From positions 1,951,516 to 2,015,515 of the forward strand of contig NZ_CP133319.1 of assembly GCF_038811545.1 (NCBI RefSeq): 64,000 nucleotides of DNA, in the 5' to 3' direction. Shown here one piece after another: positions 1 through 64,000 of the stretch. A program made the translations under genes and the position numbers. The stretch's first letter is position 1, and the number at the start of each line of letters is the position of its first letter. The DNA is from Rhodoligotrophos sp. CJ14. GTDB taxonomy: Bacteria; Pseudomonadota; Alphaproteobacteria; Rhizobiales; Im1. Below the pieces are notes generated by a model. The model saw only the letters and a program-made list of their open reading frames with translations, made no database searches and was not told the origin of the DNA.

Positions 1-3000
1 CCAGCTCCGCCGTGATTTTGTAATAGGCGATGATCTGGTCGTTCCAGCAATTGAGGAAGTGAAGATTGGCGAACGACCATAGCGCCGGGTTCTCGCGCCG
101 GATGCGATTGATCAGCGCTACATCAGCACGAATATTGCCGGGCCGATCCCAATCCCAGGCGCGGATTTCGTATTTCTCGCTGTCGAGATATTCCTCGCGT
201 CCAGGCAAGGCCGCAGCCTCGCATAGTTCGAAACCGTTATAAATGCCATAGACCGTGGACAGCGTGGCCGCGAGAACCAGGCGTGCCTGGAAGCCGGCCC
301 GCCCGCTGGTCTGCAGGTAACGGGGATTGATATCGGGCGTATTGGTGAAGAAATTCGGCCGCATATAGTTCTGCGGACCGTCTGTCGTCAGCTCCGTTAG
401 ATACTCGATGAGCTCGGCCTTCGTATCTCGCCAGGTGAAATAACTGTAGGACTGGGTAAAGCCGAGCTTCGCCAGCCGCTTCATCACCTTGGGCCGGGTA
501 AAGGCCTCCGCCAGGAAGATCGTATCGGGATGCTGGTTTTGAACCTCCCGGATCAGCCATTCCCAGAATGGGAACGGCTTGGTATGCGGATTGTCCACCC
601 GGAAGATCTTGACCCCGTGCTCCGCCCAGAACAGCACCACATCCCGCAACGCATGCCAGAGCGAGGGGAACGAGGATGGCCCGTAGAAATGGACATTGAC
701 GATGTCCTCATATTTCTTCGGCGGGTTCTCTGCATATTTGATCGATCCATCCGGCCGCCAGTCGAACCATTCCGGATGCTCCCGGATCCAGGGATGATCC
801 GGCGAGCACTGGATGGCGAAATCGAGCGCGATCTCAAGCCCGTGCGCCTTGGCTGCGGCAACCAGCCTTGCGAAATCCTCGAACGTGCCGAGCTCCGGAT
901 GCAGGGCATCATGCCCTCCCTCCTCCGAGCCGATGGCATAGGGACTGCCGGGATCATCCGGGCCGGGCGTCAGCGTGTTATTGGGTCCCTTGCGGTTCTT
1001 CCGGCCGATCGGATGGATCGGAGGGAAATAGAGCACGTCGAACCCCATGTCCCGCACATAGGGCAACCGGGCGATCACGTCATCGAACGTGCCATGCCGA
1101 TTGGGATCGCCGGACTGTGAGCGGGGAAACATTTCATACCATGCGGCAACCGCCGCCGCCCGCCGCTCGACGATGACCTGCAGCGTGCGATGATAGGATG
1201 TGAGATTGACCCGTGGTGCCGCCCGGCGCATCAATGCCATCGTCTCGGGCGAGCGGAAGGCCTCGAGCTGCGCCTCGTCGGGCGTGATATCGAGCAGCTT
1301 TTGCAGCGCCGCCCGGTCGAGGCGCGTGGCCTGCTCCAGCGCCTCGGCGATGAGGCTGCGTCCCTCGATCAGCTCGAGCGAGACGTCGAGCCCGGCGCCG
1401 ATCTTCTTCTCGACCTCATATTGCCAATAGCCGAAACTGTCCTTCCAGCCCGAGATGGTACAGTCATACCGGCCGATCCGATCGAGAATGATGCGGGCAG
1501 TCCAGCGGTCATTGCCGATATGCTCAAGCGGCACCTCCCGCCAGGTCTGCTCTCCCGGTGCCCGATAGAACAGCGAGGCATCGATCTTGTCGTGCCCATC
1601 CGCGAAGATGTCCGCGGACACCTCGAGCACCTCGCCGACGATGCGCTTGGCCGGGAATCGCCCGCCGTCGATTTCCGGCTCGACCGCCTCGATTGCCACC
1701 TGCTGCGGAGCCAGGATGTCCAGCGGAATGGCATCGCGCAGCCGATCACCCGACATGCCGAGCCGCTTCCCGCGCAAGATACGCGTCTCATAAGCACCGA
1801 GCGGCCGCAGCGGGTCCGCTCCTGCATCGGCCGTGGCTCCTCCGCCGGTTATGACCTCCCCGGTGATTGCGGGCGTGATGTCTTCGAAGCTGCCAAAGAA
1901 CCCGCCCGTCGCCGCAAGCAGGCGCGCAAGGCTGGGCGGTTCTGCAAGATCGGGGGTCGGATTGACGAGAACCGCGACGGCGGATTGGGCATCCTGCTCC
2001 CGCTCCGCGTCGAACCGCAGGAAAGCCGCCGGCAACTCGTCAGGCGCGGCGACCAGCCTCAACAGATGCTCACTCTGCAACGCCGCATTGTCAGCTTTGA
2101 GCTTGTTCACGGCGGCGATCAGCAGGCTAAGATCGAAGTCCCGGTCCGCGACACAACGCGCCCAATCATCCTCACGAGCACCCGCAGTCGAGACCCCGCG
2201 CAGGCCATACTCGAAGCCCATGGGCATCCATAGACCTGTGGAAAAGGCGGCGGCGAACAGATAGCGCTGAACATGGATCTGTCTGATTACGTCAGCCGGC
2301 TGCATCCCGAACCCGTCCGCGAGATGGCCCGTGCGATCATCTTCCGGAAAGGCGATTGTCTTCACCCGATGCCGGAACTGGTCATATTGCGAAATCAGCC
2401 AGTCCTGCCGGAAATCCCACCAGGCGCTGCTGTTGAACACGAAATCAAAGCCCGCGCCAGCCGTCGCGAGCATGGTCTCGACTGCAACGCCCAGCGCGTC
2501 CGCGATCATCAGAGTGTCCGGCGCGCGATCGCGGATATGACTGATGAGGCCCCGCCATACCGCCAGCGGCACCCGATGCGCCTGGCGGCAGAGAAAACCG
2601 GCGACGCCCGCTTCCAGCGCTTGCTCGACCGGACCGATGCTCTCCGCAAGGCTCGACTGCCCGCCATCATCCAGCAGCCCGGGCGGGGCCGGCTCTTCCG
2701 GGAGCAGGCTGATCTCGATGATAAGGCCCAAGCCCGCTGCCCGCGCCTTGTCCGCGAGCATGGCCAGCGCTTCTTCGGCGAGCCCTCCGTCATCGCCGAG
2801 GAAACCACGCCCGATGCGCCCGGGTGAGATGACAAAATGATCGGTGCGACCGCTGCCGAATCCGCTGTCCACATGGACAAGATCGAAGCCAAGCTGTGCC
2901 GCGTGGCGGAAAATCTCGTCCCACTGAGCCACTGGGCCAGCCAGCGCCGGCTTCAGCCCATATATCCTAGGCGCACCGGCGACGGGGGCAGACGGCTTGG

Positions 3001-3046
3001 GTTGCAATGCCACGCCAGTCTCCATCTCCACGCCGGTCCGCTGCAT
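1..3046 (-). CDS. glgE: Alpha-1,4-glucan:maltose-1-phosphate maltosyltransferase GlgE, long form (C-terminus beyond window)
   Basis: The reading frame is open from an ATG at 3046 to the left edge, giving 1015 residues with no stop. A GGAGG lies about 9 bases upstream of the ATG. GlgE (GH13) adds maltose units from maltose-1-phosphate to a growing alpha-glucan. The core is clear: a maltosyltransferase N-terminal domain from about residue 440, and a catalytic barrel from about 630 with PPIHPIGRKNRKG near 675-687. The nucleophile is Asp818 in FRVDNPHTKPFPFWEW and the acid/base is Glu847 in FLAEAFTRP. Ordinary GlgE is about 660 residues. Here about 430 extra N-terminal residues form a second GH13-like module whose equivalent positions (FLCRQAHRVP near 151-160, MIADALG near 180-186) lack both catalytic acids. 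The treS/mak/glgB partners, if present, lie outside. Confidence 0.93.
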   Translation of the reverse strand, partial: MQRTGVEMETGVALQPKPSAPVAGAPRIYGLKPALAGPVAQWDEIFRHAAQLGFDLVHVDSGFGSGRTDHFVISPGRIGRGFLGDDGGLAEEALAMLADKARAAGLGLIIEISLLPEEPAPPGLLDDGGQSSLAESIGPVEQALEAGVAGFLCRQAHRVPLAVWRGLISHIRDRAPDTLMIADALGVAVETMLATAGAGFDFVFNSSAWWDFRQDWLISQYDQFRHRVKTIAFPEDDRTGHLADGFGMQPADVIRQIHVQRYLFAAAFSTGLWMPMGFEYGLRGVSTAGAREDDWARCVADRDFDLSLLIAAVNKLKADNAALQSEHLLRLVAAPDELPAAFLRFDAEREQDAQSAVAVLVNPTPDLAEPPSLARLLAATGGFFGSFEDITPAITGEVITGGGATADAGADPLRPLGAYETRILRGKRLGMSGDRLRDAIPLDILAPQQVAIEAVEPEIDGGRFPAKRIVGEVLEVSADIFADGHDKIDASLFYRAPGEQTWREVPLEHIGNDRWTARIILDRIGRYDCTISGWKDSFGYWQYEVEKKIGAGLDVSLELIEGRSLIAEALEQATRLDRAALQKLLDITPDEAQLEAFRSPETMALMRRAAPRVNLTSYHRTLQVIVERRAAAVAAWYEMFPRSQSGDPNRHGTFDDVIARLPYVRDMGFDVLYFPPIHPIGRKNRKGPNNTLTPGPDDPGSPYAIGSEEGGHDALHPELGTFEDFARLVAAAKAHGLEIALDFAIQCSPDHPWIREHPEWFDWRPDGSIKYAENPPKKYEDIVNVHFYGPSSFPSLWHALRDVVLFWAEHGVKIFRVDNPHTKPFPFWEWLIREVQNQHPDTIFLAEAFTRPKVMKRLAKLGFTQSYSYFTWRDTKAELIEYLTELTTDGPQNYMRPNFFTNTPDINPRYLQTSGRAGFQARLVLAATLSTVYGIYNGFELCEAAALPGREEYLDSEKYEIRAWDWDRPGNIRADVALINRIRRENPALWSFANLHFLNCWNDQIIAYYKITAEL

Positions 3047-3109
3047 GTCGAACACCTCCGCCCTCAAAGCCTTACGAAAGCTGAAAGCGACGGATCGGTT
3101 CCATCGCGA

Positions 3110-4150
3110 TTATGCTGCCTTTTTGACGAGGCCGCGATTGACCAGAGCCTCGGCGATCTGAACCGTGTTCAAAGCGGCACCCTTGCGCAGATTGTCGGAG
3201 ACAACCCACATCGCGATCCCATTGTCGACGGTGGGATCAACCCGGATACGGCTGATGAATGTGGCATAATCCCCCACGCACTCGACTGGAGTGACATAGC
3301 CGCCGGCCTCTCGCTTATCGATCACGAGGCAGCCCGGCGCCTCGCGCAGGATCTCGCGCGCCTCCTCGTCCGAGATCGGCTTCTCGAACTCGATATTGAC
3401 CGCCTCGGAATGGCCGACGAACACTGGCACGCGCACGGCGGTGCAGGTCACCTTGATCTTGGGATCCAGGATCTTCTTGGTCTCGACCTGCACCTTCCAC
3501 TCTTCCTTCGTATAGCCATCCTCCATGAACACATCGATATGGGGAATGACATTGAAGGCGATCTGCTTGGTGAACTTCTTGGGCTCGACCTCCTGGCCAG
3601 GCACATATTTGCCCTTGGTCTGGTCCCAAAGCTCATCCATTGCGTCCTTGCCGGCGCCCGAGACCGACTGATAGGTCGCCACCACCACCCGCTTGATCGT
3701 CGCCGCATCATGCAGGGGCTTGAGCGCCACCACGAGCTGCGCGGTCGAGCAGTTCGGATTGGCGATGATGTTGCGACGCTTCGGGTTGGCCATGTAGCTC
3801 TCCAGCACATGGGCGTTCACTTCGGGCACCACCAGGGGCACATCCTGCTCATACCGGAAGCAAGATGAATTATCGATGACAAGCGTACCCTTCGCACCGA
3901 TGCGCGGCGCCCATTCCTTGGCAACCGCCGATCCGGCCGACATCAGGCAGAAGTCGATCCCGGAGAAATCGAACTGCTCCAGATCCTCGCATTTGAGCGT
4001 GCGGTCCCCGAAAGAGACCTCGACCCCGAGCGAGCGCCGCGAGGCCACCGCGTGAACCTCGTCCACCGGGAATTCGCGTTCCTCGAGGATGTTGAGCATC
4101 TCCCGGCCCACATTCCCAGTGGCGCCGACCACAGCAACCTTATAGCCCAT
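3110..4150 (-). CDS. asd: Aspartate-semialdehyde dehydrogenase
   Basis: This 346-residue enzyme reduces aspartyl-4-phosphate to aspartate-4-semialdehyde with NADPH, the branch-point step for lysine, methionine, threonine and diaminopimelate. The N-terminal nucleotide-binding loop GATGNVG is at residues 9-15. The active-site cysteine is Cys134 in NPNCSTAQL, and the C-terminal part carries the HSEAVNIEF segment typical of the Asd dimerisation domain. Length matches the family. The start is fixed by AGGAGA about 8 bases upstream. It is followed after 63 bases by glgE on the same strand and preceded by a 371-base divergent gap that holds a candidate threonine-rich leader peptide. Confidence 0.97.
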   Translation of the reverse strand: MGYKVAVVGATGNVGREMLNILEEREFPVDEVHAVASRRSLGVEVSFGDRTLKCEDLEQFDFSGIDFCLMSAGSAVAKEWAPRIGAKGTLVIDNSSCFRYEQDVPLVVPEVNAHVLESYMANPKRRNIIANPNCSTAQLVVALKPLHDAATIKRVVVATYQSVSGAGKDAMDELWDQTKGKYVPGQEVEPKKFTKQIAFNVIPHIDVFMEDGYTKEEWKVQVETKKILDPKIKVTCTAVRVPVFVGHSEAVNIEFEKPISDEEAREILREAPGCLVIDKREAGGYVTPVECVGDYATFISRIRVDPTVDNGIAMWVVSDNLRKGAALNTVQIAEALVNRGLVKKAA

Positions 4151-4172
4151 GTGAAATCTCCTGAAACGGCAG

Positions 4173-4254
4173 CTCGTCTCTCCCGATGATCGGACCGCCG
4201 TGTGGCGGGGGCATGTCCCTCTCCCGCCGGGAGAGGATGCGGGATGAGACGAAG
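4173..4254 (-). promoter_or_regulatory. Candidate leader RNA of asd with alternative hairpins
   Basis: In the minus-strand transcript between the candidate leader peptide stop and asd there are four related segments. Segments 1 (4240-4254) and 2 (4228-4236) share a UCCCG ending. Segments 3 (4218-4226) and 4 (4173-4185) begin CGGGAGAG. Segments 2 and 3 form an 8-bp hairpin with a 3-base loop. Segment 1 can pair with segment 4 over 13 bp with two single-base bulges, or compete for segment 3. No U-run follows the hairpin, so a simple intrinsic terminator is not seen. The rest of the 371-base asd/GST gap (4151-4521) shows no other recognisable element; promoters for both genes must lie in it. Confidence 0.35.
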
Positions 4255-4332
4255 CTACGCGCCCGTCGTGGTGACGGCGCGTTTGGCAGTCGTCGTCGTT
4301 TTCGTCGCGGAAATGATGTGCCTAGCGCGCAT
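4255..4332 (-). CDS. Candidate threonine-rich leader peptide upstream of asd
   Basis: A 25-codon frame starts with ATG at 4332 and ends 104 bases before the asd start. Eight of its last 16 residues are threonine (KTTTTAKRAVTTTGA at the C-terminus), with two isoleucines (HII) before them. This is the composition expected of a ribosome-stalling attenuation peptide sensing threonine and isoleucine, as in the thr operon leader of enterobacteria. The codons are mainly ACG. The frame is open further upstream to 4452, but the short version has the leader-like size. The ribosome binding site is weak (GAGG about 13 bases upstream). Function is inferred from composition and position only. Confidence 0.38.
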   Translation of the reverse strand: MRARHIISATKTTTTAKRAVTTTGA

Positions 4333-4521
4333 CGACGTGTGCCCAGCCTCAAGCCCTGCGCGGAAGCACGCAGCGGCAGGAGTGTGGTGCATGAGCGGGA
4401 ACGGCTTGTCAAGCGGGCCGCTCACCCACCGGAAAAAATGTCTAACCCCCAATCGCGCGACGACTATGGCAGGTCTGTGCTAATCATCAGCAGCCAATGA
4501 CCTCGTCCAGGGAGCCCGCCC

Positions 4522-5142
4522 ATGCTGAAGCTCTTCTATGCGCCGAAGACCTGCGCCCTCGCCACTCATATTGCCCTGATTGATGCCGGTGCGAACTATG
4601 AACTCGCACGGTTGGATTTCGGCGCAGAGGAACAGCGCAAGCCCGAATATCTCGAGGTCAATCCCAAGGGTCGTGTGCCCGCACTTGTAACGGAGCGAGG
4701 CCCTCTCACCGAAACCCCGGCACTTCTGGCATATATTGCTCAGCGCTTCCCAGAAGCGGCATTGGCGCCCTTGGGTGATCCCTTCGCATTTGCTGAGGTT
4801 CAAGCCTTCAACAGCTATCTCTGCGCGACGGTTCACGTGGCCCATGCCCACGGCCGGCGCGGCTATCGCTGGGTGGACGAGCCCGAGGCCATTGCCGCCA
4901 TGCAGCGCAAGCTGCCGGCATCCGTCACCGCCTGCTTCGAGCTGATCGAGCACAAGATGCTCAGAGGTCCCTGGGTTATGGGCGAGAGCTATACTATCTG
5001 CGACCCCTACCTGTTCACGGTCGCCACATGGCTTGAAGGCGATGGCGTTGATATCTCCAAGCTGCCGCGGGTCATCGAGCATCGCGAGCGTATGGCTCAG
5101 CGTGAGAGCGTGAGGCAAGCGCTGGCCGAACAAGCATCCTGA
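4522..5142 (+). CDS. Glutathione S-transferase family protein
   Basis: This 206-residue protein has the two-domain GST layout. The thioredoxin-like N-terminal domain (about 1-78) carries FYAPKTCALATHIAL with Cys11 at the place of the active-site cysteine of bacterial beta-class GSTs. It also has the glutathione-binding stretch NPKGRVPAL (47-55) and the E-T pair before PALLAYIA. The helical C-terminal domain follows, with GESYTICDPYLFTVATW near 155. It probably conjugates or binds glutathione in detoxification; the substrate is not predictable. It is transcribed divergently from asd and stands alone. Confidence 0.9.
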   Translation: MLKLFYAPKTCALATHIALIDAGANYELARLDFGAEEQRKPEYLEVNPKGRVPALVTERGPLTETPALLAYIAQRFPEAALAPLGDPFAFAEVQAFNSYLCATVHVAHAHGRRGYRWVDEPEAIAAMQRKLPASVTACFELIEHKMLRGPWVMGESYTICDPYLFTVATWLEGDGVDISKLPRVIEHRERMAQRESVRQALAEQAS

Positions 5143-5272
5143 CGAAGCACGCGCGGGGTCTGTTCGGCCATTCCGTCCAGGCTGAGCTATTCTTTATTCA
5201 TCAGGAAACCAACATTCGAACGCGGCCTGACCACAGTCGCCAACATAATCACTGAACCCTCCTTCGGGAGGA

Positions 5273-5810
5273 GTGCGCGTTGCAAGCTATTGTGGAGACT
5301 GGCGGGAAATGATTGGCGAACCGAAGTGGCTTCAAATAGCGCGCCAATACATCGGCACACGGGAAATACCAGGCCCTCAGCACAACCCTGTCATCGTGAA
5401 CATGTGGGAGGAGATAGGCGCCCCGTTCCGGGATGACGAGACCGCTTGGTGCGGTGCTTTTGTCGGCCATGTTCTGCAACAAGCTGGCTTTTCTATCGTC
5501 GCCAAACCGGCCCTGGCCCGCGATTGGCAACACCTGCCCGTTCAACTAATCGAGCCGGCGCGCGGCAGCATAGCAGAGGTTACTATGGCGGGAATCCCCG
5601 CTGAGTTGGAAAGGCCATGTGGGCTTCGTCGTGGGTAAGACGGAAGACGGCGATCCCGTGCTGCTCGGCGGCAATCAGGGCGATGAGGTCAGGATAGAGC
5701 CATACTCGAACGAGAAAGTGCTCGGCTACTATTGGCCAACCGACCGTCAGGACGGTCAGCCGACGCTGAGATGTATGAGCTTCCAATGTTCTTCTCGAAA
5801 GAGGTATTGA
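5273..5810 (+). pseudogene. Frameshifted TIGR02594-family (NlpC/P60-like) cell-wall hydrolase relic
   Basis: Two consecutive frames together make one TIGR02594-type protein. The first (from 5273, or the ATG at 5309) gives WLQIARQYIGTREIPG and ETAWCGAFVGHVLQQAG with the presumed catalytic cysteine, then runs off at about 5580 to a stop at 5638. The next frame (+1) resumes as SWKGHVGFVVGKTEDGD and LLGGNQGDEV and ends near 5810. A one-base indel around 5575-5590 (in GCAGAGGTTACTATGG) would join them, giving the family pattern with Cys, His (GHVGF) and Asn/Gln residues. Both halves are otherwise well conserved, so this is either a recent pseudogene or a sequencing error. Confidence 0.7.
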
Positions 5811-6095
5811 CAGCAGACTTGCAGCTCTTGCCGGCTCCGGACGCCCGCGAGGAGGTGAAGCTGCTGTCGCCCTCGGCAGACGACGAGATCATCGAGAACG
5901 ATCGAGATGGCCTCTGCGCCCACCGCGTCGTCAGAAAAGACGAGCAATGCCCGTCGCTCGCCGAGCGGCGCGAGCTCGTGATGCTTGATGACAGGCCAGA
6001 CCAGACCGATCTCGCGGGCGGCATCGGCCACGAGGCCAATTTCGCCATGGCTTGACGCAAGGCCCGGCTGAGGTGCTCGACGCCCGGGCGGCTCC
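5811..6095. other. Convergent gap without an identified gene
   Basis: Both strands are open over much of this 285-base stretch with G/C-rich third positions, and neither translation is recognised. On the minus strand about 75 codons between roughly 6050 and 5830 read like protein (GEIGLVADAAREIGLVWP, then a segment rich in V, I, L and D) but have no convincing start or ribosome binding site and run into the pseudogene. It may be a gene remnant. No terminator hairpin was identified for either neighbour. Confidence 0.3.
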
Positions 6096-7208
6096 TCAGC
6101 CTGCCAGACCAGCCAGTTCCCTGGCGATCGCCGCACCCATTTCGGAGGTCGAAACCTCCCGCATTCCTGGCTGCATGATATCGCGGGTCCTGAGGCCCTG
6201 ATCGAGCACCTTGGCGATCGCCCCATCGAGCTTGTCCGCCCACTCGCCGAGCCCGAAGGAATAACGCAGCGCCATACCGAAGGACGCGATGGTGGCGATC
6301 GGATTGGCAATGCTCTTGCCCGCGATATCAGGGGCAGAACCGTGCACCGGCTCATACATCGCCTTGCGGCGGCCGGTCTTCTCGTCCGCAGCCCCGAGCG
6401 ACGCGGAGGGCAGCATGCCGAGCGAGCCCGTGAGCATGGCCGCCACATCCGACAGCATGTCGCCGAACAGATTGTCGGTCACGATCACGTCGAACTGCTT
6501 CGGCGCACGCACCAGCTGCATGCCGCAATTATCCGCCAGGATGTGCTCGAATTCGACATCCGCATAGTCGCGGGCGTGCACATCCCGCACCACCTCGTCC
6601 CACAACACGCCGGATTTCATCACATTCTTCTTGTCGGACGAGGAGACCTTGTTCCGGCGCGTCCGTGCAAGCTCGAAGGCGACGCGCGCGATGCGCTCGA
6701 TCTCATAGGTCTGGTAAACCTGGGTATCGACCGCCCGTTTCTGGCCATTGCCGAGATCGATAATCTCCTTGGGCTCGCCGAAATAGACCCCGCCGGTGAG
6801 CTCACGGACGATGAGAATGTCGAGCCCCTCGACCAGCTCGCGCTTGAGAGCGGATGCATCCGCAAGCGCCGGATAGCAGATGGCCGGCCTGAGATTGGCA
6901 AACAGGCCGAGGTCCTTCCTGAGCCGCAGCAGGCCAGCCTCGGGACGCTTGTCATAGGGCACCGCATCCCACTTCGGACCGCCCACTGCGCCGAACATCA
7001 CCGCATCCGAGGCCTGCGCCAGCGCCACGGTCTCTTCCGAGATGGCCTCGCCATGGGCATCATAGGCAGCACCGCCCACCAGCCCCCGCTCGACCTCGAA
7101 CCGGGCAATGCCCCGATCGTTGAACCAGTCGATCAGCCGCTCGACTTCTTTCATCACTTCAGTGCCGATCCCGTCGCCGGGCAGAACCAGGATGTTGAAT
7201 GCGGCCAT
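6096..7208 (-). CDS. leuB: 3-isopropylmalate dehydrogenase
   Basis: This 370-residue NAD-dependent enzyme oxidises and decarboxylates 3-isopropylmalate to 2-oxoisocaproate, the third step of leucine synthesis. Family marks are [10 protein letters not shown] at the N-terminus, [10 protein letters not shown], the [12 protein letters not shown] loop, the metal site region [10 protein letters not shown] and [13 protein letters not shown] near residue 280. I chose the ATG at 7208 ([12 protein letters not shown]) because AGGATAG stands 8 bases before it; a TTG five codons upstream has no such site. It is the last gene of the leuC-leuD-leuB run, 123 bases after leuD. Confidence 0.97.
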
Positions 7209-7331
7209 CGATCTATCCTTCAAAGCGCTGGACGTTCAGGATGTAGGCTGCGGGAGAGAAGTCTGCCGCAGCGTAAGAAGGGCTGGCGCCGGCGCAGAGG
7301 CCGGCACTCCGTCAAGAATGAAATCTGCTGC

Positions 7332-7937
7332 TCAGAGCCAAGGACGGGCGCTCTGGGCCTGCTGCTCATAGCTGGCGATCGCGCCAGCCTTCTGCAGCGT
7401 CAGGCCGATATCGTCGAGCCCCTCAATGAGACAATGCTTGCGGAACGGATCGACATCGAACTTGATCTCGTGACCATCGGCATCACGGATGACCTGGTTC
7501 GGCAGGTCGATGGTCATCGTGGCGTTCGAGCCGCGGCTTGCGGTCTCCATCAGCTGGTCGACCTGCTCCTGTGGTAGCACGATCGGCAGGACACCGTTTT
7601 TGAAGCAGTTGTTGAAGAAGATGTCGGCGAAGGACGGCGCGATGATGCAGCGGATACCGAAGTCGAGCAAGGCCCAGGGCGCATGCTCGCGGCTTGATCC
7701 GCAGCCGAAATTCTCACCCGTGATCAGGATTTGCGCATTGCGATAGGCTGGCCTGTTGAGCACGAAATCCGGCTTCTCCGAACCATCGTCTTCGAAGCGA
7801 AGATCGAAGAACAGCCCCTTGCCCAGACCGCTGCGCTGGATCGTCTTCAAGAACTGCTTGGGGATGATCTGATCCGTATCGACATTGATCATCGCCAGGG
7901 GTGCCGCGACACCGGTCAGTTCAGTGAATTTCTCCAT
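7332..7937 (-). CDS. leuD: 3-isopropylmalate dehydratase small subunit
   Basis: This 201-residue subunit pairs with LeuC to isomerise 2-isopropylmalate to 3-isopropylmalate. The swivelling-domain signatures are present: [14 protein letters not shown] near residue 17, [17 protein letters not shown] near 78 and [13 protein letters not shown] near 108. The start at 7937 ([10 protein letters not shown]) has GGAG 9-10 bases upstream and gives the family length; an upstream in-frame start would add 12 atypical residues. It is separated from leuC by a metallopeptidase gene and a short membrane-protein gene, all on the same strand. Confidence 0.97.
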
Positions 7938-8049
7938 GGTCCATCTCCACAGCATCAACCGAAGCAGCGCCATGGCTTCGGTAGGATCATGTTTAAGTCA
8001 AGCCGATTGCCTATCGGTCATGCGCCGGTCCGCTGCACGCGTCAATAGC

Positions 8050-8190
8050 TCAGGAGGCAAGATATGTCGAATAGAGGTGCCAGACGAGATAAATGAGCAG
8101 AGCAGCACCGATGCCACGCCCGATGCGCCGTCCCCATCGCACCACCGGATCTTTCTCGTCGTCGGAAGCTGGGCCGGGTTCAGGAGACAT
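8050..8190 (-). CDS. Small single-helix membrane protein, hypothetical
   Basis: A 46-residue frame from ATG 8190. A charged, Pro/Glu/Asp-rich N-terminus (SPEPGPASDDEKDPV) is followed by RWGRRIGRGIG and one hydrophobic segment (AALLIYLVWHLYSTYL) reaching almost to the C-terminus. The arginines before the helix predict an inside N-terminus. It begins 16 bases after the metallopeptidase stop, so the two are probably co-transcribed. The family is not recognised and the ribosome binding site is weak; a longer version starting at 8277 would overlap the metallopeptidase. Confidence 0.5.
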   Translation of the reverse strand: MSPEPGPASDDEKDPVVRWGRRIGRGIGAALLIYLVWHLYSTYLAS

Positions 8191-8206
8191 GGCATGGATG
8201 AAGCCG

Positions 8207-8668
8207 CTAGGCGCCGGCCTCGGCCTCGATCCGCTCCATGTCCTCATCGGACAGGCCGAAATGGTGGCCGATTTCATGGATCAGCACATGGGCCACGATA
8301 TCGCCGAGCGGATTCTCGTGCTCGGCCCAATAATCGAGAATCGGGCGGCGATAGAGCCAGATCATATTGGGCATTTGCCCCGATTGCGGGCTCGCCCCGT
8401 CGCTCGTCATCCCGACCCCGTGGAAGAGGCCGAGCAGGTCGAACGGCGTTTCCGCGTTGAGCTCTTTCAGCACTTCCTCGGTGGGGAAATCCGCCACCCG
8501 AATGATGATATCGCCGCACAGCGCACGGAAGGCATCGGGAAGTTGGGCAAAGGCTTCCGACGCCAAAGCCTCTATGTCATCAAGGGTTGGTGCAATGAAG
8601 CGTGACCTGTCCGGCCGGTACTCGCCAGTCACAGGATAATTGCTCCGATAGGGTTTATAGCTGCCCAA
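8207..8668 (-). CDS. Metallopeptidase family protein (zinicin-like)
   Basis: This protein of about 153 residues belongs to the small bacterial family of predicted Zn peptidases (minimal zincin fold). The zinc motif HEIGHHFGLSDEDM is near the C-terminus (about residues 131-144), with two His of HExxH and a third ligand likely in the following segment. The N-terminal part has the typical PTLDDIEALASEAFAQLPDAFR. The start shown is a TTG with GAGGAGAG about 12 bases upstream; an internal GTG at 8632 is the alternative. It lies 21 bases after leuC and is co-oriented with leuC and leuD. Its natural substrate is unknown. Confidence 0.85.
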   Translation of the reverse strand: MGSYKPYRSNYPVTGEYRPDRSRFIAPTLDDIEALASEAFAQLPDAFRALCGDIIIRVADFPTEEVLKELNAETPFDLLGLFHGVGMTSDGASPQSGQMPNMIWLYRRPILDYWAEHENPLGDIVAHVLIHEIGHHFGLSDEDMERIEAEAGA

Positions 8669-8689
8669 TTGGGGTTGGCTCTCCTCTAC

Positions 8690-10096
8690 TCAGTGCCACT
8701 GCCTGACATCGACGAAATGGCCTGCGATGGCTGCGGCCGCCGCCATGGCCGGCGAGACCAGATGGGTGCGCCCGCCCTTGCCCTGACGGCCCTCGAAATT
8801 GCGGTTCGAGGTGGACGCGCACCGCTCCTTCGGGTTCAGCTTGTCCGCATTCATCGCCAGGCACATCGAGCAGCCCGGCTCGCGCCAGTCAAAACCGGCC
8901 GCCTTGAAGATCTTGTCCAGACCCTCCTGCTCCGCCTGCAGCTTCACCAGGCCCGAGCCCGGCACCACCATTGCCTGCACCCGCTCCGAGACCTTGCGTC
9001 CCTCGATCACCCGCGCCGCTGCACGCAGATCCTCGATCCGTCCATTCGTGCACGAGCCGATGAACACCCGGTCCAGCGCGATATCCGTCACCCGGGTGCC
9101 CGCAGCCAGTCCCATATAGTCGAGCGCCCGCTGCATCGCCTCGCGCTTGTGCTCATCCTCGACCCGCGAGGGATCGGGAACCTGCCCCGTCACCGACACA
9201 ACATCCTCAGGGCTCGTCCCCCAGGTCACGATCGGCGGCAGATCCGCCGCATTCAGCCGCAGCTCGTAATCGAAATGGGCGCCCTCATCCGTATAGAGCC
9301 TCTCCCAATAGCGCCGCGCCAGATCCCATGCCGCACCCTTCGGGGCCCGCGGCCGGTCCTTGATATAGGCGAAGGTCTTCTCGTCCGGCGCGATCATGCC
9401 GGCCCGGGCACCGCCCTCGATCGACATGTTGCACACCGTCATCCGCCCTTCCATCGACAGGCTGCGGATCGCTTCCCCCGCATATTCCAGCACATGGCCC
9501 GTGCCGCCCGCCGTGCCGATCTCGCCGATGATCGCCAGGATGATGTCCTTCGCCGTCACCCCCTCCGGCAACCGGCCATCCACCACCACCCGCATGTTCT
9601 TGGCCTTGCGCTGGATCAGCGTCTGCGTGGCCAGCACATGCTCGACCTCGGAGGTGCCGATGCCATGCGCCAGCGCGCCGAACGCCCCATGGGTCGAGGT
9701 ATGGCTGTCGCCGCACACGATCGTGGTGCCCGGCAGGGTGAAGCCTTGCTCAGGGCCGATGATATGCACGATCCCCTGGCGCTTATCGACCTCGTTGAAA
9801 TATTCGATGCCGAAATCGCGGGCATTGCGCGCCAGCGTCTCGATCTGGGTCGCCGATTCCGGATCATCGATCCCGTGGCTGCGGTCCGTGGTCGGCACAT
9901 TGTGGTCAACCACCGCCAGCGTCTTCTCCGGCGCCCGGACCTTGCGCGCCGTCATCCGCAATCCCTCAAATGCCTGCGGGCTCGTGACCTCGTGCACAAG
10001 ATGGCGATCAATATAGAGCAGGCAAGTTCCGTCCTCAGCCCGTTCAACAACGTGATCGTCCCAGATCTTGTCATACAGGGTGCGTGGCGCGCTCAT
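8690..10096 (-). CDS. leuC: 3-isopropylmalate dehydratase large subunit
   Basis: This 468-residue aconitase-superfamily subunit carries the 4Fe-4S cluster for isomerisation of 2-isopropylmalate. Cluster cysteines are visible in FIGSCTNGR and in [10 protein letters not shown]; other family marks are [22 protein letters not shown] and [10 protein letters not shown]. The start at 10096 ([12 protein letters not shown]) is the standard LeuC N-terminus; another ATG four codons upstream (10108) has no better site. It is the first gene of the leu run and follows a strong hairpin that separates it from rplS. Confidence 0.97.
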
Positions 10097-10174
10097 TGAT
10101 CGATCCATCTTCTTTCACAGCAACGGCGAACTGAACGTAAGGTGCCGCGCTTGAGCTTCGTGTCCTCAGCCGTT

Positions 10175-10203
10175 CATATGACCAAGCCGTCAATTCCGGT
10201 CAA
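10175..10203 (-). promoter_or_regulatory. Candidate sigma-70 promoter for leuC
   Basis: On the minus strand TTGACC (10203-10198) is followed after 17 bases by CATATG (10180-10175), about 80 bases before the leuC start and downstream of the terminator-like hairpin. The -35 matches 5 of 6 consensus positions; the -10 is poor. No leucine-rich leader peptide is evident between it and leuC. Confidence 0.3.
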
Positions 10204-10234
10204 GAGAATCCGGCCGGCCTTCCCTAACGCCAAT

Positions 10235-10263
10235 GGCGCGGTGCCCAGCTTGGGAACCGCGCC
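10235..10263 (-). terminator. Strong hairpin after rplS
   Basis: GGCGCGGT (10235-10242) and ACCGCGCC (10256-10263) are exact complements. Inside them CCCA/TGGG pairs again around a GCT loop, so the stem is 12 bp with one mismatch. It lies 28 bases past the rplS stop and before the candidate leuC promoter, the expected place for the end of the ribosomal-protein transcript. No U-run follows on the minus strand, so the stop may need another factor. Confidence 0.6.
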
Positions 10264-10290
10264 GCGCGAGGAATGCTGTTGATGAACGGC

Positions 10291-10683
10291 TCAGCTGCTG
10301 GCTGTAGCCGCATCGCTCCGGCGGTTGTCCTGCCGCTCGGCGATACGTGCCGATTTGCCGCGACGGTCCCGCAGGTAATACAGTTTCGCGCGACGCACTT
10401 TGCCGCGGCGCACGAGCTTAATCGACTCGATCAACGGGCTGTAGAGCGGGAAAACACGCTCCACACCTTCGCCATAGGAGACCTTGCGAACCGTGAACGA
10501 CTGGTTGAACCCGCCGCCATTGCGGGCGATGCAAACGCCTTCATAGGCCTGCACGCGCTCGCGGGAGCCTTCGACGACCCGCACATTGACGATTACCGTG
10601 TCGCCCGGCCCAAAATCCGGGACCGGTCTGTTGGCCGCGATCTTTTCGGCCTGTTCCTTCTCAAGCTGCTCGATGATGTTCAT
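10291..10683 (-). CDS. rplS: 50S ribosomal protein L19
   Basis: This 130-residue protein sits at the 30S-50S interface. The sequence is characteristic: [54 protein letters not shown] and [15 protein letters not shown]. The C-terminal tail after residue 112 is a variable basic extension. It is the last gene of the rpsP-rimM-trmD-rplS block, 65 bases after trmD. Confidence 0.98.
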
Positions 10684-10748
10684 CGGACCGATCCTTCCTT
10701 CATATTGCGCGCGGTTCTACGCGCGCTCGCAACAAAAATCAAACCTTG

Positions 10749-11462
10749 TCACTGCTTGTCGTCGCGTTTCCGCCCGATCCAAGCTTCGTAAATCTCTGGC
10801 CGCCGGCTTTGCGTCAACGCAATCGCCTGCTCGCGGCGCCAAGCCTCGATGCGCCGATGATCACCAGACAGGAGGATTTCCGGAATCTCCCTGCCTTCCC
10901 AGACCCGCGGCCGCGTATAATGCGGGTGTTCGAGCAGCCCTTGCTCGAAACTTTCCCACTCGCCCGACGCGGCGCTGCCCATGACGCCCGGCAAGAGCCG
11001 CACCACCGCGTCCATCAGCACGATTGCCGCCGGCTCACCGCCCGAGAGGACGAAATCGCCGATGGCAACCTCCTCGAGCTCGCGAGCCTCGATCACCCGC
11101 TCGTCCACACCCTCGAACCGCCCGCACACCACCAGCACGCCCGGCCCCGCTGCAAGCTCGCGCACCCTCGCCTGGGTGAGCGGGCGCCCGCGGGCGCTCA
11201 TCAACAGCCGCGGCACGCCTTGCGCCTCCTCGGCAACCGAGTCGATCGCCGCCGCCATCACATCCGGCCGCAGCACCATGCCGGGGCCGCCGCCAGCGGG
11301 CGTATCGTCAACCGCGCGATGCCGGCCCTCGCCGAAACCGCGAATATCGACCATATCGAGCCGCCACACCCCCTCGGCCAGCGCCCGTCCGGCAAGCGAG
11401 ACGCCCAAAGGCCCCGGAAACATCTCCGGATAGAGCGTCAACACGGTCGCGGTCCACGGCAT
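10749..11462 (-). CDS. trmD: tRNA (guanine-N1)-methyltransferase
   Basis: This enzyme (237 residues from this start) methylates G37 of tRNAs with a G at position 36, which prevents frameshifting. The SPOUT knot region shows [14 protein letters not shown] and the SAM-binding [39 protein letters not shown] and the C-terminal [12 protein letters not shown] stretch are also standard. I chose the ATG at 11462 ([17 protein letters not shown]) because GAGGATAGG lies just upstream and the family begins there; ATGs at 11477 and 11510 are in frame. Confidence 0.96.
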
Positions 11463-11513
11463 CAAGCCTATCCTCATGCCACGCCAGGCAGCACCCGCAC
11501 GGCGCAGCATCTG

Positions 11514-12029
11514 CTACTCGAGCCCGTCGGGCGGATCCACCACCAGCCGGCCACCAGAGATGTCCACCTCCGGCACTGCCTCCCGGGTGAAGGGCACGTA
11601 GATCGTCTGCGCTGAACCGGCCCGCCTGACCTCCAGGAGGTCGCCCGCGCCGAAATTCTGAACCGCGACCACCTCGCCCAGGAGCTCGCCCGAGATCCGC
11701 ACCGCTTGAAGCCCGATCAGATCGGCGAGATAGAACTCGTCCTCCTCAAGCTCCGGTAGACGCTCTCGCGGCACATAGAGCATTTGCCCACGCAGGCTTT
11801 CCGCTTCGTTACGATCATCGATGCCCCCGAGCTTCGCAATCACCCCGCCTTGGGTGAGCCGGCGCCGCTCCACCGTGAAGGAGCGGCTGCCATCTTCGAG
11901 CTCGAGCGCCCCATAATCGCCGATCGCCTCGGGATCCTCGGTGAAGGTTCTGATCTTCACCTCGCCCCGCACCCCATGAGCGGCCACGATCGTGCCGAGG
12001 CATATTCGGTCGCGCCGCTTTCCCGTCAT
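11514..12029 (-). CDS. rimM: Ribosome maturation factor RimM
   Basis: This 171-residue factor helps assemble the 30S head around S19. The N-terminal beta-barrel carries LGTIVAAHGVRGEVKIRTFTEDPE. The C-terminal PRC-barrel has DEFYLADLIGLQAV, VVAVQNFGAGDLLEV and YVPFTREAVPEVDI. It lies between rpsP and trmD with gaps of 27 and about 50 bases, the usual order. Confidence 0.97.
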   Translation of the reverse strand: MTGKRRDRICLGTIVAAHGVRGEVKIRTFTEDPEAIGDYGALELEDGSRSFTVERRRLTQGGVIAKLGGIDDRNEAESLRGQMLYVPRERLPELEEDEFYLADLIGLQAVRISGELLGEVVAVQNFGAGDLLEVRRAGSAQTIYVPFTREAVPEVDISGGRLVVDPPDGLE

Positions 12030-12056
12030 GGCTGGCGCCGCGGTCGATCAGATCGA

Positions 12057-12440
12057 TCAGCCGGCTGGCTGCTCGGCGGCCTCGGCAGCCTTGCGAGCGG
12101 CATCCTCAGCGGCAATCCGCTGGGCTTCCTCGCGCTCCTGGCGCTTCTTGCCGATCTCGCCCTTCTTCGGATTGCTCCTCGCCTCACGCTTGCGCAGGTC
12201 TGCGACATCCAGGAACCGGGCGACCCGATCCGTGGGCTGCGCGCCAACGCCGAGCCAATGGCGCACGCGATCGGTATCGAGCTGCACCCGCTCCGGATTG
12301 TCCCGGGCGAGGAGCGGGTTATAGGTGCCGATCTTCTCGATGAAGCGGCCATCCCGTGGCGCGGTCGCCTCGGCCACCACGATGCGGTAGAACGGGCGCT
12401 TCTTGGCGCCTGCACGCGCCAGCCGGATCCTCAATGCCAT
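12057..12440 (-). CDS. rpsP: 30S ribosomal protein S16
   Basis: This 127-residue ribosomal protein starts [21 protein letters not shown], the S16 signature, followed by [12 protein letters not shown] and [19 protein letters not shown]. After residue 82 there is an Ala/Glu/Lys-rich tail ([20 protein letters not shown] onward), a common extension of alphaproteobacterial S16. It heads the rpsP-rimM-trmD-rplS block, 77 bases after ffh. Confidence 0.98.
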
Positions 12441-12517
12441 AGTCGTCTTCTCTCCTGTTCAAACCTGAAAATTCTAAGCGCAGCGGCCTGGCTTGCCTCG
12501 TCCGGCGCCTCGGCAGC

Positions 12518-14086
<1,569 letters not shown>

Positions 14087-14097
14087 GTACGGTCCCG

Positions 14098-14286
14098 TCA
14101 GGCGTTATTGCCGCCAAGCGCGGCTTCGAAATGCGTGACGGCCTGCTCGAACTTGTCGCGGCAACCGGAATTGCAGAAGCCGACGACGCGTCCTTTGTAG
14201 AGGGTGAGGGAATCCGCGGCAACCGGCTTGCCCGACCAGGGGCAGGTCTCGTTCACGCAGTCCTCGATATGCAGCTCGTCGGCCAT
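14098..14286 (-). CDS. Small four-cysteine (zinc-binding-like) protein
   Basis: A 62-residue protein with cysteines 10, 15, 38 and 42 in CVNETCPWSGKP and GFCNSGCRDKF, a pattern of a small metal-binding knuckle resembling the YHS/TRASH type. Similar short proteins in this bacterial group are often wrongly labelled glutathione S-transferase; no GST fold fits in this length. Start chosen at ATG 14286 (MADELHIEDC), with AAGGA about 12 bases upstream; longer in-frame starts add non-conserved sequence. It precedes ffh by 11 bases on the same strand. Its role is unknown, perhaps metal sensing or transfer. Confidence 0.72.
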   Translation of the reverse strand: MADELHIEDCVNETCPWSGKPVAADSLTLYKGRVVGFCNSGCRDKFEQAVTHFEAALGGNNA

Positions 14287-14567
14287 GATCTGGTGTCCTT
14301 GTGACCAAACGCCAATGGCACCCGTGGGCGAATCTCGCTGACGGATGTTGACCCCCTTGCCTCCCGGAGCATGTCTCCGCTCCATGTGCAAGGTAGCCTT
14401 CAAAGACGCAGAGTCTCAGAAATCGGCCGCGACCGTAACCACAGCGCGCGGCGCATGTCAAGGATCGGGACCGGCGCAGATCCGTCTGAACGCCCAAAGA
14501 ATTGAGCCGCGTCGACGAAATCGGTGCCCGCGCGTTCTCGATGAAGCGCTAACAGGTTGGTTATCCG

Positions 14568-14777
14568 ATGAAGAGAGACCCTATCGAGTCGAGCTGCCTC
14601 ATAGAGGCGGGTTACGACCCAAAGCGGAGAACGCTCGAGGTGATGTTTCCGAGCGGCCTCATCTATAGATATCATGGAGTGCCTCGCCAGAAATATGATC
14701 GCCTGCTACGGGCAGACTCGCCGGGTGCTTATTTCAACGCAGAGATCAAGGACCACTATCCGGTAACCCGCGGCTGA
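14568..14777 (+). CDS. KTSC domain-containing protein
   Basis: A 69-residue protein made almost entirely of a KTSC domain: MKRDPIESSCLIEAGYDPKR, LEVMFPSGLIYRYHGVP and YFNAEIKDHYPVTR match the pattern of this small family. The KTSC name refers to conserved Lys, Thr, Ser and Cys; here Ser8-Ser9-Cys10 are present. It is associated in other genomes with RNA- or lysyl-tRNA-linked contexts, but no specific activity can be assigned. It is divergent from the zinc-ribbon gene across a 281-base gap in which I recognise nothing else. Confidence 0.8.
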   Translation: MKRDPIESSCLIEAGYDPKRRTLEVMFPSGLIYRYHGVPRQKYDRLLRADSPGAYFNAEIKDHYPVTRG

Positions 14778-14889
14778 CCTCTTCCGCCCTCCAGATATCA
14801 CGGCCTGTTGAACGCGCGGCCCGCTGTGCTGAAATTGCGGTATCGTTATGTCTTGCTTGCCAAACAATGGCTCGATTCGAGGGAACCCC

Positions 14890-15348
14890 ATGGCTGCAAT
14901 CAACGACCGCAACATCTCTGGTGACCGGCTTTATATTCCGGCACTCGCGCCGCTCTATTCAGCCCTTTCGCCTTTCGTCTGGTTTCTCATGCGCGCGCTG
15001 GCCGGCGGGTTCCTTGCCATTCATGGCTGGCCAAAGATCCTCGACCCCATGGCGCGGGTGGGCATGGTCGAGACCTTGGGGTTTTATCCCGGCGTGATCT
15101 GGGCCCCGCTTCTGGCCATCACCGAATTCTTCGGCGGTCTGCTGATCCTTTTTGGCCTGTTCACCCGGCCAGCTGCGATAGCCGCCACCATCGTGCTGCT
15201 GGTGACGGTCTATTTTCATTGGATTGTACAGGGTGAGGGCCTCATGGGCGCTGAGAAGTCGATCCTCTGGGCGGCGATCACCCTCTTCTTCGCGGTGCGC
15301 GGCGGTGGCGATTGGTCGCTCGACCAGAGGATGGCGAAGACGTTCTGA
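14890..15348 (+). CDS. DoxX family membrane protein
   Basis: A 152-residue protein with four predicted helices: about 25-45 (FVWFLMRALAGGFLAIHGWPKI), 70-95, 98-115 and 125-140. The DoxX family pattern is visible in RALAGGFLAIHGWPKILDP and TEFFGGLLILFGLFTRPAAI. Relatives are linked to thiosulfate oxidation or thiol redox control, but the role is not settled. Start chosen at ATG 14890 with GAGGGAA just upstream; the frame is open to 14848 without a site. An intrinsic terminator follows 35 bases after the stop. Confidence 0.88.
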   Translation: MAAINDRNISGDRLYIPALAPLYSALSPFVWFLMRALAGGFLAIHGWPKILDPMARVGMVETLGFYPGVIWAPLLAITEFFGGLLILFGLFTRPAAIAATIVLLVTVYFHWIVQGEGLMGAEKSILWAAITLFFAVRGGGDWSLDQRMAKTF

Positions 15349-15382
15349 CCGGGACCCAGACCTGGACTGTTCAACAGAAAGC

Positions 15383-15407
15383 GCAGCGGCGTGAATCCGC
15401 TGCTTTT
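15383..15407 (+). terminator. Rho-independent terminator after the DoxX gene
   Basis: GCAGCGG (15383-15389) and CCGCTGC (15397-15403) form a 7-bp GC stem with a 7-base loop, followed directly by TTTT. It is oriented for the plus strand and lies 35 bases after the DoxX stop in a convergent gap. Confidence 0.75.
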
Positions 15408-15532
15408 CGGCAAGGCGGCGCGGGGCTGGCCGGCTTAGACGGCTCAGCTGCTGCGCGGGCGCGCCGCTCCGGAACTCTTAAGCGCGCCATCCCAGATCGG
15501 TGCAGGTCTTTGGCATTGCCGAGATCACGTCA

Positions 15533-15964
15533 CTAAATGGGCTGCGGCAAGAGCAAGTCCGGCGAGGACTTCGGGCTGGGCGCGCTGATCGGTCCCCCGC
15601 CGGCATCCTGTGTGGCCTGCTGGATCGCCCATTTGATGTCGTCCTTCAAAGTCTTGATACGCGCCTGATACAGGCTCTTGAGGCATCCGACATTGCCGCC
15701 GCAAGCCTGACGCTGCTGAAGGAACTGGGTCGCCTCGTCCTGCCGGTTGCCGCTCATGCCCATGGCCAGCGGAAACTGCTTGTAGGTTGACCACAGCGCG
15801 CCCATTTCGCTGTCCAATGCCGACAGCTTGTGGTGTTTGCAGACAGCGACTTCGTCGGGCGATTGCGCACGAGTGCAATCGAAGCTCGCAGCCTGTGCCG
15901 GGCTGACGAGCGCAGCAGACCCGCCGATAAATGCGGCGGCCACAAGGAACAGAGCTTTCTGCAT
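15533..15964 (-). CDS. LprI-like lysozyme-inhibitor family protein (DUF1311), secreted
   Basis: The chosen start (15964) gives 143 residues: a signal peptide MQKALFLVAAAFIGGSAALV ending near PAQAA, then the mature part FDCTRAQSPDEVAVCKHHKLSALDSEMGALW. The paired cysteines and the SALDxEM motif are typical of LprI/DUF1311 proteins, some of which inhibit lysozyme in the periplasm. Two more cysteines follow in QACGGNVGCLKSLY. The C-terminus is Pro/Ser-rich. Upstream in-frame starts (15976, 16000, 16054) would spoil the signal peptide. Convergent with the DoxX gene. Confidence 0.78.
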   Translation of the reverse strand: MQKALFLVAAAFIGGSAALVSPAQAASFDCTRAQSPDEVAVCKHHKLSALDSEMGALWSTYKQFPLAMGMSGNRQDEATQFLQQRQACGGNVGCLKSLYQARIKTLKDDIKWAIQQATQDAGGGPISAPSPKSSPDLLLPQPI

Positions 15965-16077
15965 AATGAGGGCCATCCTTTGTTGCAACACGATGCCCAT
16001 TATATCACCGCATCCAGAATGGCAGATGATGCAATCAAAGATACCCTTAAACAAAGATCAATACGCAAAAGTTGCGT

Positions 16078-16851
16078 TTATTCACCCAGCGCCACGATAT
16101 CCGTTGCGGCGATGATGGGCCCGCCATCATCTTCCTGCACGAGCACGACGCCATTGGGGGCCTCGGGCGTGGCCAGCTCGCTCGCGGGCAGCACCACCTT
16201 GAGCGGCTGACCATGCCACATGGCCACGGGCACTATTTTCCGCACCACATTCGTATAGGTGATGTTCTTGTCGAGATTTTCCCCGCGCTGAATATCAACG
16301 CTCGCCTCGGGCTGAATCATCATCAGCCAGACGGTCGCATTGACCGGGTGATCACTCTTGGCCGCCGGGCCGACCGAGACCTCGAGCTCCCGGCCTCGGC
16401 GGTCTACGGTGATCGACGGACCGCTGGGCTGGGCCGCGCCGAGCCGCGCCTTGAGCGTGTCCTCGATGTCCTTGCGCCGACTGCCGACGAGATGAGTGCG
16501 CCCGTCGACCACCAGTTGCGGTGTATAGACATCCCGGTCGCCGCGTCGCTCAGCATATTCGCGCTGGCGCTTGCTGTTTTCCGGGCTGGCCAGGGTGTCC
16601 TTCCAGCCAAGATAATCCCAATAATCCACGTTATAGGTAAGCGCCACCACACCGGGCTTCTTCGCAAGCTCATGCAGCAAGGCATCTGCCGGCGGGCAGG
16701 ACGAGCAGCCCTGGCTGGTGAACAGTTCGATCACCGCTCGGCCACCTGCCCAACAATGAGTGACACCGCCTATCCCGGCCAGAACCAGCAATGCACCTAT
16801 ACTCAGAGCAAGCCGGTGCGTTCTGAGGCGGCGAATGGCAAGAGAAAGCAT
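16078..16851 (-). CDS. DUF1223 domain protein, thioredoxin-like, exported or anchored
   Basis: A 257-residue protein with one N-terminal hydrophobic segment (about 14-34), followed by VIELFTSQGCSSCPPADALLHELAKKPGVVAL, the DUF1223 signature with a CxxC pair in a thioredoxin-like fold. NVDYWDYLGWKDTLASPENSKRQ and VYTPQLVVDGR are also standard for the family. It is probably periplasmic and redox-related; the partner is unknown. It lies downstream of acnA on the same strand, but a large hairpin stands between them. Confidence 0.88.
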   Translation of the reverse strand: MLSLAIRRLRTHRLALSIGALLVLAGIGGVTHCWAGGRAVIELFTSQGCSSCPPADALLHELAKKPGVVALTYNVDYWDYLGWKDTLASPENSKRQREYAERRGDRDVYTPQLVVDGRTHLVGSRRKDIEDTLKARLGAAQPSGPSITVDRRGRELEVSVGPAAKSDHPVNATVWLMMIQPEASVDIQRGENLDKNITYTNVVRKIVPVAMWHGQPLKVVLPASELATPEAPNGVVLVQEDDGGPIIAATDIVALGE

Positions 16852-16933
16852 GAACGCAAACTAGGCCCTGGAGCCCGTCCTGGCGAGTAACGAAGGGGTG
16901 AGACGAACCACCGATTCAATCCATGCCCCAAGG

Positions 16934-16974
16934 CTTGGGCAGCCTCCGCATCGCGTCGCGATATGCTGCCCAAG
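16934..16974 (-). terminator. Long stem-loop after acnA
   Basis: CTTGGGCAGC (16934-16943) and GCTGCCCAAG (16965-16974) are a perfect 10-bp inverted repeat, and ATCGCG/CGCGAT inside it pairs again around a single T. The element sits 13 bases past the acnA stop. There is no U-run, so it may be a factor-dependent stop or an mRNA 3' end stabiliser. Confidence 0.5.
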
Positions 16975-16986
16975 ATTGGCTTAAGT

Positions 16987-19683
<2,697 letters not shown>

Positions 19684-20001
19684 TGCGATCCTCTGGGGAG
19701 TTGCCGACTCAATGCCTCAACGAGCGAAGCCAGGAATGCGAGCCACAAAGGCAGGCGATCTCTAGATGTGATCACCGGAAGTTGCGAGGGCCACCCGTGT
19801 GGGATCCCGAGCGTCGCTTTAGCGCGGCGCCCGGGCTGCGACCATACGCAGCGCCCGGTCATCGGCGGTTCTATAGACTCTTTCCAAACAGGTTGAAAGT
19901 GGTCCCGGACAAAGTCTCGTCAATATGAGTGATTGCCGCGCTGCCCTTTGCCTACCGCGCTCTGCTCCTGTACAGGAAACGAGGGCAACGGGGGCACAGG
20001 A
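19684..20001. other. Divergent acnA/ccmA intergenic region
   Basis: This 318-base gap must hold the promoters of acnA and the ccm operon. I see no gene, tRNA, clear palindrome or consensus promoter in it. Confidence 0.5.
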
Positions 20002-20610
20002 ATGACCAGCTTGATCGCCGAGAATCTGGCCTGCGACCGCGGCGGCCGCCGGGTATTCTCTGGCGTGTCCTTCACCCTCGAAAGCGGCCAGGGCCTGCTG
20101 GTGACCGGACGCAACGGTGCCGGCAAGACAACGCTGCTGCGCGTGATCTGCGGCCTTTCCGAATTGAGCGAGGGCAGTCTCAAGCTGCTCGGTCCCGAGG
20201 ATGACCTCACCATCGGGCAGCGATCCCATTTCGTAGGACATACCGAAGCGATCAAATCCGCCTTCTCAGTTGCCGAGAACCTTGCCTTCTGGGCGACCTT
20301 TGGTGGCGGCGGAGAGGTCGATGAAGCACTGGCAGCCTTCGATCTCGCGCCCCTTGCCTCCTACTCTGCCGGTCTGTTGTCCTCGGGCCAGCGCCGCCGC
20401 CTGGCGTTGTCGCGCCTCGCGCTCACCCGGCGCCCCATATGGCTTTTGGATGAGCCGAGCGTCGGCCTCGATACCGCCTCCCAGGCGCTGCTGGCCGATA
20501 GGCTCAAGGCGCACCTGCGCGAGGGCGGCATGGCCATCGTCTCATCTCATACCCCTCTCGAGGTCGAGTTCCATCAGCACCTCGATATGAGCAGCCTCGC
20601 GGGCGAATGA
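20002..20610 (+). CDS. ccmA: Cytochrome c maturation ABC transporter, ATP-binding protein CcmA
   Basis: This 202-residue ATPase energises release of holo-CcmE from the CcmABCD complex. Walker A is VTGRNGAGKTTLLRVICGL (near 32-50), the signature region is SSGQRRRLALSRLAL and Walker B is IWLLDEPSVGLD, with the switch His in SSHTPLE. Short length without extensions fits CcmA. I chose the ATG at 20002 because the upstream in-frame start at 19933 adds unrelated residues. The stop overlaps the ccmB start. Confidence 0.96.
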   Translation: MTSLIAENLACDRGGRRVFSGVSFTLESGQGLLVTGRNGAGKTTLLRVICGLSELSEGSLKLLGPEDDLTIGQRSHFVGHTEAIKSAFSVAENLAFWATFGGGGEVDEALAAFDLAPLASYSAGLLSSGQRRRLALSRLALTRRPIWLLDEPSVGLDTASQALLADRLKAHLREGGMAIVSSHTPLEVEFHQHLDMSSLAGE

Positions 20611-21278
20611 TGGCGATCTTCGCAGCAATCATCGCACGCGATATCCGCTTGGCCTTACGCCAGGGCGGCGGCGTGGGAACCGCCATCGGCTTCTTCCTCG
20701 CGGTGATCGTGCTGATGCCTCTGGCGGTGGGGCCTGACCTTGCGCTTCTTCAGCGGATTGCGCCGGGTACCCTTTGGATCGCGCTGTTGCTGTCGGTTCT
20801 GCTGTCGGCGGACCGCATCTTTCAGGCTGATTATGAGGACGGCTCGCTGGAGCTCATGAGCCTGGGCCTCATGCCCCTGGAGCTGGTGGCGCTCGCCAAG
20901 GCCTTGGCCCACTGGCTCACCACCGCTCTGCCTCTGGCCATTGCGGCGCCGGCCTTGGGTGTCCTTATGAACCTTGCACCGACTGCGGTTCTGCCGCTCT
21001 GGGCCGCCATGATCATGGCATCGCTCACCTTGAGTCTGCTTGCAAGCGTGGGCGCGGCCTTGACAGTCGGATTGAGGCGCGGCGGAATTATCGTTTCGCT
21101 GCTTGTTCTTCCGCTTTATATTCCCGTGCTGATTTTCGGAATATCGGCAAGTATAGGCTTGAATGCCGGCGGTGCGGTCTTTGGCGCATCAATGCTGATT
21201 CTTCTGGCGATCACACTGGCCTGTATCGTGCTTTGCCCAATTGCTGCGGCGGCTGCCTTGCGGGCCCATATGAAATAG
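20607..21278 (+). CDS. ccmB: Heme exporter membrane protein CcmB
   Basis: A 223-residue integral membrane protein with about six helices. The N-terminus FAAIIARDIRLALRQGGGVGTAIGFFLAVIVLMPLAVGPD and SADRIFQADYEDGSLE near residue 70 are CcmB hallmarks. It forms the channel part of CcmABCD. Its ATG overlaps the ccmA stop (ATGA), indicating translational coupling; ccmC follows 59 bases later. Confidence 0.96.
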   Translation: MMAIFAAIIARDIRLALRQGGGVGTAIGFFLAVIVLMPLAVGPDLALLQRIAPGTLWIALLLSVLLSADRIFQADYEDGSLELMSLGLMPLELVALAKALAHWLTTALPLAIAAPALGVLMNLAPTAVLPLWAAMIMASLTLSLLASVGAALTVGLRRGGIIVSLLVLPLYIPVLIFGISASIGLNAGGAVFGASMLILLAITLACIVLCPIAAAAALRAHMK

Positions 21279-21337
21279 GCGTGAGGCGCCGCCGGGTCGC
21301 ATTGCCCTGTCCGGCGCAACAGGTTACAGCGAGCCCC

Positions 21338-22099
21338 ATGCAGCGCTTTGCTAACCCGACCCTGTTCTCGAAGCTTGGCGCAGCGGTGCTCCCCTGGACC
21401 ACGGCTGCGACGGTCTTGCTGTTCGCGATCGGCCTGGTCTGGAGCCTTGTCTATGCGCCTGCCGATTACCAGCAGGGCGAGACCGTGCGCATGATGTATG
21501 TGCATGTGCCCGCCGCCTGGATGGCGATGTTCATTTACACCAGCATGGCAATCGCCAGCGCCGTCGCCATCATATGGCGCCATCCGCTCGCCGATGTGGC
21601 GGCGAAATGCTCAGCCCCGATCGGGGCCTGCTTCACCTTCCTGGCACTGGCCACCGGCTCGCTTTGGGGCAAGCCGATGTGGGGGGCGTGGTGGGTATGG
21701 GACGCACGGCTCACCTCCGTCTTCGTCCTGTTCCTGCTCTATCTCGGCTATATCGCGATTTGGCAATTGATCGAGCAGCCGCAGCGGGCCGCGCGCATCG
21801 CTGCGATCGTCGCGCTTGTGGGTTTTGTGAATGTGCCCATCGTAAAATTTTCGGTGGATTGGTGGAATTCATTGCACCAGCCGGCGAGCGTGTTCAAAAT
21901 GGATGGACCGGCGATTGACCCGTCAATGTTATGGCCCTTGTTGATTATGGGCGTCGCCTATTTGTTGCTTTACGTAACACTACTGCTGATCGCGATGCGG
22001 ACCGAGATTATGGCCCGCCGTATCCTGAACCTGGAGCTTGCTGCTGTCCGGAGTGAGGTTCGCGGGCCCGTTGCTGGCCCGATGCGGCAACAGGCCTGA
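21338..22099 (+). CDS. ccmC: Heme exporter protein CcmC
   Basis: A 253-residue protein with six helices that transfers heme to CcmE in the periplasm. The tryptophan-rich WWD-type segment GKPMWGAWWVWDARLTS (near 128-144) and the periplasmic heme-ligand histidine regions YVHVPAAW and WWNSLHQPASV are visible. The start at 21338 (MQRFANPTLF) avoids overlap with ccmB; the frame is open further upstream without a site. Length fits the family. Confidence 0.97.
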   Translation: MQRFANPTLFSKLGAAVLPWTTAATVLLFAIGLVWSLVYAPADYQQGETVRMMYVHVPAAWMAMFIYTSMAIASAVAIIWRHPLADVAAKCSAPIGACFTFLALATGSLWGKPMWGAWWVWDARLTSVFVLFLLYLGYIAIWQLIEQPQRAARIAAIVALVGFVNVPIVKFSVDWWNSLHQPASVFKMDGPAIDPSMLWPLLIMGVAYLLLYVTLLLIAMRTEIMARRILNLELAAVRSEVRGPVAGPMRQQA

Positions 22100-22123
22100 G
22101 ACGGAGGCTGGGGAGACATTCTG

Positions 22124-22312
22124 ATGTCGCTGGATGCGCCGCATATCGGCTTCGTGATTGCTGCCTATGGCATCAGCGCCTTGGTTCTCATCCTGCTCGT
22201 GCTTGGCACGGTTTCGGCGTTCCGCCGCAAGACGAGGCAGCTTGAACAACTGGAAATCAGAAAGAATAAGAACAGCAACGCCGGAATCGGCGCCCCGAGC
22301 GGAAAGCCATAG
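22124..22312 (+). CDS. ccmD: Heme exporter protein CcmD
   Basis: A 62-residue single-helix protein. GFVIAAYGISALVLILLVLGTVSAFRRKTRQLEQLE has the CcmD pattern of one helix followed by a basic amphipathic tail. CcmD helps release holo-CcmE from the CcmABC complex. It lies between ccmC and ccmG with short gaps, as usual. Confidence 0.93.
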   Translation: MSLDAPHIGFVIAAYGISALVLILLVLGTVSAFRRKTRQLEQLEIRKNKNSNAGIGAPSGKP

Positions 22313-22325
22313 GAGGGAGAGCGAG

Positions 22326-22955
22326 ATGTCTGCCTCGGAAACATCTGGAGTGCCGGATGATGCCAGCCCGGCAAAATCTTCTCGTGTGGCTTGGCGCAAA
22401 TATATCTGGGCGCTTGCCCCGATCACCATCTTCGCTCTTCTGGCCGTAACCCTTTTGATCCGCCTCTATGGCGATGACCCATCCAAGCTGCCCTCCCCGC
22501 TTGTTGGCCGCCCTGTGCCCGATTTCGCCCTGCCCGGCCTCGCCGGCCTGAAAAGCGAAGGCAGCCCTGTTCCGGGCTTCTCCTCTACCGATCTTGCCAA
22601 GGGCAATGTCAGCCTGGTCAATGTCTGGGCGTCCTGGTGCGTACCCTGCCGTCAGGAACACTCTCTGCTCATGCAGATCGCCGGCCAGGGAGGCGTGAAG
22701 CTTTACGGGATCAACTACAAGGACGAGCCGGAAAATGCCCGCCGCTTTCTCGGCATGCTCGGCAACCCCTTCCATGCCGTTGGCATCGACCCCGAGGGCA
22801 AGACGGCGATCGAGCTTGGCTTTTACGGCGTGCCCGAGACGTTCGTCGTGAACCCGAAAGGTGTGATCACCTTCAAATGGGTTGGGCCCATGACCGCCGA
22901 CGTCATCGAACGAGAGATCCTGCCGGCCATAGCTGCGGCCCGAAAGGGTGGTTAA
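22326..22955 (+). CDS. ccmG: Thiol:disulfide oxidoreductase CcmG/DsbE
   Basis: A 209-residue membrane-anchored thioredoxin-like protein that reduces apocytochrome c cysteines before heme attachment. One helix (about 28-46) anchors the periplasmic domain. The active site is WASWCVPCRQEH with Cys105 and Cys108. The cis-proline region YGVPETFVVNPKG is the CcmG signature. AGGAGGGAGAG precedes the ATG at 22326. ccmE, ccmF and ccmH are not in this cluster, as in many alphaproteobacteria. It converges with the metal-transporter genes 19 bases away. Confidence 0.96.
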   Translation: MSASETSGVPDDASPAKSSRVAWRKYIWALAPITIFALLAVTLLIRLYGDDPSKLPSPLVGRPVPDFALPGLAGLKSEGSPVPGFSSTDLAKGNVSLVNVWASWCVPCRQEHSLLMQIAGQGGVKLYGINYKDEPENARRFLGMLGNPFHAVGIDPEGKTAIELGFYGVPETFVVNPKGVITFKWVGPMTADVIEREILPAIAAARKGG

Positions 22956-22974
22956 TCCCGGACGGATTTGGACC

Positions 22975-23889
22975 TCAAGCCCCGGCGCGCCTCCGCCGCG
23001 GGCCGAAAAGGCAGGCGCCCGCGAGGATCATTCCTGCGGTGACCGCAATCATGCCAGCCGCACTCACGCCAGCTTGGAACCCCAGCCATAGCGGACCGAA
23101 CGCTGCAAGCACATAGCCGACCACCGCTGCGGCAACGGCGAACATGGCGCTCCAGGCAATCTGGGCGGCGAGGCGGTCCGTCATCAGCCGGGCAGCGCCC
23201 GCCGGACAGATGAACATCGCGATCACGATGATCGCGCCCACCGCATCGAACGCCATCACAGCCACCGCAGCCACGATGACGATCAGGGCCGAGCCGACCA
23301 GCCCTGGGCGCGCCCCTATGGTCTCTCCGAAGCCCTGATCGAATGTGCCGATGAACAATTCCTTCCAGAACGCCACGATAAAGATCACCACCGCAATCAG
23401 GATCAGGGCGAGGCGGGGCAGCGGTGCCGGCAATCCGGCCAGTGCCGCTGGGTCGAGCAGCGAGCCCCAGCCCTGCCCATCGAACCAGACCAGACTTTCG
23501 AGATTGCCATAAAGCGCGTGCTCGACATCGAGATGGACGGAACTCGCATCCGACTGCTCGATCAGAAACACACCCAGGGCGAACAATGCGGTGAACACCA
23601 CCCCCATGGCGGCACCCGGCTCCACCCGGCCGAGCCGCCGGATCAACTCGATCAGCATTACCGAGAGAATGGCGACGACCGCCGCGCCCGTGAGCATGAG
23701 CCCGGCAGCGACGCTGCCCGTGATAACGAACGCGCCTACAATGCCGAGCAGAACCACATGGCTGATCGCATCGCCGATCAGAGCCTGGCGGCGCAGAATG
23801 AGAAAATTGCCGGGCAGCGCGCAGGCAAGCGACACCAGCACCCCTACGAGCAGCGGCACGAGATTGAGCATCACGAAATCCGCACCCAT
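22975..23889 (-). CDS. Metal (Mn/Zn/Fe-type) ABC transporter permease
   Basis: A 304-residue membrane protein of the ABC-3 (ZnuB/TroC-D/MntB) family with 8-9 helices. ALPGNFLILRRQALIGDAISHVVLLGIV near the N-terminus carries the family loop with the conserved His, and VVGAIIVIAMFICPAGAARLMTD-like sequence near 215 holds the ATPase-contact region. It is the last of four minus-strand transporter genes and starts 3 bases after the preceding permease gene. Two different permease subunits imply a heterodimeric channel as in TroCD or SitCD. Confidence 0.92.
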   Translation of the reverse strand: MGADFVMLNLVPLLVGVLVSLACALPGNFLILRRQALIGDAISHVVLLGIVGAFVITGSVAAGLMLTGAAVVAILSVMLIELIRRLGRVEPGAAMGVVFTALFALGVFLIEQSDASSVHLDVEHALYGNLESLVWFDGQGWGSLLDPAALAGLPAPLPRLALILIAVVIFIVAFWKELFIGTFDQGFGETIGARPGLVGSALIVIVAAVAVMAFDAVGAIIVIAMFICPAGAARLMTDRLAAQIAWSAMFAVAAAVVGYVLAAFGPLWLGFQAGVSAAGMIAVTAGMILAGACLFGPRRRRAGA

Positions 23890-23892
23890 GGC

Positions 23893-25095
23893 TCAGGCCC
23901 CCTTCAAGGTGAAGCGGCGCTCGAGCTCCGTCACCATATCGGGAGGAACCGCCTCGCTGATCGGCACAAGTCCCTGATACTCTATGCTCGCCGCTTCCGA
24001 TGGAAATTCGCGGCGATAGAGCTCCCACAGCGCTTCGTCGCGAACCGCAGCAGCGGCAGCGGCCCGGCCTTGCAGGGAGGGAACACCGTCGGGCCTGACG
24101 AACCCCGCCCGGCGCAGGACGCGCATGGTCAGCGGATCATAGATTGGCTCGGCCCGAGCGAGCGCGAGCAGTCCCTGCCGCTCATGCACACGCTTACGCA
24201 TGACGAACTGGGCATACGAGCCCGCAAGCACGCCGCGCACTGGCGAGAAGATCAGCGAAAAGAGAAAGATCCCGAATGTTAGCAATACGATCAGCGCTCC
24301 CGTGGGCAGACGTTCGCCCAAGGACGAGATCACCGCGCCCCCATAGGCCGCCGCCGCGCCAATCAATGCAGCGATCAGGACCATGCGCTCAGGACGATTG
24401 GTCCAGAACCGCGCGGCAACCGGCGGAATGATGGTGAGCGCAACGATGAGCACCAGCCCCGCCACTTTCAGCCCGATCACCGTCACCGCCAGCACCAGCC
24501 CCATCATGGCAAGATCGACCCGCCGCACATCGATGCCGCGGGTCGTCGCATAATCCTGATCGAAGCAGACGAGAGTGAATGGCCGCCGCAGGAGGAAAAT
24601 CGCGCAGCCCGTGAGGGCGGCGGTGACGGCGATGGTCTCGGCCTCGCTGCGCAGCATGCCGGCGGTCGAGCCGAGCAAAAAGCCGGTCAGTCCTGCCTGC
24701 CCTCCGCTATCCAGGGATTGAATGACCGTGAGGAGCACCACCCCGAGCCCAAAGAACACGGACAGCACCGCCCCGATTGCCACATCCTCGGTGAGCCTCG
24801 TGCGCCGGGTAATCCAGATCACCCCGAGCAGCCCTGCGGCGGCGCTCAGCGCTGCCCCGATCAGCAGGCCGGGCATCCAGCGTCCGTCCCCGGTGAGAAA
24901 CGCCATGATGATGAAGGCGAGCGCCAGCCCTGGCAGGGTCGCATGCGAGATCGCATCCGTGACGAGGGAGCGCTTGCGCAGCAGCACGAAGGTGCCGATG
25001 GCACCAGCGCTCGCCCCGAGCAGGCCGGCGCCGACGCTGACCAGCGCGGTATTATAGCCGGTCTGCAGCAGCAATGCGGAGATGAGCGCGTCCAC
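23893..25095 (-). CDS. Metal (Mn/Zn/Fe-type) ABC transporter permease with C-terminal cytosolic extension
   Basis: An ABC-3 family permease of 400 residues from the GTG at 25095, which has AGGGGGC upstream; TTG codons at 25098 and 25101 are in frame. The first 290 residues are the membrane part (LRKRSLVTDAISHATLPGLALAF, VGLKVAGLVLIVALTIIPPVAARF). The last ~110 residues are soluble, beginning RKRVHERQGLLALARAEPIYDP and continuing with LRRAGFVRPDGVPSLQGRA, a shape suggestive of a winged-helix domain like those on some TroC-type subunits. Most permeases of this family lack it. Function of the extension is unknown. Confidence 0.92.
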   Translation of the reverse strand: MDALISALLLQTGYNTALVSVGAGLLGASAGAIGTFVLLRKRSLVTDAISHATLPGLALAFIIMAFLTGDGRWMPGLLIGAALSAAAGLLGVIWITRRTRLTEDVAIGAVLSVFFGLGVVLLTVIQSLDSGGQAGLTGFLLGSTAGMLRSEAETIAVTAALTGCAIFLLRRPFTLVCFDQDYATTRGIDVRRVDLAMMGLVLAVTVIGLKVAGLVLIVALTIIPPVAARFWTNRPERMVLIAALIGAAAAYGGAVISSLGERLPTGALIVLLTFGIFLFSLIFSPVRGVLAGSYAQFVMRKRVHERQGLLALARAEPIYDPLTMRVLRRAGFVRPDGVPSLQGRAAAAAAVRDEALWELYRREFPSEAASIEYQGLVPISEAVPPDMVTELERRFTLKGA

Positions 25096-25109
25096 CAACA
25101 AGCCCCCTG

Positions 25110-25991
25110 TTACGGCCTGTGCTCGCTAAAGGGTGCAGGCATCTCGGAGGAAGCGAGCGCCCCCGGAGTAAGCGTCTCGATCTGAGCCGTGGCAAGCCTG
25201 CCGCCATAGGTCTTTTGCAGGTTTTCAGCAGTGAACGTGCTCTCCACGGGCCCATCCGCGATCTTGGTGCCGTTCAGCAAAAGCACATGGTCGAAATAGG
25301 CGGGCACCGTCGCAAGATCGTGATGGACGCAGATGATGGTCTTGCCCTGCGCGTTGAGCTCCTTCAGCACACCAATGATGGCGCGCTCAGTGGCCGCATC
25401 CACCCCGGCAAAGGGCTCGTCCATGATGTAGAGATCGGCATGTTGGGCCAGCGCGCGAGCGAGGAACACCCGCTGTTGCTGGCCGCCCGAAAGCTGCCCG
25501 ATCTGCCTCTTGGCGAGGCCTCCCATACCGACACGCTCCAGGCAGTCGATCGCCACCTGACGGTGCCGCGCCCCCGCGAAACGGAACGCGCCGATCTCCC
25601 GATAGAGTCCCATCAGCACCACATCGAGCACGGTTGCGGGAAAATCCCAGTCGACGCTCGCCCGTTGCGGCATATAGGCGATGCGCTGCCTCGCGCGCTC
25701 ATAGGGTTCGCCGAACACCGTCACCTCGCCCGAAATGCGGGGCACGATGCCAAGGGCCGCTTTGATGAGGGTCGATTTGCCTGCCCCGTTCGGCCCCACG
25801 ATCGCAACCATCGCTTTGGGCGGCGTGAAGAAATCGATCGAGAACAGAACCGGCTTGGTTCCATAGCCGACCGTCAGGCCCGAAATGGCCAGCGGGCTGT
25901 CCTGCGGGTGCTGAGGCAGGGTCGTCCCGTTCTCGGCAATCAGCCAAGGAGCGGATTTGCTGCTACCCAGAGTTCCCCAAAGCGCCTTCAT
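25110..25991 (-). CDS. Metal ABC transporter, ATP-binding protein
   Basis: A 293-residue ATPase. Walker A is GPNGAGKSTLIKAALGI near residue 68, the signature is [17 protein letters not shown], Walker B is LYIMDEPFAGVD and the switch histidine lies in VHHDLATV. YMPQRASVDWDFPATVLDVVLMG is typical of the Mn/Zn uptake group (MntB/TroB/ZnuC). An N-terminal stretch of about 33 residues precedes the domain. It lies between the binding-protein gene (20 bases upstream) and the two permease genes. Confidence 0.94.
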   Translation of the reverse strand: MKALWGTLGSSKSAPWLIAENGTTLPQHPQDSPLAISGLTVGYGTKPVLFSIDFFTPPKAMVAIVGPNGAGKSTLIKAALGIVPRISGEVTVFGEPYERARQRIAYMPQRASVDWDFPATVLDVVLMGLYREIGAFRFAGARHRQVAIDCLERVGMGGLAKRQIGQLSGGQQQRVFLARALAQHADLYIMDEPFAGVDAATERAIIGVLKELNAQGKTIICVHHDLATVPAYFDHVLLLNGTKIADGPVESTFTAENLQKTYGGRLATAQIETLTPGALASSEMPAPFSEHRP

Positions 25992-26011
25992 GAATGGCTC
26001 CGTTCTGGCCG

Positions 26012-26995
26012 CTAGAGTCCCGTGAGCTTGTCATTGAGACCTCGTTCAGGCGCCTCTCCCCCCAGCGCCCGAATGATGGTGGTCACGTTATGGTCGATCA
26101 TGCCGATATAGGTGCCCTCGTAAGTACCCGGCTTGCCCATGGCGTCTGAAAAGAGCGTTCCGCCGATGGTCACGGTGTGCCCCCGGGCGGCAGCGCCTTC
26201 GATCAACGCTTTGACATTGCGATCGGACACCGAAGTTTCGACGAAAATTGCACCGATCTTGCGCGAGACCAGCACATCGACCAGGTGTTCGATCTGCTTG
26301 AGCCCCGCCTCGCTCTCGGTGGAAATGCCCTGGACGCCGAGCACTTCATAACCATGGGCCCGGCCGAAATAGTGAAATGCATCATGGGCGGTCACCAGCA
26401 CGCGCGCTTGCTCGGGGACCGTGGCCAGCCCCGTCCTCGCGTAAGCCTCCAGCGCATCGATTTCGGCCAGATGGCGCTGCGTATTGGCGTCCAGATCGGC
26501 TTTGGCTTCCGGTCGCAACTCGAAGATTGTATCCCGCGCTCCGCCGACAATGTACTTCCACAGGCTCGGATCCATCCAGACATGGGGGTCATACTGGCCG
26601 GGGTAATTGGGATCGCTGATCAACTTGGCCTTTGGCACCAGCTCCGCGAGCGGGAAGACCGGCACACGCGAGGCAAGCCGTTCGAGAAAGCTCGCAAGCT
26701 GTGCTTCGAGCCGCAGCCCGTGCCAGAGCACGAGATCGGCCCGGCTCATCGCGGCAATGTCGGAACTCGTCTGGCGATAGAGATGGGGATCAACCCCCGG
26801 CCCCATGAGGGCCTGAACCTCCACCCAATCGCCGCCGACCTGCCGCACGGCATCTGCGATCATGCTGGTTGTCGCGACCACCCGCAGCGTGTCCTTTGCG
26901 CGGGCGCCGCGCGGGCCAACCACAACCCCGCTCAGACCAAGCAACAGGCTTGCGGCGGCGCCTTTGAGCAGTAATCGTCTCCCCCGTCTCGCCAT
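26012..26995 (-). CDS. Metal ABC transporter substrate-binding protein (TroA/ZnuA type)
   Basis: A 327-residue cluster A-I binding protein. A twin-arginine-like or Sec signal (MARRGRRLLLKGAAASLLLG) ends near ARA. Likely metal ligands are the histidines in DPHLYRQ, DPHVWMDP and TAHDAFHYFGRAHGY plus the aspartate in LFSDAMGKPG, the TroA-like set, so Zn or Mn is the best guess. GISTESEAG matches the TroA loop. The ATG at 26995 was chosen; the frame runs open through the tRNA gene upstream, which is an artefact. First gene of the transporter operon, with Fur-family-like sites upstream. Confidence 0.93.
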   Translation of the reverse strand: MARRGRRLLLKGAAASLLLGLSGVVVGPRGARAKDTLRVVATTSMIADAVRQVGGDWVEVQALMGPGVDPHLYRQTSSDIAAMSRADLVLWHGLRLEAQLASFLERLASRVPVFPLAELVPKAKLISDPNYPGQYDPHVWMDPSLWKYIVGGARDTIFELRPEAKADLDANTQRHLAEIDALEAYARTGLATVPEQARVLVTAHDAFHYFGRAHGYEVLGVQGISTESEAGLKQIEHLVDVLVSRKIGAIFVETSVSDRNVKALIEGAAARGHTVTIGGTLFSDAMGKPGTYEGTYIGMIDHNVTTIIRALGGEAPERGLNDKLTGL

Positions 26996-27016
26996 ATGTC
27001 CTGGCCTCGGAAAAAA

Positions 27017-27039
27017 TTGCGAATGAATATCATCTGCAA
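27017..27039. promoter_or_regulatory. Fur/Mur/Zur-like operator upstream of the metal transporter
   Basis: Arms TTGCGAATGA (27017-27026) and TCATCTGCAA (27030-27039) match as an inverted repeat at 8 of 10 positions around ATA, 22 bases upstream of the binding-protein ATG. AT-rich TGC...GCA palindromes of this size are typical of Fur-superfamily sites in alphaproteobacteria. Which metal regulator binds cannot be told from the sequence. Confidence 0.5.
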
Positions 27040-27074
27040 TATATGTTTTCGCCCCGCTTACATGCAAGTGCAAA

Positions 27075-27088
27075 TTATTCTCAAATAA
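27075..27088. promoter_or_regulatory. Second AT-rich palindrome in the metal-transporter promoter
   Basis: TTATT (27075-27079) and AATAA (27084-27088) flank CTCA. The minus strand reads TTTGAGAATAATT across it, which resembles half of a Fur box. It lies 36 bases beyond the first site and may be a second operator or part of the promoter. Confidence 0.3.
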
Positions 27089-27263
27089 ACCTCGAGTGGG
27101 GGACTGGATGGGATGGGAATGGGATGAGTCCCTTGAGAATTGCGCCTCTTGCCCGCGCTTCCGCACCAAAAGATGCTGGACTTCAACCAAGGCCTCTGGC
27201 AGATAGCCGCCAGGAGCTTGGCAGCCGCGCTCAGCATCGAGCACGAAGCCATTCGGTCTCCTT

Positions 27264-27350
27264 GCGGGTGTGGCGGAATTGGTAGACGCGCTGGACTCAA
27301 AATCCAGTTCTGGTGACAGAGTGTCGGTTCGACTCCGACCACCCGCACCA
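27264..27350 (+). tRNA. tRNA-Leu (anticodon CAA)
   Basis: An 87-base tRNA with acceptor GCGGGTG pairing CACCCGC, discriminator A and an encoded CCA (27348-27350). The D-arm holds GGCGGAATTGGTAGACGC. The anticodon stem CTGGA/TCCAG encloses a loop with CAA at the anticodon position. A long variable arm (TTCTGGTGACAGAGT) and the T-loop GTTCGACTC complete a class II leucine tRNA reading UUG. It stands alone on the plus strand between two minus-strand operons. Confidence 0.97.
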
Positions 27351-27495
27351 GACCTTCCCTGAATCTCTGAGACAGACATGAAAGCAGCAGCGCCCGGTCA
27401 TGCCAGGCGCCGCAATGATGCTGTCGAGCAAAGCCTTGAGACGCGCTTTCGCCTCGTCGACCGAAAGTGCAAGCGCCTGGCGAGCTTCCGTTCAG

Positions 27496-28782
27496 CTACT
27501 CGATAAACTGTGGAAGCCAGGTGCTCAGCTCTGGCACCAGGAGCAGCAGGGCCAGGATGATTAGCTCCCCAATGAGGAACGGGACCACGCCGCGGAAGCC
27601 TTGCTCCACCCGCGTATTGGTCGCCCCGCACGTGACGAACACGTTCATGCCGAGCGGCGGCGTCACCAGCCCGAGCTCCGCGGTCTTGGTCACGATGATC
27701 CCGAACCAGATCGGATCATAGCCGAGCGACGTAACCAGCGGAAAAATAAGCGGCAAGGTCAGGATGATGATCGCCAGCTGATCGATGAAGAAGCCGAGCA
27801 CGAGATAGAGCGCCACGATGATCAGCATGATGGCCCAGGCCGGCAATGGCAGTTCACCGACGAAGGTGACCAGCGATTGCGGGATCTGGGCCACGGCCAG
27901 ATAATATCCGAACACCATCGCGCCGATGATGATGGCGAAGATCATCGCGGTCGTGCGCACCGTGGATCCTAGCGCCTCATTGAGACCGCTCCAGCGGAGG
28001 CCGCCCCACAGAACGGAAATGACAAGCGCCCCGGCCGCACCGACGGCGGCGGCCTCGGTCGCCGTGATCGCGCCGGAATAGATCCCGCCAAGCACCAGAA
28101 TCACGAGCAGGATGGCTGGCCAGACTTTCGGCACCGCGGCCCACCGTTCCGCCGCCGGGAACCGTTCGGTAGCGGGCGCAATCGATGGGTTCCGCCGCAC
28201 CAGGAAAGCGATCACCGCCATATAGCCCAGGGCGGTGATGGCGCCGGGGATGATCCCGGCGAGAAACAGCTTGCCGATCGAGGTTTCCGTCATCACCCCA
28301 TAGAGGATCAGCGGTAGGCTCGGTGGGATCATGATCGACAGCGTTCCAGCGATGGCGATCACCCCGAGCGCGAAGCTCTCGCTATAGCCATAGCGGCGCA
28401 TTTCCGGGATCGAGATGCGCGACATCGCGGCCGCAGCCGCCGTTGAGGATCCCGACAGAACGGCAAAGCCGACATTGGCGGCAATGGCGGCAAAGGCGAG
28501 CCCGCCGCGAATATGCCCGAGCCAGAGATAGCCGAGCCGGTAAAGGTCGCGGACGATCGTTCCCCTGCTCAGCAGCTCTGCCATCAGGATGAACAGCGGA
28601 ATGGTCGAAAGCAGAAAGCTGGCAGCCGTCCGGTAGGGCGTGGTCTGCAGCACACCCATCATGGGATTGAAGCCCACCTGAGCGAGCAGGCCGGCAGCGC
28701 CCGTCACCGCGAGCGCGAAGGCGATGGGCATGCCGAGCGCAATGAGCCCCACCAGCAGGATCATGATCGATGGCGCAATCAT
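27496..28782 (-). CDS. TRAP transporter large permease (DctM type)
   Basis: A 428-residue membrane protein with about 12 helices, the sodium-coupled channel of a TRAP transporter. GSSTAAAAAMSRISIPEMRRYGY and GTLSIMIPPSLPLILYGV near 110-160 and VTPPLGMNVFVTCGA near 385 are DctM signatures. It follows the small permease by 27 bases and is the last gene of the 34651-27496 operon. The paralogous DctM at 55165-56433 has the same layout. Confidence 0.95.
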   Translation of the reverse strand: MIAPSIMILLVGLIALGMPIAFALAVTGAAGLLAQVGFNPMMGVLQTTPYRTAASFLLSTIPLFILMAELLSRGTIVRDLYRLGYLWLGHIRGGLAFAAIAANVGFAVLSGSSTAAAAAMSRISIPEMRRYGYSESFALGVIAIAGTLSIMIPPSLPLILYGVMTETSIGKLFLAGIIPGAITALGYMAVIAFLVRRNPSIAPATERFPAAERWAAVPKVWPAILLVILVLGGIYSGAITATEAAAVGAAGALVISVLWGGLRWSGLNEALGSTVRTTAMIFAIIIGAMVFGYYLAVAQIPQSLVTFVGELPLPAWAIMLIIVALYLVLGFFIDQLAIIILTLPLIFPLVTSLGYDPIWFGIIVTKTAELGLVTPPLGMNVFVTCGATNTRVEQGFRGVVPFLIGELIILALLLLVPELSTWLPQFIE

Positions 28783-28809
28783 TGCGAATGTTCCCCGAAC
28801 AGTTAGATC

Positions 28810-29322
28810 TCAGTGCTCGGCCTGTTGCCGAACCGGTGCTGTGCTGAAGCAAAGCGAGACGAGCTGGAAGGCGAGGCGCAGGCAGAACACAGCGCTGCCG
28901 AGCGCGGCGATCGCCCAGGACGGCCCTGTCGGAATCGGCACCGCTCCCGAGATCCAGCGATTGAACAGGAAATTCTGATAGCTGGTCCGTGCGGCCGCAT
29001 AGGTCACAACCGCGAACACCGCAAGCGTCGCCAGAAGATAGATGAACTCAAGCGCACGCTGGACCGCAGGTGGAAGGTGCTCCAGCAACAGCTCCACCCG
29101 CACATGCGCGCCCGAGCGCTGGCTGAGCCCCAATCCGAGAAAAACCACTGCGATCATGAGATAGAGCTCGGTGATCTCGTAGATGCCCGGCACCGGCCTG
29201 TTCGCGAGATATCGGCCGCCCGCATCGCAAACCACCGCGATCATCATCACGAACAAGGCTGCTTTTCCGATCCAGCCCATGAGGCCTTCAATAGCCAGCA
29301 GGATGCGATCCAGACGGCTCAT
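28810..29322 (-). CDS. TRAP transporter small permease (DctQ type)
   Basis: A 170-residue protein with four predicted helices. The pattern of a basic N-terminus, a first helix, ITELYLMIAVVFLGLGLSQRSGAHVRVELLLEHLP in the middle and a last helix near 135-155 is that of DctQ. GGGAGGAC precedes the ATG. It sits between the binding protein (104 bases upstream) and the large permease. Confidence 0.92.
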   Translation of the reverse strand: MSRLDRILLAIEGLMGWIGKAALFVMMIAVVCDAGGRYLANRPVPGIYEITELYLMIAVVFLGLGLSQRSGAHVRVELLLEHLPPAVQRALEFIYLLATLAVFAVVTYAAARTSYQNFLFNRWISGAVPIPTGPSWAIAALGSAVFCLRLAFQLVSLCFSTAPVRQQAEH

Positions 29323-29426
29323 CAGGATAGTCCTCCCTCAAAACGCTGGTCTTGCGATCCGCTATGCTGGTCCGTGCACACGCCAAATCGCAGACGTGCT
29401 CTTGCGGGCAGCAATCGCGGATGCCC

Positions 29427-30440
29427 TTATTCCGTCACCAGCTTTTCCCAGCGCGCGAAAACCTTGTCGGCAGGCTTGCCCTGGCCGGTGAGGTTCTTGA
29501 TCCAAGCCTCGCTCACCGGTTTGAGCGCCGCCGCCCAATTGGGAAGCTCCTCCGCCTCGATGGCGTACATGCCGCCGCCCCGCGCCTTCAGGGCCTCGTC
29601 GAACTCGACCTCTCTCTTGCGATCTGCCTCGATCGCCAGCGGAATGACATCGCGCCCCGCCTGGATCATCGCCTTCTGGATGTCTTCCGGCAGGGTCGAC
29701 CACACATTCTCATTGATGACATAGAGCACCGGGAACAGTCCCAGATTGAGGTTGCTGGTCGACCACTTCAGCTGCTCCTCGAGCTTGTAGCCCGCAGCCG
29801 TCGGCGTGTTGAACAAGGTGCCGTCGATCGTGCCCCTCTGCAGGGCCGGATAGAGATCAGGAGCCGGAATGGCCACGGGAACCGCACCCAGGTTCTCTAC
29901 GCTGCGTTCCTGCACACCCCCGGAAGAGCGGATCTTCTTGCCCTTCAACTGATCGAGCGAGGTGATTTTGTCTGCCCTCATCATCAGCTGATAGGGAGCG
30001 GTCACCATTGCGCGGACCACCCGCACACCCTGCGGCAGGAATTCCACCTCGTTCAGCTCGTTCTGCGCGAGCTCGTTGAAGGCGTCATTGAGCTTCTGCG
30101 GATCCGAGACATTGCCCACGAGCGGCAGCGCCGTCACTGTCGAGATCGGGAGGCGATCCGACATATAAAGCGGCGCGGCATAGCCGATATCTGCGATCCC
30201 GCTCTCGACGGCATCCAGCAGATCGGCCGACTTGGCCAGTTGCTCCGCTGGATAATATTCGAAGGTGATGCGGCCGCCGGTCAGCTCGGTGACACGATCA
30301 AGCCAGGCCTTGGTATTGATTGAATATTGATGCGTTGTCGGGAAGCTGTCCGCAACGCGCAAGGTGAATTCCTGCGCGATAACCGGCTTTCCCCAAATCA
30401 AACCCAAGGCTACGCCAAGCCCGATCACAAGGCTTTTCAT
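29427..30440 (-). CDS. TRAP transporter solute-binding protein (DctP family)
   Basis: A 337-residue periplasmic protein. A signal peptide (about 1-22, ending VIAQE) precedes FTLRVADSFPTTHQYSIN. The family arginine that binds the substrate carboxylate is expected in GKKIRSSGGVQERSVENLGAVPV. It carries the usual DctP scaffold with SGIADIGYAAPLY. The neighbours (CoA transferase, acyl-CoA dehydrogenases, hydratase) suggest a monocarboxylate or dicarboxylate ligand. GAGGGAGGAAGG precedes the start. Confidence 0.94.
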   Translation of the reverse strand: MKSLVIGLGVALGLIWGKPVIAQEFTLRVADSFPTTHQYSINTKAWLDRVTELTGGRITFEYYPAEQLAKSADLLDAVESGIADIGYAAPLYMSDRLPISTVTALPLVGNVSDPQKLNDAFNELAQNELNEVEFLPQGVRVVRAMVTAPYQLMMRADKITSLDQLKGKKIRSSGGVQERSVENLGAVPVAIPAPDLYPALQRGTIDGTLFNTPTAAGYKLEEQLKWSTSNLNLGLFPVLYVINENVWSTLPEDIQKAMIQAGRDVIPLAIEADRKREVEFDEALKARGGGMYAIEAEELPNWAAALKPVSEAWIKNLTGQGKPADKVFARWEKLVTE

Positions 30441-30467
30441 GCCCCTTCCTCCCTCATTCCTCGAAAA

Positions 30468-31244
30468 TCAACCCTTCTTCGTTCGCTCGATGAACTTGCG
30501 CACAGCCGCACGGTGCTCCTCTGTCGAGGTGACGACCGCATAATGGGATGAGATCAGATCAAGGCTCGTGCGCAGGTCGGACCGCAGGCCCTGGTAGACG
30601 GCACGCTTGATCATCTTCAACGTGAGGGGCGGCGCTTTGGCGATCCGCGCGGCAATGCCGAGCACCTTGTCCATGAGCTCCGCATCATCGAACACCTCGT
30701 TCACAATGCCGATGCGCTTGGCCTCCTCGGCATTGATGAAATCGCCCGTCCAGAACAGCTCGAGCGCCTTTGCAGCGCCCACCAGGCGCGGCAGGAAATG
30801 CGCACCTCCCGCGCCGGGAACGAGGCCCACATTCACATAAGTCTCAGCGAAACGGGCAGACCGCGCCGCATAGCGGATATCGCACATCAGCGCCATGTCC
30901 ATGCCTGCCCCCGTCGCCGCCCCGTTCACCGCGGCGATGACCGGCTTGTCGAGATCCTCGAGCGTCAGCGGAATGCGCTCGACCCGCTCGAACAACTCCG
31001 CCTTGCGCTGCCGCGGCTCCTGCTCGAGCCGATCGCCCATCTCGATAATATCGCCGCCCGAGCAGAAGGCCTTACCCTCGCCCGTGACCACCACGACCTT
31101 CACCGCATCCGAGCGGCGGGACTCTTCCAGCGCCTCGCGCCAGGCATCGATCATCTCGAAGGTGAACGCATTCATCCGCTCAGGCCGGGCGAGCGTGATG
31201 AGGCCGATGCCGTCGGTCACTGAGAATTTCAGATTGTCAGTCAT
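30468..31244 (-). CDS. Enoyl-CoA hydratase/isomerase family protein
   Basis: A 258-residue crotonase-fold protein. The oxyanion-hole segments are GEGKAFCSGGDI near residue 60 and NGAATGAGMDMALMCDIRYA near 105. AETYVNVGLVPGAGGAHFLPRLVG carries a Glu at about 131 in place of one catalytic glutamate, and the usual second one is Gly/Ala-rich (GAGGAHFLPR), so hydratase versus isomerase activity cannot be decided. GGAGGAA precedes the ATG at 31244. It follows the CaiB gene by 19 bases, in a TRAP-linked CoA pathway. Confidence 0.9.
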   Translation of the reverse strand: MTDNLKFSVTDGIGLITLARPERMNAFTFEMIDAWREALEESRRSDAVKVVVVTGEGKAFCSGGDIIEMGDRLEQEPRQRKAELFERVERIPLTLEDLDKPVIAAVNGAATGAGMDMALMCDIRYAARSARFAETYVNVGLVPGAGGAHFLPRLVGAAKALELFWTGDFINAEEAKRIGIVNEVFDDAELMDKVLGIAARIAKAPPLTLKMIKRAVYQGLRSDLRTSLDLISSHYAVVTSTEEHRAAVRKFIERTKKG

Positions 31245-31263
31245 TCCGGGGTATTCCTCCCAA

Positions 31264-32454
31264 TCAGGACAGCGCCTGGCCGGCCTGCTCTCCCGCAAGG
31301 CCGATCTCGGCCAAGACTTCGCTGGTATGCTCGCCAAGGCGCGGCGCGTGCCGACGCACCGCGAAGGGCGCGGCGCTGAACCGCACTGGCTGGCGGATCA
31401 CCTTGTAAGGCCCTTCGCTTGGATGCTCGCCGGTTGAGAACAGCCCCACTTCGCGCACATGCGGGTCATCCGGCAGATCTTCGATCGCCAGCACGGGCAT
31501 GCACGGGATGGAAACGCGATCGCAGAACGCAACCCACTCCTCGGTCGTCCGCTTGGGCGCTTCCTCCTCGATCAGCCGGTAGAGAACCTCGATGTGCTGA
31601 ACACGCACGCCCAATGTGCGGAATCGCTCGTCCTCGGCAAATTCCATCCTGCCCACGAATTCGTAGAAATCGAGCCAGTTGCGGTCCGAATACGGCAGGA
31701 TGCACGCATAGCCATCCGCCGTCCGATAGGGCTTCCGCGACCTGTTGAGCACCCGGGAGAAGCCCGGGCGCCCCAGTGAAGGCTCGAAGGCAAATCCGCC
31801 GAGATGCTCGAGCAGCATGAAGTCGATCGAGGTTTCGAACATCGGCACCTCGATGGCCTGACCGCCGCCCCCTTTTTCCCGCGCATAAAGAGCAGCGATG
31901 ACAGAATAGGCGATGGCCTGGCCCACCAGCTTGTCGCAGAGGACCGTCGGCACATAGGCGGGCTCACCCTGTACGGCGCCGGCCAGCGCTGCAAGTCCCG
32001 AGCCGGCTTGGATCAGATCGTCATAGGCCGCCTTGTTGCCATAGGGGCCCTCTGCCGAGAACCCATAGGCGCCGCAATAGACGATGTCGGGCTTGAGCGA
32101 CTTCACGCGCTCATAGCTATAGCCGAGCCGCTCGATCGCCTGTGGACGCAGCGCATGCACGAACACATCGGCGGTTTCGATTAGCTTGTCGAGCGCCGCC
32201 CGCCCCTCTTCCGTCTTGAGATTGAGAACGACCGAGCGCTTGTTGCGATTGAGGTGGAGGAAAACCCCTGACATGCCCTCATGGCGCACGGGCTTATAGG
32301 ACCGCAGCGAGTCGCCTTCGGGGCTTTCGATCTTGATGACGTCAGCCCCCATATCCGCCATGATGCGTGTGGCGAACGGCCCCATGATCACACTGGTGAG
32401 ATCGACGATCCGCACGCCGGCGAGGGCGCCGGAAGCGCTGGCAGTCTCGGTCAT
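31264..32454 (-). CDS. CaiB/BaiF family (class III) CoA-transferase
   Basis: A 396-residue formyl-CoA-transferase-like enzyme. GALAGVRIVDLTSVIMGPFATRIMADMGADVIKIE and LHLNRNKRSVVLNLKTEEGR are the N-terminal hallmarks. The likely catalytic aspartate lies in AAYDDLIQAGSGLAAL (about residue 170). The start ATG at 32454 overlaps the stop of the acyl-CoA dehydrogenase gene (ATGA), indicating coupling. It probably activates the imported acid by moving CoA from a donor acyl-CoA. Confidence 0.93.
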   Translation of the reverse strand: MTETASASGALAGVRIVDLTSVIMGPFATRIMADMGADVIKIESPEGDSLRSYKPVRHEGMSGVFLHLNRNKRSVVLNLKTEEGRAALDKLIETADVFVHALRPQAIERLGYSYERVKSLKPDIVYCGAYGFSAEGPYGNKAAYDDLIQAGSGLAALAGAVQGEPAYVPTVLCDKLVGQAIAYSVIAALYAREKGGGGQAIEVPMFETSIDFMLLEHLGGFAFEPSLGRPGFSRVLNRSRKPYRTADGYACILPYSDRNWLDFYEFVGRMEFAEDERFRTLGVRVQHIEVLYRLIEEEAPKRTTEEWVAFCDRVSIPCMPVLAIEDLPDDPHVREVGLFSTGEHPSEGPYKVIRQPVRFSAAPFAVRRHAPRLGEHTSEVLAEIGLAGEQAGQALS

Positions 32455-33497
32455 GCTGCACTCCGGGACGTCGCCTCGACAATGCTGTCCCACAGCGCCT
32501 CGCCACCCTTCGCGCAGACGAGGCGACCGATCCACTCTTCCCAATAGGGCTCCGCGCCGAACTCGTCCCGCCACGACCACAGCCGCCGGGTGGAGAAATG
32601 CAGCGAATGCTCCTGGGTGAAGCCCATGGCCGCATGCACCTGATGCGTGATCGCGGCCACCCGGCCGGCAGCCTCACCCACCCGCGATTTGGCAAGTGCC
32701 ACCGCAAAGGCGAAATCGGGCTTCCCCCAGGCCTCGGCCGCATTGTCTGCGATGGCACAGGCAGCGGCCACATGGCCCGCGCCTTCCGCCAGCATATGCT
32801 GCACCGCCTGGAACTTGCCGATCGGCCGACCGAACTGCCGCCGCTCATTGGCATGGGTCAGCGCGAGGTCGATGGCGCGATGCATGGCACCGCACATCTG
32901 CATGGCCCTCACCAGGGCCCCATGCGGCAACAGCCCGTGCTCGCCCACAAGAGAGGATGAACGGACCGCATCCTCAGCCGGGCTCCAACCCTCGGCATTC
33001 ACCTGATCGCGCGGCTCATTTGCGAGATTGCGGTCATGCTCGAGCTTTGCTTGGCCAAGAGGCAGGAGAGCGAGGCGGTCGCCATCGAGATGGACGAGCA
33101 CCTGCTCCACATTTCGCGCAAACGGCACCCGCGACAGGACCCGCTGAGCTCCTGTAAGGGAACCACTGGCGACGGACACCGGTCCCGACAGCGGCTCGCC
33201 CCAGAGAGCCATGGCGATCATGGTCTCGCCCAGCGGCACCGGAGCAGCGTAATAGGCCGCCTGACGGATCAGCCGGAAGGCCTGCAACGGCTCGAGTCCG
33301 ATCCCACCTTGCTCCTCCGGAAGCAGCGCCAGCGGCAGACCAGCCTCCTCGATCGCTTGCCAGATCTCCTGCTGCCATTCCCCGCGATCAGCCGCGGCCA
33401 GCCGCTCCGTCGTCACCCATTGCGTGAAGAGGCGGTCGGCCTGTTCCGCAAGAATGGCGGACATCTCATTGTCGGACTTCATTGCCGGATCGGTCAT
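32451..33497 (-). CDS. Acyl-CoA dehydrogenase family protein, small-subunit type
   Basis: A 348-residue FAD-dependent acyl-CoA dehydrogenase-like protein. The N-terminal helical part (LPLALLPEEQGGIGLEPLQAFRLIRQAAYYAAPVPLGET) is the form seen in the smaller partner of heteromeric enzymes. The C-terminal helical domain has ANERRQFGRPIGKFQAVQHMLA and ends with HSLHFSTRRLWSWRDEFG. The glycine-rich FAD middle domain is degenerate. It lies 5 bases after the larger homologue, so an alpha2beta2 complex is likely. Confidence 0.88.
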   Translation of the reverse strand: MTDPAMKSDNEMSAILAEQADRLFTQWVTTERLAAADRGEWQQEIWQAIEEAGLPLALLPEEQGGIGLEPLQAFRLIRQAAYYAAPVPLGETMIAMALWGEPLSGPVSVASGSLTGAQRVLSRVPFARNVEQVLVHLDGDRLALLPLGQAKLEHDRNLANEPRDQVNAEGWSPAEDAVRSSSLVGEHGLLPHGALVRAMQMCGAMHRAIDLALTHANERRQFGRPIGKFQAVQHMLAEGAGHVAAACAIADNAAEAWGKPDFAFAVALAKSRVGEAAGRVAAITHQVHAAMGFTQEHSLHFSTRRLWSWRDEFGAEPYWEEWIGRLVCAKGGEALWDSIVEATSRSAA

Positions 33498-33502
33498 GGG
33501 CC

Positions 33503-34651
33503 TTACCTCAATCCAAGCCCGCGCGCGATGACGCTGCGCAGGATCTCCCGGGTGCCGCCGCGCAGCGTGAAGGATGGCGCGCGCAGAAGCACGTCTGCCA
33601 GGCTTTCAGAGAAGCGATCATCCCTATCCCGGCTCGGCTCGATGGCCACCAGCCGCCGCGCGATCTCTGGGATCTCGCGCTCGAAGCCCGTCCCCATGTC
33701 CTTGACCAGCGCCGCCTGCGTATTGGGCGACTGGCCCTTGTCGAGCAACCCGGCAACCGAGCTCGACATGCGCCGCAACGAGGCAAGATGCGCAACCAGG
33801 CGGCCGACCTCGATCGCCTCGCGACGCTCGGGCGACGTTCCGAGCCGATCGACGAGCCCCACCAGCAACTGAAAATCTGAGAGGAAGCGATCCGGTCCGG
33901 AGCGCTCAAAGGCAAGCTCGGACGTGACCATGGACCAGCCCTGCCCTTCCGAGCCAACCATCATGTCGTCAGGAACGAAATAGTCCTGGAACGAGACTTC
34001 GTTGAACTCGTGATTGCCGCCGAGATCATGAATCGGGCGGGCGGTGACGCCCGGCTTGCTCATATCGATGATGAATTGCGTCAGGCCGCCATGCCGGTCC
34101 TCGCCCATGTCGCTGGTCCGCACCAACGCAATCAGGTAATGCACGACATGAGCATTCGTGGTCCAAATCTTCGAACCATTGATGACCCAGCCGCCATCGA
34201 CCCGCGTGGCCCGCGTGCGCACCGCCGCGAGGTCCGAGCCCGAATCCGGCTCGCTCATCCCGATGCCGAAATAGCATTCGCCCCGGGCGATCCTTGGAAG
34301 AATGTCCCGCTTTGCGCGCTCGCTGCCATGCCGGAGAATCTGCGGCCCGGACTGCCGGTCGGCGATCCAATGCGCACCGCAAGGCGCTCCCTGCGCCAGC
34401 ATCTCTTCCGTGATCACGAAGCGCGTCAGGCTCGACTGCTCGCGTCCGCCATACTCCCTCGGCCAGGTGACGCCGATGAAGCCTTCCGCACTGGCGCGCT
34501 TGCTGAACTCCGGATCGAAACTGCTCCAGGATGACAGGTGCGGCAGATAGCGACCGGCGTCGCGCTCGGCCTTGAGAAATGCACGAACTCGCGCCCGTTC
34601 TTCTACCGCCTCGGCGGGAAGGCGGACGCCCTTGAACTCAAATTCCCTCAT
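33503..34651 (-). CDS. Acyl-CoA dehydrogenase, large-subunit type
   Basis: A 382-residue acyl-CoA dehydrogenase. FIGVTWPREYGGREQSSL, FGIGMSEPDSGSDLAAVRTRA and WVINGSKIWTTNAH mark the substrate and FAD sites. The C-terminal ARG-GG turn reads LRGGTREILRSVIARGLG, so the position of the usual catalytic glutamate is a glycine, as in many heteromeric members. ATG 34651 has AGAGGAA upstream. First gene of the operon running to 27496, divergent from the IclR regulator. Confidence 0.93.
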   Translation of the reverse strand: MREFEFKGVRLPAEAVEERARVRAFLKAERDAGRYLPHLSSWSSFDPEFSKRASAEGFIGVTWPREYGGREQSSLTRFVITEEMLAQGAPCGAHWIADRQSGPQILRHGSERAKRDILPRIARGECYFGIGMSEPDSGSDLAAVRTRATRVDGGWVINGSKIWTTNAHVVHYLIALVRTSDMGEDRHGGLTQFIIDMSKPGVTARPIHDLGGNHEFNEVSFQDYFVPDDMMVGSEGQGWSMVTSELAFERSGPDRFLSDFQLLVGLVDRLGTSPERREAIEVGRLVAHLASLRRMSSSVAGLLDKGQSPNTQAALVKDMGTGFEREIPEIARRLVAIEPSRDRDDRFSESLADVLLRAPSFTLRGGTREILRSVIARGLGLR

Positions 34652-34771
34652 GGCAATTCCTCTAAGGTCCATCTGGCGCCGCTGAGTGCAAGGCCCGCCC
34701 GGAACTCGATCCTGAGAAAAATCCCTTGACCCGGGTCCTGGCAACCGGAAATCATAAATCTGATGGAAGAA

Positions 34772-34785
34772 ATCACATACGTGAT
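34772..34785. promoter_or_regulatory. Candidate IclR operator in the divergent promoter
   Basis: ATCAC (34772-34776) and GTGAT (34781-34785) form a palindrome around ATAC just before the regulator start codon. A similar ATCATAAATCTGAT lies 20 bases upstream at 34751-34764. Position between the regulator and its likely target operon fits autoregulation plus control of the dehydrogenase operon. Confidence 0.35.
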
Positions 34786-34788
34786 CGC

Positions 34789-35607
34789 ATGCCCGAACAA
34801 ATGCCGTGGATAAGCGTTGGTGGCGCGCTCCCCACCGCCCCCGATCCTGGACCGCAGCCGCAAGCAGCCGTCAAGTCAGCCGGTCGGGCGCTACAGGTGC
34901 TTGAGTTTTTCGTCACGCTCAAGCGGGAAGCAAGGGCGCGGGAGATTGCCGAGGCGATCGGCATGCCGCAATCCTCAACCTCGATGCTCCTGCGCAGCTT
35001 GGCGGATCTCGGCTATCTCGATTACGATCCCAAGACGCGGACCTATCTGCCCTCGCCAAGGGTTACCCTTCTCGGATCCTGGCTAGACGGTGGTCCCATC
35101 CGCGATGGCAGTCTCATTCGCGCGCTCGAGTTCCTCTCCGAGCGCACCAGCAATGCCATTTTCATCGCAACCCGCAGCGGGATTTTTTCGCAGTATATCT
35201 ATGTCATCCCGGGAAGGGCCGCCCTGCGCTTCCATATTCCCCTGGGCTCCCGCCGGCTGCTTGTGTGGTCGGCCACCGGCTTTGCGCTGCTCACCAGCGT
35301 CAGCGATGAGGAGATCCGTGCTCTGGTTCGCCGGACCAATGCCGAAATCGAGAATTGCCATATCTGCGCGGCCGAGACCCTGGCCGGCGTGCACAAGGCG
35401 CGGGAGGACGGCTATTGCTTTTCGCGCGGTCTTGTGACGCCGGGCGCGGGTGCGATCGCGATGCCGCTGCCCAAAGGCATCGACCGCGCCGGGCGCACGC
35501 TCGTGGTCAGCATGTCAGGCATGCTCGACGACTTCATTCGCCGCGAACAGGAATTCGTCTCGATCATGCGCGAGGCCATCGACCGCCATTTGGGAGATGT
35601 CGCATGA
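34789..35607 (+). CDS. IclR family transcriptional regulator
   Basis: A 272-residue regulator. A winged-helix domain (about 28-90) contains REIAEAIGMPQSSTSMLLRSLADLGYLDYD, followed by the IclR effector domain with SNAIFIATRSGIFSQYIYVIPG and RAGRTLVVSMSGMLDDF. It is divergent from the acyl-CoA dehydrogenase/CaiB/TRAP operon, which it most likely controls in response to the imported acid or its CoA ester. The start is not certain: ATGs at 34789 and 34801 are both possible and no strong ribosome site is seen. Confidence 0.92.
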   Translation: MPEQMPWISVGGALPTAPDPGPQPQAAVKSAGRALQVLEFFVTLKREARAREIAEAIGMPQSSTSMLLRSLADLGYLDYDPKTRTYLPSPRVTLLGSWLDGGPIRDGSLIRALEFLSERTSNAIFIATRSGIFSQYIYVIPGRAALRFHIPLGSRRLLVWSATGFALLTSVSDEEIRALVRRTNAEIENCHICAAETLAGVHKAREDGYCFSRGLVTPGAGAIAMPLPKGIDRAGRTLVVSMSGMLDDFIRREQEFVSIMREAIDRHLGDVA

Positions 35608-35677
35608 TCAAAGGCGCGAGCCGCGGCCAAAGGTGCCGCTGCCCCGCCTCTATATCGAGTTGAACGCTTGCCCTGGT

Positions 35678-36934
35678 TCAGGCCCACTCGCCCGTGCGGA
35701 ACACCGGCACCCGCCGTCCATCCGCATGGATGCCGTCGATATCGATCTCGCCCGAGCCGATCATCCAGTCGATATGAATAAAGCTCTTATTGCCGCCTTT
35801 GGCTGCGATCTCTTCCGGGCTGAGCTTATCGCCGCCTAGGAAGCACTTCGAGTAGCACTGCCCCAGAGCGATATGGCAGGAAGCATTCTCGTCGAACAGC
35901 GTGTTATAGAACAGGATGCCGCTTTCCGAGATCGGCGAGGAATGCGGCACCAGCGCCACCTCGCCCAGCCGCCGCGCACCATCATCCGTATCCAGCACCT
36001 TGTTCAGAACCTCTTCGCCCCGGCTTGCCTTCGCGCTGACGATCCGGCCTTCCTCGAACCGGACCTGAATGTCCTCGATCAATGTGCCCTGATAGGACAA
36101 GGGCTTCGTGCTGGTGACATGCCCCTCCACTTTGCGCGCATGCGGGGTCGTGAACACTTCCTCCGTCGGAATATTCGGATTGCAGGTCACCCCGTTCTTG
36201 GCCGTCGAGGCCCCGCCCTGCCATTCGTGATCATCAGCAAGACCAACCGTCAGATCCGTGCCGGGGCCCGAGAAATGCAGCGCCTGGAAGCGCTGGCCAT
36301 TGAGCCATTCGGTGCGCTGCCGCAAGGCCGCATTATGAGCCGCCCATGCGCCGATGGGATCGTCATTATCGACCCGGGATGCCGCGAAAATCGCATTGGC
36401 GAGCTTTGCAACCGCCACGTCCTCGTCCTCGCCCGGGAAGACCTGTGCGGCCCATGAGGCACCCGGATAGGCCACGATATTCCAGTTGATGTCGAAACCG
36501 GCGATCTTCTCCAGCGCCGGTTGGTAAGCGACCGAATTGGCCTTGTTCGCCCGGGAAACTTTGGCCGCATCCTCACCCGAGAGCAGCATCGGATTGTCAC
36601 CGACGATCGCAAGACGCGCCGTATTGCCGGCAAACGCCTTTGCCACCCCTTCGTAAAGCCAGACCGGGGCACGATCGAAGCTTTCATCCCGGGCGTAACG
36701 AAACCGGGCCAGCGTCACCTGCTCATCCGAGAGGATCGGCGTCACCAGCCCTGCGCCGGCCTTATATGCATGCTCCACGATCCGCCGCACCAGAGGCAGG
36801 GCCGAGACTGGCGCTGTGAGAAACAGGTCCTGCCCCGGTTGAAGCTGCAAGCCGATCTTCACCGCCACTTCGGCGAGCCTGTCGAGCTTGATCGGATCAA
36901 TGGCGGGGGCGATGTTACGCTCAATCTTGGTCAT
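35678..36934 (-). CDS. M29 family aminopeptidase
   Basis: A 418-residue cytoplasmic metallo-aminopeptidase of the AmpS/AmpT type. Presumed metal ligands are the glutamate in NIPTEEVFTTPH (near 245), the ISESGILFYNTLFDENASCHIALGQCY stretch (near 325-350) and the His/Asp pair in SFIHIDWMIGSG (near 390). The length is usual (about 410). The family releases N-terminal residues from peptides. It lies downstream of the M20 hydrolase on the same strand after a 133-base gap and converges with the IclR gene. Confidence 0.92.
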   Translation of the reverse strand: MTKIERNIAPAIDPIKLDRLAEVAVKIGLQLQPGQDLFLTAPVSALPLVRRIVEHAYKAGAGLVTPILSDEQVTLARFRYARDESFDRAPVWLYEGVAKAFAGNTARLAIVGDNPMLLSGEDAAKVSRANKANSVAYQPALEKIAGFDINWNIVAYPGASWAAQVFPGEDEDVAVAKLANAIFAASRVDNDDPIGAWAAHNAALRQRTEWLNGQRFQALHFSGPGTDLTVGLADDHEWQGGASTAKNGVTCNPNIPTEEVFTTPHARKVEGHVTSTKPLSYQGTLIEDIQVRFEEGRIVSAKASRGEEVLNKVLDTDDGARRLGEVALVPHSSPISESGILFYNTLFDENASCHIALGQCYSKCFLGGDKLSPEEIAAKGGNKSFIHIDWMIGSGEIDIDGIHADGRRVPVFRTGEWA

Positions 36935-37067
36935 GGAGTCCGGCCTGGATGTTCAGTGTTGGAGATGCAACCGTAATGTTGCGATGCCGATCCCTTCCGT
37001 AAAGTTACCATGTGGTGAAGACCACAACGGCTTGGAAGGAACCCCAGCGGCGCCCCCTATGTGCCCA

Positions 37068-38297
37068 CTACGAATTGGCAAGCGCCAGCACTGCCCGGTA
37101 GAGCACCTCACATCCCAGCGCGAGATCCTCAGGCGTGGCACTCTCCAGCGGCGTATGGCTGAGCCCCCCTGCGCAGGGCACGAAAACCATCCCCGCCGGC
37201 GCGATCCGCGCCACATGGAAAGCATCATGCCCGGCACCGCTCACAAGATCGATGGCCAGAGCATCGATCGCCTGCGCTGCCTCCCGCAATTGTGCGATCA
37301 CCTCAGCTGAGAACCGCACCGGCGCATTATCCGCAACCTTGACAATCTCGGTCCGGGTGCCGCGTCCGGACTGAACCTCGCGGCACAGCGTCGTGATCTC
37401 TTGCTCGATCTGGTCCAGCACGGCCGCCTCTGGATGGCGCGCATCGACCTTGAGCTGGACATGACCGGGCACCGTATTGCGCGATCCCGGGGCGATCGAA
37501 AGATCACCGATCGTAATGCGGGCTTCCGGCTCGAACCGGATCGCCATCGCGGTAAGCTTGCTGATGATTTCGGCAGCGGCCACGAGCGCATCCTGGCGCA
37601 GCCCCATCGGCGTCGTGCCGGCATGTGATTCCCGGCCGTGAATGTCGATATCGAACCAGCGCAGGCCATAGCCGCCGGTCACGATCCCGATGGGCACCCC
37701 CTTCTGCTCGAGCACCGGCCCCTGCTCGATATGCGCCTCAAGACAGGCGTGGATCGGCCGATTGGACAGATCCGCATCGCCCGCATAGCCGATCTCGTTG
37801 AGTGCGTCCGCGACGCTGATGCCGTTGCGGTCCACCGTCGCGAGGGTTTCTTTGAGGCCCCTTGCGCCCGCATAGACCGCCGATCCCATCATCACCGGCG
37901 CGAAGCGCGAGCCTTCCTCGTTGGTCCAGTTCACCACCTCGATGGGCCGCTTGGTTTCGATGCCGCGATCATTGAGCGTCCGGATGATCTCGAGCCCGGC
38001 CATGACCCCGTAGATACCGTCGAACTTGCCACCGCTCGGCTGCGTGTCGAGATGGCTTCCGACCAGCACCGGAGCAAAATCCGCTTCCTGACCTTCCCGG
38101 CGCGCGAACATATTGCCGATCGGATCGATCGCGACTTGGCATCCCGCTGCCGCAACCCACCGTGTGAACAGGTCTCGCGCCTCGCGATCGAGCGCCGTGA
38201 GCGTGAGGCGTGACACCCCGCCATCCGGGGTGCCGCCGATCTGCGCGAGCTCCATGATGCTGTCCCAAAGGCGCGCCGCTTGAATGGTCAATGACAT
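37068..38297 (-). CDS. M20-family Zn-dependent hydrolase (N-carbamoyl-L-amino-acid hydrolase/allantoate amidohydrolase type)
   Basis: A 409-residue amidohydrolase. Metal ligands are visible as His82 and Asp93 in GSHLDTQPSGGKFDG, Glu127/Glu128 in NWTNEEGSRF, a histidine in ACLEAHIEQGPVLE and the late histidine in SGAGHDAFHVA. The dimerisation insert with GRESHAGTTPMGLRQDA and the asparagine in GSRNTVPG complete the HyuC/AllC pattern. It cleaves a carbamoyl or ureido C-N bond; the exact substrate is open. Divergent from the XRE-cupin regulator and near a polar amino acid transporter. Confidence 0.92.
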   Translation of the reverse strand: MSLTIQAARLWDSIMELAQIGGTPDGGVSRLTLTALDREARDLFTRWVAAAGCQVAIDPIGNMFARREGQEADFAPVLVGSHLDTQPSGGKFDGIYGVMAGLEIIRTLNDRGIETKRPIEVVNWTNEEGSRFAPVMMGSAVYAGARGLKETLATVDRNGISVADALNEIGYAGDADLSNRPIHACLEAHIEQGPVLEQKGVPIGIVTGGYGLRWFDIDIHGRESHAGTTPMGLRQDALVAAAEIISKLTAMAIRFEPEARITIGDLSIAPGSRNTVPGHVQLKVDARHPEAAVLDQIEQEITTLCREVQSGRGTRTEIVKVADNAPVRFSAEVIAQLREAAQAIDALAIDLVSGAGHDAFHVARIAPAGMVFVPCAGGLSHTPLESATPEDLALGCEVLYRAVLALANS

Positions 38298-38332
38298 AGC
38301 CGCTCCACTTCTGCCGAGTGGCTTGATGGTAA

Positions 38333-38363
38333 TTCAACATTTGACTTTCATTCAACTATTGAA
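38333..38363. promoter_or_regulatory. Tandem TTCAA-N3-TTGA palindromes, likely XRE-cupin operator
   Basis: TTCAACATTTGAC (38333-38345) and the perfect palindrome TTCAACTATTGAA (38351-38363) stand 18 bases apart on the same face of the helix. A related TTGAATGGTCAA lies at 38280-38291 over the hydrolase start. They lie between the divergent hydrolase and regulator genes. Confidence 0.5.
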
Positions 38364-38433
38364 CAGGGGACAAGCCGTTCGGCTTTGCTATGATGCAACC
38401 AGCCACCACACGCAGGAGGTCGGGATTGGCGAT

Positions 38434-39030
38434 ATGCAGATGAACCGGCCAGCATCCCCGTTGGGCGCAAGGCCAGCCCATGGCCTCGGCCCGACTCTCC
38501 GGCGCCTGCGCAAGCAGAATGGGCTGTCGCTGAAAGCACTTGCAGAACGCGCCGGCTGTTCCGAGAGCATGCTCTCCAAGATTGAGACGGGACACGCGAA
38601 CCCTTCGCTGACCACGCTTCATCGCATCGTTGCGGGGCTCGGCATCAGCATGGCGGCCTTGTTCGAGGCCCAGGCCTCGGCCACCGATATCGTCTTCAAA
38701 CAAGGCACCCGGCCCATGCTGGAGATCGACTCCAGGCGCGGCAAGTCGATTTCACTCGAGCAGCTGATCCCCGATGGCAGCGAGCACCTGCTGCAGGCGA
38801 ATATCCATTTCGTTCACCCGTCTGGCGCCAGCGAGGGCGAAATTTCACATGAGGGCGAAGAGGCAGGCTACGTTCTGGAAGGCGAAGTGGAGCTCGTGGT
38901 CAACGGCCGCACCTATCATCTGGAGCCCGGCGACTTTTTCGTGTTCCCATCCCACCTCCCGCACGGCTATCGCAATGCCGGCACCAAGACCGCCCGTATT
39001 CTATGGGTAAACACGCCGGTAACATTTTAA
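38434..39030 (+). CDS. XRE family regulator with cupin domain
   Basis: A 198-residue regulator. The helix-turn-helix (about 17-70) has LKALAERAGCSESMLSKIETGHANPSLTTLHRI; the C-terminal cupin (about 110-195) has HEGEEAGYVLEGEVELVVNGRTYHLEPGDFFVFPSHLPHGYRN. Such proteins sense small ligands through the cupin. I used the ATG at 38434, which gives the usual N-terminus; AGGAGG lies 14 bases upstream, rather far. A paralogue lies at 63105-63680. It probably controls the divergent hydrolase and the ABC transporter downstream. Confidence 0.92.
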   Translation: MQMNRPASPLGARPAHGLGPTLRRLRKQNGLSLKALAERAGCSESMLSKIETGHANPSLTTLHRIVAGLGISMAALFEAQASATDIVFKQGTRPMLEIDSRRGKSISLEQLIPDGSEHLLQANIHFVHPSGASEGEISHEGEEAGYVLEGEVELVVNGRTYHLEPGDFFVFPSHLPHGYRNAGTKTARILWVNTPVTF

Positions 39031-39124
39031 GCCCATCGCTGCATGCATGCCGACTTGAACGGCCTTGAGTGTGGTGCAATAGTCCGTCCGGGGTGTTTCA
39101 AGGACCAATTGGGAGGGTCTCAGA

Positions 39125-39985
39125 ATGTTTCGCGCTTGTTTTAAAGCAATCGCCTTGGCCGCAGCCATGGGTGTTGCCGGGCTGACGGGCCTCGCAAGCA
39201 CACCGTCTTTCGCTGCCGATCTTCTCCAGACCATCAAGGACAAGGGCAAGTTCGTCGTCGGCACCGAAGCTCGCTATCCTCCGTTCGAATTCGTCGAGAA
39301 CGGCAAGATCGTAGGCTACGGCCCCGATCTCTTCGACGAGGTCATGAAGGCGCTGCCCGGCGTACAGGTCGAGCGGCTGGATCTTCCCTTTCAGGGATTG
39401 CTGCCAGGCCTTCAGGCCAAGAAGTTCGACGCTATCATCACCGCCGTTACGGTCAATAAGCGCCGTTTCGACACCTATTACCTCACCTTACCCATCGCGG
39501 ATGCAACCTTCGCCGTGGTGAAGCGCAAGGGCGATACCAGCATCACCAAGCCCGAGGATCTCGCCGGCAAAGTGGTGGGCACCCAGGCGGGATCCGCCCA
39601 GCTCGCCGGCACGGAGCTCTTCTCCAAGCAGCTCGCCGAGAAGGGCGAAGGCATCGACAGCATCGAGACCTATGTGGACTTCAATGAGGCCTATGCAGAT
39701 CTCGCGGCCGGGCGTGTCGATGCGGTGGTGAACTCGTTGCCGAACCTGCTTTATCTTCAGAAGCAGCGGCCCGACGCGTTCGAAGTCGTCCAGCCGACCT
39801 TCGGCCCGAAAACCTATTTCAGCTGGGTCGTGCGCAAGGATGACGAGAGCGCATCCCTCGGCAAGTTCCTGGATGAGCAGCTGCGCAAGCTGAACCAGGA
39901 TGGCACCATGAAGAAGCTGCAGGAAAAATGGTTCGGCTTCCCCATGGAGCTTCCCTCGGACGCACTGCCGACGCCTGAAAACTGA
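39125..39985 (+). CDS. Amino acid ABC transporter substrate-binding protein (family 3)
   Basis: A 286-residue periplasmic protein. A signal peptide of about 30 residues ends TPSFAA. The mature part starts LLQTIKDKGKFVVGTEARYPPFEFVENGKIVGYGPDLFDEVMKAL, the family 3 signature, with AAGRVDAVVNSLPNL later. GGGAGGGT precedes the ATG. It opens a four-gene transporter operon (39125-42170) for a polar or basic amino acid or a guanidino/ureido relative, judged from the neighbours. Confidence 0.94.
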   Translation: MFRACFKAIALAAAMGVAGLTGLASTPSFAADLLQTIKDKGKFVVGTEARYPPFEFVENGKIVGYGPDLFDEVMKALPGVQVERLDLPFQGLLPGLQAKKFDAIITAVTVNKRRFDTYYLTLPIADATFAVVKRKGDTSITKPEDLAGKVVGTQAGSAQLAGTELFSKQLAEKGEGIDSIETYVDFNEAYADLAAGRVDAVVNSLPNLLYLQKQRPDAFEVVQPTFGPKTYFSWVVRKDDESASLGKFLDEQLRKLNQDGTMKKLQEKWFGFPMELPSDALPTPEN

Positions 39986-40025
39986 GGCCAATTCCGCCGC
40001 TGGCGCACCTTGAGTCGACGGGTCG

Positions 40026-40679
40026 ATGGAATTCTTTTCGCTTCTTGGCACCTATCTCCCGACCCTGCTCTGGGGCGCCTGGATGACCTTGCTGATCTCC
40101 GGCACCGCCATCGTGCTCGGGATGCCCTTGGGCCTGCTCCTATGCTTCGGCCTGGTCTCCAAGCACACAGTGCTGCGGCGCCTGGCGCTCATCTATCAGA
40201 GCGCCTGGCGCGGCACGCCCATCTTGGTGCAGCTGTTCATCATTTTCTACCTGCTGCCCTCGATCGGGATCGATGTGCCGCCTGTCATTGCCGCCATCAT
40301 CGCCCTGACCATGAACACCGCCGCCTTCCAGGCGGAGATCTTTCGCGGCGGCCTGCTCGCGATCCCTTCCGGCCAGATGGAGGCCGCGCGCATGGTCGGC
40401 ATCCAGACCTGGCCGGCGCGGATCCACATCATTATCCCGCAGATCTTCCGGCTGGTGCTGCCGTCCCTCGTGAACGAGACCATCAGCATCCTGAAAAATT
40501 CCTCGCTCGTATCGGTCATCGCCGTAACCGAGCTGATGCGCGTGAGCCAGCAGATCGTGGCCGTCAACTACCGCGCCTTCGAGATCTACACCATGGCGGC
40601 CATCATCTACCTCATCATGACCTTGGGGCTCTCGTTTATGGGCCGCTATGCCGAACAGCGCTTGGCGCTCAAACGATGA
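40026..40679 (+). CDS. Amino acid ABC transporter permease (HisM/GlnP family)
   Basis: A 217-residue membrane protein with five helices. The EAA loop is SGQMEAARMVGIQTWPARIHIIIPQIFRLVLPSL near residue 118. YQSAWRGTPILVQLFIIFYLLP and the NTAAFQAEIFRGGLLAIP segment are standard for polar amino acid permeases. It is 40 bases after the binding protein and 10 bases before the second permease. Confidence 0.94.
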   Translation: MEFFSLLGTYLPTLLWGAWMTLLISGTAIVLGMPLGLLLCFGLVSKHTVLRRLALIYQSAWRGTPILVQLFIIFYLLPSIGIDVPPVIAAIIALTMNTAAFQAEIFRGGLLAIPSGQMEAARMVGIQTWPARIHIIIPQIFRLVLPSLVNETISILKNSSLVSVIAVTELMRVSQQIVAVNYRAFEIYTMAAIIYLIMTLGLSFMGRYAEQRLALKR

Positions 40680-40689
40680 GACGCGCGCC

Positions 40690-41340
40690 ATGACCTTTGA
40701 TCCGAGCCTCTATCTGCAATACGGACCGCTGCTCCTGCAGGGCTTCGCGACCACCGCCTGGATTTGCCTGTTTGCGACCCTGATCGGCATCGGCATCGGG
40801 TTGGCCGCAGCCCTCATCGGTGCCACGCCCTTTGCGCCGCTACGCTGGCTCGTGCGCACCTATATCGAGGTGATGCGCGGCGTGCCCATCCTCATCCTGC
40901 TCTTCATCCTGTATTACGGCGGTCCGTCCTTCGGCCTGCGTTGGCGGGCCGAGACGGTGGGCATCATCGGGCTCGGCGTCTATAGCGGTGGCTATTTCGC
41001 CGAAATCTTCCGCGCCGGCTTCCAATCCATTCCCGCCGGACAGATCGAGGCGGCCCGCATGATCGGTCTGTCCTCCGGTCAGATCATCACGCGCATCAAG
41101 CTGCCGCAGATGCTCCTTCTGATCATCCCGCCGATGATCAACCAGATCATCATCCTCATCAAGGAATCCGCGGTGCTCTCCATCATCACCGTGGCCGAGC
41201 TCACCAAGAACACCGCGCAGTTCGTCAACGAGACCTATGCGGTCATCGAGCCCTATCTCGCGGCAGCCCTGCTCTATTGGCTGCTCATTGAGCTTGTCTC
41301 CTGGCTGGGCCGGGCGATCGAGCGCCGCGTCAGTTACTAG
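40690..41340 (+). CDS. Amino acid ABC transporter permease (HisQ/GlnP family)
   Basis: A 216-residue membrane protein, the second permease of the transporter. The EAA loop is [34 protein letters not shown], preceded by [23 protein letters not shown] and [18 protein letters not shown]. It starts at ATG 40690; the frame is open upstream into the first permease gene. The ATPase gene follows 8 bases later. Confidence 0.94.
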
Positions 41341-41348
41341 GAAGCGTC

Positions 41349-42170
41349 ATGGCCGACACCAGCACACAAAGCGCAGAGCCGATCATCCGCATCCGCGGAC
41401 TCACCAAGATCTTCGGCCAGTTCACGGCGTTGCAGTCCATCGATCTCGACATTTTTCCCTCCGAGGTGGTTTGCATCATCGGTCCCTCCGGTTCGGGCAA
41501 GAGCACGCTGCTGCGCTGTGTAAGCTTTCTCGAGGAACATACCGAAGGGGAGATCACCATCGAAGGACGCCCGCTCGGCTTCGTTCAAACCCCCGGCGGC
41601 CGGGTGCGCGATGGCGAGCGCGGCATCGACGAGACGCGCCGCAACCTGGGCATGGTCTTTCAGCACTTCAATCTCTGGCCGCATATGACGGCCCTCGGCA
41701 ACATCACTCTCGGGCTGAGGCTCACAAAGAAGATGAGCCGCGCGGAAGCGGACAAGCTTGGCCGCGAGGCGCTTGCCCGAGTGGGTCTTGCCGATAAGGC
41801 GGATCGTCATCCCGGCCAGCTCTCGGGCGGCCAGCAGCAGCGCGTCGCGATCGCCCGCGCCCTGGCCATGGGCCCCCATGTCATGCTGTTCGACGAGCCC
41901 ACCTCCGCCCTCGACCCCCAATTGGTGGGCGAGGTGCTCGACACAATGAGCACCCTTGCCCGCGAAGGCATGACCATGATGATCGTGACCCACGAGATGG
42001 GTTTTGCAGCCCAGGCGGCCGATCGCGTCGTGTTCATGGACAACGGCCGGATCATCGAGCAGGGCCCGCCACAAGAGCTCTTCGTGAACCCCAAGAGCGC
42101 AAGACTCCAGGAGTTTCTCAACACCTGGAAGCAGCGGAACCTGTTGTTCAGCAACACAGAACCGGCCTGA
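41349..42170 (+). CDS. Amino acid ABC transporter ATP-binding protein
   Basis: A 273-residue ATPase of the GlnQ/HisP group. Walker A is [24 protein letters not shown] near 38, the signature is [17 protein letters not shown], Walker B is [16 protein letters not shown] and the switch histidine is in [24 protein letters not shown] is the Q-loop of this group. It completes the transporter operon; the DUF1989 gene follows after 142 bases. Confidence 0.96.
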
Positions 42171-42312
42171 TCCAGCCCGGTCGCTACACACAGAGGCCAG
42201 TGAGCACAATCCGCTTTACTTCGCCAAATAACGAAATGAATTTCTTTTGTTTGCTGTTTACCGCAACCAATGGCCTGAGCAATGTGCCGGCCGATGAATG
42301 GGAGGTTTGGAC

Positions 42313-42921
42313 ATGACCAAGACCGGCGAACTGATGACGATCCCCGCGCGGAAAGGCCGTGCGGTACGGCTCAAGGAGGGCCAGGCGATCAAGATCATCA
42401 ACACCCATGGCGAGCAGGTCGTAGACACCTGGTGCTTCAGCGCAGAAGATCTCACCGAATTCATGTCGATGGAACATACGCGCCCGACCTTGGGTAAGAT
42501 CTTCCCCACCAAGGGCGACAATCTCTATTCGAACCGGCGCCGGCCTATCCTGTTCTTCGAAGAGGACACATCGCCCGGCATCCACGACACTCTGATCGCC
42601 GCTTGCGATGATTATCGCTATGGCCTGCTCGGCTGCACCGAATATCACGACAACTGCACGGATAATCTGCACGCAGGCATGCGCCAGATCGGCCTGCGCG
42701 CGCCGGAAACCCCGAGCCCGCTCAATCTCTGGATGAACATCCCGGTTGACGAGCACGGCAAAACCAGCTGGGGCGAGCCGGTCTCCAAGCCGGGCGATTA
42801 CGTCATCCTGCGCGCCAGGATGGACTGCGTGGTCGCGATGTCATGCTGCCCGCAGGATATCCTGCCGATCAACGGCAAGGCAGGTAAGCCGACCGAGGCA
42901 CACTACCAGATCCTCGATTGA
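42313..42921 (+). CDS. DUF1989 (urea carboxylase-associated family) protein
   Basis: A 202-residue protein with the family features: IPARKGRAVRLKEGQAIKIINTHGEQVVDTWCF at the N-terminus, RPTLGKIFPTKGDNLYSN, FFEEDTSPGIHDTLIAACDDYRYGLLG, then CTEYHDNCTDNL and a late CCPQDILPINGK. Several conserved cysteines and histidines could bind a metal. Paired DUF1989 proteins form a carboxyguanidine deiminase in guanidine degradation; here only one copy is seen, so activity is uncertain. GGGAGG precedes ATG 42313. It may be read from its own promoter in the AT-rich gap 42171-42312. Confidence 0.9.
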   Translation: MTKTGELMTIPARKGRAVRLKEGQAIKIINTHGEQVVDTWCFSAEDLTEFMSMEHTRPTLGKIFPTKGDNLYSNRRRPILFFEEDTSPGIHDTLIAACDDYRYGLLGCTEYHDNCTDNLHAGMRQIGLRAPETPSPLNLWMNIPVDEHGKTSWGEPVSKPGDYVILRARMDCVVAMSCCPQDILPINGKAGKPTEAHYQILD

Positions 42922-42931
42922 GACCCTGAAG

Positions 42932-42956
42932 GCGGGGCTCGTCCATCGAGCCCCGC
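42932..42956. terminator. Bidirectional terminator-like hairpin between convergent genes
   Basis: GCGGGGCTCG (42932-42941) and CGAGCCCCGC (42947-42956) are exact complements around a 5-base loop. It lies 11 bases after the DUF1989 stop and 13 bases after the convergent ureohydrolase stop. No U-run on either side. Confidence 0.7.
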
Positions 42957-42968
42957 AACCGTCCAGCT

Positions 42969-43964
42969 TTAGCGGATATGGGCCCGCCGCCAGGCATCCT
43001 TATGGCCGCCCCGCGCCGCGGCGAGACAGCATAGCGCTTCTGCCACCAGCCGCGCCGCGAGCACGCTCGTGGTGCCGCTCGCCGTATCGAAATCCGGCGA
43101 GACCTCGACCAGATCGAAGCCGGCAAACCCGTCGCGCCCGACGATGCGCACACCGCGAATGATCTCGCGCGAGGTGAGCCCGCCAGGCTCGAGGCTGTTC
43201 GTGCCCGGCGCAAAGGCGGGATCGACACTGTCGATATCGACGCTGATATAGAGCTTGGCACCGCCGGCTGTCGCGATATTGCGTGCCTTCTCCGCGACAG
43301 CCTCCATCCCTTCCTGCTCGATCTGCTCCATGGGAAATACCGAGATCCCCATTTCCTGATAGAGCGGCGTCCATTCCGGCAGATTGCGCGGCCCGCGCGC
43401 GCCAATAATGGCAACGCGCTTGGGGTCGATCTGATCGAGCTCACAGATCCGCAAAAGCGGTGATGCCCGCGTCAGCCGGTCTCCCTCCAGCGACTCGCTT
43501 AAGTCGAGATGCGTATCAAACACCACGAGGCCCATCGGGCTTTTATGATGGGAGGTCACCGCCTTCACGGCGGGGAACGAAATGCCGTGATCTCCGCCGA
43601 GGCTAAAGGGAACCGCGCCTTTCTCCAGCAGCTGCGTGAGCCTGTTCTCGAACCGGCGATAGCTCTCGGCATTATTGCCGGGCACCACATCCACATCGCC
43701 AACGTCAACGATTTTCAGATGCTCGACGATATCGACATCCCAGTCGAAATTGCGGCGCCCGAACAATAGCGAGAATTTCCGGATCTCCTGGGGTCCCCGG
43801 CGCGTGGCGCCGCCGCGGAACGTGGCAATGCCGTCATAGGGCATGCCGATGATCGCCGCATCCGCATCAAGCGTTGCGAGATCCGGCACATAATCGACCG
43901 CCATGAATGGCGGCACGTCCCCATAGATCTTTGGCACGTCACCCGGCCGAAGTGCTTCCCGCAT
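42969..43964 (-). CDS. Ureohydrolase family protein (agmatinase/guanidino-acid hydrolase type), copy 1
   Basis: A 331-residue arginase-superfamily enzyme that would release urea from a guanidino compound with a two-Mn centre. Ligand motifs are SLGGDHGIS (near 122), VVFDTHLDLSE (near 146, Thr in place of the usual Ala of DAHxD) and ISVDIDSVDPAFAPG (near 240). The following substrate loop reads TNSLEPGGLTSRE instead of the agmatinase TGTPxxGG, so the guanidino substrate probably differs from agmatine. It is divergent from the second ureohydrolase gene over 228 bases. Confidence 0.9.
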   Translation of the reverse strand: MREALRPGDVPKIYGDVPPFMAVDYVPDLATLDADAAIIGMPYDGIATFRGGATRRGPQEIRKFSLLFGRRNFDWDVDIVEHLKIVDVGDVDVVPGNNAESYRRFENRLTQLLEKGAVPFSLGGDHGISFPAVKAVTSHHKSPMGLVVFDTHLDLSESLEGDRLTRASPLLRICELDQIDPKRVAIIGARGPRNLPEWTPLYQEMGISVFPMEQIEQEGMEAVAEKARNIATAGGAKLYISVDIDSVDPAFAPGTNSLEPGGLTSREIIRGVRIVGRDGFAGFDLVEVSPDFDTASGTTSVLAARLVAEALCCLAAARGGHKDAWRRAHIR

Positions 43965-44192
43965 TCATCTTCCCCTAAACTGTGCCGCGGCCCGCGAAAT
44001 TAGGCCCGCACGCATGGACCTGTGCGCTGGATCGACACTTCCACCGCTCACCCCATCCTTAAATAGGAATAAGCCAAAGGTCACTTCGCGATTCCACGAA
44101 TGATCTCCGGACCTCGCCTATGTTCAAGACGCAGCCGACGCAGTAACACAGGCCCCAGAGCCATACGATCCAAGCACCGGAGAATCGGTCCC

Positions 44193-45152
44193 ATGTCTCA
44201 AAACGAGTTCCAGCCCATCGATGCGAGCTTGGTCCCGCGCTTTGCCGGGATCGCGAGCTTCATGCGCCTGCCGATCGTCTCCTCGCCCGAAGGTCTCGAC
44301 ATCGCCCTGTTCGGCATCCCATGGGATGGCGGCACCACCAATCGGGCCGGCGCCCGCCATGGCCCCCGTGAGATCCGCAATCAGTCGAGCCTGATGCGTC
44401 GGGTGCATCACGTCACCGGTACCGAGCCGTTCTCGATCGCGAAGATCGCCGATATCGGTGATGTCGGCGTAAACCCGATCGACCTGATGGACGGCCTGCG
44501 CCTGATCGAGGAAGGTGTCGCCCGGATTGTGAAGGCCGGTGCAATTCCGCTCGGTGCCGGCGGCGACCATCTGACCACACTGCCGGTCATGCGCGCGGTG
44601 GCCAAGCAGCGGCCGGTGGGCATGATCCATTTCGATGCCCATTCCGATACCAATGACCGCTATTTCGGCGAGAACCTCTATACCCATGGCACGCCGTTCC
44701 GTCGCGCCATAGAGGAAGGGCTGCTTGATCCAAAGCGCACCGTCCAGATCGGCATCCGCGGCTCGATCTATGATCCCGGCGAGCATGACTGGGCGCGCGA
44801 GCAAGGCATCCGCATCATCTATATGGAGGAATTCGTAAAGCGCGGTGCCGAAGAAGTCATGAGCGAAGCCCGCTCCATCGCTGGCAACGGGCCAACTTAC
44901 ATCTCCTTCGACATCGACTGTATCGACCCCTCCATGGCGCCGGGCACCGGCACGCCCGAGGTCGGCGGCTTCACCACCCGCGAGGCCCAGCAGATGCTCC
45001 GCCTGCTGGATGGCGTGAAGATCGTCGGCGCGGATGTGGTCGAAGTCGCGCCGCCTTTCGACATAGGCGGAATGACCGCGCTCGCCGGCGCAACCATGAT
45101 GTTCGAGCTACTCACGGTCATCGCGCGCCAGTGTGCCTCCACCAAGCGCTGA
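44193..45152 (+). CDS. Ureohydrolase family protein (agmatinase type), copy 2
   Basis: A 319-residue arginase-superfamily enzyme with canonical motifs: GAGGDHLTTLP (near 128), IHFDAHSDTND (near 152) and ISFDIDCIDPSMAPGTGTPEVGG (near 240), giving all six Mn ligands. GIPWDGGTTNRAGARHGPREIRN near 42 is standard for agmatinase and guanidinopropionase-type enzymes. I chose ATG 44193; the frame is open to 44100. It is only distantly similar to copy 1, so they are not a recent tandem duplication. Confidence 0.93.
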   Translation: MSQNEFQPIDASLVPRFAGIASFMRLPIVSSPEGLDIALFGIPWDGGTTNRAGARHGPREIRNQSSLMRRVHHVTGTEPFSIAKIADIGDVGVNPIDLMDGLRLIEEGVARIVKAGAIPLGAGGDHLTTLPVMRAVAKQRPVGMIHFDAHSDTNDRYFGENLYTHGTPFRRAIEEGLLDPKRTVQIGIRGSIYDPGEHDWAREQGIRIIYMEEFVKRGAEEVMSEARSIAGNGPTYISFDIDCIDPSMAPGTGTPEVGGFTTREAQQMLRLLDGVKIVGADVVEVAPPFDIGGMTALAGATMMFELLTVIARQCASTKR

Positions 45153-45166
45153 TGCAGCAGGAAACG

Positions 45167-45193
45167 CAGATGGGCTCACATGGAGCCCATCTG
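45167..45193. terminator. Bidirectional terminator-like hairpin between convergent genes
   Basis: CAGATGGGCTC (45167-45177) and GAGCCCATCTG (45183-45193) form a perfect 11-bp stem around ACATG, 15 bases from each of the two convergent stops (ureohydrolase copy 2 and the TRAP binding protein). Confidence 0.75.
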
Positions 45194-45207
45194 TCGGGCG
45201 CCAATCA

Positions 45208-46215
45208 TCACTGGGTCGACTGAAACGGCTTGGTGACCTCCTGGAATTTCGCCCAGACGTCCGGGTGGCGATCGATGAACTCCTTGTTCGCCTCCAATGC
45301 GGCTTTCCGGAACTCTTCGCGCGCCTGATCGCTGACCTGCTTCGCCTCGCCGCCATTCTTCAGCATGCGATCGAAGGTCTCCTGATCGAGCTTCTTGGCC
45401 ACGGGCCAGTTGGTCCGGATAAGCTCCAGCGTCGTGTCTTCGACCACCTTGCGCAGATCCTCTGGCAGGCCCTTCAGCCAGGCATCATCCACCAGCACCG
45501 CGTAAGTCACGAGGCTGAGGCCCGGAACGAGGCTGGCTTTCGGCGCAGCGCTTGGGCCCACGATTTCCCAGCCCCCGGCTGAGGTGAAAATCCCGTCGAT
45601 CGCGCCCTGCATCAGCGCAGGCGCCATGTCGGCGGCCGACATCGACACCGGGCTCGCGCCGAACTCGCGCATGAGGTTGAGCAGCACGCGGCCACCGGTC
45701 ACCCGCACCTTCTGGCCTTCGAGATCGCCGATCTTCTCGATGAACTGGTCGCGGAAGATGAAGAACAGATCAGCCGTGCGGGCCAAACCCATCACCCGAA
45801 TGCCGCTGGGCTCCACATATTGCGAGAGGAACTTGCCGATGGCCTCAGGCGCACCCTGATGCATCATCATTTCGTCCGTGATGGCGAATGGCAGGCTGAT
45901 CACACCGGTTTCCGGCGCGATCGTCTCGAGCCTCACCGCCACCGGCCAGACCATGTGAACCGCGCCCGATCCAAGGGCCGCGACCGCGTCTTGATCTTTA
46001 TACAGCGTTCCCGCGTGGAACACCTTGGGCACGATGCGCCCTTGCGTCCTCTCCTGGATCGTCTTTGCGTAATCATCGATGATCTTGGTCGACCAATGGG
46101 TGGTCGACAGCTCATCCGTGATGATCATCTCGATCGGCGTCTGAGCTTTGGCGGGCCCCGAAATGAGACCGAGACCCAATCCGACCAGCGCGGCCAGCCT
46201 GGCTATTCGTTTCAT
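45208..46215 (-). CDS. TRAP transporter solute-binding protein (DctP family), without adjacent permease
   Basis: A 335-residue periplasmic protein. A signal peptide (MKRIARLAALVGLGLGLISG, ending near KAQ) precedes TPIEMIITDELSTTHWSTKIIDDYA. The binding arginine is expected in GQKVRVTGGRVLLNLMREFGASPVSM. GGGGAGGAAA precedes ATG 46215. No DctQM genes adjoin it; the orphan DctQM pair at 54571-56433 shares its regulatory palindrome, so they probably form one transporter. Confidence 0.92.
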   Translation of the reverse strand: MKRIARLAALVGLGLGLISGPAKAQTPIEMIITDELSTTHWSTKIIDDYAKTIQERTQGRIVPKVFHAGTLYKDQDAVAALGSGAVHMVWPVAVRLETIAPETGVISLPFAITDEMMMHQGAPEAIGKFLSQYVEPSGIRVMGLARTADLFFIFRDQFIEKIGDLEGQKVRVTGGRVLLNLMREFGASPVSMSAADMAPALMQGAIDGIFTSAGGWEIVGPSAAPKASLVPGLSLVTYAVLVDDAWLKGLPEDLRKVVEDTTLELIRTNWPVAKKLDQETFDRMLKNGGEAKQVSDQAREEFRKAALEANKEFIDRHPDVWAKFQEVTKPFQSTQ

Positions 46216-46283
46216 TGGATTTCCTCCCCAAGGAGCAACTGGGTCTCTCATTCTGACCCGGTCGCGCGAGAAAATCCAGACTC

Positions 46284-46295
46284 AAGTACGTACTT
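46284..46295. promoter_or_regulatory. Operator palindrome AAGTACGTACTT, copy 1
   Basis: A perfect 12-bp palindrome, 69 bases upstream of the TRAP binding-protein start and touching the stop codon of the MFS gene. The surrounding 15 bases CAAGTACGTACTTAT are identical at copy 2 (48417-48428). The GT...AC core is the kind bound by GntR-family regulators. Confidence 0.65.
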
Positions 46296-47514
46296 ATTCC
46301 GATGTCACATGCGCCATCTCGGCCCGTTCGGCGCGGCGACCGCTCCAGACCAGCAGGCTGCCGAGCAGCGGCAGGAAGCCCAGAACCGCGTAAGTGTCGG
46401 CATAGGAGCCGTAGAGCTGGTAGATCGAGGCGAAAAGCGACGGCCCGACAACGACCCCCAGGAAGGTGAGCCCGAGCACGCCGCCAGCCACCGGGCCGAC
46501 CTGCCCCGGCGGGCTCAGCCGCGCGGCTTCCGCCAGCATCACGCCGTTCCAGCCGATGGAGGCGGCACTGAACAGGCAGAGCACGGTTATGATCAGCCAG
46601 GGTGCAAATCCCGGCAGCAACGGCATCAGCATGGCGCTCACGCTCGTCATGCAGCCAATCGCGCCCAGGAGCCCGAGCCCCCAGCCCGTCCTGTCGGCAA
46701 CCCAACCCCAGAATACGCGCCCCACCGCTCCCGACATCTGCACCGCGGCTGCGGCGGCACCCGCTTGGATGGGCCGCCAGCCGAATTCTTCGACCAGCAT
46801 GACCACCGCGAAGGACGCCAGCGACAGCTGCATCGCCGAGAAAAGGAACCCCATTGTGGCGAGCGCTCGCAATGGCGGCCGCCCCCAGACGGCGCGCATG
46901 CCCTCCAGCATCGTGCCATGAAGCCTGTAGGCGGGATCACGCTGCCGATCCCAGCGTGCCCGCACCGCCTGCAGCAGGAGCACTGAGACGAGCCCCGCAG
47001 CCGCGAAGGTGAGAAGCCCCCAACGCCACCCGAAGGTGACCGCCATGCTCGGCAGCACGAGCGCCACCAGGATGCCGCCGAGCGGCACGGCCGTCTGTTT
47101 GAGCGAGAAGATGAGATTGCGCTTGCCCGGCGGTGCGAGCTTATCCAGGAGGTCCGATGCCGCGGGATTGGTCAGCGCATACCCCATGCCGATCAACATA
47201 GATGCGAAGACGGCGACAATGACACTGCCGGAGGCCAAACCCGCGAGCCCCAGCGCACCGGCCAGCAAAGCCATCTGGCTCACCCGCGCCGGACCGAACT
47301 TGCGCACGACCCCGCCGCCGAACATCGAAACGATCGTCGCCAGCAGATAGATGAGGCTCACCTGATAGCCAATCGCGTGCGCATCAACCCCGAGATCGGC
47401 CGAGGCCATCGGCGCGACCGTGGTAAGTGCCAGAGCCGCGGCGCTGGCCAAGGCCTGGATCGCCACCGCGCTCGCCAGCGCGACCGGCAGGCTCGTGACC
47501 GGATCGTTGCTCAC
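46294..47514 (-). CDS. Major facilitator superfamily transporter
   Basis: A 406-residue protein with 12 predicted helices. The loop after helix 2 is GGGVVRKFGPARVSQ and a long basic loop (RARWDRQRDPAYRLHGT) separates the halves. I chose the GTG at 47514, which overlaps the stop of the CoA-ester lyase gene (GTGA) and puts helix 1 at the N-terminus; the frame is open to 47598. It may be a second route of uptake or efflux for the acid handled by this cluster. The substrate is not predictable. Confidence 0.88.
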   Translation of the reverse strand: MSNDPVTSLPVALASAVAIQALASAAALALTTVAPMASADLGVDAHAIGYQVSLIYLLATIVSMFGGGVVRKFGPARVSQMALLAGALGLAGLASGSVIVAVFASMLIGMGYALTNPAASDLLDKLAPPGKRNLIFSLKQTAVPLGGILVALVLPSMAVTFGWRWGLLTFAAAGLVSVLLLQAVRARWDRQRDPAYRLHGTMLEGMRAVWGRPPLRALATMGFLFSAMQLSLASFAVVMLVEEFGWRPIQAGAAAAAVQMSGAVGRVFWGWVADRTGWGLGLLGAIGCMTSVSAMLMPLLPGFAPWLIITVLCLFSAASIGWNGVMLAEAARLSPPGQVGPVAGGVLGLTFLGVVVGPSLFASIYQLYGSYADTYAVLGFLPLLGSLLVWSGRRAERAEMAHVTSE

Positions 47515-48353
47515 ACCGAATCGCGCCCGGCGCGCGCCAGGATCTGGCGGCTGCGTTCGATGATCGGCCGCTCGACCAGCCGCCCATCCAGCAGGCAAAC
47601 CCCACCAGCGGCCTCCTCGAAAGCTGCGATCACCCGCCGCGCCTGCTCAACAACATCCGGATCCGGCGCGAGCATCTTGTGAATGATCGGCACCTGCTTT
47701 GGATGAATGGCTGCACGTCCCTTGAAGCCGAGCGCGAAGCTCCGCTGCATTTCGGCCCGTTCGCCGGCCTCGTCGGCAAGCGCAATCCACGGCATGTCTA
47801 TGGAGGATATAGCCGCCCCGGCGGCAGCTTGCACCAGCCTGGCGCGTCCGGGAAGCAACGGGTCCCACGCAATCTCGACGCCGAGCTCACTCGCGAGATC
47901 TGCGCCGCCGAACATTAAAAACGTCAGGAATGAAGAGGCTTTCGCAATCTTGGGCGCGTCCTCGATGCCCGCGCAGGTCTCGATCAGCGCGCCGATCTCT
48001 ATGGACTTATCCACATCCGCGATGAGATCTCCGAGAAGCGCCACATCGCCAACGGACGCCTTGGGCACCACGATGCCGCCAAACCTCGCCCCGCTGCTGG
48101 CCGCATCCAGGAGCCCCCCGAGATCGTGATGGCCGATCAGGCTTCGGGGCGAGTTTATCCTCACGAAGATGTCCCCCGCACCTTCGGGAGCCTCCTTGAG
48201 GAAGGCGAGAACGGCCCGGCGCGCATCGGCCTTGTCCTGTGGCGCCACAGCATCCTCGAGGTCGATGATGACCGCATCTGCCCCTGCGGCAATTGCCTTG
48301 CCCCATCGCTCCGGGCGACTTCCCGGCACGAATAGATAGGACCGGCGACTCAT
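47511..48353 (-). CDS. HpcH/HpaI aldolase/CitE-like CoA-ester lyase (candidate (S)-citramalyl-CoA lyase)
   Basis: A 280-residue TIM-barrel lyase. RRSYLFVPGSRPERWGKAIAAGADAVIIDLEDAV, IFVRINSP, LIETCAGIEDA and AIHPKQVPIIH are CitE/citramalyl-CoA lyase hallmarks, with Glu in IETCAG and Asp in the MFGGADLASELG stretch as Mg ligands. In the itaconate pathway this enzyme splits citramalyl-CoA to acetyl-CoA and pyruvate. I used ATG 48353; an in-frame ATG at 48383 has GGGGAG nearby and is an alternative. First gene of a two-gene unit with the MFS gene. Confidence 0.9.
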   Translation of the reverse strand: MSRRSYLFVPGSRPERWGKAIAAGADAVIIDLEDAVAPQDKADARRAVLAFLKEAPEGAGDIFVRINSPRSLIGHHDLGGLLDAASSGARFGGIVVPKASVGDVALLGDLIADVDKSIEIGALIETCAGIEDAPKIAKASSFLTFLMFGGADLASELGVEIAWDPLLPGRARLVQAAAGAAISSIDMPWIALADEAGERAEMQRSFALGFKGRAAIHPKQVPIIHKMLAPDPDVVEQARRVIAAFEEAAGGVCLLDGRLVERPIIERSRQILARAGRDSV

Positions 48354-48416
48354 CGCCTTGTGCACATTCACTCCTGACGACATCAGCTCCCCGACAAAAT
48401 CGCCCTTGACCACCAC

Positions 48417-48428
48417 AAGTACGTACTT
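48417..48428. promoter_or_regulatory. Operator palindrome AAGTACGTACTT, copy 2
   Basis: The second exact copy, centred in the divergent promoter between the lyase/MFS unit and the MaoC-to-GntR operon, about 55-65 bases from either start. With copy 1 it places all three transcription units of the cluster under one regulator, most likely the GntR protein at 56467-57279. Confidence 0.68.
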
Positions 48429-48483
48429 ATACCGTAAACATCGACATGAGAAGCGCAGTGGGCGCATAAGGGGGCAGAGCTGG

Positions 48484-48993
48484 ATGCAGACTGGGCAGGC
48501 GGTGAAGGAAACGCGGGTTATTCACGCGAGCTATGGCCGCTATCTCGAGGATTTCGCGGTCGGCGACATCTATGAGCACAGGCCCGGCCGCACGATCACG
48601 GAGGCGGACAACATCCAGTTCAGCCTCATGACCATGAATGCGCACCCCATGCATTGCGACGGCGCCTTTGCCGCGAAGTCGGAATTCGGCAAGCCCCTGG
48701 TCAATTCGGGACTAACCCTGGCCATCGTCCTCGGCATGACAGTAAACGACGTGAGCTTCAAGGCAATCGCCAATCTCGGCTGGAAAGAGATTAAGCTCAC
48801 CGCTCCCGTTTTTCCCGGCGACACGGTCTATGCCCGTTCCGAGGTTCTGGAGGTGCGCGAAAGCAAGTCGCGCCCGAACCAGGGCATCGTCACCACGCGC
48901 ACGGAAGGCTACAAGGCGGATGGTACCGTCTTCATGGAATTCACCCGTATGAGCCTCATCCCAAGGCGGGGCCACGGCGTGGGAGACGAGTAA
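48484..48993 (+). CDS. MaoC-like dehydratase (candidate itaconyl-CoA hydratase)
   Basis: A 169-residue hot-dog-fold protein. SYGRYLEDFAVGDIYEHRPGRTITEADNIQFSLMTMNAHPMHCDGAFA carries the hydratase motif in the variant form MNxHPxHxD typical of itaconyl- and mesaconyl-CoA hydratases. LVNSGLTLAIVLGMTVND follows. It would hydrate an unsaturated dicarboxylyl-CoA. I used ATG 48484. First gene of a nine-gene operon ending with the GntR gene; PrpD follows after 85 bases. Confidence 0.9.
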   Translation: MQTGQAVKETRVIHASYGRYLEDFAVGDIYEHRPGRTITEADNIQFSLMTMNAHPMHCDGAFAAKSEFGKPLVNSGLTLAIVLGMTVNDVSFKAIANLGWKEIKLTAPVFPGDTVYARSEVLEVRESKSRPNQGIVTTRTEGYKADGTVFMEFTRMSLIPRRGHGVGDE

Positions 48994-49078
48994 GCCTGGA
49001 CCGGTCAAGCATCGGCCCGCCTATGACGAATAATTGCCAGCAGCTGAGCATGCTGCAGAAGACATCAGGAGGAACGCC

Positions 49079-50518
49079 ATGAGCATCGCTTCTCGAGTGG
49101 TGACGAGCCCGTCCAGCGCGCATCAGGATGCACCCGCTCCCATGGCCGACCCCTCGGTCGAGCTCGCCCGTTTTGCAGCGACCTTGCGCCACGAGGATAT
49201 TCCCGAAGCGATCCGCGCCCGGGCCTGTCATCACATCCTCGATGCGACTGGAATAGCGCTCGCTTCTACCAAGTTCGACTTCGCCCAGCGCACCCTCACC
49301 GCCATCGCCGGTCTGTCCGGTGGCGGCGCCGTGCCGGTCATCGGCATGCCCGCCTGGCTTCCACCCCGCGATGCGGCAACGGTCAATGGGCTGCTCTGCC
49401 ATGGGCTCGATTTCGACGACACCCATCTCGCGGGTGTTGTCCATCCGACCTCCAGCGCGTTCCCGGTGAGCCTCTCCGCGGGCATTCATGCCGGCGCCAC
49501 CGGTCGCGATCTGCTGACGGCCACCATCATCGGCCTCGAAGCTTCCGCGCGCCTCGGCGCTGTCGCCAAGGGCGGCTTCCATCAGGTCGGCTTCCACCCG
49601 ACCGGCCTCGTCGGCGCCTTCGGCTGCGCTCTGGCCGCCGGAGCCCTGTTCGGCCTGTCCGAGCGCGAGCTCGTCAATGCGCAAGGCATCGTTCTCTCCA
49701 TGGCCTCGGGTAGCCTGGAATTCCTGGAGGACGGCGCCTGGAACAAGCGGCTGCACCCGGGCTGGGCCGCCGCCGCCGGCATCACCGCCGCAGCCCTGGC
49801 CAAACAAGGCTTCAAGGGCGCATCCAACCCCTATACCGGCCGGTTCGGGCTTTATCGCTCCCATCTCGGCCCGCTCGCCGAAAACTGCGATTATTCCCTC
49901 GCAACCGCAGGGCTCGGCGAGAGCTGGGAAGTGCTGCAGACTGCAATCAAGCCCTTTCCCGCCTGCCACTTTACCCATGGCTGCGTCGATGCCGCGCTGA
50001 TCCTGCGCAACCGCGGTCTCGACATCGACGCGATCGCCGAGATCGAAGCCTTCGTTCCGGCCGAGGTCGTCAAGACCGTCTGCGAGCCCGAGGCGAACAA
50101 GAAGCGCCCGGCCAACAGCTATGACGCCCAATTCTCAATTCCCTACCTTGTCGCCGCAGCTCTCGCCCGTGGTCAGCTCACCCTGGCGGAATTGGAGGAG
50201 CCAGCGCTGAGCGATCCCGTGATCCTCGCCGTGGCCGACAAGGTCGCCTACCGCATCGACCCCGGTTCCGCATTTCCGAAGGCCTATTCGGGCGAAGTGC
50301 GGATCAGCTTCAACAATGGTGAGCGCATGGCCGCCCGCGAGCAGATCAATCGCGGGGCCCCCGACCGGCCATTGAGCGATGCGGATATCATCGAGAAATT
50401 CCGCGCCAATGCGGCCATGTCCGTCCGCCCCTCGACCGCCACGCGTATCGAGGACGCGGTGCTGGCCCTCGATGCGACGGATGATCTCGCGGGCTTTGCC
50501 AGAACCATAGCCGGCTGA
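49079..50518 (+). CDS. MmgE/PrpD family protein
   Basis: A 479-residue protein of the 2-methylcitrate dehydratase/cis-aconitate decarboxylase fold. GLDFDDTHLAGVVHPTSSAFPVSLSAG carries the family DDTH and HPxSS region, and FHPTGLVGAFGCALAAG, LHPGWAAAAGITAAALAKQGF and KPFPACHFTHGCVDAAL follow. AGGAGGAA precedes the ATG at 49079. A homologue sits in the itaconate cluster of Pseudomonas aeruginosa (PA0881), but its reaction there is not established. The first 25 residues look like a flexible addition. Confidence 0.92.
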   Translation: MSIASRVVTSPSSAHQDAPAPMADPSVELARFAATLRHEDIPEAIRARACHHILDATGIALASTKFDFAQRTLTAIAGLSGGGAVPVIGMPAWLPPRDAATVNGLLCHGLDFDDTHLAGVVHPTSSAFPVSLSAGIHAGATGRDLLTATIIGLEASARLGAVAKGGFHQVGFHPTGLVGAFGCALAAGALFGLSERELVNAQGIVLSMASGSLEFLEDGAWNKRLHPGWAAAAGITAAALAKQGFKGASNPYTGRFGLYRSHLGPLAENCDYSLATAGLGESWEVLQTAIKPFPACHFTHGCVDAALILRNRGLDIDAIAEIEAFVPAEVVKTVCEPEANKKRPANSYDAQFSIPYLVAAALARGQLTLAELEEPALSDPVILAVADKVAYRIDPGSAFPKAYSGEVRISFNNGERMAAREQINRGAPDRPLSDADIIEKFRANAAMSVRPSTATRIEDAVLALDATDDLAGFARTIAG

Positions 50519-50558
50519 GCGTTAGCGCTTCGCCAAGCCAGTATCGAGGATCTATCCG

Positions 50559-51737
50559 ATGAATGTCTCACGCCCAATGGGCGATCGAACCGAACGCGAC
50601 GAGCAGGAGCAGCTGATCCTGGACAGCCTCGATCGCTTTCTAGACCGCCATGTCCGCCCCTATGCCATGCAGCTTGAGCATGACGACACCTATCCCGACG
50701 AAATCGTCGAGCAGATGAAGGAGCTGGGGCTGTTCGGGGCGATCATCCCCGCGGAATATGGCGGACTTGGCCTGCGTCCCTCCACTTACGCCAAGATCAT
50801 CGAGCGCATCTCCACCGTCTGGATGTCCTTGAGTGGCATAATCAATTCACACCTGATCATGGCGCATATCGTGGCCCGCAAGGGCACCGAAGAGCAGCGG
50901 GCGAAATTTCTGCCGCGCTTTGCAACGGGCGAGCTGCGCGGCGGCCTCGCGTTGACGGAGCCCGATTGCGGCACCGACCTTCAGGCGATCCGGACCACGG
51001 CGATGCGCAACGGCGATGCCTATGTGGTCAATGGCACCAAGACCTGGATTTCCAACGGCATCAAGGGATCGTGCTTTGCGCTGCTGGTGAAGACTGATCC
51101 CGCCGCGGAGCCGCGCCACAAGGGCATGAGCATGTTCCTCGCCGAGAAGGGCGAGGGCTTCGCCGTCAGCCGCAAGCTCGAAAAGCTCGGCTATAAGGGC
51201 ATCGATTCCGCCGAGCTGGTCTTCACCGATTACCGCATTCCGGCCGACCGCCTCATTGGCGGCGTCGAAGGCCAGGGCATGGCCTGCGCGATCACGGGGC
51301 TGGAGCTCGGCCGGGTGAATGTGGCAGCCCGCGGTGTCGGCATTGCACAGGCCGCGCTGGATGAGGCCGTACGCTATTCCCAGCAGCGGCGCACCTTCGG
51401 CAAGCCGATCTACCAGCATCAAGCCATTGCCATGAAGCTTGCGGACATGGCGACGCGCACCGAGGCTGCCCGTCTTCTCGTCCGCCAGGCGGCGGATGCG
51501 CTCGATCGCGGCGAACGCTGCGACTACGAGGCCGGCATGGCCAAGCTCTTCGCAACTGAAGCGGCCGTCGAGAATGCCCTGGAGGCCATGCGCATCCATG
51601 GCGGCTATGGCTATAGCAAGGAATTTCTCGTCGAGCGTCTCTATCGCGATGCGCCCCTGCTGGTGATCGGCGAGGGCACCAACGAGATCCAGCGCATCGT
51701 CATTGCCAAGCGGCTGATCGAGCAGAACCGGATCTGA
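50559..51737 (+). CDS. Acyl-CoA dehydrogenase
   Basis: A 392-residue FAD enzyme with all classical marks: ELGLFGAIIPAEYGGLGL, LALTEPDCGTDLQAIRTTA, VVNGTKTWISNG, RRTFGKPIYQHQAIAMKLADM and the catalytic glutamate in LLVIGEGTNEIQRIVIAKRL. IHGGYGYSKEF precedes it. PA0879 in the P. aeruginosa itaconate cluster is its positional counterpart; it could oxidise a methyl- or alkylsuccinyl-CoA to feed the pathway. CaiB follows 7 bases later. Confidence 0.94.
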   Translation: MNVSRPMGDRTERDEQEQLILDSLDRFLDRHVRPYAMQLEHDDTYPDEIVEQMKELGLFGAIIPAEYGGLGLRPSTYAKIIERISTVWMSLSGIINSHLIMAHIVARKGTEEQRAKFLPRFATGELRGGLALTEPDCGTDLQAIRTTAMRNGDAYVVNGTKTWISNGIKGSCFALLVKTDPAAEPRHKGMSMFLAEKGEGFAVSRKLEKLGYKGIDSAELVFTDYRIPADRLIGGVEGQGMACAITGLELGRVNVAARGVGIAQAALDEAVRYSQQRRTFGKPIYQHQAIAMKLADMATRTEAARLLVRQAADALDRGERCDYEAGMAKLFATEAAVENALEAMRIHGGYGYSKEFLVERLYRDAPLLVIGEGTNEIQRIVIAKRLIEQNRI

Positions 51738-51744
51738 TCCCGAC

Positions 51745-52953
51745 ATGTCCGAGATGCCTCAGAACCTCCCCCTTGATGGCGTCACCGTCCTCGCCGTCGA
51801 GCAATATGGCGCCGGCCCTTTCGGCACCATGCTGCTCGGCGATCTCGGCGCGGAGGTCATCAAGATCGAAAATCCGCACAATGGCGGCGATGTCGGACGC
51901 CATGTCGGCCCCTATTACTTCTCCGAGCTCGACAGTCATTTCTACCAGTCCTTCAACCGCAATAAGCGCAGCCTGACCCTCGACCTCAAGCATCCCGAGG
52001 GAATGAAGCTCTTTCACGAGCTGGTTCGCAACGCCGATGCGGTATTGGACAACCTCCGCGGCGACCTGCCAGATAAGCTCGGGCTCACCTACCGCGCGCT
52101 CGGCGAAATCAACCCGAAGGTCGTTTGCTGCCACCTCTCCGCCTATGGCCGCGAGGGCGAGCGCCGCGCCTGGCCCGGCTATGATTATCTTATGCAGGCC
52201 GAGGCCGGCTATCTCAGTGTGACCGGCGAGCCGGACGGACCGCCCACCCGCATGGGCCTCTCGATCGTAGACATGATGACCGGGCTGATGGCTGGATTTG
52301 CTCTGGTCTCAGGCATTGTTGGTGCGCGCAGCACCGGCCGGGGCATGGATCTCGACGTCAGTCTGTTCGATACCGCGCTCCACAATCTCACCTATCTCGC
52401 GACCTGGTATCTCAATGCCGGACACGTGCAGGCGCGCGAGCCCCGCTCGTCCCATCCCTCGCTCACACCCTCCCAGCTCTATCGCACCAAGGACGGCTGG
52501 CTCTTTGTCATGTGCAACAAGGAGAAATTCTGGCCGATCTTCGCCGAAAGGATCGGCCGGCCCGATCTCGCCACGGACGAGCGCTTCGCCACTTTCGCAG
52601 CACGTCTGAAATCGAGGGCCGAGCTGACCGAGCTGCTTGATGCGACCCTTGCGACAAAGACGAGCGCCGAATGGACCGCGATTCTCGGCGGCCATGTGCC
52701 GATCGCGCCAGTCCTCGACATCGGCGAGGCCCTGGAGAACCCATTCGTGACAGAGCATGGCCGGCTTGCTGAATTTAAGCGTCCCGAGGGTGGCGAGCCC
52801 GTCCGCATGCTTGCCGGACCGATCCGGGTCAATGGCAACCCCGCACCGGCAAAGGCGGCCCCCGCCATGGGCTTCGATACGGACGCATTACTATCGAGGC
52901 TCGGCTACGACCAGGACACGATCTCGGCCATGCGCCGCAAGGGTTTCATCTGA
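51745..52953 (+). CDS. CaiB/BaiF family CoA-transferase (candidate itaconate CoA-transferase)
   Basis: A 402-residue class III CoA-transferase. LPLDGVTVLAVEQYGAGPFGTMLLGDLGAEVIKIENP and FNRNKRSLTLDLKHPEGM are the N-terminal hallmarks. The catalytic aspartate is in WPGYDYLMQAEAGYLSVTG (about residue 155). Its role would be to move CoA, probably from succinyl-CoA, to the imported acid, as Ict does for itaconate. Its TGA overlaps the ATG of the next small gene by one base, showing tight coupling. Divergent in sequence from the CaiB at 31264-32454. Confidence 0.93.
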   Translation: MSEMPQNLPLDGVTVLAVEQYGAGPFGTMLLGDLGAEVIKIENPHNGGDVGRHVGPYYFSELDSHFYQSFNRNKRSLTLDLKHPEGMKLFHELVRNADAVLDNLRGDLPDKLGLTYRALGEINPKVVCCHLSAYGREGERRAWPGYDYLMQAEAGYLSVTGEPDGPPTRMGLSIVDMMTGLMAGFALVSGIVGARSTGRGMDLDVSLFDTALHNLTYLATWYLNAGHVQAREPRSSHPSLTPSQLYRTKDGWLFVMCNKEKFWPIFAERIGRPDLATDERFATFAARLKSRAELTELLDATLATKTSAEWTAILGGHVPIAPVLDIGEALENPFVTEHGRLAEFKRPEGGEPVRMLAGPIRVNGNPAPAKAAPAMGFDTDALLSRLGYDQDTISAMRRKGFI

Positions 52954-53165
52954 TGCAGGCCTCTGATCCCTTCCTCGCGCGCCAATGGCTCGCACTCACC
53001 CAGGGCATCGAGGCCGATCACGAGATGGCTGACCGCACGCTGTTGCTCATGCAGGCGAGCCACGTGGCACTTGAGCGTGCCATCGAACAGGTTCGGATGC
53101 TGCGCGCGGGGGAGCCCTTGTTCGACGTTCGCATCGCGAAATTCGATGCTCTCCTGCGGAGATGA
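52953..53165 (+). CDS. Small protein of unknown function between CoA-transferase and amidase
   Basis: A 70-residue, mostly helical protein (predicted from ADHEMADRTLLLMQASHVALERAIEQVRMLRAG) without signal peptide or membrane segment. I do not recognise the family. It is translationally coupled to the CaiB stop and ends 4 bases before the amidase start, so it is expressed with both. By size and place it might be a helper subunit of the amidase, in the way GatC supports GatA, but no GatC motif is seen. Confidence 0.7.
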   Translation: MQASDPFLARQWLALTQGIEADHEMADRTLLLMQASHVALERAIEQVRMLRAGEPLFDVRIAKFDALLRR

Positions 53166-53169
53166 ACTC

Positions 53170-54540
53170 ATGAGCGCGGCGCTTCACCTTACCTTATGCG
53201 AAGCGGCAGAGGCGATCGCGCAAGGCAGGATCACCTCCGAAGCCCTCGTCACGCAAGCAATCGAGAGGGTCGAGGCGCTCAATCCGAAGCTCAACGCCTT
53301 TGTGGATCTGGAATCGGACGAAGCCCTCGAACAAGCCCGCAAGCTCGACAGGGAGCAAGTAGCCGGCCGCTCGCGCGGCCCCTTGCACGGTGTGCCCCTG
53401 GCCCATAAGGACATGTACTATAGGGCCGGAAAGGTGTCGGGCTGTGGGTCCAGCATCCGGCGCGATTTCGTTGCATCCACCACCTCTCCCCTGTTGGAGC
53501 GGCTGGAGGCCGCCGGCGCCGTCAACCTCGGCCGTCTGCATATGGCGGAATTCGCCATGGGTCCCACCGGCCACAACGCCCATCTCGGCCGATGCTGCAA
53601 TCCGTGGGATCTCGACCGGATCAGCGGCGGCTCCTCCTCGGGCTCCGGTGCAGCCGTTGCTGCCCGGCTCGTATTCGGCGCCCTTGGTTCTGACACCGGT
53701 GGCTCGATCCGCTTGCCCGCGGCGATGTGCGGCATCGTCGGTCTGAAACCCACCCAAGGCCTTCTCGCGACCGACGGCATGATGGGCCTGTCCGAAAGCC
53801 TCGATTGCCCGGGGCCGCTGGCCCGCTCCAGCCGCGACATTGCCCGTCTGATGGATATCATGTCGGGTGGATCCCATGAAGCTGCCTTGGCGAGCCCGGT
53901 TACGGGTATGGTGCTCGGTATTCCCCGGACCTTTTATTGGGAGGACTTGGCCCCCTCTGTCGCAAACCGCCTCGAAAGGGCGCGGCGCGTCATGGAGGAC
54001 GCGGGCCTCGAAATCATCGACGTCGACATTCCCGACCACTCGGCGCTGGCCGATCTCGCCGACCTCGTCTGGACGCCGGAGGCGGCGGCCTTGCACCTCC
54101 CCTGGCTGCGCGAGCGGCCCCACGATTACGGCGCCCAGGTTCGCGCCCGCCTCATTCAGGGACTTGCCATCTCGGCCACCGCATATCTGCGTGCCCGCCA
54201 GCTACGCACGCTCGCGCTCGAAGCGATGCTCTCCGGCCCGCTTGCCCGATGCGATGCGCTCTTCGTGCCTGCGATCCGGCGCAGCGTGCCAAGCGCGGCC
54301 GAGACCGACACCGGCTCCAATCCCAATATGCGCGAGGTTCTCGCCAGCATCACCGCGCTGACACGGCCGCTCTCTTATCTCGGCCTGCCGGGACTGGTGA
54401 CACCGGCCGGCTTCGACGAGCAAGGCCTGCCCGTGGCGATGCAACTGATTGGCCGGCCGCGGGAAGAGGCAGCTCTTCTGCGCATCGCGCACGCTTTCGA
54501 GGAACGAACAGGGTTCCTGCACGAAGCCCCCTCAGTTTGA
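53170..54540 (+). CDS. Amidase signature family protein
   Basis: A 456-residue amidase with the Ser-cisSer-Lys triad in place: Lys80 in GVPLAHKDMYY, Ser155 in SGGSSSGSGAAVAA and Ser179 in SDTGGSIRLPAA; the spacings are those of malonamidase E2. It hydrolyses an amide or aryl/alkyl amide to a carboxylic acid. Its place inside a CoA-dependent acid pathway suggests that it releases the acid from an amide precursor. This gene is not part of the P. aeruginosa itaconate locus. Start at ATG 53170, length usual for the family. Confidence 0.94.
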   Translation: MSAALHLTLCEAAEAIAQGRITSEALVTQAIERVEALNPKLNAFVDLESDEALEQARKLDREQVAGRSRGPLHGVPLAHKDMYYRAGKVSGCGSSIRRDFVASTTSPLLERLEAAGAVNLGRLHMAEFAMGPTGHNAHLGRCCNPWDLDRISGGSSSGSGAAVAARLVFGALGSDTGGSIRLPAAMCGIVGLKPTQGLLATDGMMGLSESLDCPGPLARSSRDIARLMDIMSGGSHEAALASPVTGMVLGIPRTFYWEDLAPSVANRLERARRVMEDAGLEIIDVDIPDHSALADLADLVWTPEAAALHLPWLRERPHDYGAQVRARLIQGLAISATAYLRARQLRTLALEAMLSGPLARCDALFVPAIRRSVPSAAETDTGSNPNMREVLASITALTRPLSYLGLPGLVTPAGFDEQGLPVAMQLIGRPREEAALLRIAHAFEERTGFLHEAPSV

Positions 54541-54570
54541 CCGCAAAACGCCAACTGTGGGGAGACGCCC

Positions 54571-55155
54571 ATGTCTGAGCCGCAATTTGCTTCACCCGAT
54601 GCGCATGCAGCCGGTGCAGAGCGCTCCGAACCAGCGGCGCGACCCGACAGCAGCATCGCGCGGCTACTTATGTTCATCGAGGAACACATTCTCCTCAATA
54701 TCGCGACCGTGCTGATGGCCGCGAGCATGGTGATCATGTTCTACGAGGCCTGCAGCCGTACGCTTCTTTCAGAGAGTCATTGGTGGGCGGAGGAAGCCGT
54801 GCGCTTTCTCGTGGTCTGGAGCATTATGCTCGCATTCGGAATTGCCACCCGGAAGGGCAATTACATCCGCATGGACCTGTTCGTCTCGGCCATGCCCCAC
54901 GCGTTTCAGCGGGCGGCCGCCTGGCTCAACTGCCTCGCCGGCCTCTTATTCGCCATTCTGGTCGTGATTGCCGGCACAATCGGCGTCATGCACCTGCACC
55001 GGGTCGGCATGTACACGGAATCCAACCTCGACCTGCCTCTGTGGATCGTGCGTCTTGCACTGCCGATCGGCGCCGCGTTCTATGCCCTCTACTTCGTGAC
55101 AGTCGCTGTTGCTCTGCTGCGCGGAGAAGATGAGGCACAATCCAATGCGCATTGA
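54571..55155 (+). CDS. TRAP transporter small permease (DctQ type), second system
   Basis: A 194-residue protein with four predicted helices. It has a hydrophilic N-terminal stretch of about 30 residues (ERSEPAARPDSS). EAVRFLVVWSIMLAFGIATRKGNYIRMDLFV is the DctQ signature. GGGGAGAC precedes the ATG. It pairs with the large permease 9 bases downstream. The binding protein of this system is most likely the one encoded at 45208-46215. Confidence 0.92.
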   Translation: MSEPQFASPDAHAAGAERSEPAARPDSSIARLLMFIEEHILLNIATVLMAASMVIMFYEACSRTLLSESHWWAEEAVRFLVVWSIMLAFGIATRKGNYIRMDLFVSAMPHAFQRAAAWLNCLAGLLFAILVVIAGTIGVMHLHRVGMYTESNLDLPLWIVRLALPIGAAFYALYFVTVAVALLRGEDEAQSNAH

Positions 55156-55164
55156 GGCGAGTTC

Positions 55165-56433
55165 ATGACCACGATCATTGCTGTCGGAAGCCTCTTGGCG
55201 CTGATTTCCCTGGGTGTCCATATTGCGGTCGGCCTGGGACTGGTGGCCATCGGCCTCATCCTTTTCGAAGCCAATATTCCGCTCAATCTGGCCGCTCAGG
55301 CGGCCTGGGACGGCATCGACAAATATTCCCTCGTCGCGATCCCCTTCTTCATCTTCGCTGGCAATATGATGTCGCGCGGAGACCTTGCGCTCGTCATCCT
55401 GGATCTGGTCGGCTGTCTCGTCCGCTGGTTCAGGGGCGGCATCGCGCTTGCAGTTGCTGCATCGAGCGTATTCTTCGCCGCGGTGAACGGCTCGAGCGTC
55501 GCCTGCGCCGTGGCCCTTGGCCCCGCAGCCACCCGTCTCATGCCCAAAGAAGGCTATCCCCAGCAATTCGCCGCAGCGCTCGTGGCCGTGTGCGGCACGC
55601 TGGGCCTGATGATCCCGCCCTCGCTAACCTTCATCCTCATCGGCTCCATCATGGGCCTGCCGGTCTCCGACCTGTTCATCGCCGGCATCATTCCGGGGCT
55701 GTTGGAGGCATCATTGCTGGGATTGACCACGATCATCCTGTCGCGCTGGAAAGGCTATGGCGGCGACACGCGCCCGATCGACATTCCCGGCTTCGTCTCG
55801 CGGCTGCCGCGGGCAGCTGGCGCAATCGCCATGCCGATCCTGATCGTCGGCTCGATCTATGCAGGCTTCTTCACACCCACGGAAGTCTCGGCCCTTGCCG
55901 CGATTTATGCAGTCATTCTCGTGCTCTTCGTTTATCGCACGGCGAACATCAAGGCGGTCTGGGAGACGGCCCAGGACTCCGTGATGCAGACGGTCCTCAT
56001 CTACGGCATCCTGCTCGCCTCGGGCCTTCTGACGGTGGTCCTGACCCGGCTCGGACTGGCCGCTGAGCTCACCCGCTTCATGCTGGAATACCAGGTCTCA
56101 GCCTTCGAGTTCCTGCTCGTGGTCAACCTCGCGCTGATCGTCATCGGCATGTTCATCGACGGCGTATCGATGATCGTGCTGCTCGCCCCCCTCCTCTTTC
56201 CCATGGCGCACACGGCAGGCATCAATCCCATCCACTTCGCCGTCATCATGACCGCGCTCGTCGAGGTGGCAACGCTCACCCCACCGGTCGGCCTCAACCT
56301 CTTCGTGATGAGCCGCATCACCAACCTGCCAATACACAAGGTCATTGCCGGCGTATTTCCGTTCTATGCTATGCGGGTGGTGGCGTTGATCCTGATCAAT
56401 GCCTTTCCATACCTTTCCCTGGCGCTGCTCTGA
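55165..56433 (+). CDS. TRAP transporter large permease (DctM type), second system
   Basis: A 422-residue membrane protein with about 12 helices. GSSVACAVALGPAATRLMPKEGY, GTLGLMIPPSLTFILIGSIMGLP and LTPPVGLNLFVMSRITN are DctM signatures. It is paralogous to the DctM at 27496-28782. With DctQ and the separate binding protein it would import a carboxylate with sodium. The GntR gene follows after 33 bases. Confidence 0.95.
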   Translation: MTTIIAVGSLLALISLGVHIAVGLGLVAIGLILFEANIPLNLAAQAAWDGIDKYSLVAIPFFIFAGNMMSRGDLALVILDLVGCLVRWFRGGIALAVAASSVFFAAVNGSSVACAVALGPAATRLMPKEGYPQQFAAALVAVCGTLGLMIPPSLTFILIGSIMGLPVSDLFIAGIIPGLLEASLLGLTTIILSRWKGYGGDTRPIDIPGFVSRLPRAAGAIAMPILIVGSIYAGFFTPTEVSALAAIYAVILVLFVYRTANIKAVWETAQDSVMQTVLIYGILLASGLLTVVLTRLGLAAELTRFMLEYQVSAFEFLLVVNLALIVIGMFIDGVSMIVLLAPLLFPMAHTAGINPIHFAVIMTALVEVATLTPPVGLNLFVMSRITNLPIHKVIAGVFPFYAMRVVALILINAFPYLSLALL

Positions 56434-56466
56434 TCAGCGTCGGGAAGCCGCCTCTAGGAACCTGCA

Positions 56467-57279
56467 GTGCGTAAGAGTGCCACGGCCCTCGCCATGACTG
56501 AGAGCACGATCTTGAAGGACGCCGACACGAATGTGCCGCTCTACCTCAAGGTCGCGCGCGCCCTTCAGCAGCAGATCGCGATTGGCGAATATCCCATCGG
56601 CAGCCTTTTGCCGACCGAGGTGGAGCTTGGGACGCGCTATGGCGTGAGCCGGCAGACGGTGCGCCAGGCGATCCAGTTCTTAAGGCAGCAGAAGCTGCTC
56701 TCAGCGAAGAAGGGCGTTGGCACCCGCGTGGAAGCCCGCCAGCCGCAACGCGGCTATTATTTCGCTCTGCATTCCCTCACACAGATTTTCCAATTCGCAG
56801 CAGAAGCGGCCCTCCATGTCGATCGGGAGGAGGAAATCGAGGTCCGCGGCGCGCTTGCCGCAGAGCTTGCCTCCCGACCGGGGCGCAAATGGCTTCACCT
56901 GGTCGGAACGCGCCAGACCATCGGCAATGATCTGCCGATCAGTTGGACCGAAGTCTATATCGACGGACGCTATGCCCGACTGTTTCGCGGCAGCAAGATC
57001 CACCATTCCGCGATCTTTTCCGCGATCGAGAACTCTTCCGGCGAGCCGGTGACCGAAGTCCAGCAGGAAATCAACGCAACGGTGCTGAGCAAGGAACTTG
57101 CCGCAAGCCTGAAGGCCGAGCCGGGCTCGCCCGCTCTGGTCATCACCCGTCGCTATTTCGGCGCGGGCCACCGTCTGTTCGAGATGTCGGTGAACATTCA
57201 CCCCGCGGACCGCTTCTCCTATGCGATCTCGCTGAAGCGCGAGCTCACCTGGGAGAATGAACCTGGATCCAAGCGGTAA
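56467..57279 (+). CDS. GntR family (HutC type) transcriptional regulator
   Basis: A 270-residue regulator. The winged helix (about 24-90) reads LYLKVARALQQQIAIGEYPIGSLLPTEVELGTRYGVSRQTVRQAIQFL, and the UTRA ligand domain (about 105-255) has ISWTEVYIDGRYARLF and PGSPALVITRRYF. The start is a GTG with AGGAA upstream; ATG at codon 10 is an alternative. As the last gene of the operon it probably controls itself and the cluster through the two AAGTACGTACTT sites, answering to the imported acid or a CoA-free intermediate. Confidence 0.92.
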   Translation: MRKSATALAMTESTILKDADTNVPLYLKVARALQQQIAIGEYPIGSLLPTEVELGTRYGVSRQTVRQAIQFLRQQKLLSAKKGVGTRVEARQPQRGYYFALHSLTQIFQFAAEAALHVDREEEIEVRGALAAELASRPGRKWLHLVGTRQTIGNDLPISWTEVYIDGRYARLFRGSKIHHSAIFSAIENSSGEPVTEVQQEINATVLSKELAASLKAEPGSPALVITRRYFGAGHRLFEMSVNIHPADRFSYAISLKRELTWENEPGSKR

Positions 57280-57280
57280 T

Positions 57281-57319
57281 CAGAGCATTTTCGAGCGAAG
57301 CGGATACCGGTTCGCGTGA
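57281..57319. repeat. Dispersed-repeat-like intergenic motif
   Basis: The stretch begins CAGAGCATTTTCGAGCGAAG and continues CGGATACCGGTTCGCGTGA. From memory this closely resembles a short intergenic repeat scattered in many Rhizobiales genomes. Only one copy lies in this window. It sits between the convergent GntR and livF genes with no other function seen. Confidence 0.45.
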
Positions 57320-57358
57320 CGTCGTGGCTGGGAGAAACGGAACCCCAAGCCTGAAGCC

Positions 57359-58060
57359 TCAGATCGCCAGATATTCCTTCATCAGATTGCTCTGGGCGAT
57401 CTCATCCTTGCTGCCGCCGGCGACGATCCGGCCCTTCTCCAGGATGATGCAGCGATCGGCCATGCTGAACACCATCGGCACATTCTGCTCTACGATGATG
57501 ATGGTCATGCCCTCCGCCCGGTTGATCTTGGCGAGCGTCTCCGCGATCTGCCGCACGAGTGTGGGCATGATGCCATCCGAAGGCTCATCCAGCAGCATCA
57601 CCGTCGGGTCGGTCATGAGCCCGCGGCCGATGGCGAGCATCTGCTGCTCGCCGCCGCTCATCGTGCCGGCAAGCTGGTTCATGCGCTCGGCGAGCCTCGG
57701 GAAATAGCTCAGCACTTCGTCGCGGCGGTTGCGCTTGGCCCGCCCGCCGGCGATCCGTCCCATTTCCAGGTTCTCGCGCACCGTGAGCTTCGGAAACATG
57801 CCCCGGCCCTGTACCACCGTTGTGATGCCCCGTCGCGCCCGCTGGTAATCGGGCAGCTTCGAAATCTCCTCGCCCTCGAGAAAGATTGAGCCCTGTGACG
57901 GGGCAATGGTGCCCGCAAGCGCCCGGATCAGCGTGGTCTTGCCCATGCCGTTGCGGCCGAGCACGCCCAGCACCTCACCCTTCTCGACCGTGAACGAGAT
58001 ATCCCGCAGCACGCCGATGCTGCCATAGCCTGCGCTCAGCTGCTCAACCCTGAGACTCAC
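57359..58060 (-). CDS. Branched-chain amino acid/urea-type ABC transporter ATP-binding protein LivF
   Basis: A 233-residue ATPase. Walker A is LGRNGMGKTTLIRALAG, the signature is MSGGEQQMLAIGRGLM, Walker B is VMLLDEPSDGIMPTLV; EQNVPMVFSMADRC is the LivF/UrtE ending. Start codon GTG overlaps the livG stop (GTGA). Last gene of the transporter operon read from 62967 leftward. Confidence 0.94.
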   Translation of the reverse strand: MSLRVEQLSAGYGSIGVLRDISFTVEKGEVLGVLGRNGMGKTTLIRALAGTIAPSQGSIFLEGEEISKLPDYQRARRGITTVVQGRGMFPKLTVRENLEMGRIAGGRAKRNRRDEVLSYFPRLAERMNQLAGTMSGGEQQMLAIGRGLMTDPTVMLLDEPSDGIMPTLVRQIAETLAKINRAEGMTIIIVEQNVPMVFSMADRCIILEKGRIVAGGSKDEIAQSNLMKEYLAI

Positions 58061-58779
58061 ACATCCGCTCCCAGATAGACGTCGCGCACTTTGGGGTCCT
58101 CGGCAATCTCCTCGAAGCTGCCCTCCTTCAGCACGCGCCCGAGATGCAAGACCGTCACCGGCGACTTCAGATCTCTGATGAATCCGATATCGTGTTCGAT
58201 GATGATCACCGAGAGCTGCCGGTCATGCGCCAGCTGCCGCACGAGCTCGCCGGTTGCCGCGGTCTCCTCCGCCGTCATGCCCGCCGTGGGCTCGTCCAGC
58301 AACAGAAGTTCCGATTCATTCCCGAGCAGAAGGCCGATCTCGAGCCACTGCCGCTGGCCATGGGAGAGATGCTTGACCAGCGTATCCCTGTGGTCCGTAA
58401 GGCGCACAGCCTGCAGAACGGAATCGGTGCGCGCTTTGATACCTTGGGGTGAGCGGTGAAGCCGCAGGATCGACAGCTCGATATTCTCTGCCGTGGTGAG
58501 ATTGTTGAACACCGTCGGTGTCTGAAACTTCCGACCGATGCCGATCCGCGCCCGCTGCACGACTGACCGTCGGGTGATGTCGGCGCCCTTATAGACGATC
58601 CGCCCCGCCGATGGCGCGAGATGGCCGGAAATCATACTCAGGAACGTGGTTTTCCCAGCCCCATTCGGGCCAATCACGCAACGGATCGCCCCCGACTCGA
58701 TGGCGAAGTCGATATTGTCATTGGCGACCAGGCCGCGAAAATGCTTGGACAGGCCTTCGGTGCGCAACAGCTCAGCCAT
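58057..58779 (-). CDS. Branched-chain amino acid/urea-type ABC transporter ATP-binding protein LivG
   Basis: A 240-residue ATPase. Walker A is IGPNGAGKTTFLSMISGHL, followed by GIGRKFQTPTVFNNLTTAENIELSI as in UrtD/LivG, the LSHGQRQWLEIGLLL signature and LLLLDEPTAGMTAEET. The signature HGQRQWLEIG is the variant seen in the urea/amide branch. Start at ATG 58779 overlaps the permease stop by 8 bases. Confidence 0.94.
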   Translation of the reverse strand: MAELLRTEGLSKHFRGLVANDNIDFAIESGAIRCVIGPNGAGKTTFLSMISGHLAPSAGRIVYKGADITRRSVVQRARIGIGRKFQTPTVFNNLTTAENIELSILRLHRSPQGIKARTDSVLQAVRLTDHRDTLVKHLSHGQRQWLEIGLLLGNESELLLLDEPTAGMTAEETAATGELVRQLAHDRQLSVIIIEHDIGFIRDLKSPVTVLHLGRVLKEGSFEEIAEDPKVRDVYLGADV

Positions 58780-59800
58780 GATTGCGCCCCTTCTGCACAC
58801 GGTCGGCAAAGCTCGTGACCAGCCCCGCAAGGCCTTCCTTGAAGAAGAGGATGACCAGGATGAAGATGATGCCCAGCACAAGCTGCCAATATTCCGGCGT
58901 GACACTGCTCAGGTAATTGGACAGCGCCGAGACCGCAACACCACCAAGCAGCGCACCCAGAAGCGAGGTCCGCCCGCCGATTGCCACCCACACCACGACT
59001 TCGGTTGAGAACAGCACGCCCGCGAGCGAGGGCGACACGAAATTGGCGTGCGTCGCATAGAGGGCACCCGCAAGCCCCGCGAGCGCCCCCGACAGGCTGA
59101 AGGCCAGCGTCTTATAGAGCGAGACATTGTAGCCGAGCGCGACCATCCGGTCTTCATTCTCGCGAATACCGACGATGATCTTGCCGAACCGCGAGACCGA
59201 GAGCTTGCGCAGGCCAAAGAAGATCAAGGCCACGATCGGCAGGATGAAATAGTACGCGGCCGCATCCTCATAGAGCGAGATCTCGCCCAACGGGCCGAAG
59301 CTCAGCGACATCCGGTCGACGAACATCCCGTTCCAGCCACCGGTGAGCTGCGACTGGCTCACCGCCGCCTGCTCGACGATGATCGACAGGGCGAGCGTCA
59401 CCAGCACGAAATAGGTGGCGCGCACACCGGCGCTGAACAGGAAATACCCGGCGAGCCCCGCAAGCACCGCCCCAGCGAGCGCTGCGCAAATCAGCCCGAG
59501 ATAGGCGCCCGACGGACCGAACCCGGCCTGCATGGCAAGGCCCATGCTATAGCCGCCAATCGCAAAGAACGCCGCCTGCCCGAAGCTGACGATACCGCCG
59601 AGCCCCCAGAGCAGCCCCAGCGACATGGCAAGCACGCCGAACAGCAGATATTGCGGCAGGATGTAAACGCCATAGCCGCCGATCACGACGGGAAACAGCG
59701 CCAACAGCACGAACAGCAGGGCTGCGAGCTTGATATCGCCGCTCACCGCACGCCATCCCGTCTGCGGTTTGGCGTGCTGCTCGACCACGGTATCGCTCAT
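58772..59800 (-). CDS. Branched-chain amino acid/urea-type ABC transporter permease LivM
   Basis: A 342-residue membrane protein with about ten helices. LLWGLGGIVSFGQAAFFAIGGYSMGLAMQAGFG near residue 65 and GLAGALYATHANFVSPSLAGVLFSTEVVVWVAIGGRTSLLGALLG near 250 are LivM/UrtC features. The C-terminal FFKEGLAGLV segment is standard. Its ATG overlaps the livH stop (ATGA). Confidence 0.94.
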   Translation of the reverse strand: MSDTVVEQHAKPQTGWRAVSGDIKLAALLFVLLALFPVVIGGYGVYILPQYLLFGVLAMSLGLLWGLGGIVSFGQAAFFAIGGYSMGLAMQAGFGPSGAYLGLICAALAGAVLAGLAGYFLFSAGVRATYFVLVTLALSIIVEQAAVSQSQLTGGWNGMFVDRMSLSFGPLGEISLYEDAAAYYFILPIVALIFFGLRKLSVSRFGKIIVGIRENEDRMVALGYNVSLYKTLAFSLSGALAGLAGALYATHANFVSPSLAGVLFSTEVVVWVAIGGRTSLLGALLGGVAVSALSNYLSSVTPEYWQLVLGIIFILVILFFKEGLAGLVTSFADRVQKGRNHG

Positions 59801-60651
59801 CGTTCGCTCATCAGGCCTTGCGGCCGGAATCTGAGGATGACGATGGCCAGGAGGAACACTGCCATCTGCGCCACCACCTGCGATGAGAACAGGGCGATGA
59901 TCGTCTCGGATCCGCCGATGAAGAAGCTGCCCAGCAATGTGCCGCTCAGCAACTGGCCAATGCCTCCGACGATCACCACGAAAAACGACCGCACCAGGAA
60001 GATATTGCCGATATAGGGGTCGATGCTCAGCATCGGCGCGATGAGCCCGCCCGCAAGCCCGGCCATGAACGCGCCGAACCCGAACACCAGTTTATAGGTG
60101 ACCGCGATATTGAGCCCGAGCAGGCCCGCCACCTCTTGGTTCTGGATGAGGGCGCGGATCTTGATCCCGAGACTGGTCTTGAAGAACACCAGCGCGGCCC
60201 CCGCGAGCAGCGCGACGGTCACCACAGCGATGAAGGCGCGATAGGCCGGCACTTGATAGAAGCCGAGATCGAGCGAGCCGGGAAACGGGCTCGGCACGTT
60301 GCGGAAGCTGCTGCCGAACACGATCTTCACCAGCTCCGTCGAGATCAGGAAGAAACCCCAAGTGAGAAGCAGCGTGTCGAACGGTCGGTCATAGAAATGC
60401 CGGATCACCAGATGTTCGAACAGCAAGCCGATGAGGCCAACCCCCACCCCGGCGAGGATGACCGCAAGAAAGAAGGGAACATGCGCATTGACCGCCGCCC
60501 AGGTGAAATAGGCGCCCAGCGTGAGCATGGCCCCATGCCCGAGATTGATCACGCCCACCAGCCCATAGATGATCGCAAGGCCGAAGGCGGCCAGTGCGAA
60601 CACCATGGTGATGAGCGTGGCGTCGATTGCCACGCTGATAGCTGTCTGCAT
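59797..60651 (-). CDS. Branched-chain amino acid/urea-type ABC transporter permease LivH
   Basis: A 284-residue membrane protein. FALAAFGLAIIYGLVGVINLGHGAMLTLGAYFTW near residue 18 and VVIVGGIGQLLSGTLLGSFFIGGSETI near 225 are the LivH/UrtB family marks. I used ATG 60651; the frame extends to 60708 without a site. A 136-base gap separates it from the binding-protein gene. Confidence 0.94.
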   Translation of the reverse strand: MQTAISVAIDATLITMVFALAAFGLAIIYGLVGVINLGHGAMLTLGAYFTWAAVNAHVPFFLAVILAGVGVGLIGLLFEHLVIRHFYDRPFDTLLLTWGFFLISTELVKIVFGSSFRNVPSPFPGSLDLGFYQVPAYRAFIAVVTVALLAGAALVFFKTSLGIKIRALIQNQEVAGLLGLNIAVTYKLVFGFGAFMAGLAGGLIAPMLSIDPYIGNIFLVRSFFVVIVGGIGQLLSGTLLGSFFIGGSETIIALFSSQVVAQMAVFLLAIVILRFRPQGLMSER

Positions 60652-60787
60652 GGACCGTTCCCAACTCCTGACTGTACTCAAACCCGAGAAGCATAGGGAC
60701 CCCGGCATTCAGCATCCCTTCCTCCATAGGCAGTCGGCCGGGCACCCCCGTGCTCGGCCGATCTCAGCGTCGAATGGTGCCCGCTCG

Positions 60788-62038
60788 TCAGAGCGGCAGG
60801 TCGCAGCGCGCGTTGACTGGCTCGACCGACTGGAGCGACTGCACCTCTTCGAACATGTCGTTCACGCTCGTCCAGCCCGCGCGCACCTTCATGAGATATG
60901 ACGGGAGCACGGCCTGATTGTCGATCTCGCGCATCTTGACCGTGCCTTGCGGCGCCTTGTCGAAGCCGATGCCCTTGAGGTTCTCACGCAGCGCATCCGT
61001 GCTGACCTCGCCTGCCTTGGCAAGGGCGAGCGCCGCCATATGCGCCGCGTTATACATGCCGACACCCACCGTATTCATGAGCGCGTCCTGGCCGAACTTC
61101 GCCTTGAACCGGTCGAGGAAGGGCTTGTTGTTGGGATTGTTGATCGACATGAAATAGTCGAAGCTCACATAGGTGCCCTCCGACACATCGGGCCCCAAGC
61201 CGGAGGTGACGACTTCCTCGTCGTCGACCGTCCACAATGTGAAATCCTTCTTCATGCCAGCCGCCGCGAATTGCTGGCGGAAATTCACAGTGTCGCTGCC
61301 GGTCAGCGAATGGAAGATAATGTCGGCGCCTGAATTCCGGATGTCGCGCAGCACGGACTCATATTGCGGCGTGTTGAAGGGGATATAGACCTCTCCGACC
61401 ACCTCGCCGCCGAGTTCCTTGAGCTTCTCCTTCGTGACCGCATTGGTCACCCGCGGCCAAGCGTAATCCGACCCGATCATGAAGAACTTCTTGCCGAAAT
61501 TCTTGATCATATACTCCATATGCGGCCAGACCTGCTGGGTCGGCTCGGGTCCGAACATGAAGATGTTGGGATTGCACACCCCAGGGAAGTATTCCTTTTC
61601 CTGCCCCTCATAGAAGGTTGGATAAAGCAGAATCTTGTTCGCCGCCTTGACCACGGGCCCCGCCGCGTTGCGTTCGGCACTCGAGAAGGTGCCGGCCAGG
61701 AAATCCACCCGTTCCTGCCGGATCAGCCGGTTCGCCTGCTCGACCACGATGCGCGGCTCGGTCTTCGAATCCGCGAGCACCACTTCGATCTGCCGGCCCA
61801 GCACGCCCCCGGCCTGGTTGATCTCATCCACTGCGAGCTGGAACCCTGCGCTATGCGCCTTGCCATAGACGGTCCAAGCACCGGTCAGGGGCGAAATCAC
61901 GCCGATCCGGATCGGATCGGCCGCCCGCAGCGGCCGTGTGAAAATCGCCGGTGCGGCAATCGTTGTTGCCGCGAGCGCGGTTGTCTTTAGAACGTCGCGG
62001 CGGGTGAGCCCGCGCGCATTTCGGGTATTCTTGTCCAT
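60788..62038 (-). CDS. ABC transporter substrate-binding protein, AmiC/UrtA (amide/urea) type
   Basis: A 416-residue periplasmic protein with a twin-arginine signal (LTRRDVLKTTALAATTIAAP). The mature part starts DPIRIGVISPLTGAWTVYGKAHSAGFQLAVDEIN. The stretches GPEPTQQVWPHMEYMIKNFGKKFFMIGSDYAWPR and HSLTGSDTVNFRQQFAAAGM are close to UrtA and the short-chain-amide receptors AmiC/FmdD. With a nitrilase-family amidase 44 bases upstream, import of an amide, urea-like or nitrile-derived compound is likely. Confidence 0.92.
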   Translation of the reverse strand: MDKNTRNARGLTRRDVLKTTALAATTIAAPAIFTRPLRAADPIRIGVISPLTGAWTVYGKAHSAGFQLAVDEINQAGGVLGRQIEVVLADSKTEPRIVVEQANRLIRQERVDFLAGTFSSAERNAAGPVVKAANKILLYPTFYEGQEKEYFPGVCNPNIFMFGPEPTQQVWPHMEYMIKNFGKKFFMIGSDYAWPRVTNAVTKEKLKELGGEVVGEVYIPFNTPQYESVLRDIRNSGADIIFHSLTGSDTVNFRQQFAAAGMKKDFTLWTVDDEEVVTSGLGPDVSEGTYVSFDYFMSINNPNNKPFLDRFKAKFGQDALMNTVGVGMYNAAHMAALALAKAGEVSTDALRENLKGIGFDKAPQGTVKMREIDNQAVLPSYLMKVRAGWTSVNDMFEEVQSLQSVEPVNARCDLPL

Positions 62039-62082
62039 GATCTCATCTCCCCATTATTGTTCAATTGATGGACTGATCACCC

Positions 62083-62967
62083 TCAGTACCAGCCGGCCTC
62101 ATGCCCGCTGCCGAGCATCTCGTCATAGACATCGATCCGACGATCCCGGAGCGGCTGATTGAATGCCGTCCAGTTCCGGTTCCGGCGCGCATCCGCCAGG
62201 TTGATCTCGGCATAGATGATCTCTTCGCGATCCTTGCTGGCCGGTCCGCCGATCGGCCAGCCCGTATAGCTGACGATTAGGCTCTGACCCTCGAAGGGCT
62301 GGCCACGCTCCGTGCCGATACGATCGGCTGCCGCAATGAACACGCTATTGCTATGCGCAGCCGCCATGACCAGCGTATTGGCCATCGCCCGCTCGCCCTC
62401 GCGCTGACCGGGAATCGGCACCCAGTTGGTCGGCACACAGACGATATCGGCGCCCTGCAAGGCCGCGAGCCGGAAGCTCTCCGGAAACCAGCTGTCATAG
62501 CAGATGTTGCAGGCGATCCGGCCGACCGGCGTGCGGAACACCGGCATGCCGAGATTGCCCGGCTCGAAAAACAGGTTTTCCTCGTTCCACAGATGCAGCT
62601 TGCGGAAAGTCCCGATATGCCCATTGGGCCCGATCACCACCGCGCTGTTGTAGAGCAGGTCGCCCTCGCGCTCATTGATGCCCGCAACGATATGTAGACC
62701 GCGGCGGCTGGCCAGCTCCACCCAGGCCTTGCTCGTCTCCCCGTTCGGAACCTCCTCTGATTCGGCGAAGGCCTCCTCCCGGGTTTCGAACACATAGCCG
62801 GAATTGCACAGCTCCGGCAGAACCAGAAGCTTCGCGCCCTTGGAGGCGGCTTCCTCGATCAGCTCGATGGTGCGCCGGACATTCGCCGATTTGCTGCCAA
62901 CCCTCGGCTCCATCTGGATGCAAGCGACCTTGACTACGGCTTCGCTGCGCCCTGTTCCTTCCGTCAT
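62083..62967 (-). CDS. Carbon-nitrogen hydrolase (nitrilase superfamily amidase)
   Basis: A 294-residue enzyme with the Glu-Lys-Cys triad: Glu52 in LPELCNSGY, Lys123 in FRKLHLWNEE and Cys156 in NICYDSWFPES. A second conserved glutamate (129/130) is in WNEEN. Members hydrolyse amides, carbamoyl amides or nitriles. It is the first gene of the transporter operon, divergent from an XRE-cupin regulator. The imported compound is its probable substrate; the choice among amide, N-carbamoyl amine and nitrile is open. Confidence 0.93.
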   Translation of the reverse strand: MTEGTGRSEAVVKVACIQMEPRVGSKSANVRRTIELIEEAASKGAKLLVLPELCNSGYVFETREEAFAESEEVPNGETSKAWVELASRRGLHIVAGINEREGDLLYNSAVVIGPNGHIGTFRKLHLWNEENLFFEPGNLGMPVFRTPVGRIACNICYDSWFPESFRLAALQGADIVCVPTNWVPIPGQREGERAMANTLVMAAAHSNSVFIAAADRIGTERGQPFEGQSLIVSYTGWPIGGPASKDREEIIYAEINLADARRNRNWTAFNQPLRDRRIDVYDEMLGSGHEAGWY

Positions 62968-63009
62968 GACGAGACTCCCCTGTCGCCGTTTTTTGCGATG
63001 CTTTCACCA

Positions 63010-63028
63010 GCTTGACTCTTAGTCAAGC
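63010..63028. promoter_or_regulatory. Perfect palindrome in the nitrilase/XRE-cupin divergent promoter
   Basis: GCTTGACT (63010-63017) and AGTCAAGC (63021-63028) are exact complements around CTT, 43 bases upstream of the nitrilase start. The TTGA/TCAA half-sites recall the TTCAA-N3-TTGA sites of the other XRE-cupin regulator (38333-38363). Likely the operator of the regulator at 63105. Confidence 0.6.
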
Positions 63029-63104
63029 GGCTTGAAAAGTTGTCTCACTGAACGGCATGTGCTGTCAAAACGACCGTGTCGGACCGGCTGGGAAGGGAGC
63101 GGCA

Positions 63105-63680
63105 ATGCTGAAACTCGGCGAGATGACGGATCTCGGCCCCAAGCTAAAGCAGGCGCGTAAGACCAAGCGCATGCGCCTGAAGGATGTCGCCGACGCGGTC
63201 GGCTGTTCGGAAAGCCTGCTCTCCAAGATCGAGCGGGCCAGGATCACCCCGTCCTTGCGCATGCTGCATCGCATCGCGACCGTCTTGGACACGAGTATCG
63301 GCTATCTCTTTGCCACACCGCAGCACACAGAAATCGGCGTCTATCGGAATGGCGAGCGCCCCACGGTTCTCATTGAGGGCGATCAACCCGGCATGGCGAT
63401 CCGCCTAGAGCGGCTCGTCGGCTATAGTGATGACCAGGTCATCGACGGCAATATCCATGTGATCGACCCCGGCGCGTCCAATGGCGGCGAGATCAAGCAC
63501 AATGGGCAAGAAGTCGGCTACGTCTTGGAGGGCGAGCTCGAGCTGACTGTCGCCGGCATCCTCTACCAGCTTCGCCCCGGCGATTCTTTCTTCCTCAAAT
63601 CCGACCTGCCCCATAGCTACAGGAATCCCGGCAGGACGGTGACCCGGGTTGTCTGGATCAATACGCCCCCGACATTCTGA
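63105..63680 (+). CDS. XRE family regulator with cupin domain, second copy
   Basis: A 191-residue regulator of the same build as the one at 38434-39030. The HTH has LKDVADAVGCSESLLSKIERARITPSLRMLHRI; the cupin has HNGQEVGYVLEGELELTVAGILYQLRPGDSFFLKSDLPHSYRNPG and the same WINTPPTF ending. I used ATG 63105, which has GGGAGC just upstream; the frame is open to 63057. It probably controls the divergent nitrilase-ABC operon and perhaps the cupin gene downstream. Confidence 0.92.
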   Translation: MLKLGEMTDLGPKLKQARKTKRMRLKDVADAVGCSESLLSKIERARITPSLRMLHRIATVLDTSIGYLFATPQHTEIGVYRNGERPTVLIEGDQPGMAIRLERLVGYSDDQVIDGNIHVIDPGASNGGEIKHNGQEVGYVLEGELELTVAGILYQLRPGDSFFLKSDLPHSYRNPGRTVTRVVWINTPPTF

Positions 63681-63836
63681 CATCCCATAGCTGCTGCATT
63701 CCAAGCCCGCTCACCTTCAGAAATCTCAAACGATACAATTCGGCGCGATGGAAGGCGCCTGTGCGCTTCAGCGGCGACCGATCAGGCTGCCGCTGGCCAT
63801 GAACGCCTGCGACTCCGCACTCAGGACAATTTCCTT

Positions 63837-63871
63837 ATTGTATCTATTATATTCTTGAATGTAGATACAAT
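63837..63871. promoter_or_regulatory. Inverted repeat upstream of the right-edge cupin gene
   Basis: ATTGTATCTA (63837-63846) and TAGATACAAT (63862-63871) are exact complements with a 15-base AT-rich spacer, 64 bases before the cupin start codon. A third GATACAAT lies at 63732-63739. The pattern looks like a two-half-site operator; TACAAT at 63866-63871 could also be a -10 element. The rest of the gap 63681-63934 shows nothing else. Confidence 0.5.
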
Positions 63872-63934
63872 CCATCTCGACACCTGGATCGGTTCTGGCA
63901 TAACCTGATCTGAAGGGATGATCGAGAGGCCCAA

Positions 63935-64000
63935 ATGGAACCACCTGTCGCAATCGATGCATCAGCGGCACCGCCCCGCACCAAGCTGTCGAACTACCCC
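63935..64000 (+). CDS. Cupin domain protein, N-terminus only (runs past the right edge)
   Basis: An ATG at 63935 with GAGAGG 8 bases upstream opens a frame of 22 codons to the window end: MEPPVAIDASAAPPRTKLSN followed by Tyr-Pro. The stretch PPRTKLSNYP resembles the N-terminus of short cupin proteins (COG3837 type), where PPRxKxSNYPEPF precedes the barrel. No catalytic or binding residue is inside the window, so the call rests on this short match and the strong start. Confidence 0.5.
   Translation, partial: MEPPVAIDASAAPPRTKLSNYP

Follow-up and report, generated by a model that had tools for sequence, protein, structure and literature searches.

The closest described relatives of the locus reported here are two kinds of cluster. 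In that of Pseudomonas aeruginosa and Cupriavidus necator (Ict, Ich, Ccl, Mcd and Msi; PA0878-PA0886, with IctPQM), the five-step logic of five enzyme families has been established, and Ict of C. necator shares 60% identity with PA0882; in the same 2025 study, MmgE/PrpD homologues were described as mostly uncharacterised (PMC12290011). The other is the rip cluster of the Y. pestis type, comprising RipA, RipB and RipC. RipA is a family I CoA-transferase. A set of CaiB, MaoC, CitE-like, dehydrogenase and MmgE/PrpD proteins is easily taken for "itaconate degradation", with the implications for host immunity that this carries. The original prediction tied the present combination of families to itaconate and related C5 dicarboxylates, and published work connects it with branched C5 dicarboxylates (PMC12290011; PMC9875883). 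No paper on the 12-gene cluster was found in the open PMC subset, where on-topic work comprised studies of P. aeruginosa, C. necator and Y. pestis and other known itaconate studies.

Gene content of the cluster

The window, meaning the whole stretch of DNA that was analysed, is 64,000 nucleotides from Rhodoligotrophos sp. CJ14 (GCF_038811545.1, contig NZ_CP133319.1, positions 1,951,516-2,015,515). Twelve adjacent genes were identified within window positions 45208-57279. Pfam matches confirmed all of the families named earlier (CaiB, MaoC, CitE-like, MmgE/PrpD, acyl-CoA dehydrogenase and TRAP), and the additional amidase, 70-residue protein, MFS carrier and GntR regulator were also found in the cluster sequence, the small protein being without a Pfam match. 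Four starts were set from the sequence later than those of the longest ORFs (lyase, about 48353; MaoC, 48484; amidase, 53170; MFS, a proposed GTG near 47517). The features are as follows:

45208..46251, minus strand: DctP, TRAP substrate-binding protein (PF03480, 148 bits)
46284..46295: palindrome AAGTACGTACTT, putative operator 1, 33 bp upstream of the dctP ORF start and sharing two bases with the MFS stop codon
46294..47517 (longest ORF to 47598), minus strand: MFS carrier (PF07690, 106 bits)
47511..48353 (longest ORF to 48467), minus strand: CitE/HpcH-type (HpcH/HpaI) CoA-ester lyase (PF03328, 102 bits)
48417..48428: palindrome AAGTACGTACTT, putative operator 2, in the divergent lyase/maoC promoter region
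48484..48993 (longest ORF from 48358), plus strand: MaoC hydratase, RipB-like, single hot-dog domain (RipB_Ich, 192 bits)
49034..50518, plus strand: MmgE/PrpD protein, proposed isomerase/epimerase of the free diacid (PF03972 and PF19305)
50559..51737, plus strand: acyl-CoA dehydrogenase (PF00441/02770/02771)
51745..52953, plus strand: CaiB/family III CoA-transferase (PF02515, 390 bits)
52953..53165, plus strand: 70-residue protein, overlapping the caiB stop by one base
53170..54540 (longest ORF from 53071), plus strand: amidase-signature hydrolase, AtzE/GatA-like (PF01425, 334 bits)
54571..55155, plus strand: DctQ, TRAP small permease (PF04290)
55165..56433, plus strand: DctM, TRAP large permease (PF06808, 318 bits)
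56467..57279, plus strand: GntR-family regulator with UTRA effector domain (PF00392 and PF07702)

DctP exceeds the TRAP_S1 cut-off and falls under that of TIGR00787 dctP (95 of 175 bits), and the best PDB match of the acyl-CoA dehydrogenase is FadE3 (4iv6, 457 bits).

Conservation in Azospirillum and other loci

The same gene order, plus one extra GntR gene, is present on plasmid p4 of Azospirillum brasilense (L034). Eleven of the 12 genes have a tblastn match in this stretch, in matching order, and the twelfth, the 70-residue ORF, has a counterpart by position; the gene set is thus far from a chance arrangement, and this shared order is why we regard the 12 genes as one unit. Amino acid identity to the Azospirillum proteins is 86% for the dehydrogenase, 82% for MaoC, 74% for DctM, 70% for CaiB, 67% for MmgE, 63% for the amidase, 61% for DctQ (over 154 residues), 54% for DctP, 44% for the MFS carrier and 37% for the equally placed GntR protein, with the lyase (50%) less conserved than MaoC and the dehydrogenase. 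Genome G353 holds a version of the cluster without TRAP genes.

Among 11 loci with a window-type MmgE (at least 50% identity, the window counted), a dehydrogenase and CaiB of the window type occur in nine, a count that is partly due to selection since six of the 11 stretches were fetched for a dehydrogenase or CaiB match. MaoC and GntR were each found in seven of these loci, the CitE lyase in six, the MFS carrier in five, and the DctPQM homologue set and the amidase in three each. The four loci found by MmgE alone (L034, Caballeronia L035, Pseudosulfitobacter L036 and L167) include a dehydrogenase in three cases and a window-type CaiB in two; L167 has MmgE, MFS and GntR, without window-type CaiB, MaoC or lyase, and its dehydrogenase is only 27% identical. 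The genomes sampled were partial sets of 297 (order), 385 (class), 398 (phylum) and 4 (family), and ORFs in fetched loci were called mechanically, so that some lengths are inflated, with some stretches stopping at contig ends.

L035, L036 and L182 have lyases of a different type, placed elsewhere in the lyase tree and scoring 219 to 228 bits with the P. aeruginosa Ccl HMM versus 161 for the window lyase. In L036 and L182, SAM methyltransferases adjoin the lyase; a link to trans-aconitate methyltransferase was dropped, as none was among the best 25 models for each. In Caballeronia L035, a FAD protein located before maoC exceeds the SdhA cut-off.

Proposed pathway

With a probability of roughly 0.5, we consider that the genes form a cassette under common regulation for the catabolism of a 2-substituted succinate (R-CH(COOH)-CH2-COOH) or of the corresponding half-amide, and that it differs from the itaconate/methylsuccinate locus. 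The analysis establishes the gene content, the conserved order, the two operator-like sites and the non-orthology to the P. aeruginosa set; every reaction, the substrate and the pairing of regulator and operator are inferred. The compound would be imported by DctPQM and/or the MFS carrier, and the amidase, perhaps with the 70-residue protein, would release the free diacid and ammonia. MmgE/PrpD would interconvert stereoisomers of the free diacid, CaiB would use succinyl-CoA as the CoA donor for the carboxylate farther from R, and the dehydrogenase would form the 2,3-unsaturated CoA ester, to which the RipB-like MaoC would add water before the CitE-like lyase cleaves the product to acetyl-CoA and R-CO-COOH. 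The UTRA-GntR protein may control the unit via the two palindromes.

The cassette reading is supported by the fit of the five enzyme families to the P. aeruginosa/C. necator logic (PMC12290011), by the order conserved in Azospirillum and G353, by the two palindromes and their counterparts, by RipB and RipC being the best named families for the hydratase and the lyase, by the gene sets of the 11 loci, and by the Thermus cluster described below, which places a RipB-like hydratase in a C5 setting. It is weakened by the rarity of the amidase, the incomplete set in L167, a lyase that is less conserved or of another type, the lack of the epimerase Tyr in MmgE, and the related stretches from which the operator-like patterns are missing. 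The cluster probably lets a soil- or plant-associated bacterium take up and degrade a small dicarboxylic acid with a branched chain, or the corresponding amide. A tentative extension is a novel route. Its starting material would be the amide or half-amide of some 2-substituted succinate that is not methylsuccinate, with plants or the breakdown of tetrapyrroles, imides or chelators as conceivable sources. The amidase and its small partner would hydrolyse this compound, a new MmgE/PrpD enzyme with a His-His pair in place of His-Tyr would epimerise the product, and acetyl-CoA and a 2-oxo acid would result, all within a single GntR regulon defined by the two palindromes. With its 12 genes, two operator-like sites and Azospirillum counterpart, the cassette offers a testable set toward a new substrate for the MmgE/PrpD family.

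Amidase and the 70-residue protein

The arrangement of an AtzE-like amidase directly after a 70-residue ORF resembles AtzE-AtzG (1-carboxybiuret hydrolase and its small subunit), and the amidase suggests an amide feed. However, the amidase stays below both AtzE thresholds, with 310 of 461 bits for one model and 295 of 426 for the other (319 of 532 bits with the indoleacetamide hydrolase model), and no sequence, profile or fold comparison linked the small protein to AtzG or GatC. Counterparts of 78 residues in Azospirillum and 73 residues in G353 (L169) occupy the same place, for which reason the ORF is probably a real gene; identities to these are 29 and 28%, respectively, with 12 invariant columns of 85. 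Its AF2 model is helical (mean pLDDT, 87.8) and gave no Foldseek fold match at E 0.001, and the protein had no credible family match and no Pfam match over the cut-off (searched at E 10). In the PDB, a profile of six amidase-adjacent small proteins matched CcmP (E 0.003), designed helical repeats (E 4e-5, none of the individual stretches being significant) and some further entries, with AtzG and GatC not among the matches; hhalign gave a probability of 2.4% for AtzG/GatC. This identity, supported by none of the Pfam, PDB profile, hhalign or AF2 and Foldseek comparisons, was kept as a positional guess only; the protein is a possible partner of the amidase.

Amide hydrolases that open rings accompany related dehydrogenase modules elsewhere. 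In Tistrella this is a PuuE-like protein (260 bits with the allantoinase model, against a cut-off of 424), which has relatives of 58 to 98% identity in nine of 40 stretches; Rhodococcus pyridinivorans has a caprolactamase-like HyuA together with HyuB and an amidase. These associations argue for a cyclic imide, lactam or half-amide as the input, with the amidase as the entry step and an acyl part that may exceed C5. We consider such a route doubtful, as no PuuE-like gene was found in the Rhodoligotrophos genome at E 1e-20 (Tistrella query, in a search without a positive control) and the amidase is present in only three of the 11 closest loci. A cyclic imide hydrolase may be among the PuuE-like proteins, a link that our literature search did not show.

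Comparison with the P. aeruginosa itaconate locus and the rip cluster

As in the P. aeruginosa/C. necator cluster, CaiB, CitE-like, acyl-CoA dehydrogenase, MmgE/PrpD and TRAP genes are clustered in the window together with a CoA-ester hydratase. In contrast to that cluster, the hydratase is from another subfamily, the Msi residues are absent, and a UTRA-GntR regulator, an amidase, a 70-residue protein and an MFS carrier are present. According to the original prediction, the P. aeruginosa itaconate locus has a LysR regulator. The description of the cluster as the same set as PA0878-PA0886 did not hold, as the window proteins are only 24 to 35% identical to those of strain PA7 or lack a meaningful match. 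CaiB is 33% identical to Ict and falls in a separate clade, the lyase 35% to Ccl, the dehydrogenase 33.5% to Mcd (methylsuccinyl-C4-CoA dehydrogenase), MmgE/PrpD 32.5% to Msi and DctP 24% to the substrate-binding protein. MaoC has no match to PA7 Ich at E 1e-3 (only 50 residues at E 0.36) and none to the Ich HMM. DctP is not of the IctP type: 9HT3 and 9HT4 are absent among its three PDB matches at E 1e-15, in a copy that may not hold them.

HMMs were trained on 14 to 18 hand-picked Pseudomonas-type rows, and the training rows therefore score high by construction. Window CaiB scored 206 bits with the Ict HMM (783 to 847 for 17 training rows; 594 for the other CaiB of this genome), the dehydrogenase 214 with the Mcd HMM (806 to 878 for 17 rows; 753 for the L217 protein of this genome), and the lyase 161 with the Ccl HMM (440 to 507 for 17 rows). 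MmgE scored 184 with our own Msi HMM rather than the published one (cut-off, 550), versus 853 to 944 for 14 training rows and with no positive control outside training. The trees were built from hand-chosen loci, with minimum BLAST match lengths of 300 residues for CaiB and the dehydrogenase, 200 for the lyase and 120 for MaoC; several rows, most of all those in the dehydrogenase tree, have very long branches. None of the cluster proteins appears to be an orthologue of Ict, Ich, Ccl, Mcd, Msi or the IctP type.

A P. aeruginosa-type Ich-Ict-dehydrogenase operon lies about 2.16 Mb from the cluster, its products 47, 63 and 76% identical to their PA7 counterparts (the Ich relative at G000:C1:4162554-4163381). 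Its products scored 594 (CaiB), 753 (dehydrogenase) and 302 bits, under the training range and far over the window proteins (206 for CaiB and 214 for the dehydrogenase). The window cassette thus appears separate from the itaconate/methylsuccinate locus, and domain content alone misleads, since one genome holds both. No Ccl gene adjoins the distant operon.

The window MaoC is 56% identical to the annotated RipB of P. caribensis, and the lyase 35.5% identical to the citrate-lyase-family protein adjoining ripB there (our labels "RipC" for this lyase and "RipA" for the transferase follow from position beside the annotated ripB). Scores remain under the curated cut-offs (RipB_Ich, 192 versus 340 bits; RipC_Ccl, 239.5 versus 375 bits). 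Unlike the rip cluster, the present cluster has a dehydrogenase, MmgE and amidase in addition and no acetyl-CoA hydrolase/transferase-type RipA; a Pfam scan of the 12 gene products gave a family III enzyme as the sole CoA-transferase. As the hydratase is nearest to RipB, the enzymes probably carry out comparable chemistry on a 2-substituted succinate, predicted to run through isomerisation, CoA transfer, dehydrogenation, hydration and cleavage. The original prediction would be refuted if the nearest homologues came from another pathway, which holds only in part: the nearest relatives of CaiB, MmgE, the dehydrogenase and TRAP are uncharacterised proteins and not itaconate enzymes, whereas RipB and RipC are the best named families for MaoC and the lyase.

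A second, independently assembled itaconate/methylsuccinate cluster, with CaiB as itaconate CoA-transferase, MaoC as itaconyl-CoA hydratase, the lyase as citramalyl-CoA lyase, and the dehydrogenase and MmgE as a methylsuccinate branch, would explain the shared families and the rip-like MaoC and lyase. According to published work, the P. aeruginosa and Y. pestis types of cluster are the result of convergence (PMC12290011). In Pseudosulfitobacter L036, window-type MaoC, MmgE and dehydrogenase adjoin an Ict-like transferase (324 bits with the Ict HMM; grouping with Ict at 100/99). On a Thermus plasmid, a RipB-like MaoC shares a cluster with an Ict-type transferase and dehydrogenase and with a fumarase-type hydratase of two subunits, so that the RipB-like type can sit in a C5 pathway. 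The window lyase could also serve the distant operon, which has no Ccl beside it. We nevertheless consider this alternative unlikely. Relatives of Ich, Ict and the dehydrogenase are already encoded elsewhere in the genome, the scores of the window proteins are far under the Pseudomonas-type range, MmgE lacks Msi Glu91 and Tyr148, and DctP is not IctP-like; Paraburkholderia sp. 22B1P has an Ich-like protein adjoining a MaoC with 81% identity to that of the window, and the two hydratases therefore need not do the same step. Itaconate specificity was set aside as the leading reading on orthology, the genome's own operon, trees and HMM scores.

MmgE/PrpD protein

For the proposed epimerase of the cassette, the best PDB relative is iminodisuccinate epimerase (2hp0/2hp3, 139 bits), with which it shares the His, Asp, His, His, Lys, Lys set, but Tyr145 of that enzyme aligns with His. 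Where Msi has Glu91 and Tyr148 (PMC12290011), the window protein has Asp and His, as do all 15 distinct clade rows counted (at least 43% identity), the Tyr/His position being offset by one alignment column between Msi and this clade. Without the Tyr of known epimerases, the protein could catalyse another reaction. That it is a dehydratase or hydratase of a hydroxy-dicarboxylate or (2-methylcitrate-like) tricarboxylate, with the dehydrogenase in a different branch, is highly improbable: His at the second base position is unlike both epimerases and there are weak PrpD model matches (48 bits; cut-off, 950), yet iminodisuccinate epimerase and IRG1-type PDB relatives (114 to 139 bits) are well ahead of PrpD (48 to 53 bits), and the catalytic His and both Lys are retained.

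Palindromes

The 12-bp perfect palindrome has exactly two copies in the 4.81-Mb genome, both within the cluster. As controls, the reversed pattern gave one exact match in the genome and, with two mismatches allowed, at least two matches were obtained in four of 100 window shuffles. Operator-like patterns were searched in 10 related stretches and were missing from five of them, including G353; in L121 the match sits within an annotated CoA-transferase gene. Azospirillum has sites similar to both palindromes at the corresponding two places, the operator 2 counterpart being TTGTACGTACAA, and either TGTCCGGACA or TGTCCGTACA was found at or before maoC in L182, L036 and L035.

Gene content and conservation of the cluster

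All 12 genes that the original prediction had placed at 45208 to 57279 of the window were found there, arranged around a divergent promoter region that contains one of two perfect copies of a palindrome:

Between 48353 (lyase side) and 48484 (maoC side): divergent promoter region
(-) strand, outward from the promoter region: lyase, MFS, dctP
(+) strand, outward from the promoter region: maoC, mmgE, acad, caiB, orf70, amidase, dctQ, dctM, gntR
46284-46295: palindrome copy 1, AAGTACGTACTT (perfect), 33 bp 5' of the dctP ORF
48417-48428: palindrome copy 2, AAGTACGTACTT (perfect), inside the divergent promoter region

The ATG of orf70 and the stop codon of caiB share one base, and 4 bases separate the orf70 stop codon from the amidase ATG (53170). 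The flanking genes look unconnected with the cluster, with two arginase-family genes and a DUF1989 gene on the 5' side and a branched-chain-type ABC transporter on the minus strand on the 3' side. The stretch beside the cluster at 41349-45152, with an ABC ATPase, the DUF1989 protein and the two divergent arginase-family genes, is probably a separate nitrogen-compound locus.

Sequence comparison marks the 12 genes as a genuine unit. Plasmid p4 of Azospirillum brasilense (NZ_CP032343), the one of seven plasmid records from which the gene order was read, shows the identical order, plus one GntR gene inserted between caiB and the small ORF. Using tblastn, 11 of the 12 window proteins were matched on this plasmid, with identities of 86% for the dehydrogenase and 82% for MaoC, down to 44% for MFS and 37% for GntR; the six further Azospirillum plasmid records gave matches to MmgE, CaiB, MaoC, the amidase and DctP. 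One further genome (G353) carries MFS, lyase, maoC, mmgE, acad, caiB, a 73-amino-acid ORF, amidase and GntR genes, with no TRAP genes matched within the 19.5-kb stretch. The gene set is rare among the sampled genomes. MmgE was matched at an E value of 1e-60 in 32 of 297 genomes of the order sample, with at least 46% identity in only three, including its own genome. CaiB was matched at 1e-125 in six of 398 genomes of the phylum sample (own genome counted) and at 1e-110 in two of four genomes of the family sample, the second being just 50% identical.

Searching the whole 4.81-Mb genome identified exactly two copies of AAGTACGTACTT, both in the cluster, and one of the reversed control pattern. 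Azospirillum has counterparts at the same two places: the divergent region contains TTGTACGTACAA, and TTGTACGGACAA lies between dctP and MFS. Upstream of maoC, TGTCCGGACA was found in Pseudosulfitobacter and TGTCCGTACA on a Caballeronia plasmid; in a further related stretch (L182), TGTCCGGACA lies at the start of the mechanically called maoC ORF. The match in another (L121) falls within an annotated gene, and operator-like patterns were missing from five of the 10 related stretches searched, including G353. We infer that the UTRA-GntR protein binds the palindromes as putative operators.

Comparison with the P. aeruginosa itaconate locus

The original prediction read the cluster as a rearranged itaconate locus of the P. 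aeruginosa type. Against the reference locus of P. aeruginosa PA7, identities were 33% for CaiB, 32.5% for MmgE, 33.5% for the dehydrogenase, 35% for the lyase, and 24, 29 and 34% for DctP, DctQ and DctM, respectively; MaoC matched nothing at an E value of 1e-3, giving just a 50-residue match at 0.36. Ict of C. necator and P. aeruginosa share 60% identity (PMC12290011). A search of the window's own genome with PA7 Ich gave a 47% match at C1:4162554-4163381, where Ich (47%), Ict (63%) and dehydrogenase (76% identical to PA7) lie in a row, with the ict-like gene at C1:4163399-4164586:

G000:C1:4162419-4165743 (= L217:10420-13744), outside the window: P. aeruginosa-type Ich-Ict-dehydrogenase operon

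HMMs built here from Pseudomonas-type proteins separated the two loci (see the table below). In trees, the window CaiB (support 100/98) and dehydrogenase (100/99) grouped with Azospirillum and G353, and those of the distant operon (99/97 and 99/96) with Pseudomonas and Pseudogulbenkiania. Low identity to PA7, low HMM scores, separate clades in the trees and a P. aeruginosa-type operon elsewhere in the genome leave the itaconate assignment unsupported; the cluster is predicted to be catabolic and is distinct from the P. aeruginosa itaconate set.

Scores (bits) with Pseudomonas-type HMMs; the distant operon lies below all three training ranges
Protein: window; distant operon; training range
CaiB: 206; 594; 783-847
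Dehydrogenase: 214; 753; 806-878
Ich (window MaoC): no score; 302; 398-533
MmgE: 184 (window)
Lyase: 161 (window)

No Ccl or Msi match was found in the 19.5-kb stretch around the distant operon, and the best Ccl match of the genome (C1:4712472-4713341, 43% identical to PA7 Ccl) adjoins a second RipB-like MaoC; a lyase encoded elsewhere, this one or that of the window, may serve the operon. Outside the window, the same genome has a further cluster (L187, G000:C1:66000-84000) in which MmgE/PrpD and CaiB genes occur twice each, alongside an amidase, an MFS carrier and a distant acyl-CoA dehydrogenase; its proteins are 27 to 37% identical to window or PA7 proteins.

Predicted enzyme roles

The window MaoC is 56% identical to annotated RipB of Paraburkholderia caribensis, and RipC is the best named model of the lyase, both below the curated cut-offs. 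In a Thermus plasmid cluster, a RipB-like MaoC and a fumarase-type hydratase accompany an Ict-type transferase (553 bits) and dehydrogenase (599 bits), and in Pseudosulfitobacter window-type MaoC, MmgE and dehydrogenase are paired with an Ict-like transferase (324 bits). These resemblances favour a related chemistry, and the substrate may be a C5 compound. In a Paraburkholderia cluster, a MaoC 81% identical to that of the window adjoins an Ich-like protein, which suggests that RipB-like MaoC and Ich-like hydratases differ in role. In C. necator and P. aeruginosa, methylsuccinate is handled by a five-step logic (PMC12290011 and work cited there). By analogy, the window cluster would apply this logic to a 2-substituted succinate.

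The lyase is the least settled enzyme of the cluster. It shares 50% identity with its Azospirillum counterpart. Another type of lyase occurs in L035 (Caballeronia), L036 (Pseudosulfitobacter) and L182, closer to the P. aeruginosa side by HMM score (219 to 228 bits versus 161 for the window) and placed elsewhere in the lyase tree, whose deep fork is weakly supported. A SAM-dependent methyltransferase gene lies directly 3' of the lyase gene at L182:13358-14059 and L036:13051-13737. The maoC gene of the related cluster on Caballeronia plasmid pSBC1_2 is immediately preceded by a gene for a complete succinate dehydrogenase flavoprotein (L035:4909-6684; 922 bits, over the SdhA cut-off).

In the alignment, the His that binds the carboxylate, the catalytic His and the two Lys residues are all retained in the window MmgE/PrpD protein, whereas the position of Tyr145 of iminodisuccinate epimerase is occupied by His. 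This His was present in all 15 distinct rows counted for the window clade (at least 43% identity; three, L037 to L039, from other gene contexts), as was Asp where Pseudomonas Msi rows carry Glu; the Tyr of Msi sits one alignment column off the His. These replacements suggest that the window protein is a distinct member of its family.

Amide hydrolases

The nearest models of the amidase were indoleacetamide hydrolase and AtzE, with scores below both cut-offs, and the gene was present in three of 11 close loci (window, Azospirillum and G353). Other amide hydrolases occur in modules further removed from the window cluster: Tistrella and nine of 40 stretches examined have a PuuE-like one, and Rhodococcus pyridinivorans has HyuAB plus an amidase. 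With such hydrolases in both the cluster and the distant modules, it is plausible that the cluster is fed by an amide or imide.

The PuuE-like hydrolase near a window-type dehydrogenase forms a recurring module, on the Tistrella plasmid and nine other stretches:

L041, L180, L183, L186, L192, L193, L195, L197, L204, L205: PuuE-like module

Two adjacent CaiB genes occur in eight of these 10, and MaoC, a CitE lyase or SDRs are often present too; the module seems to encode an amide or imide pathway not described before.
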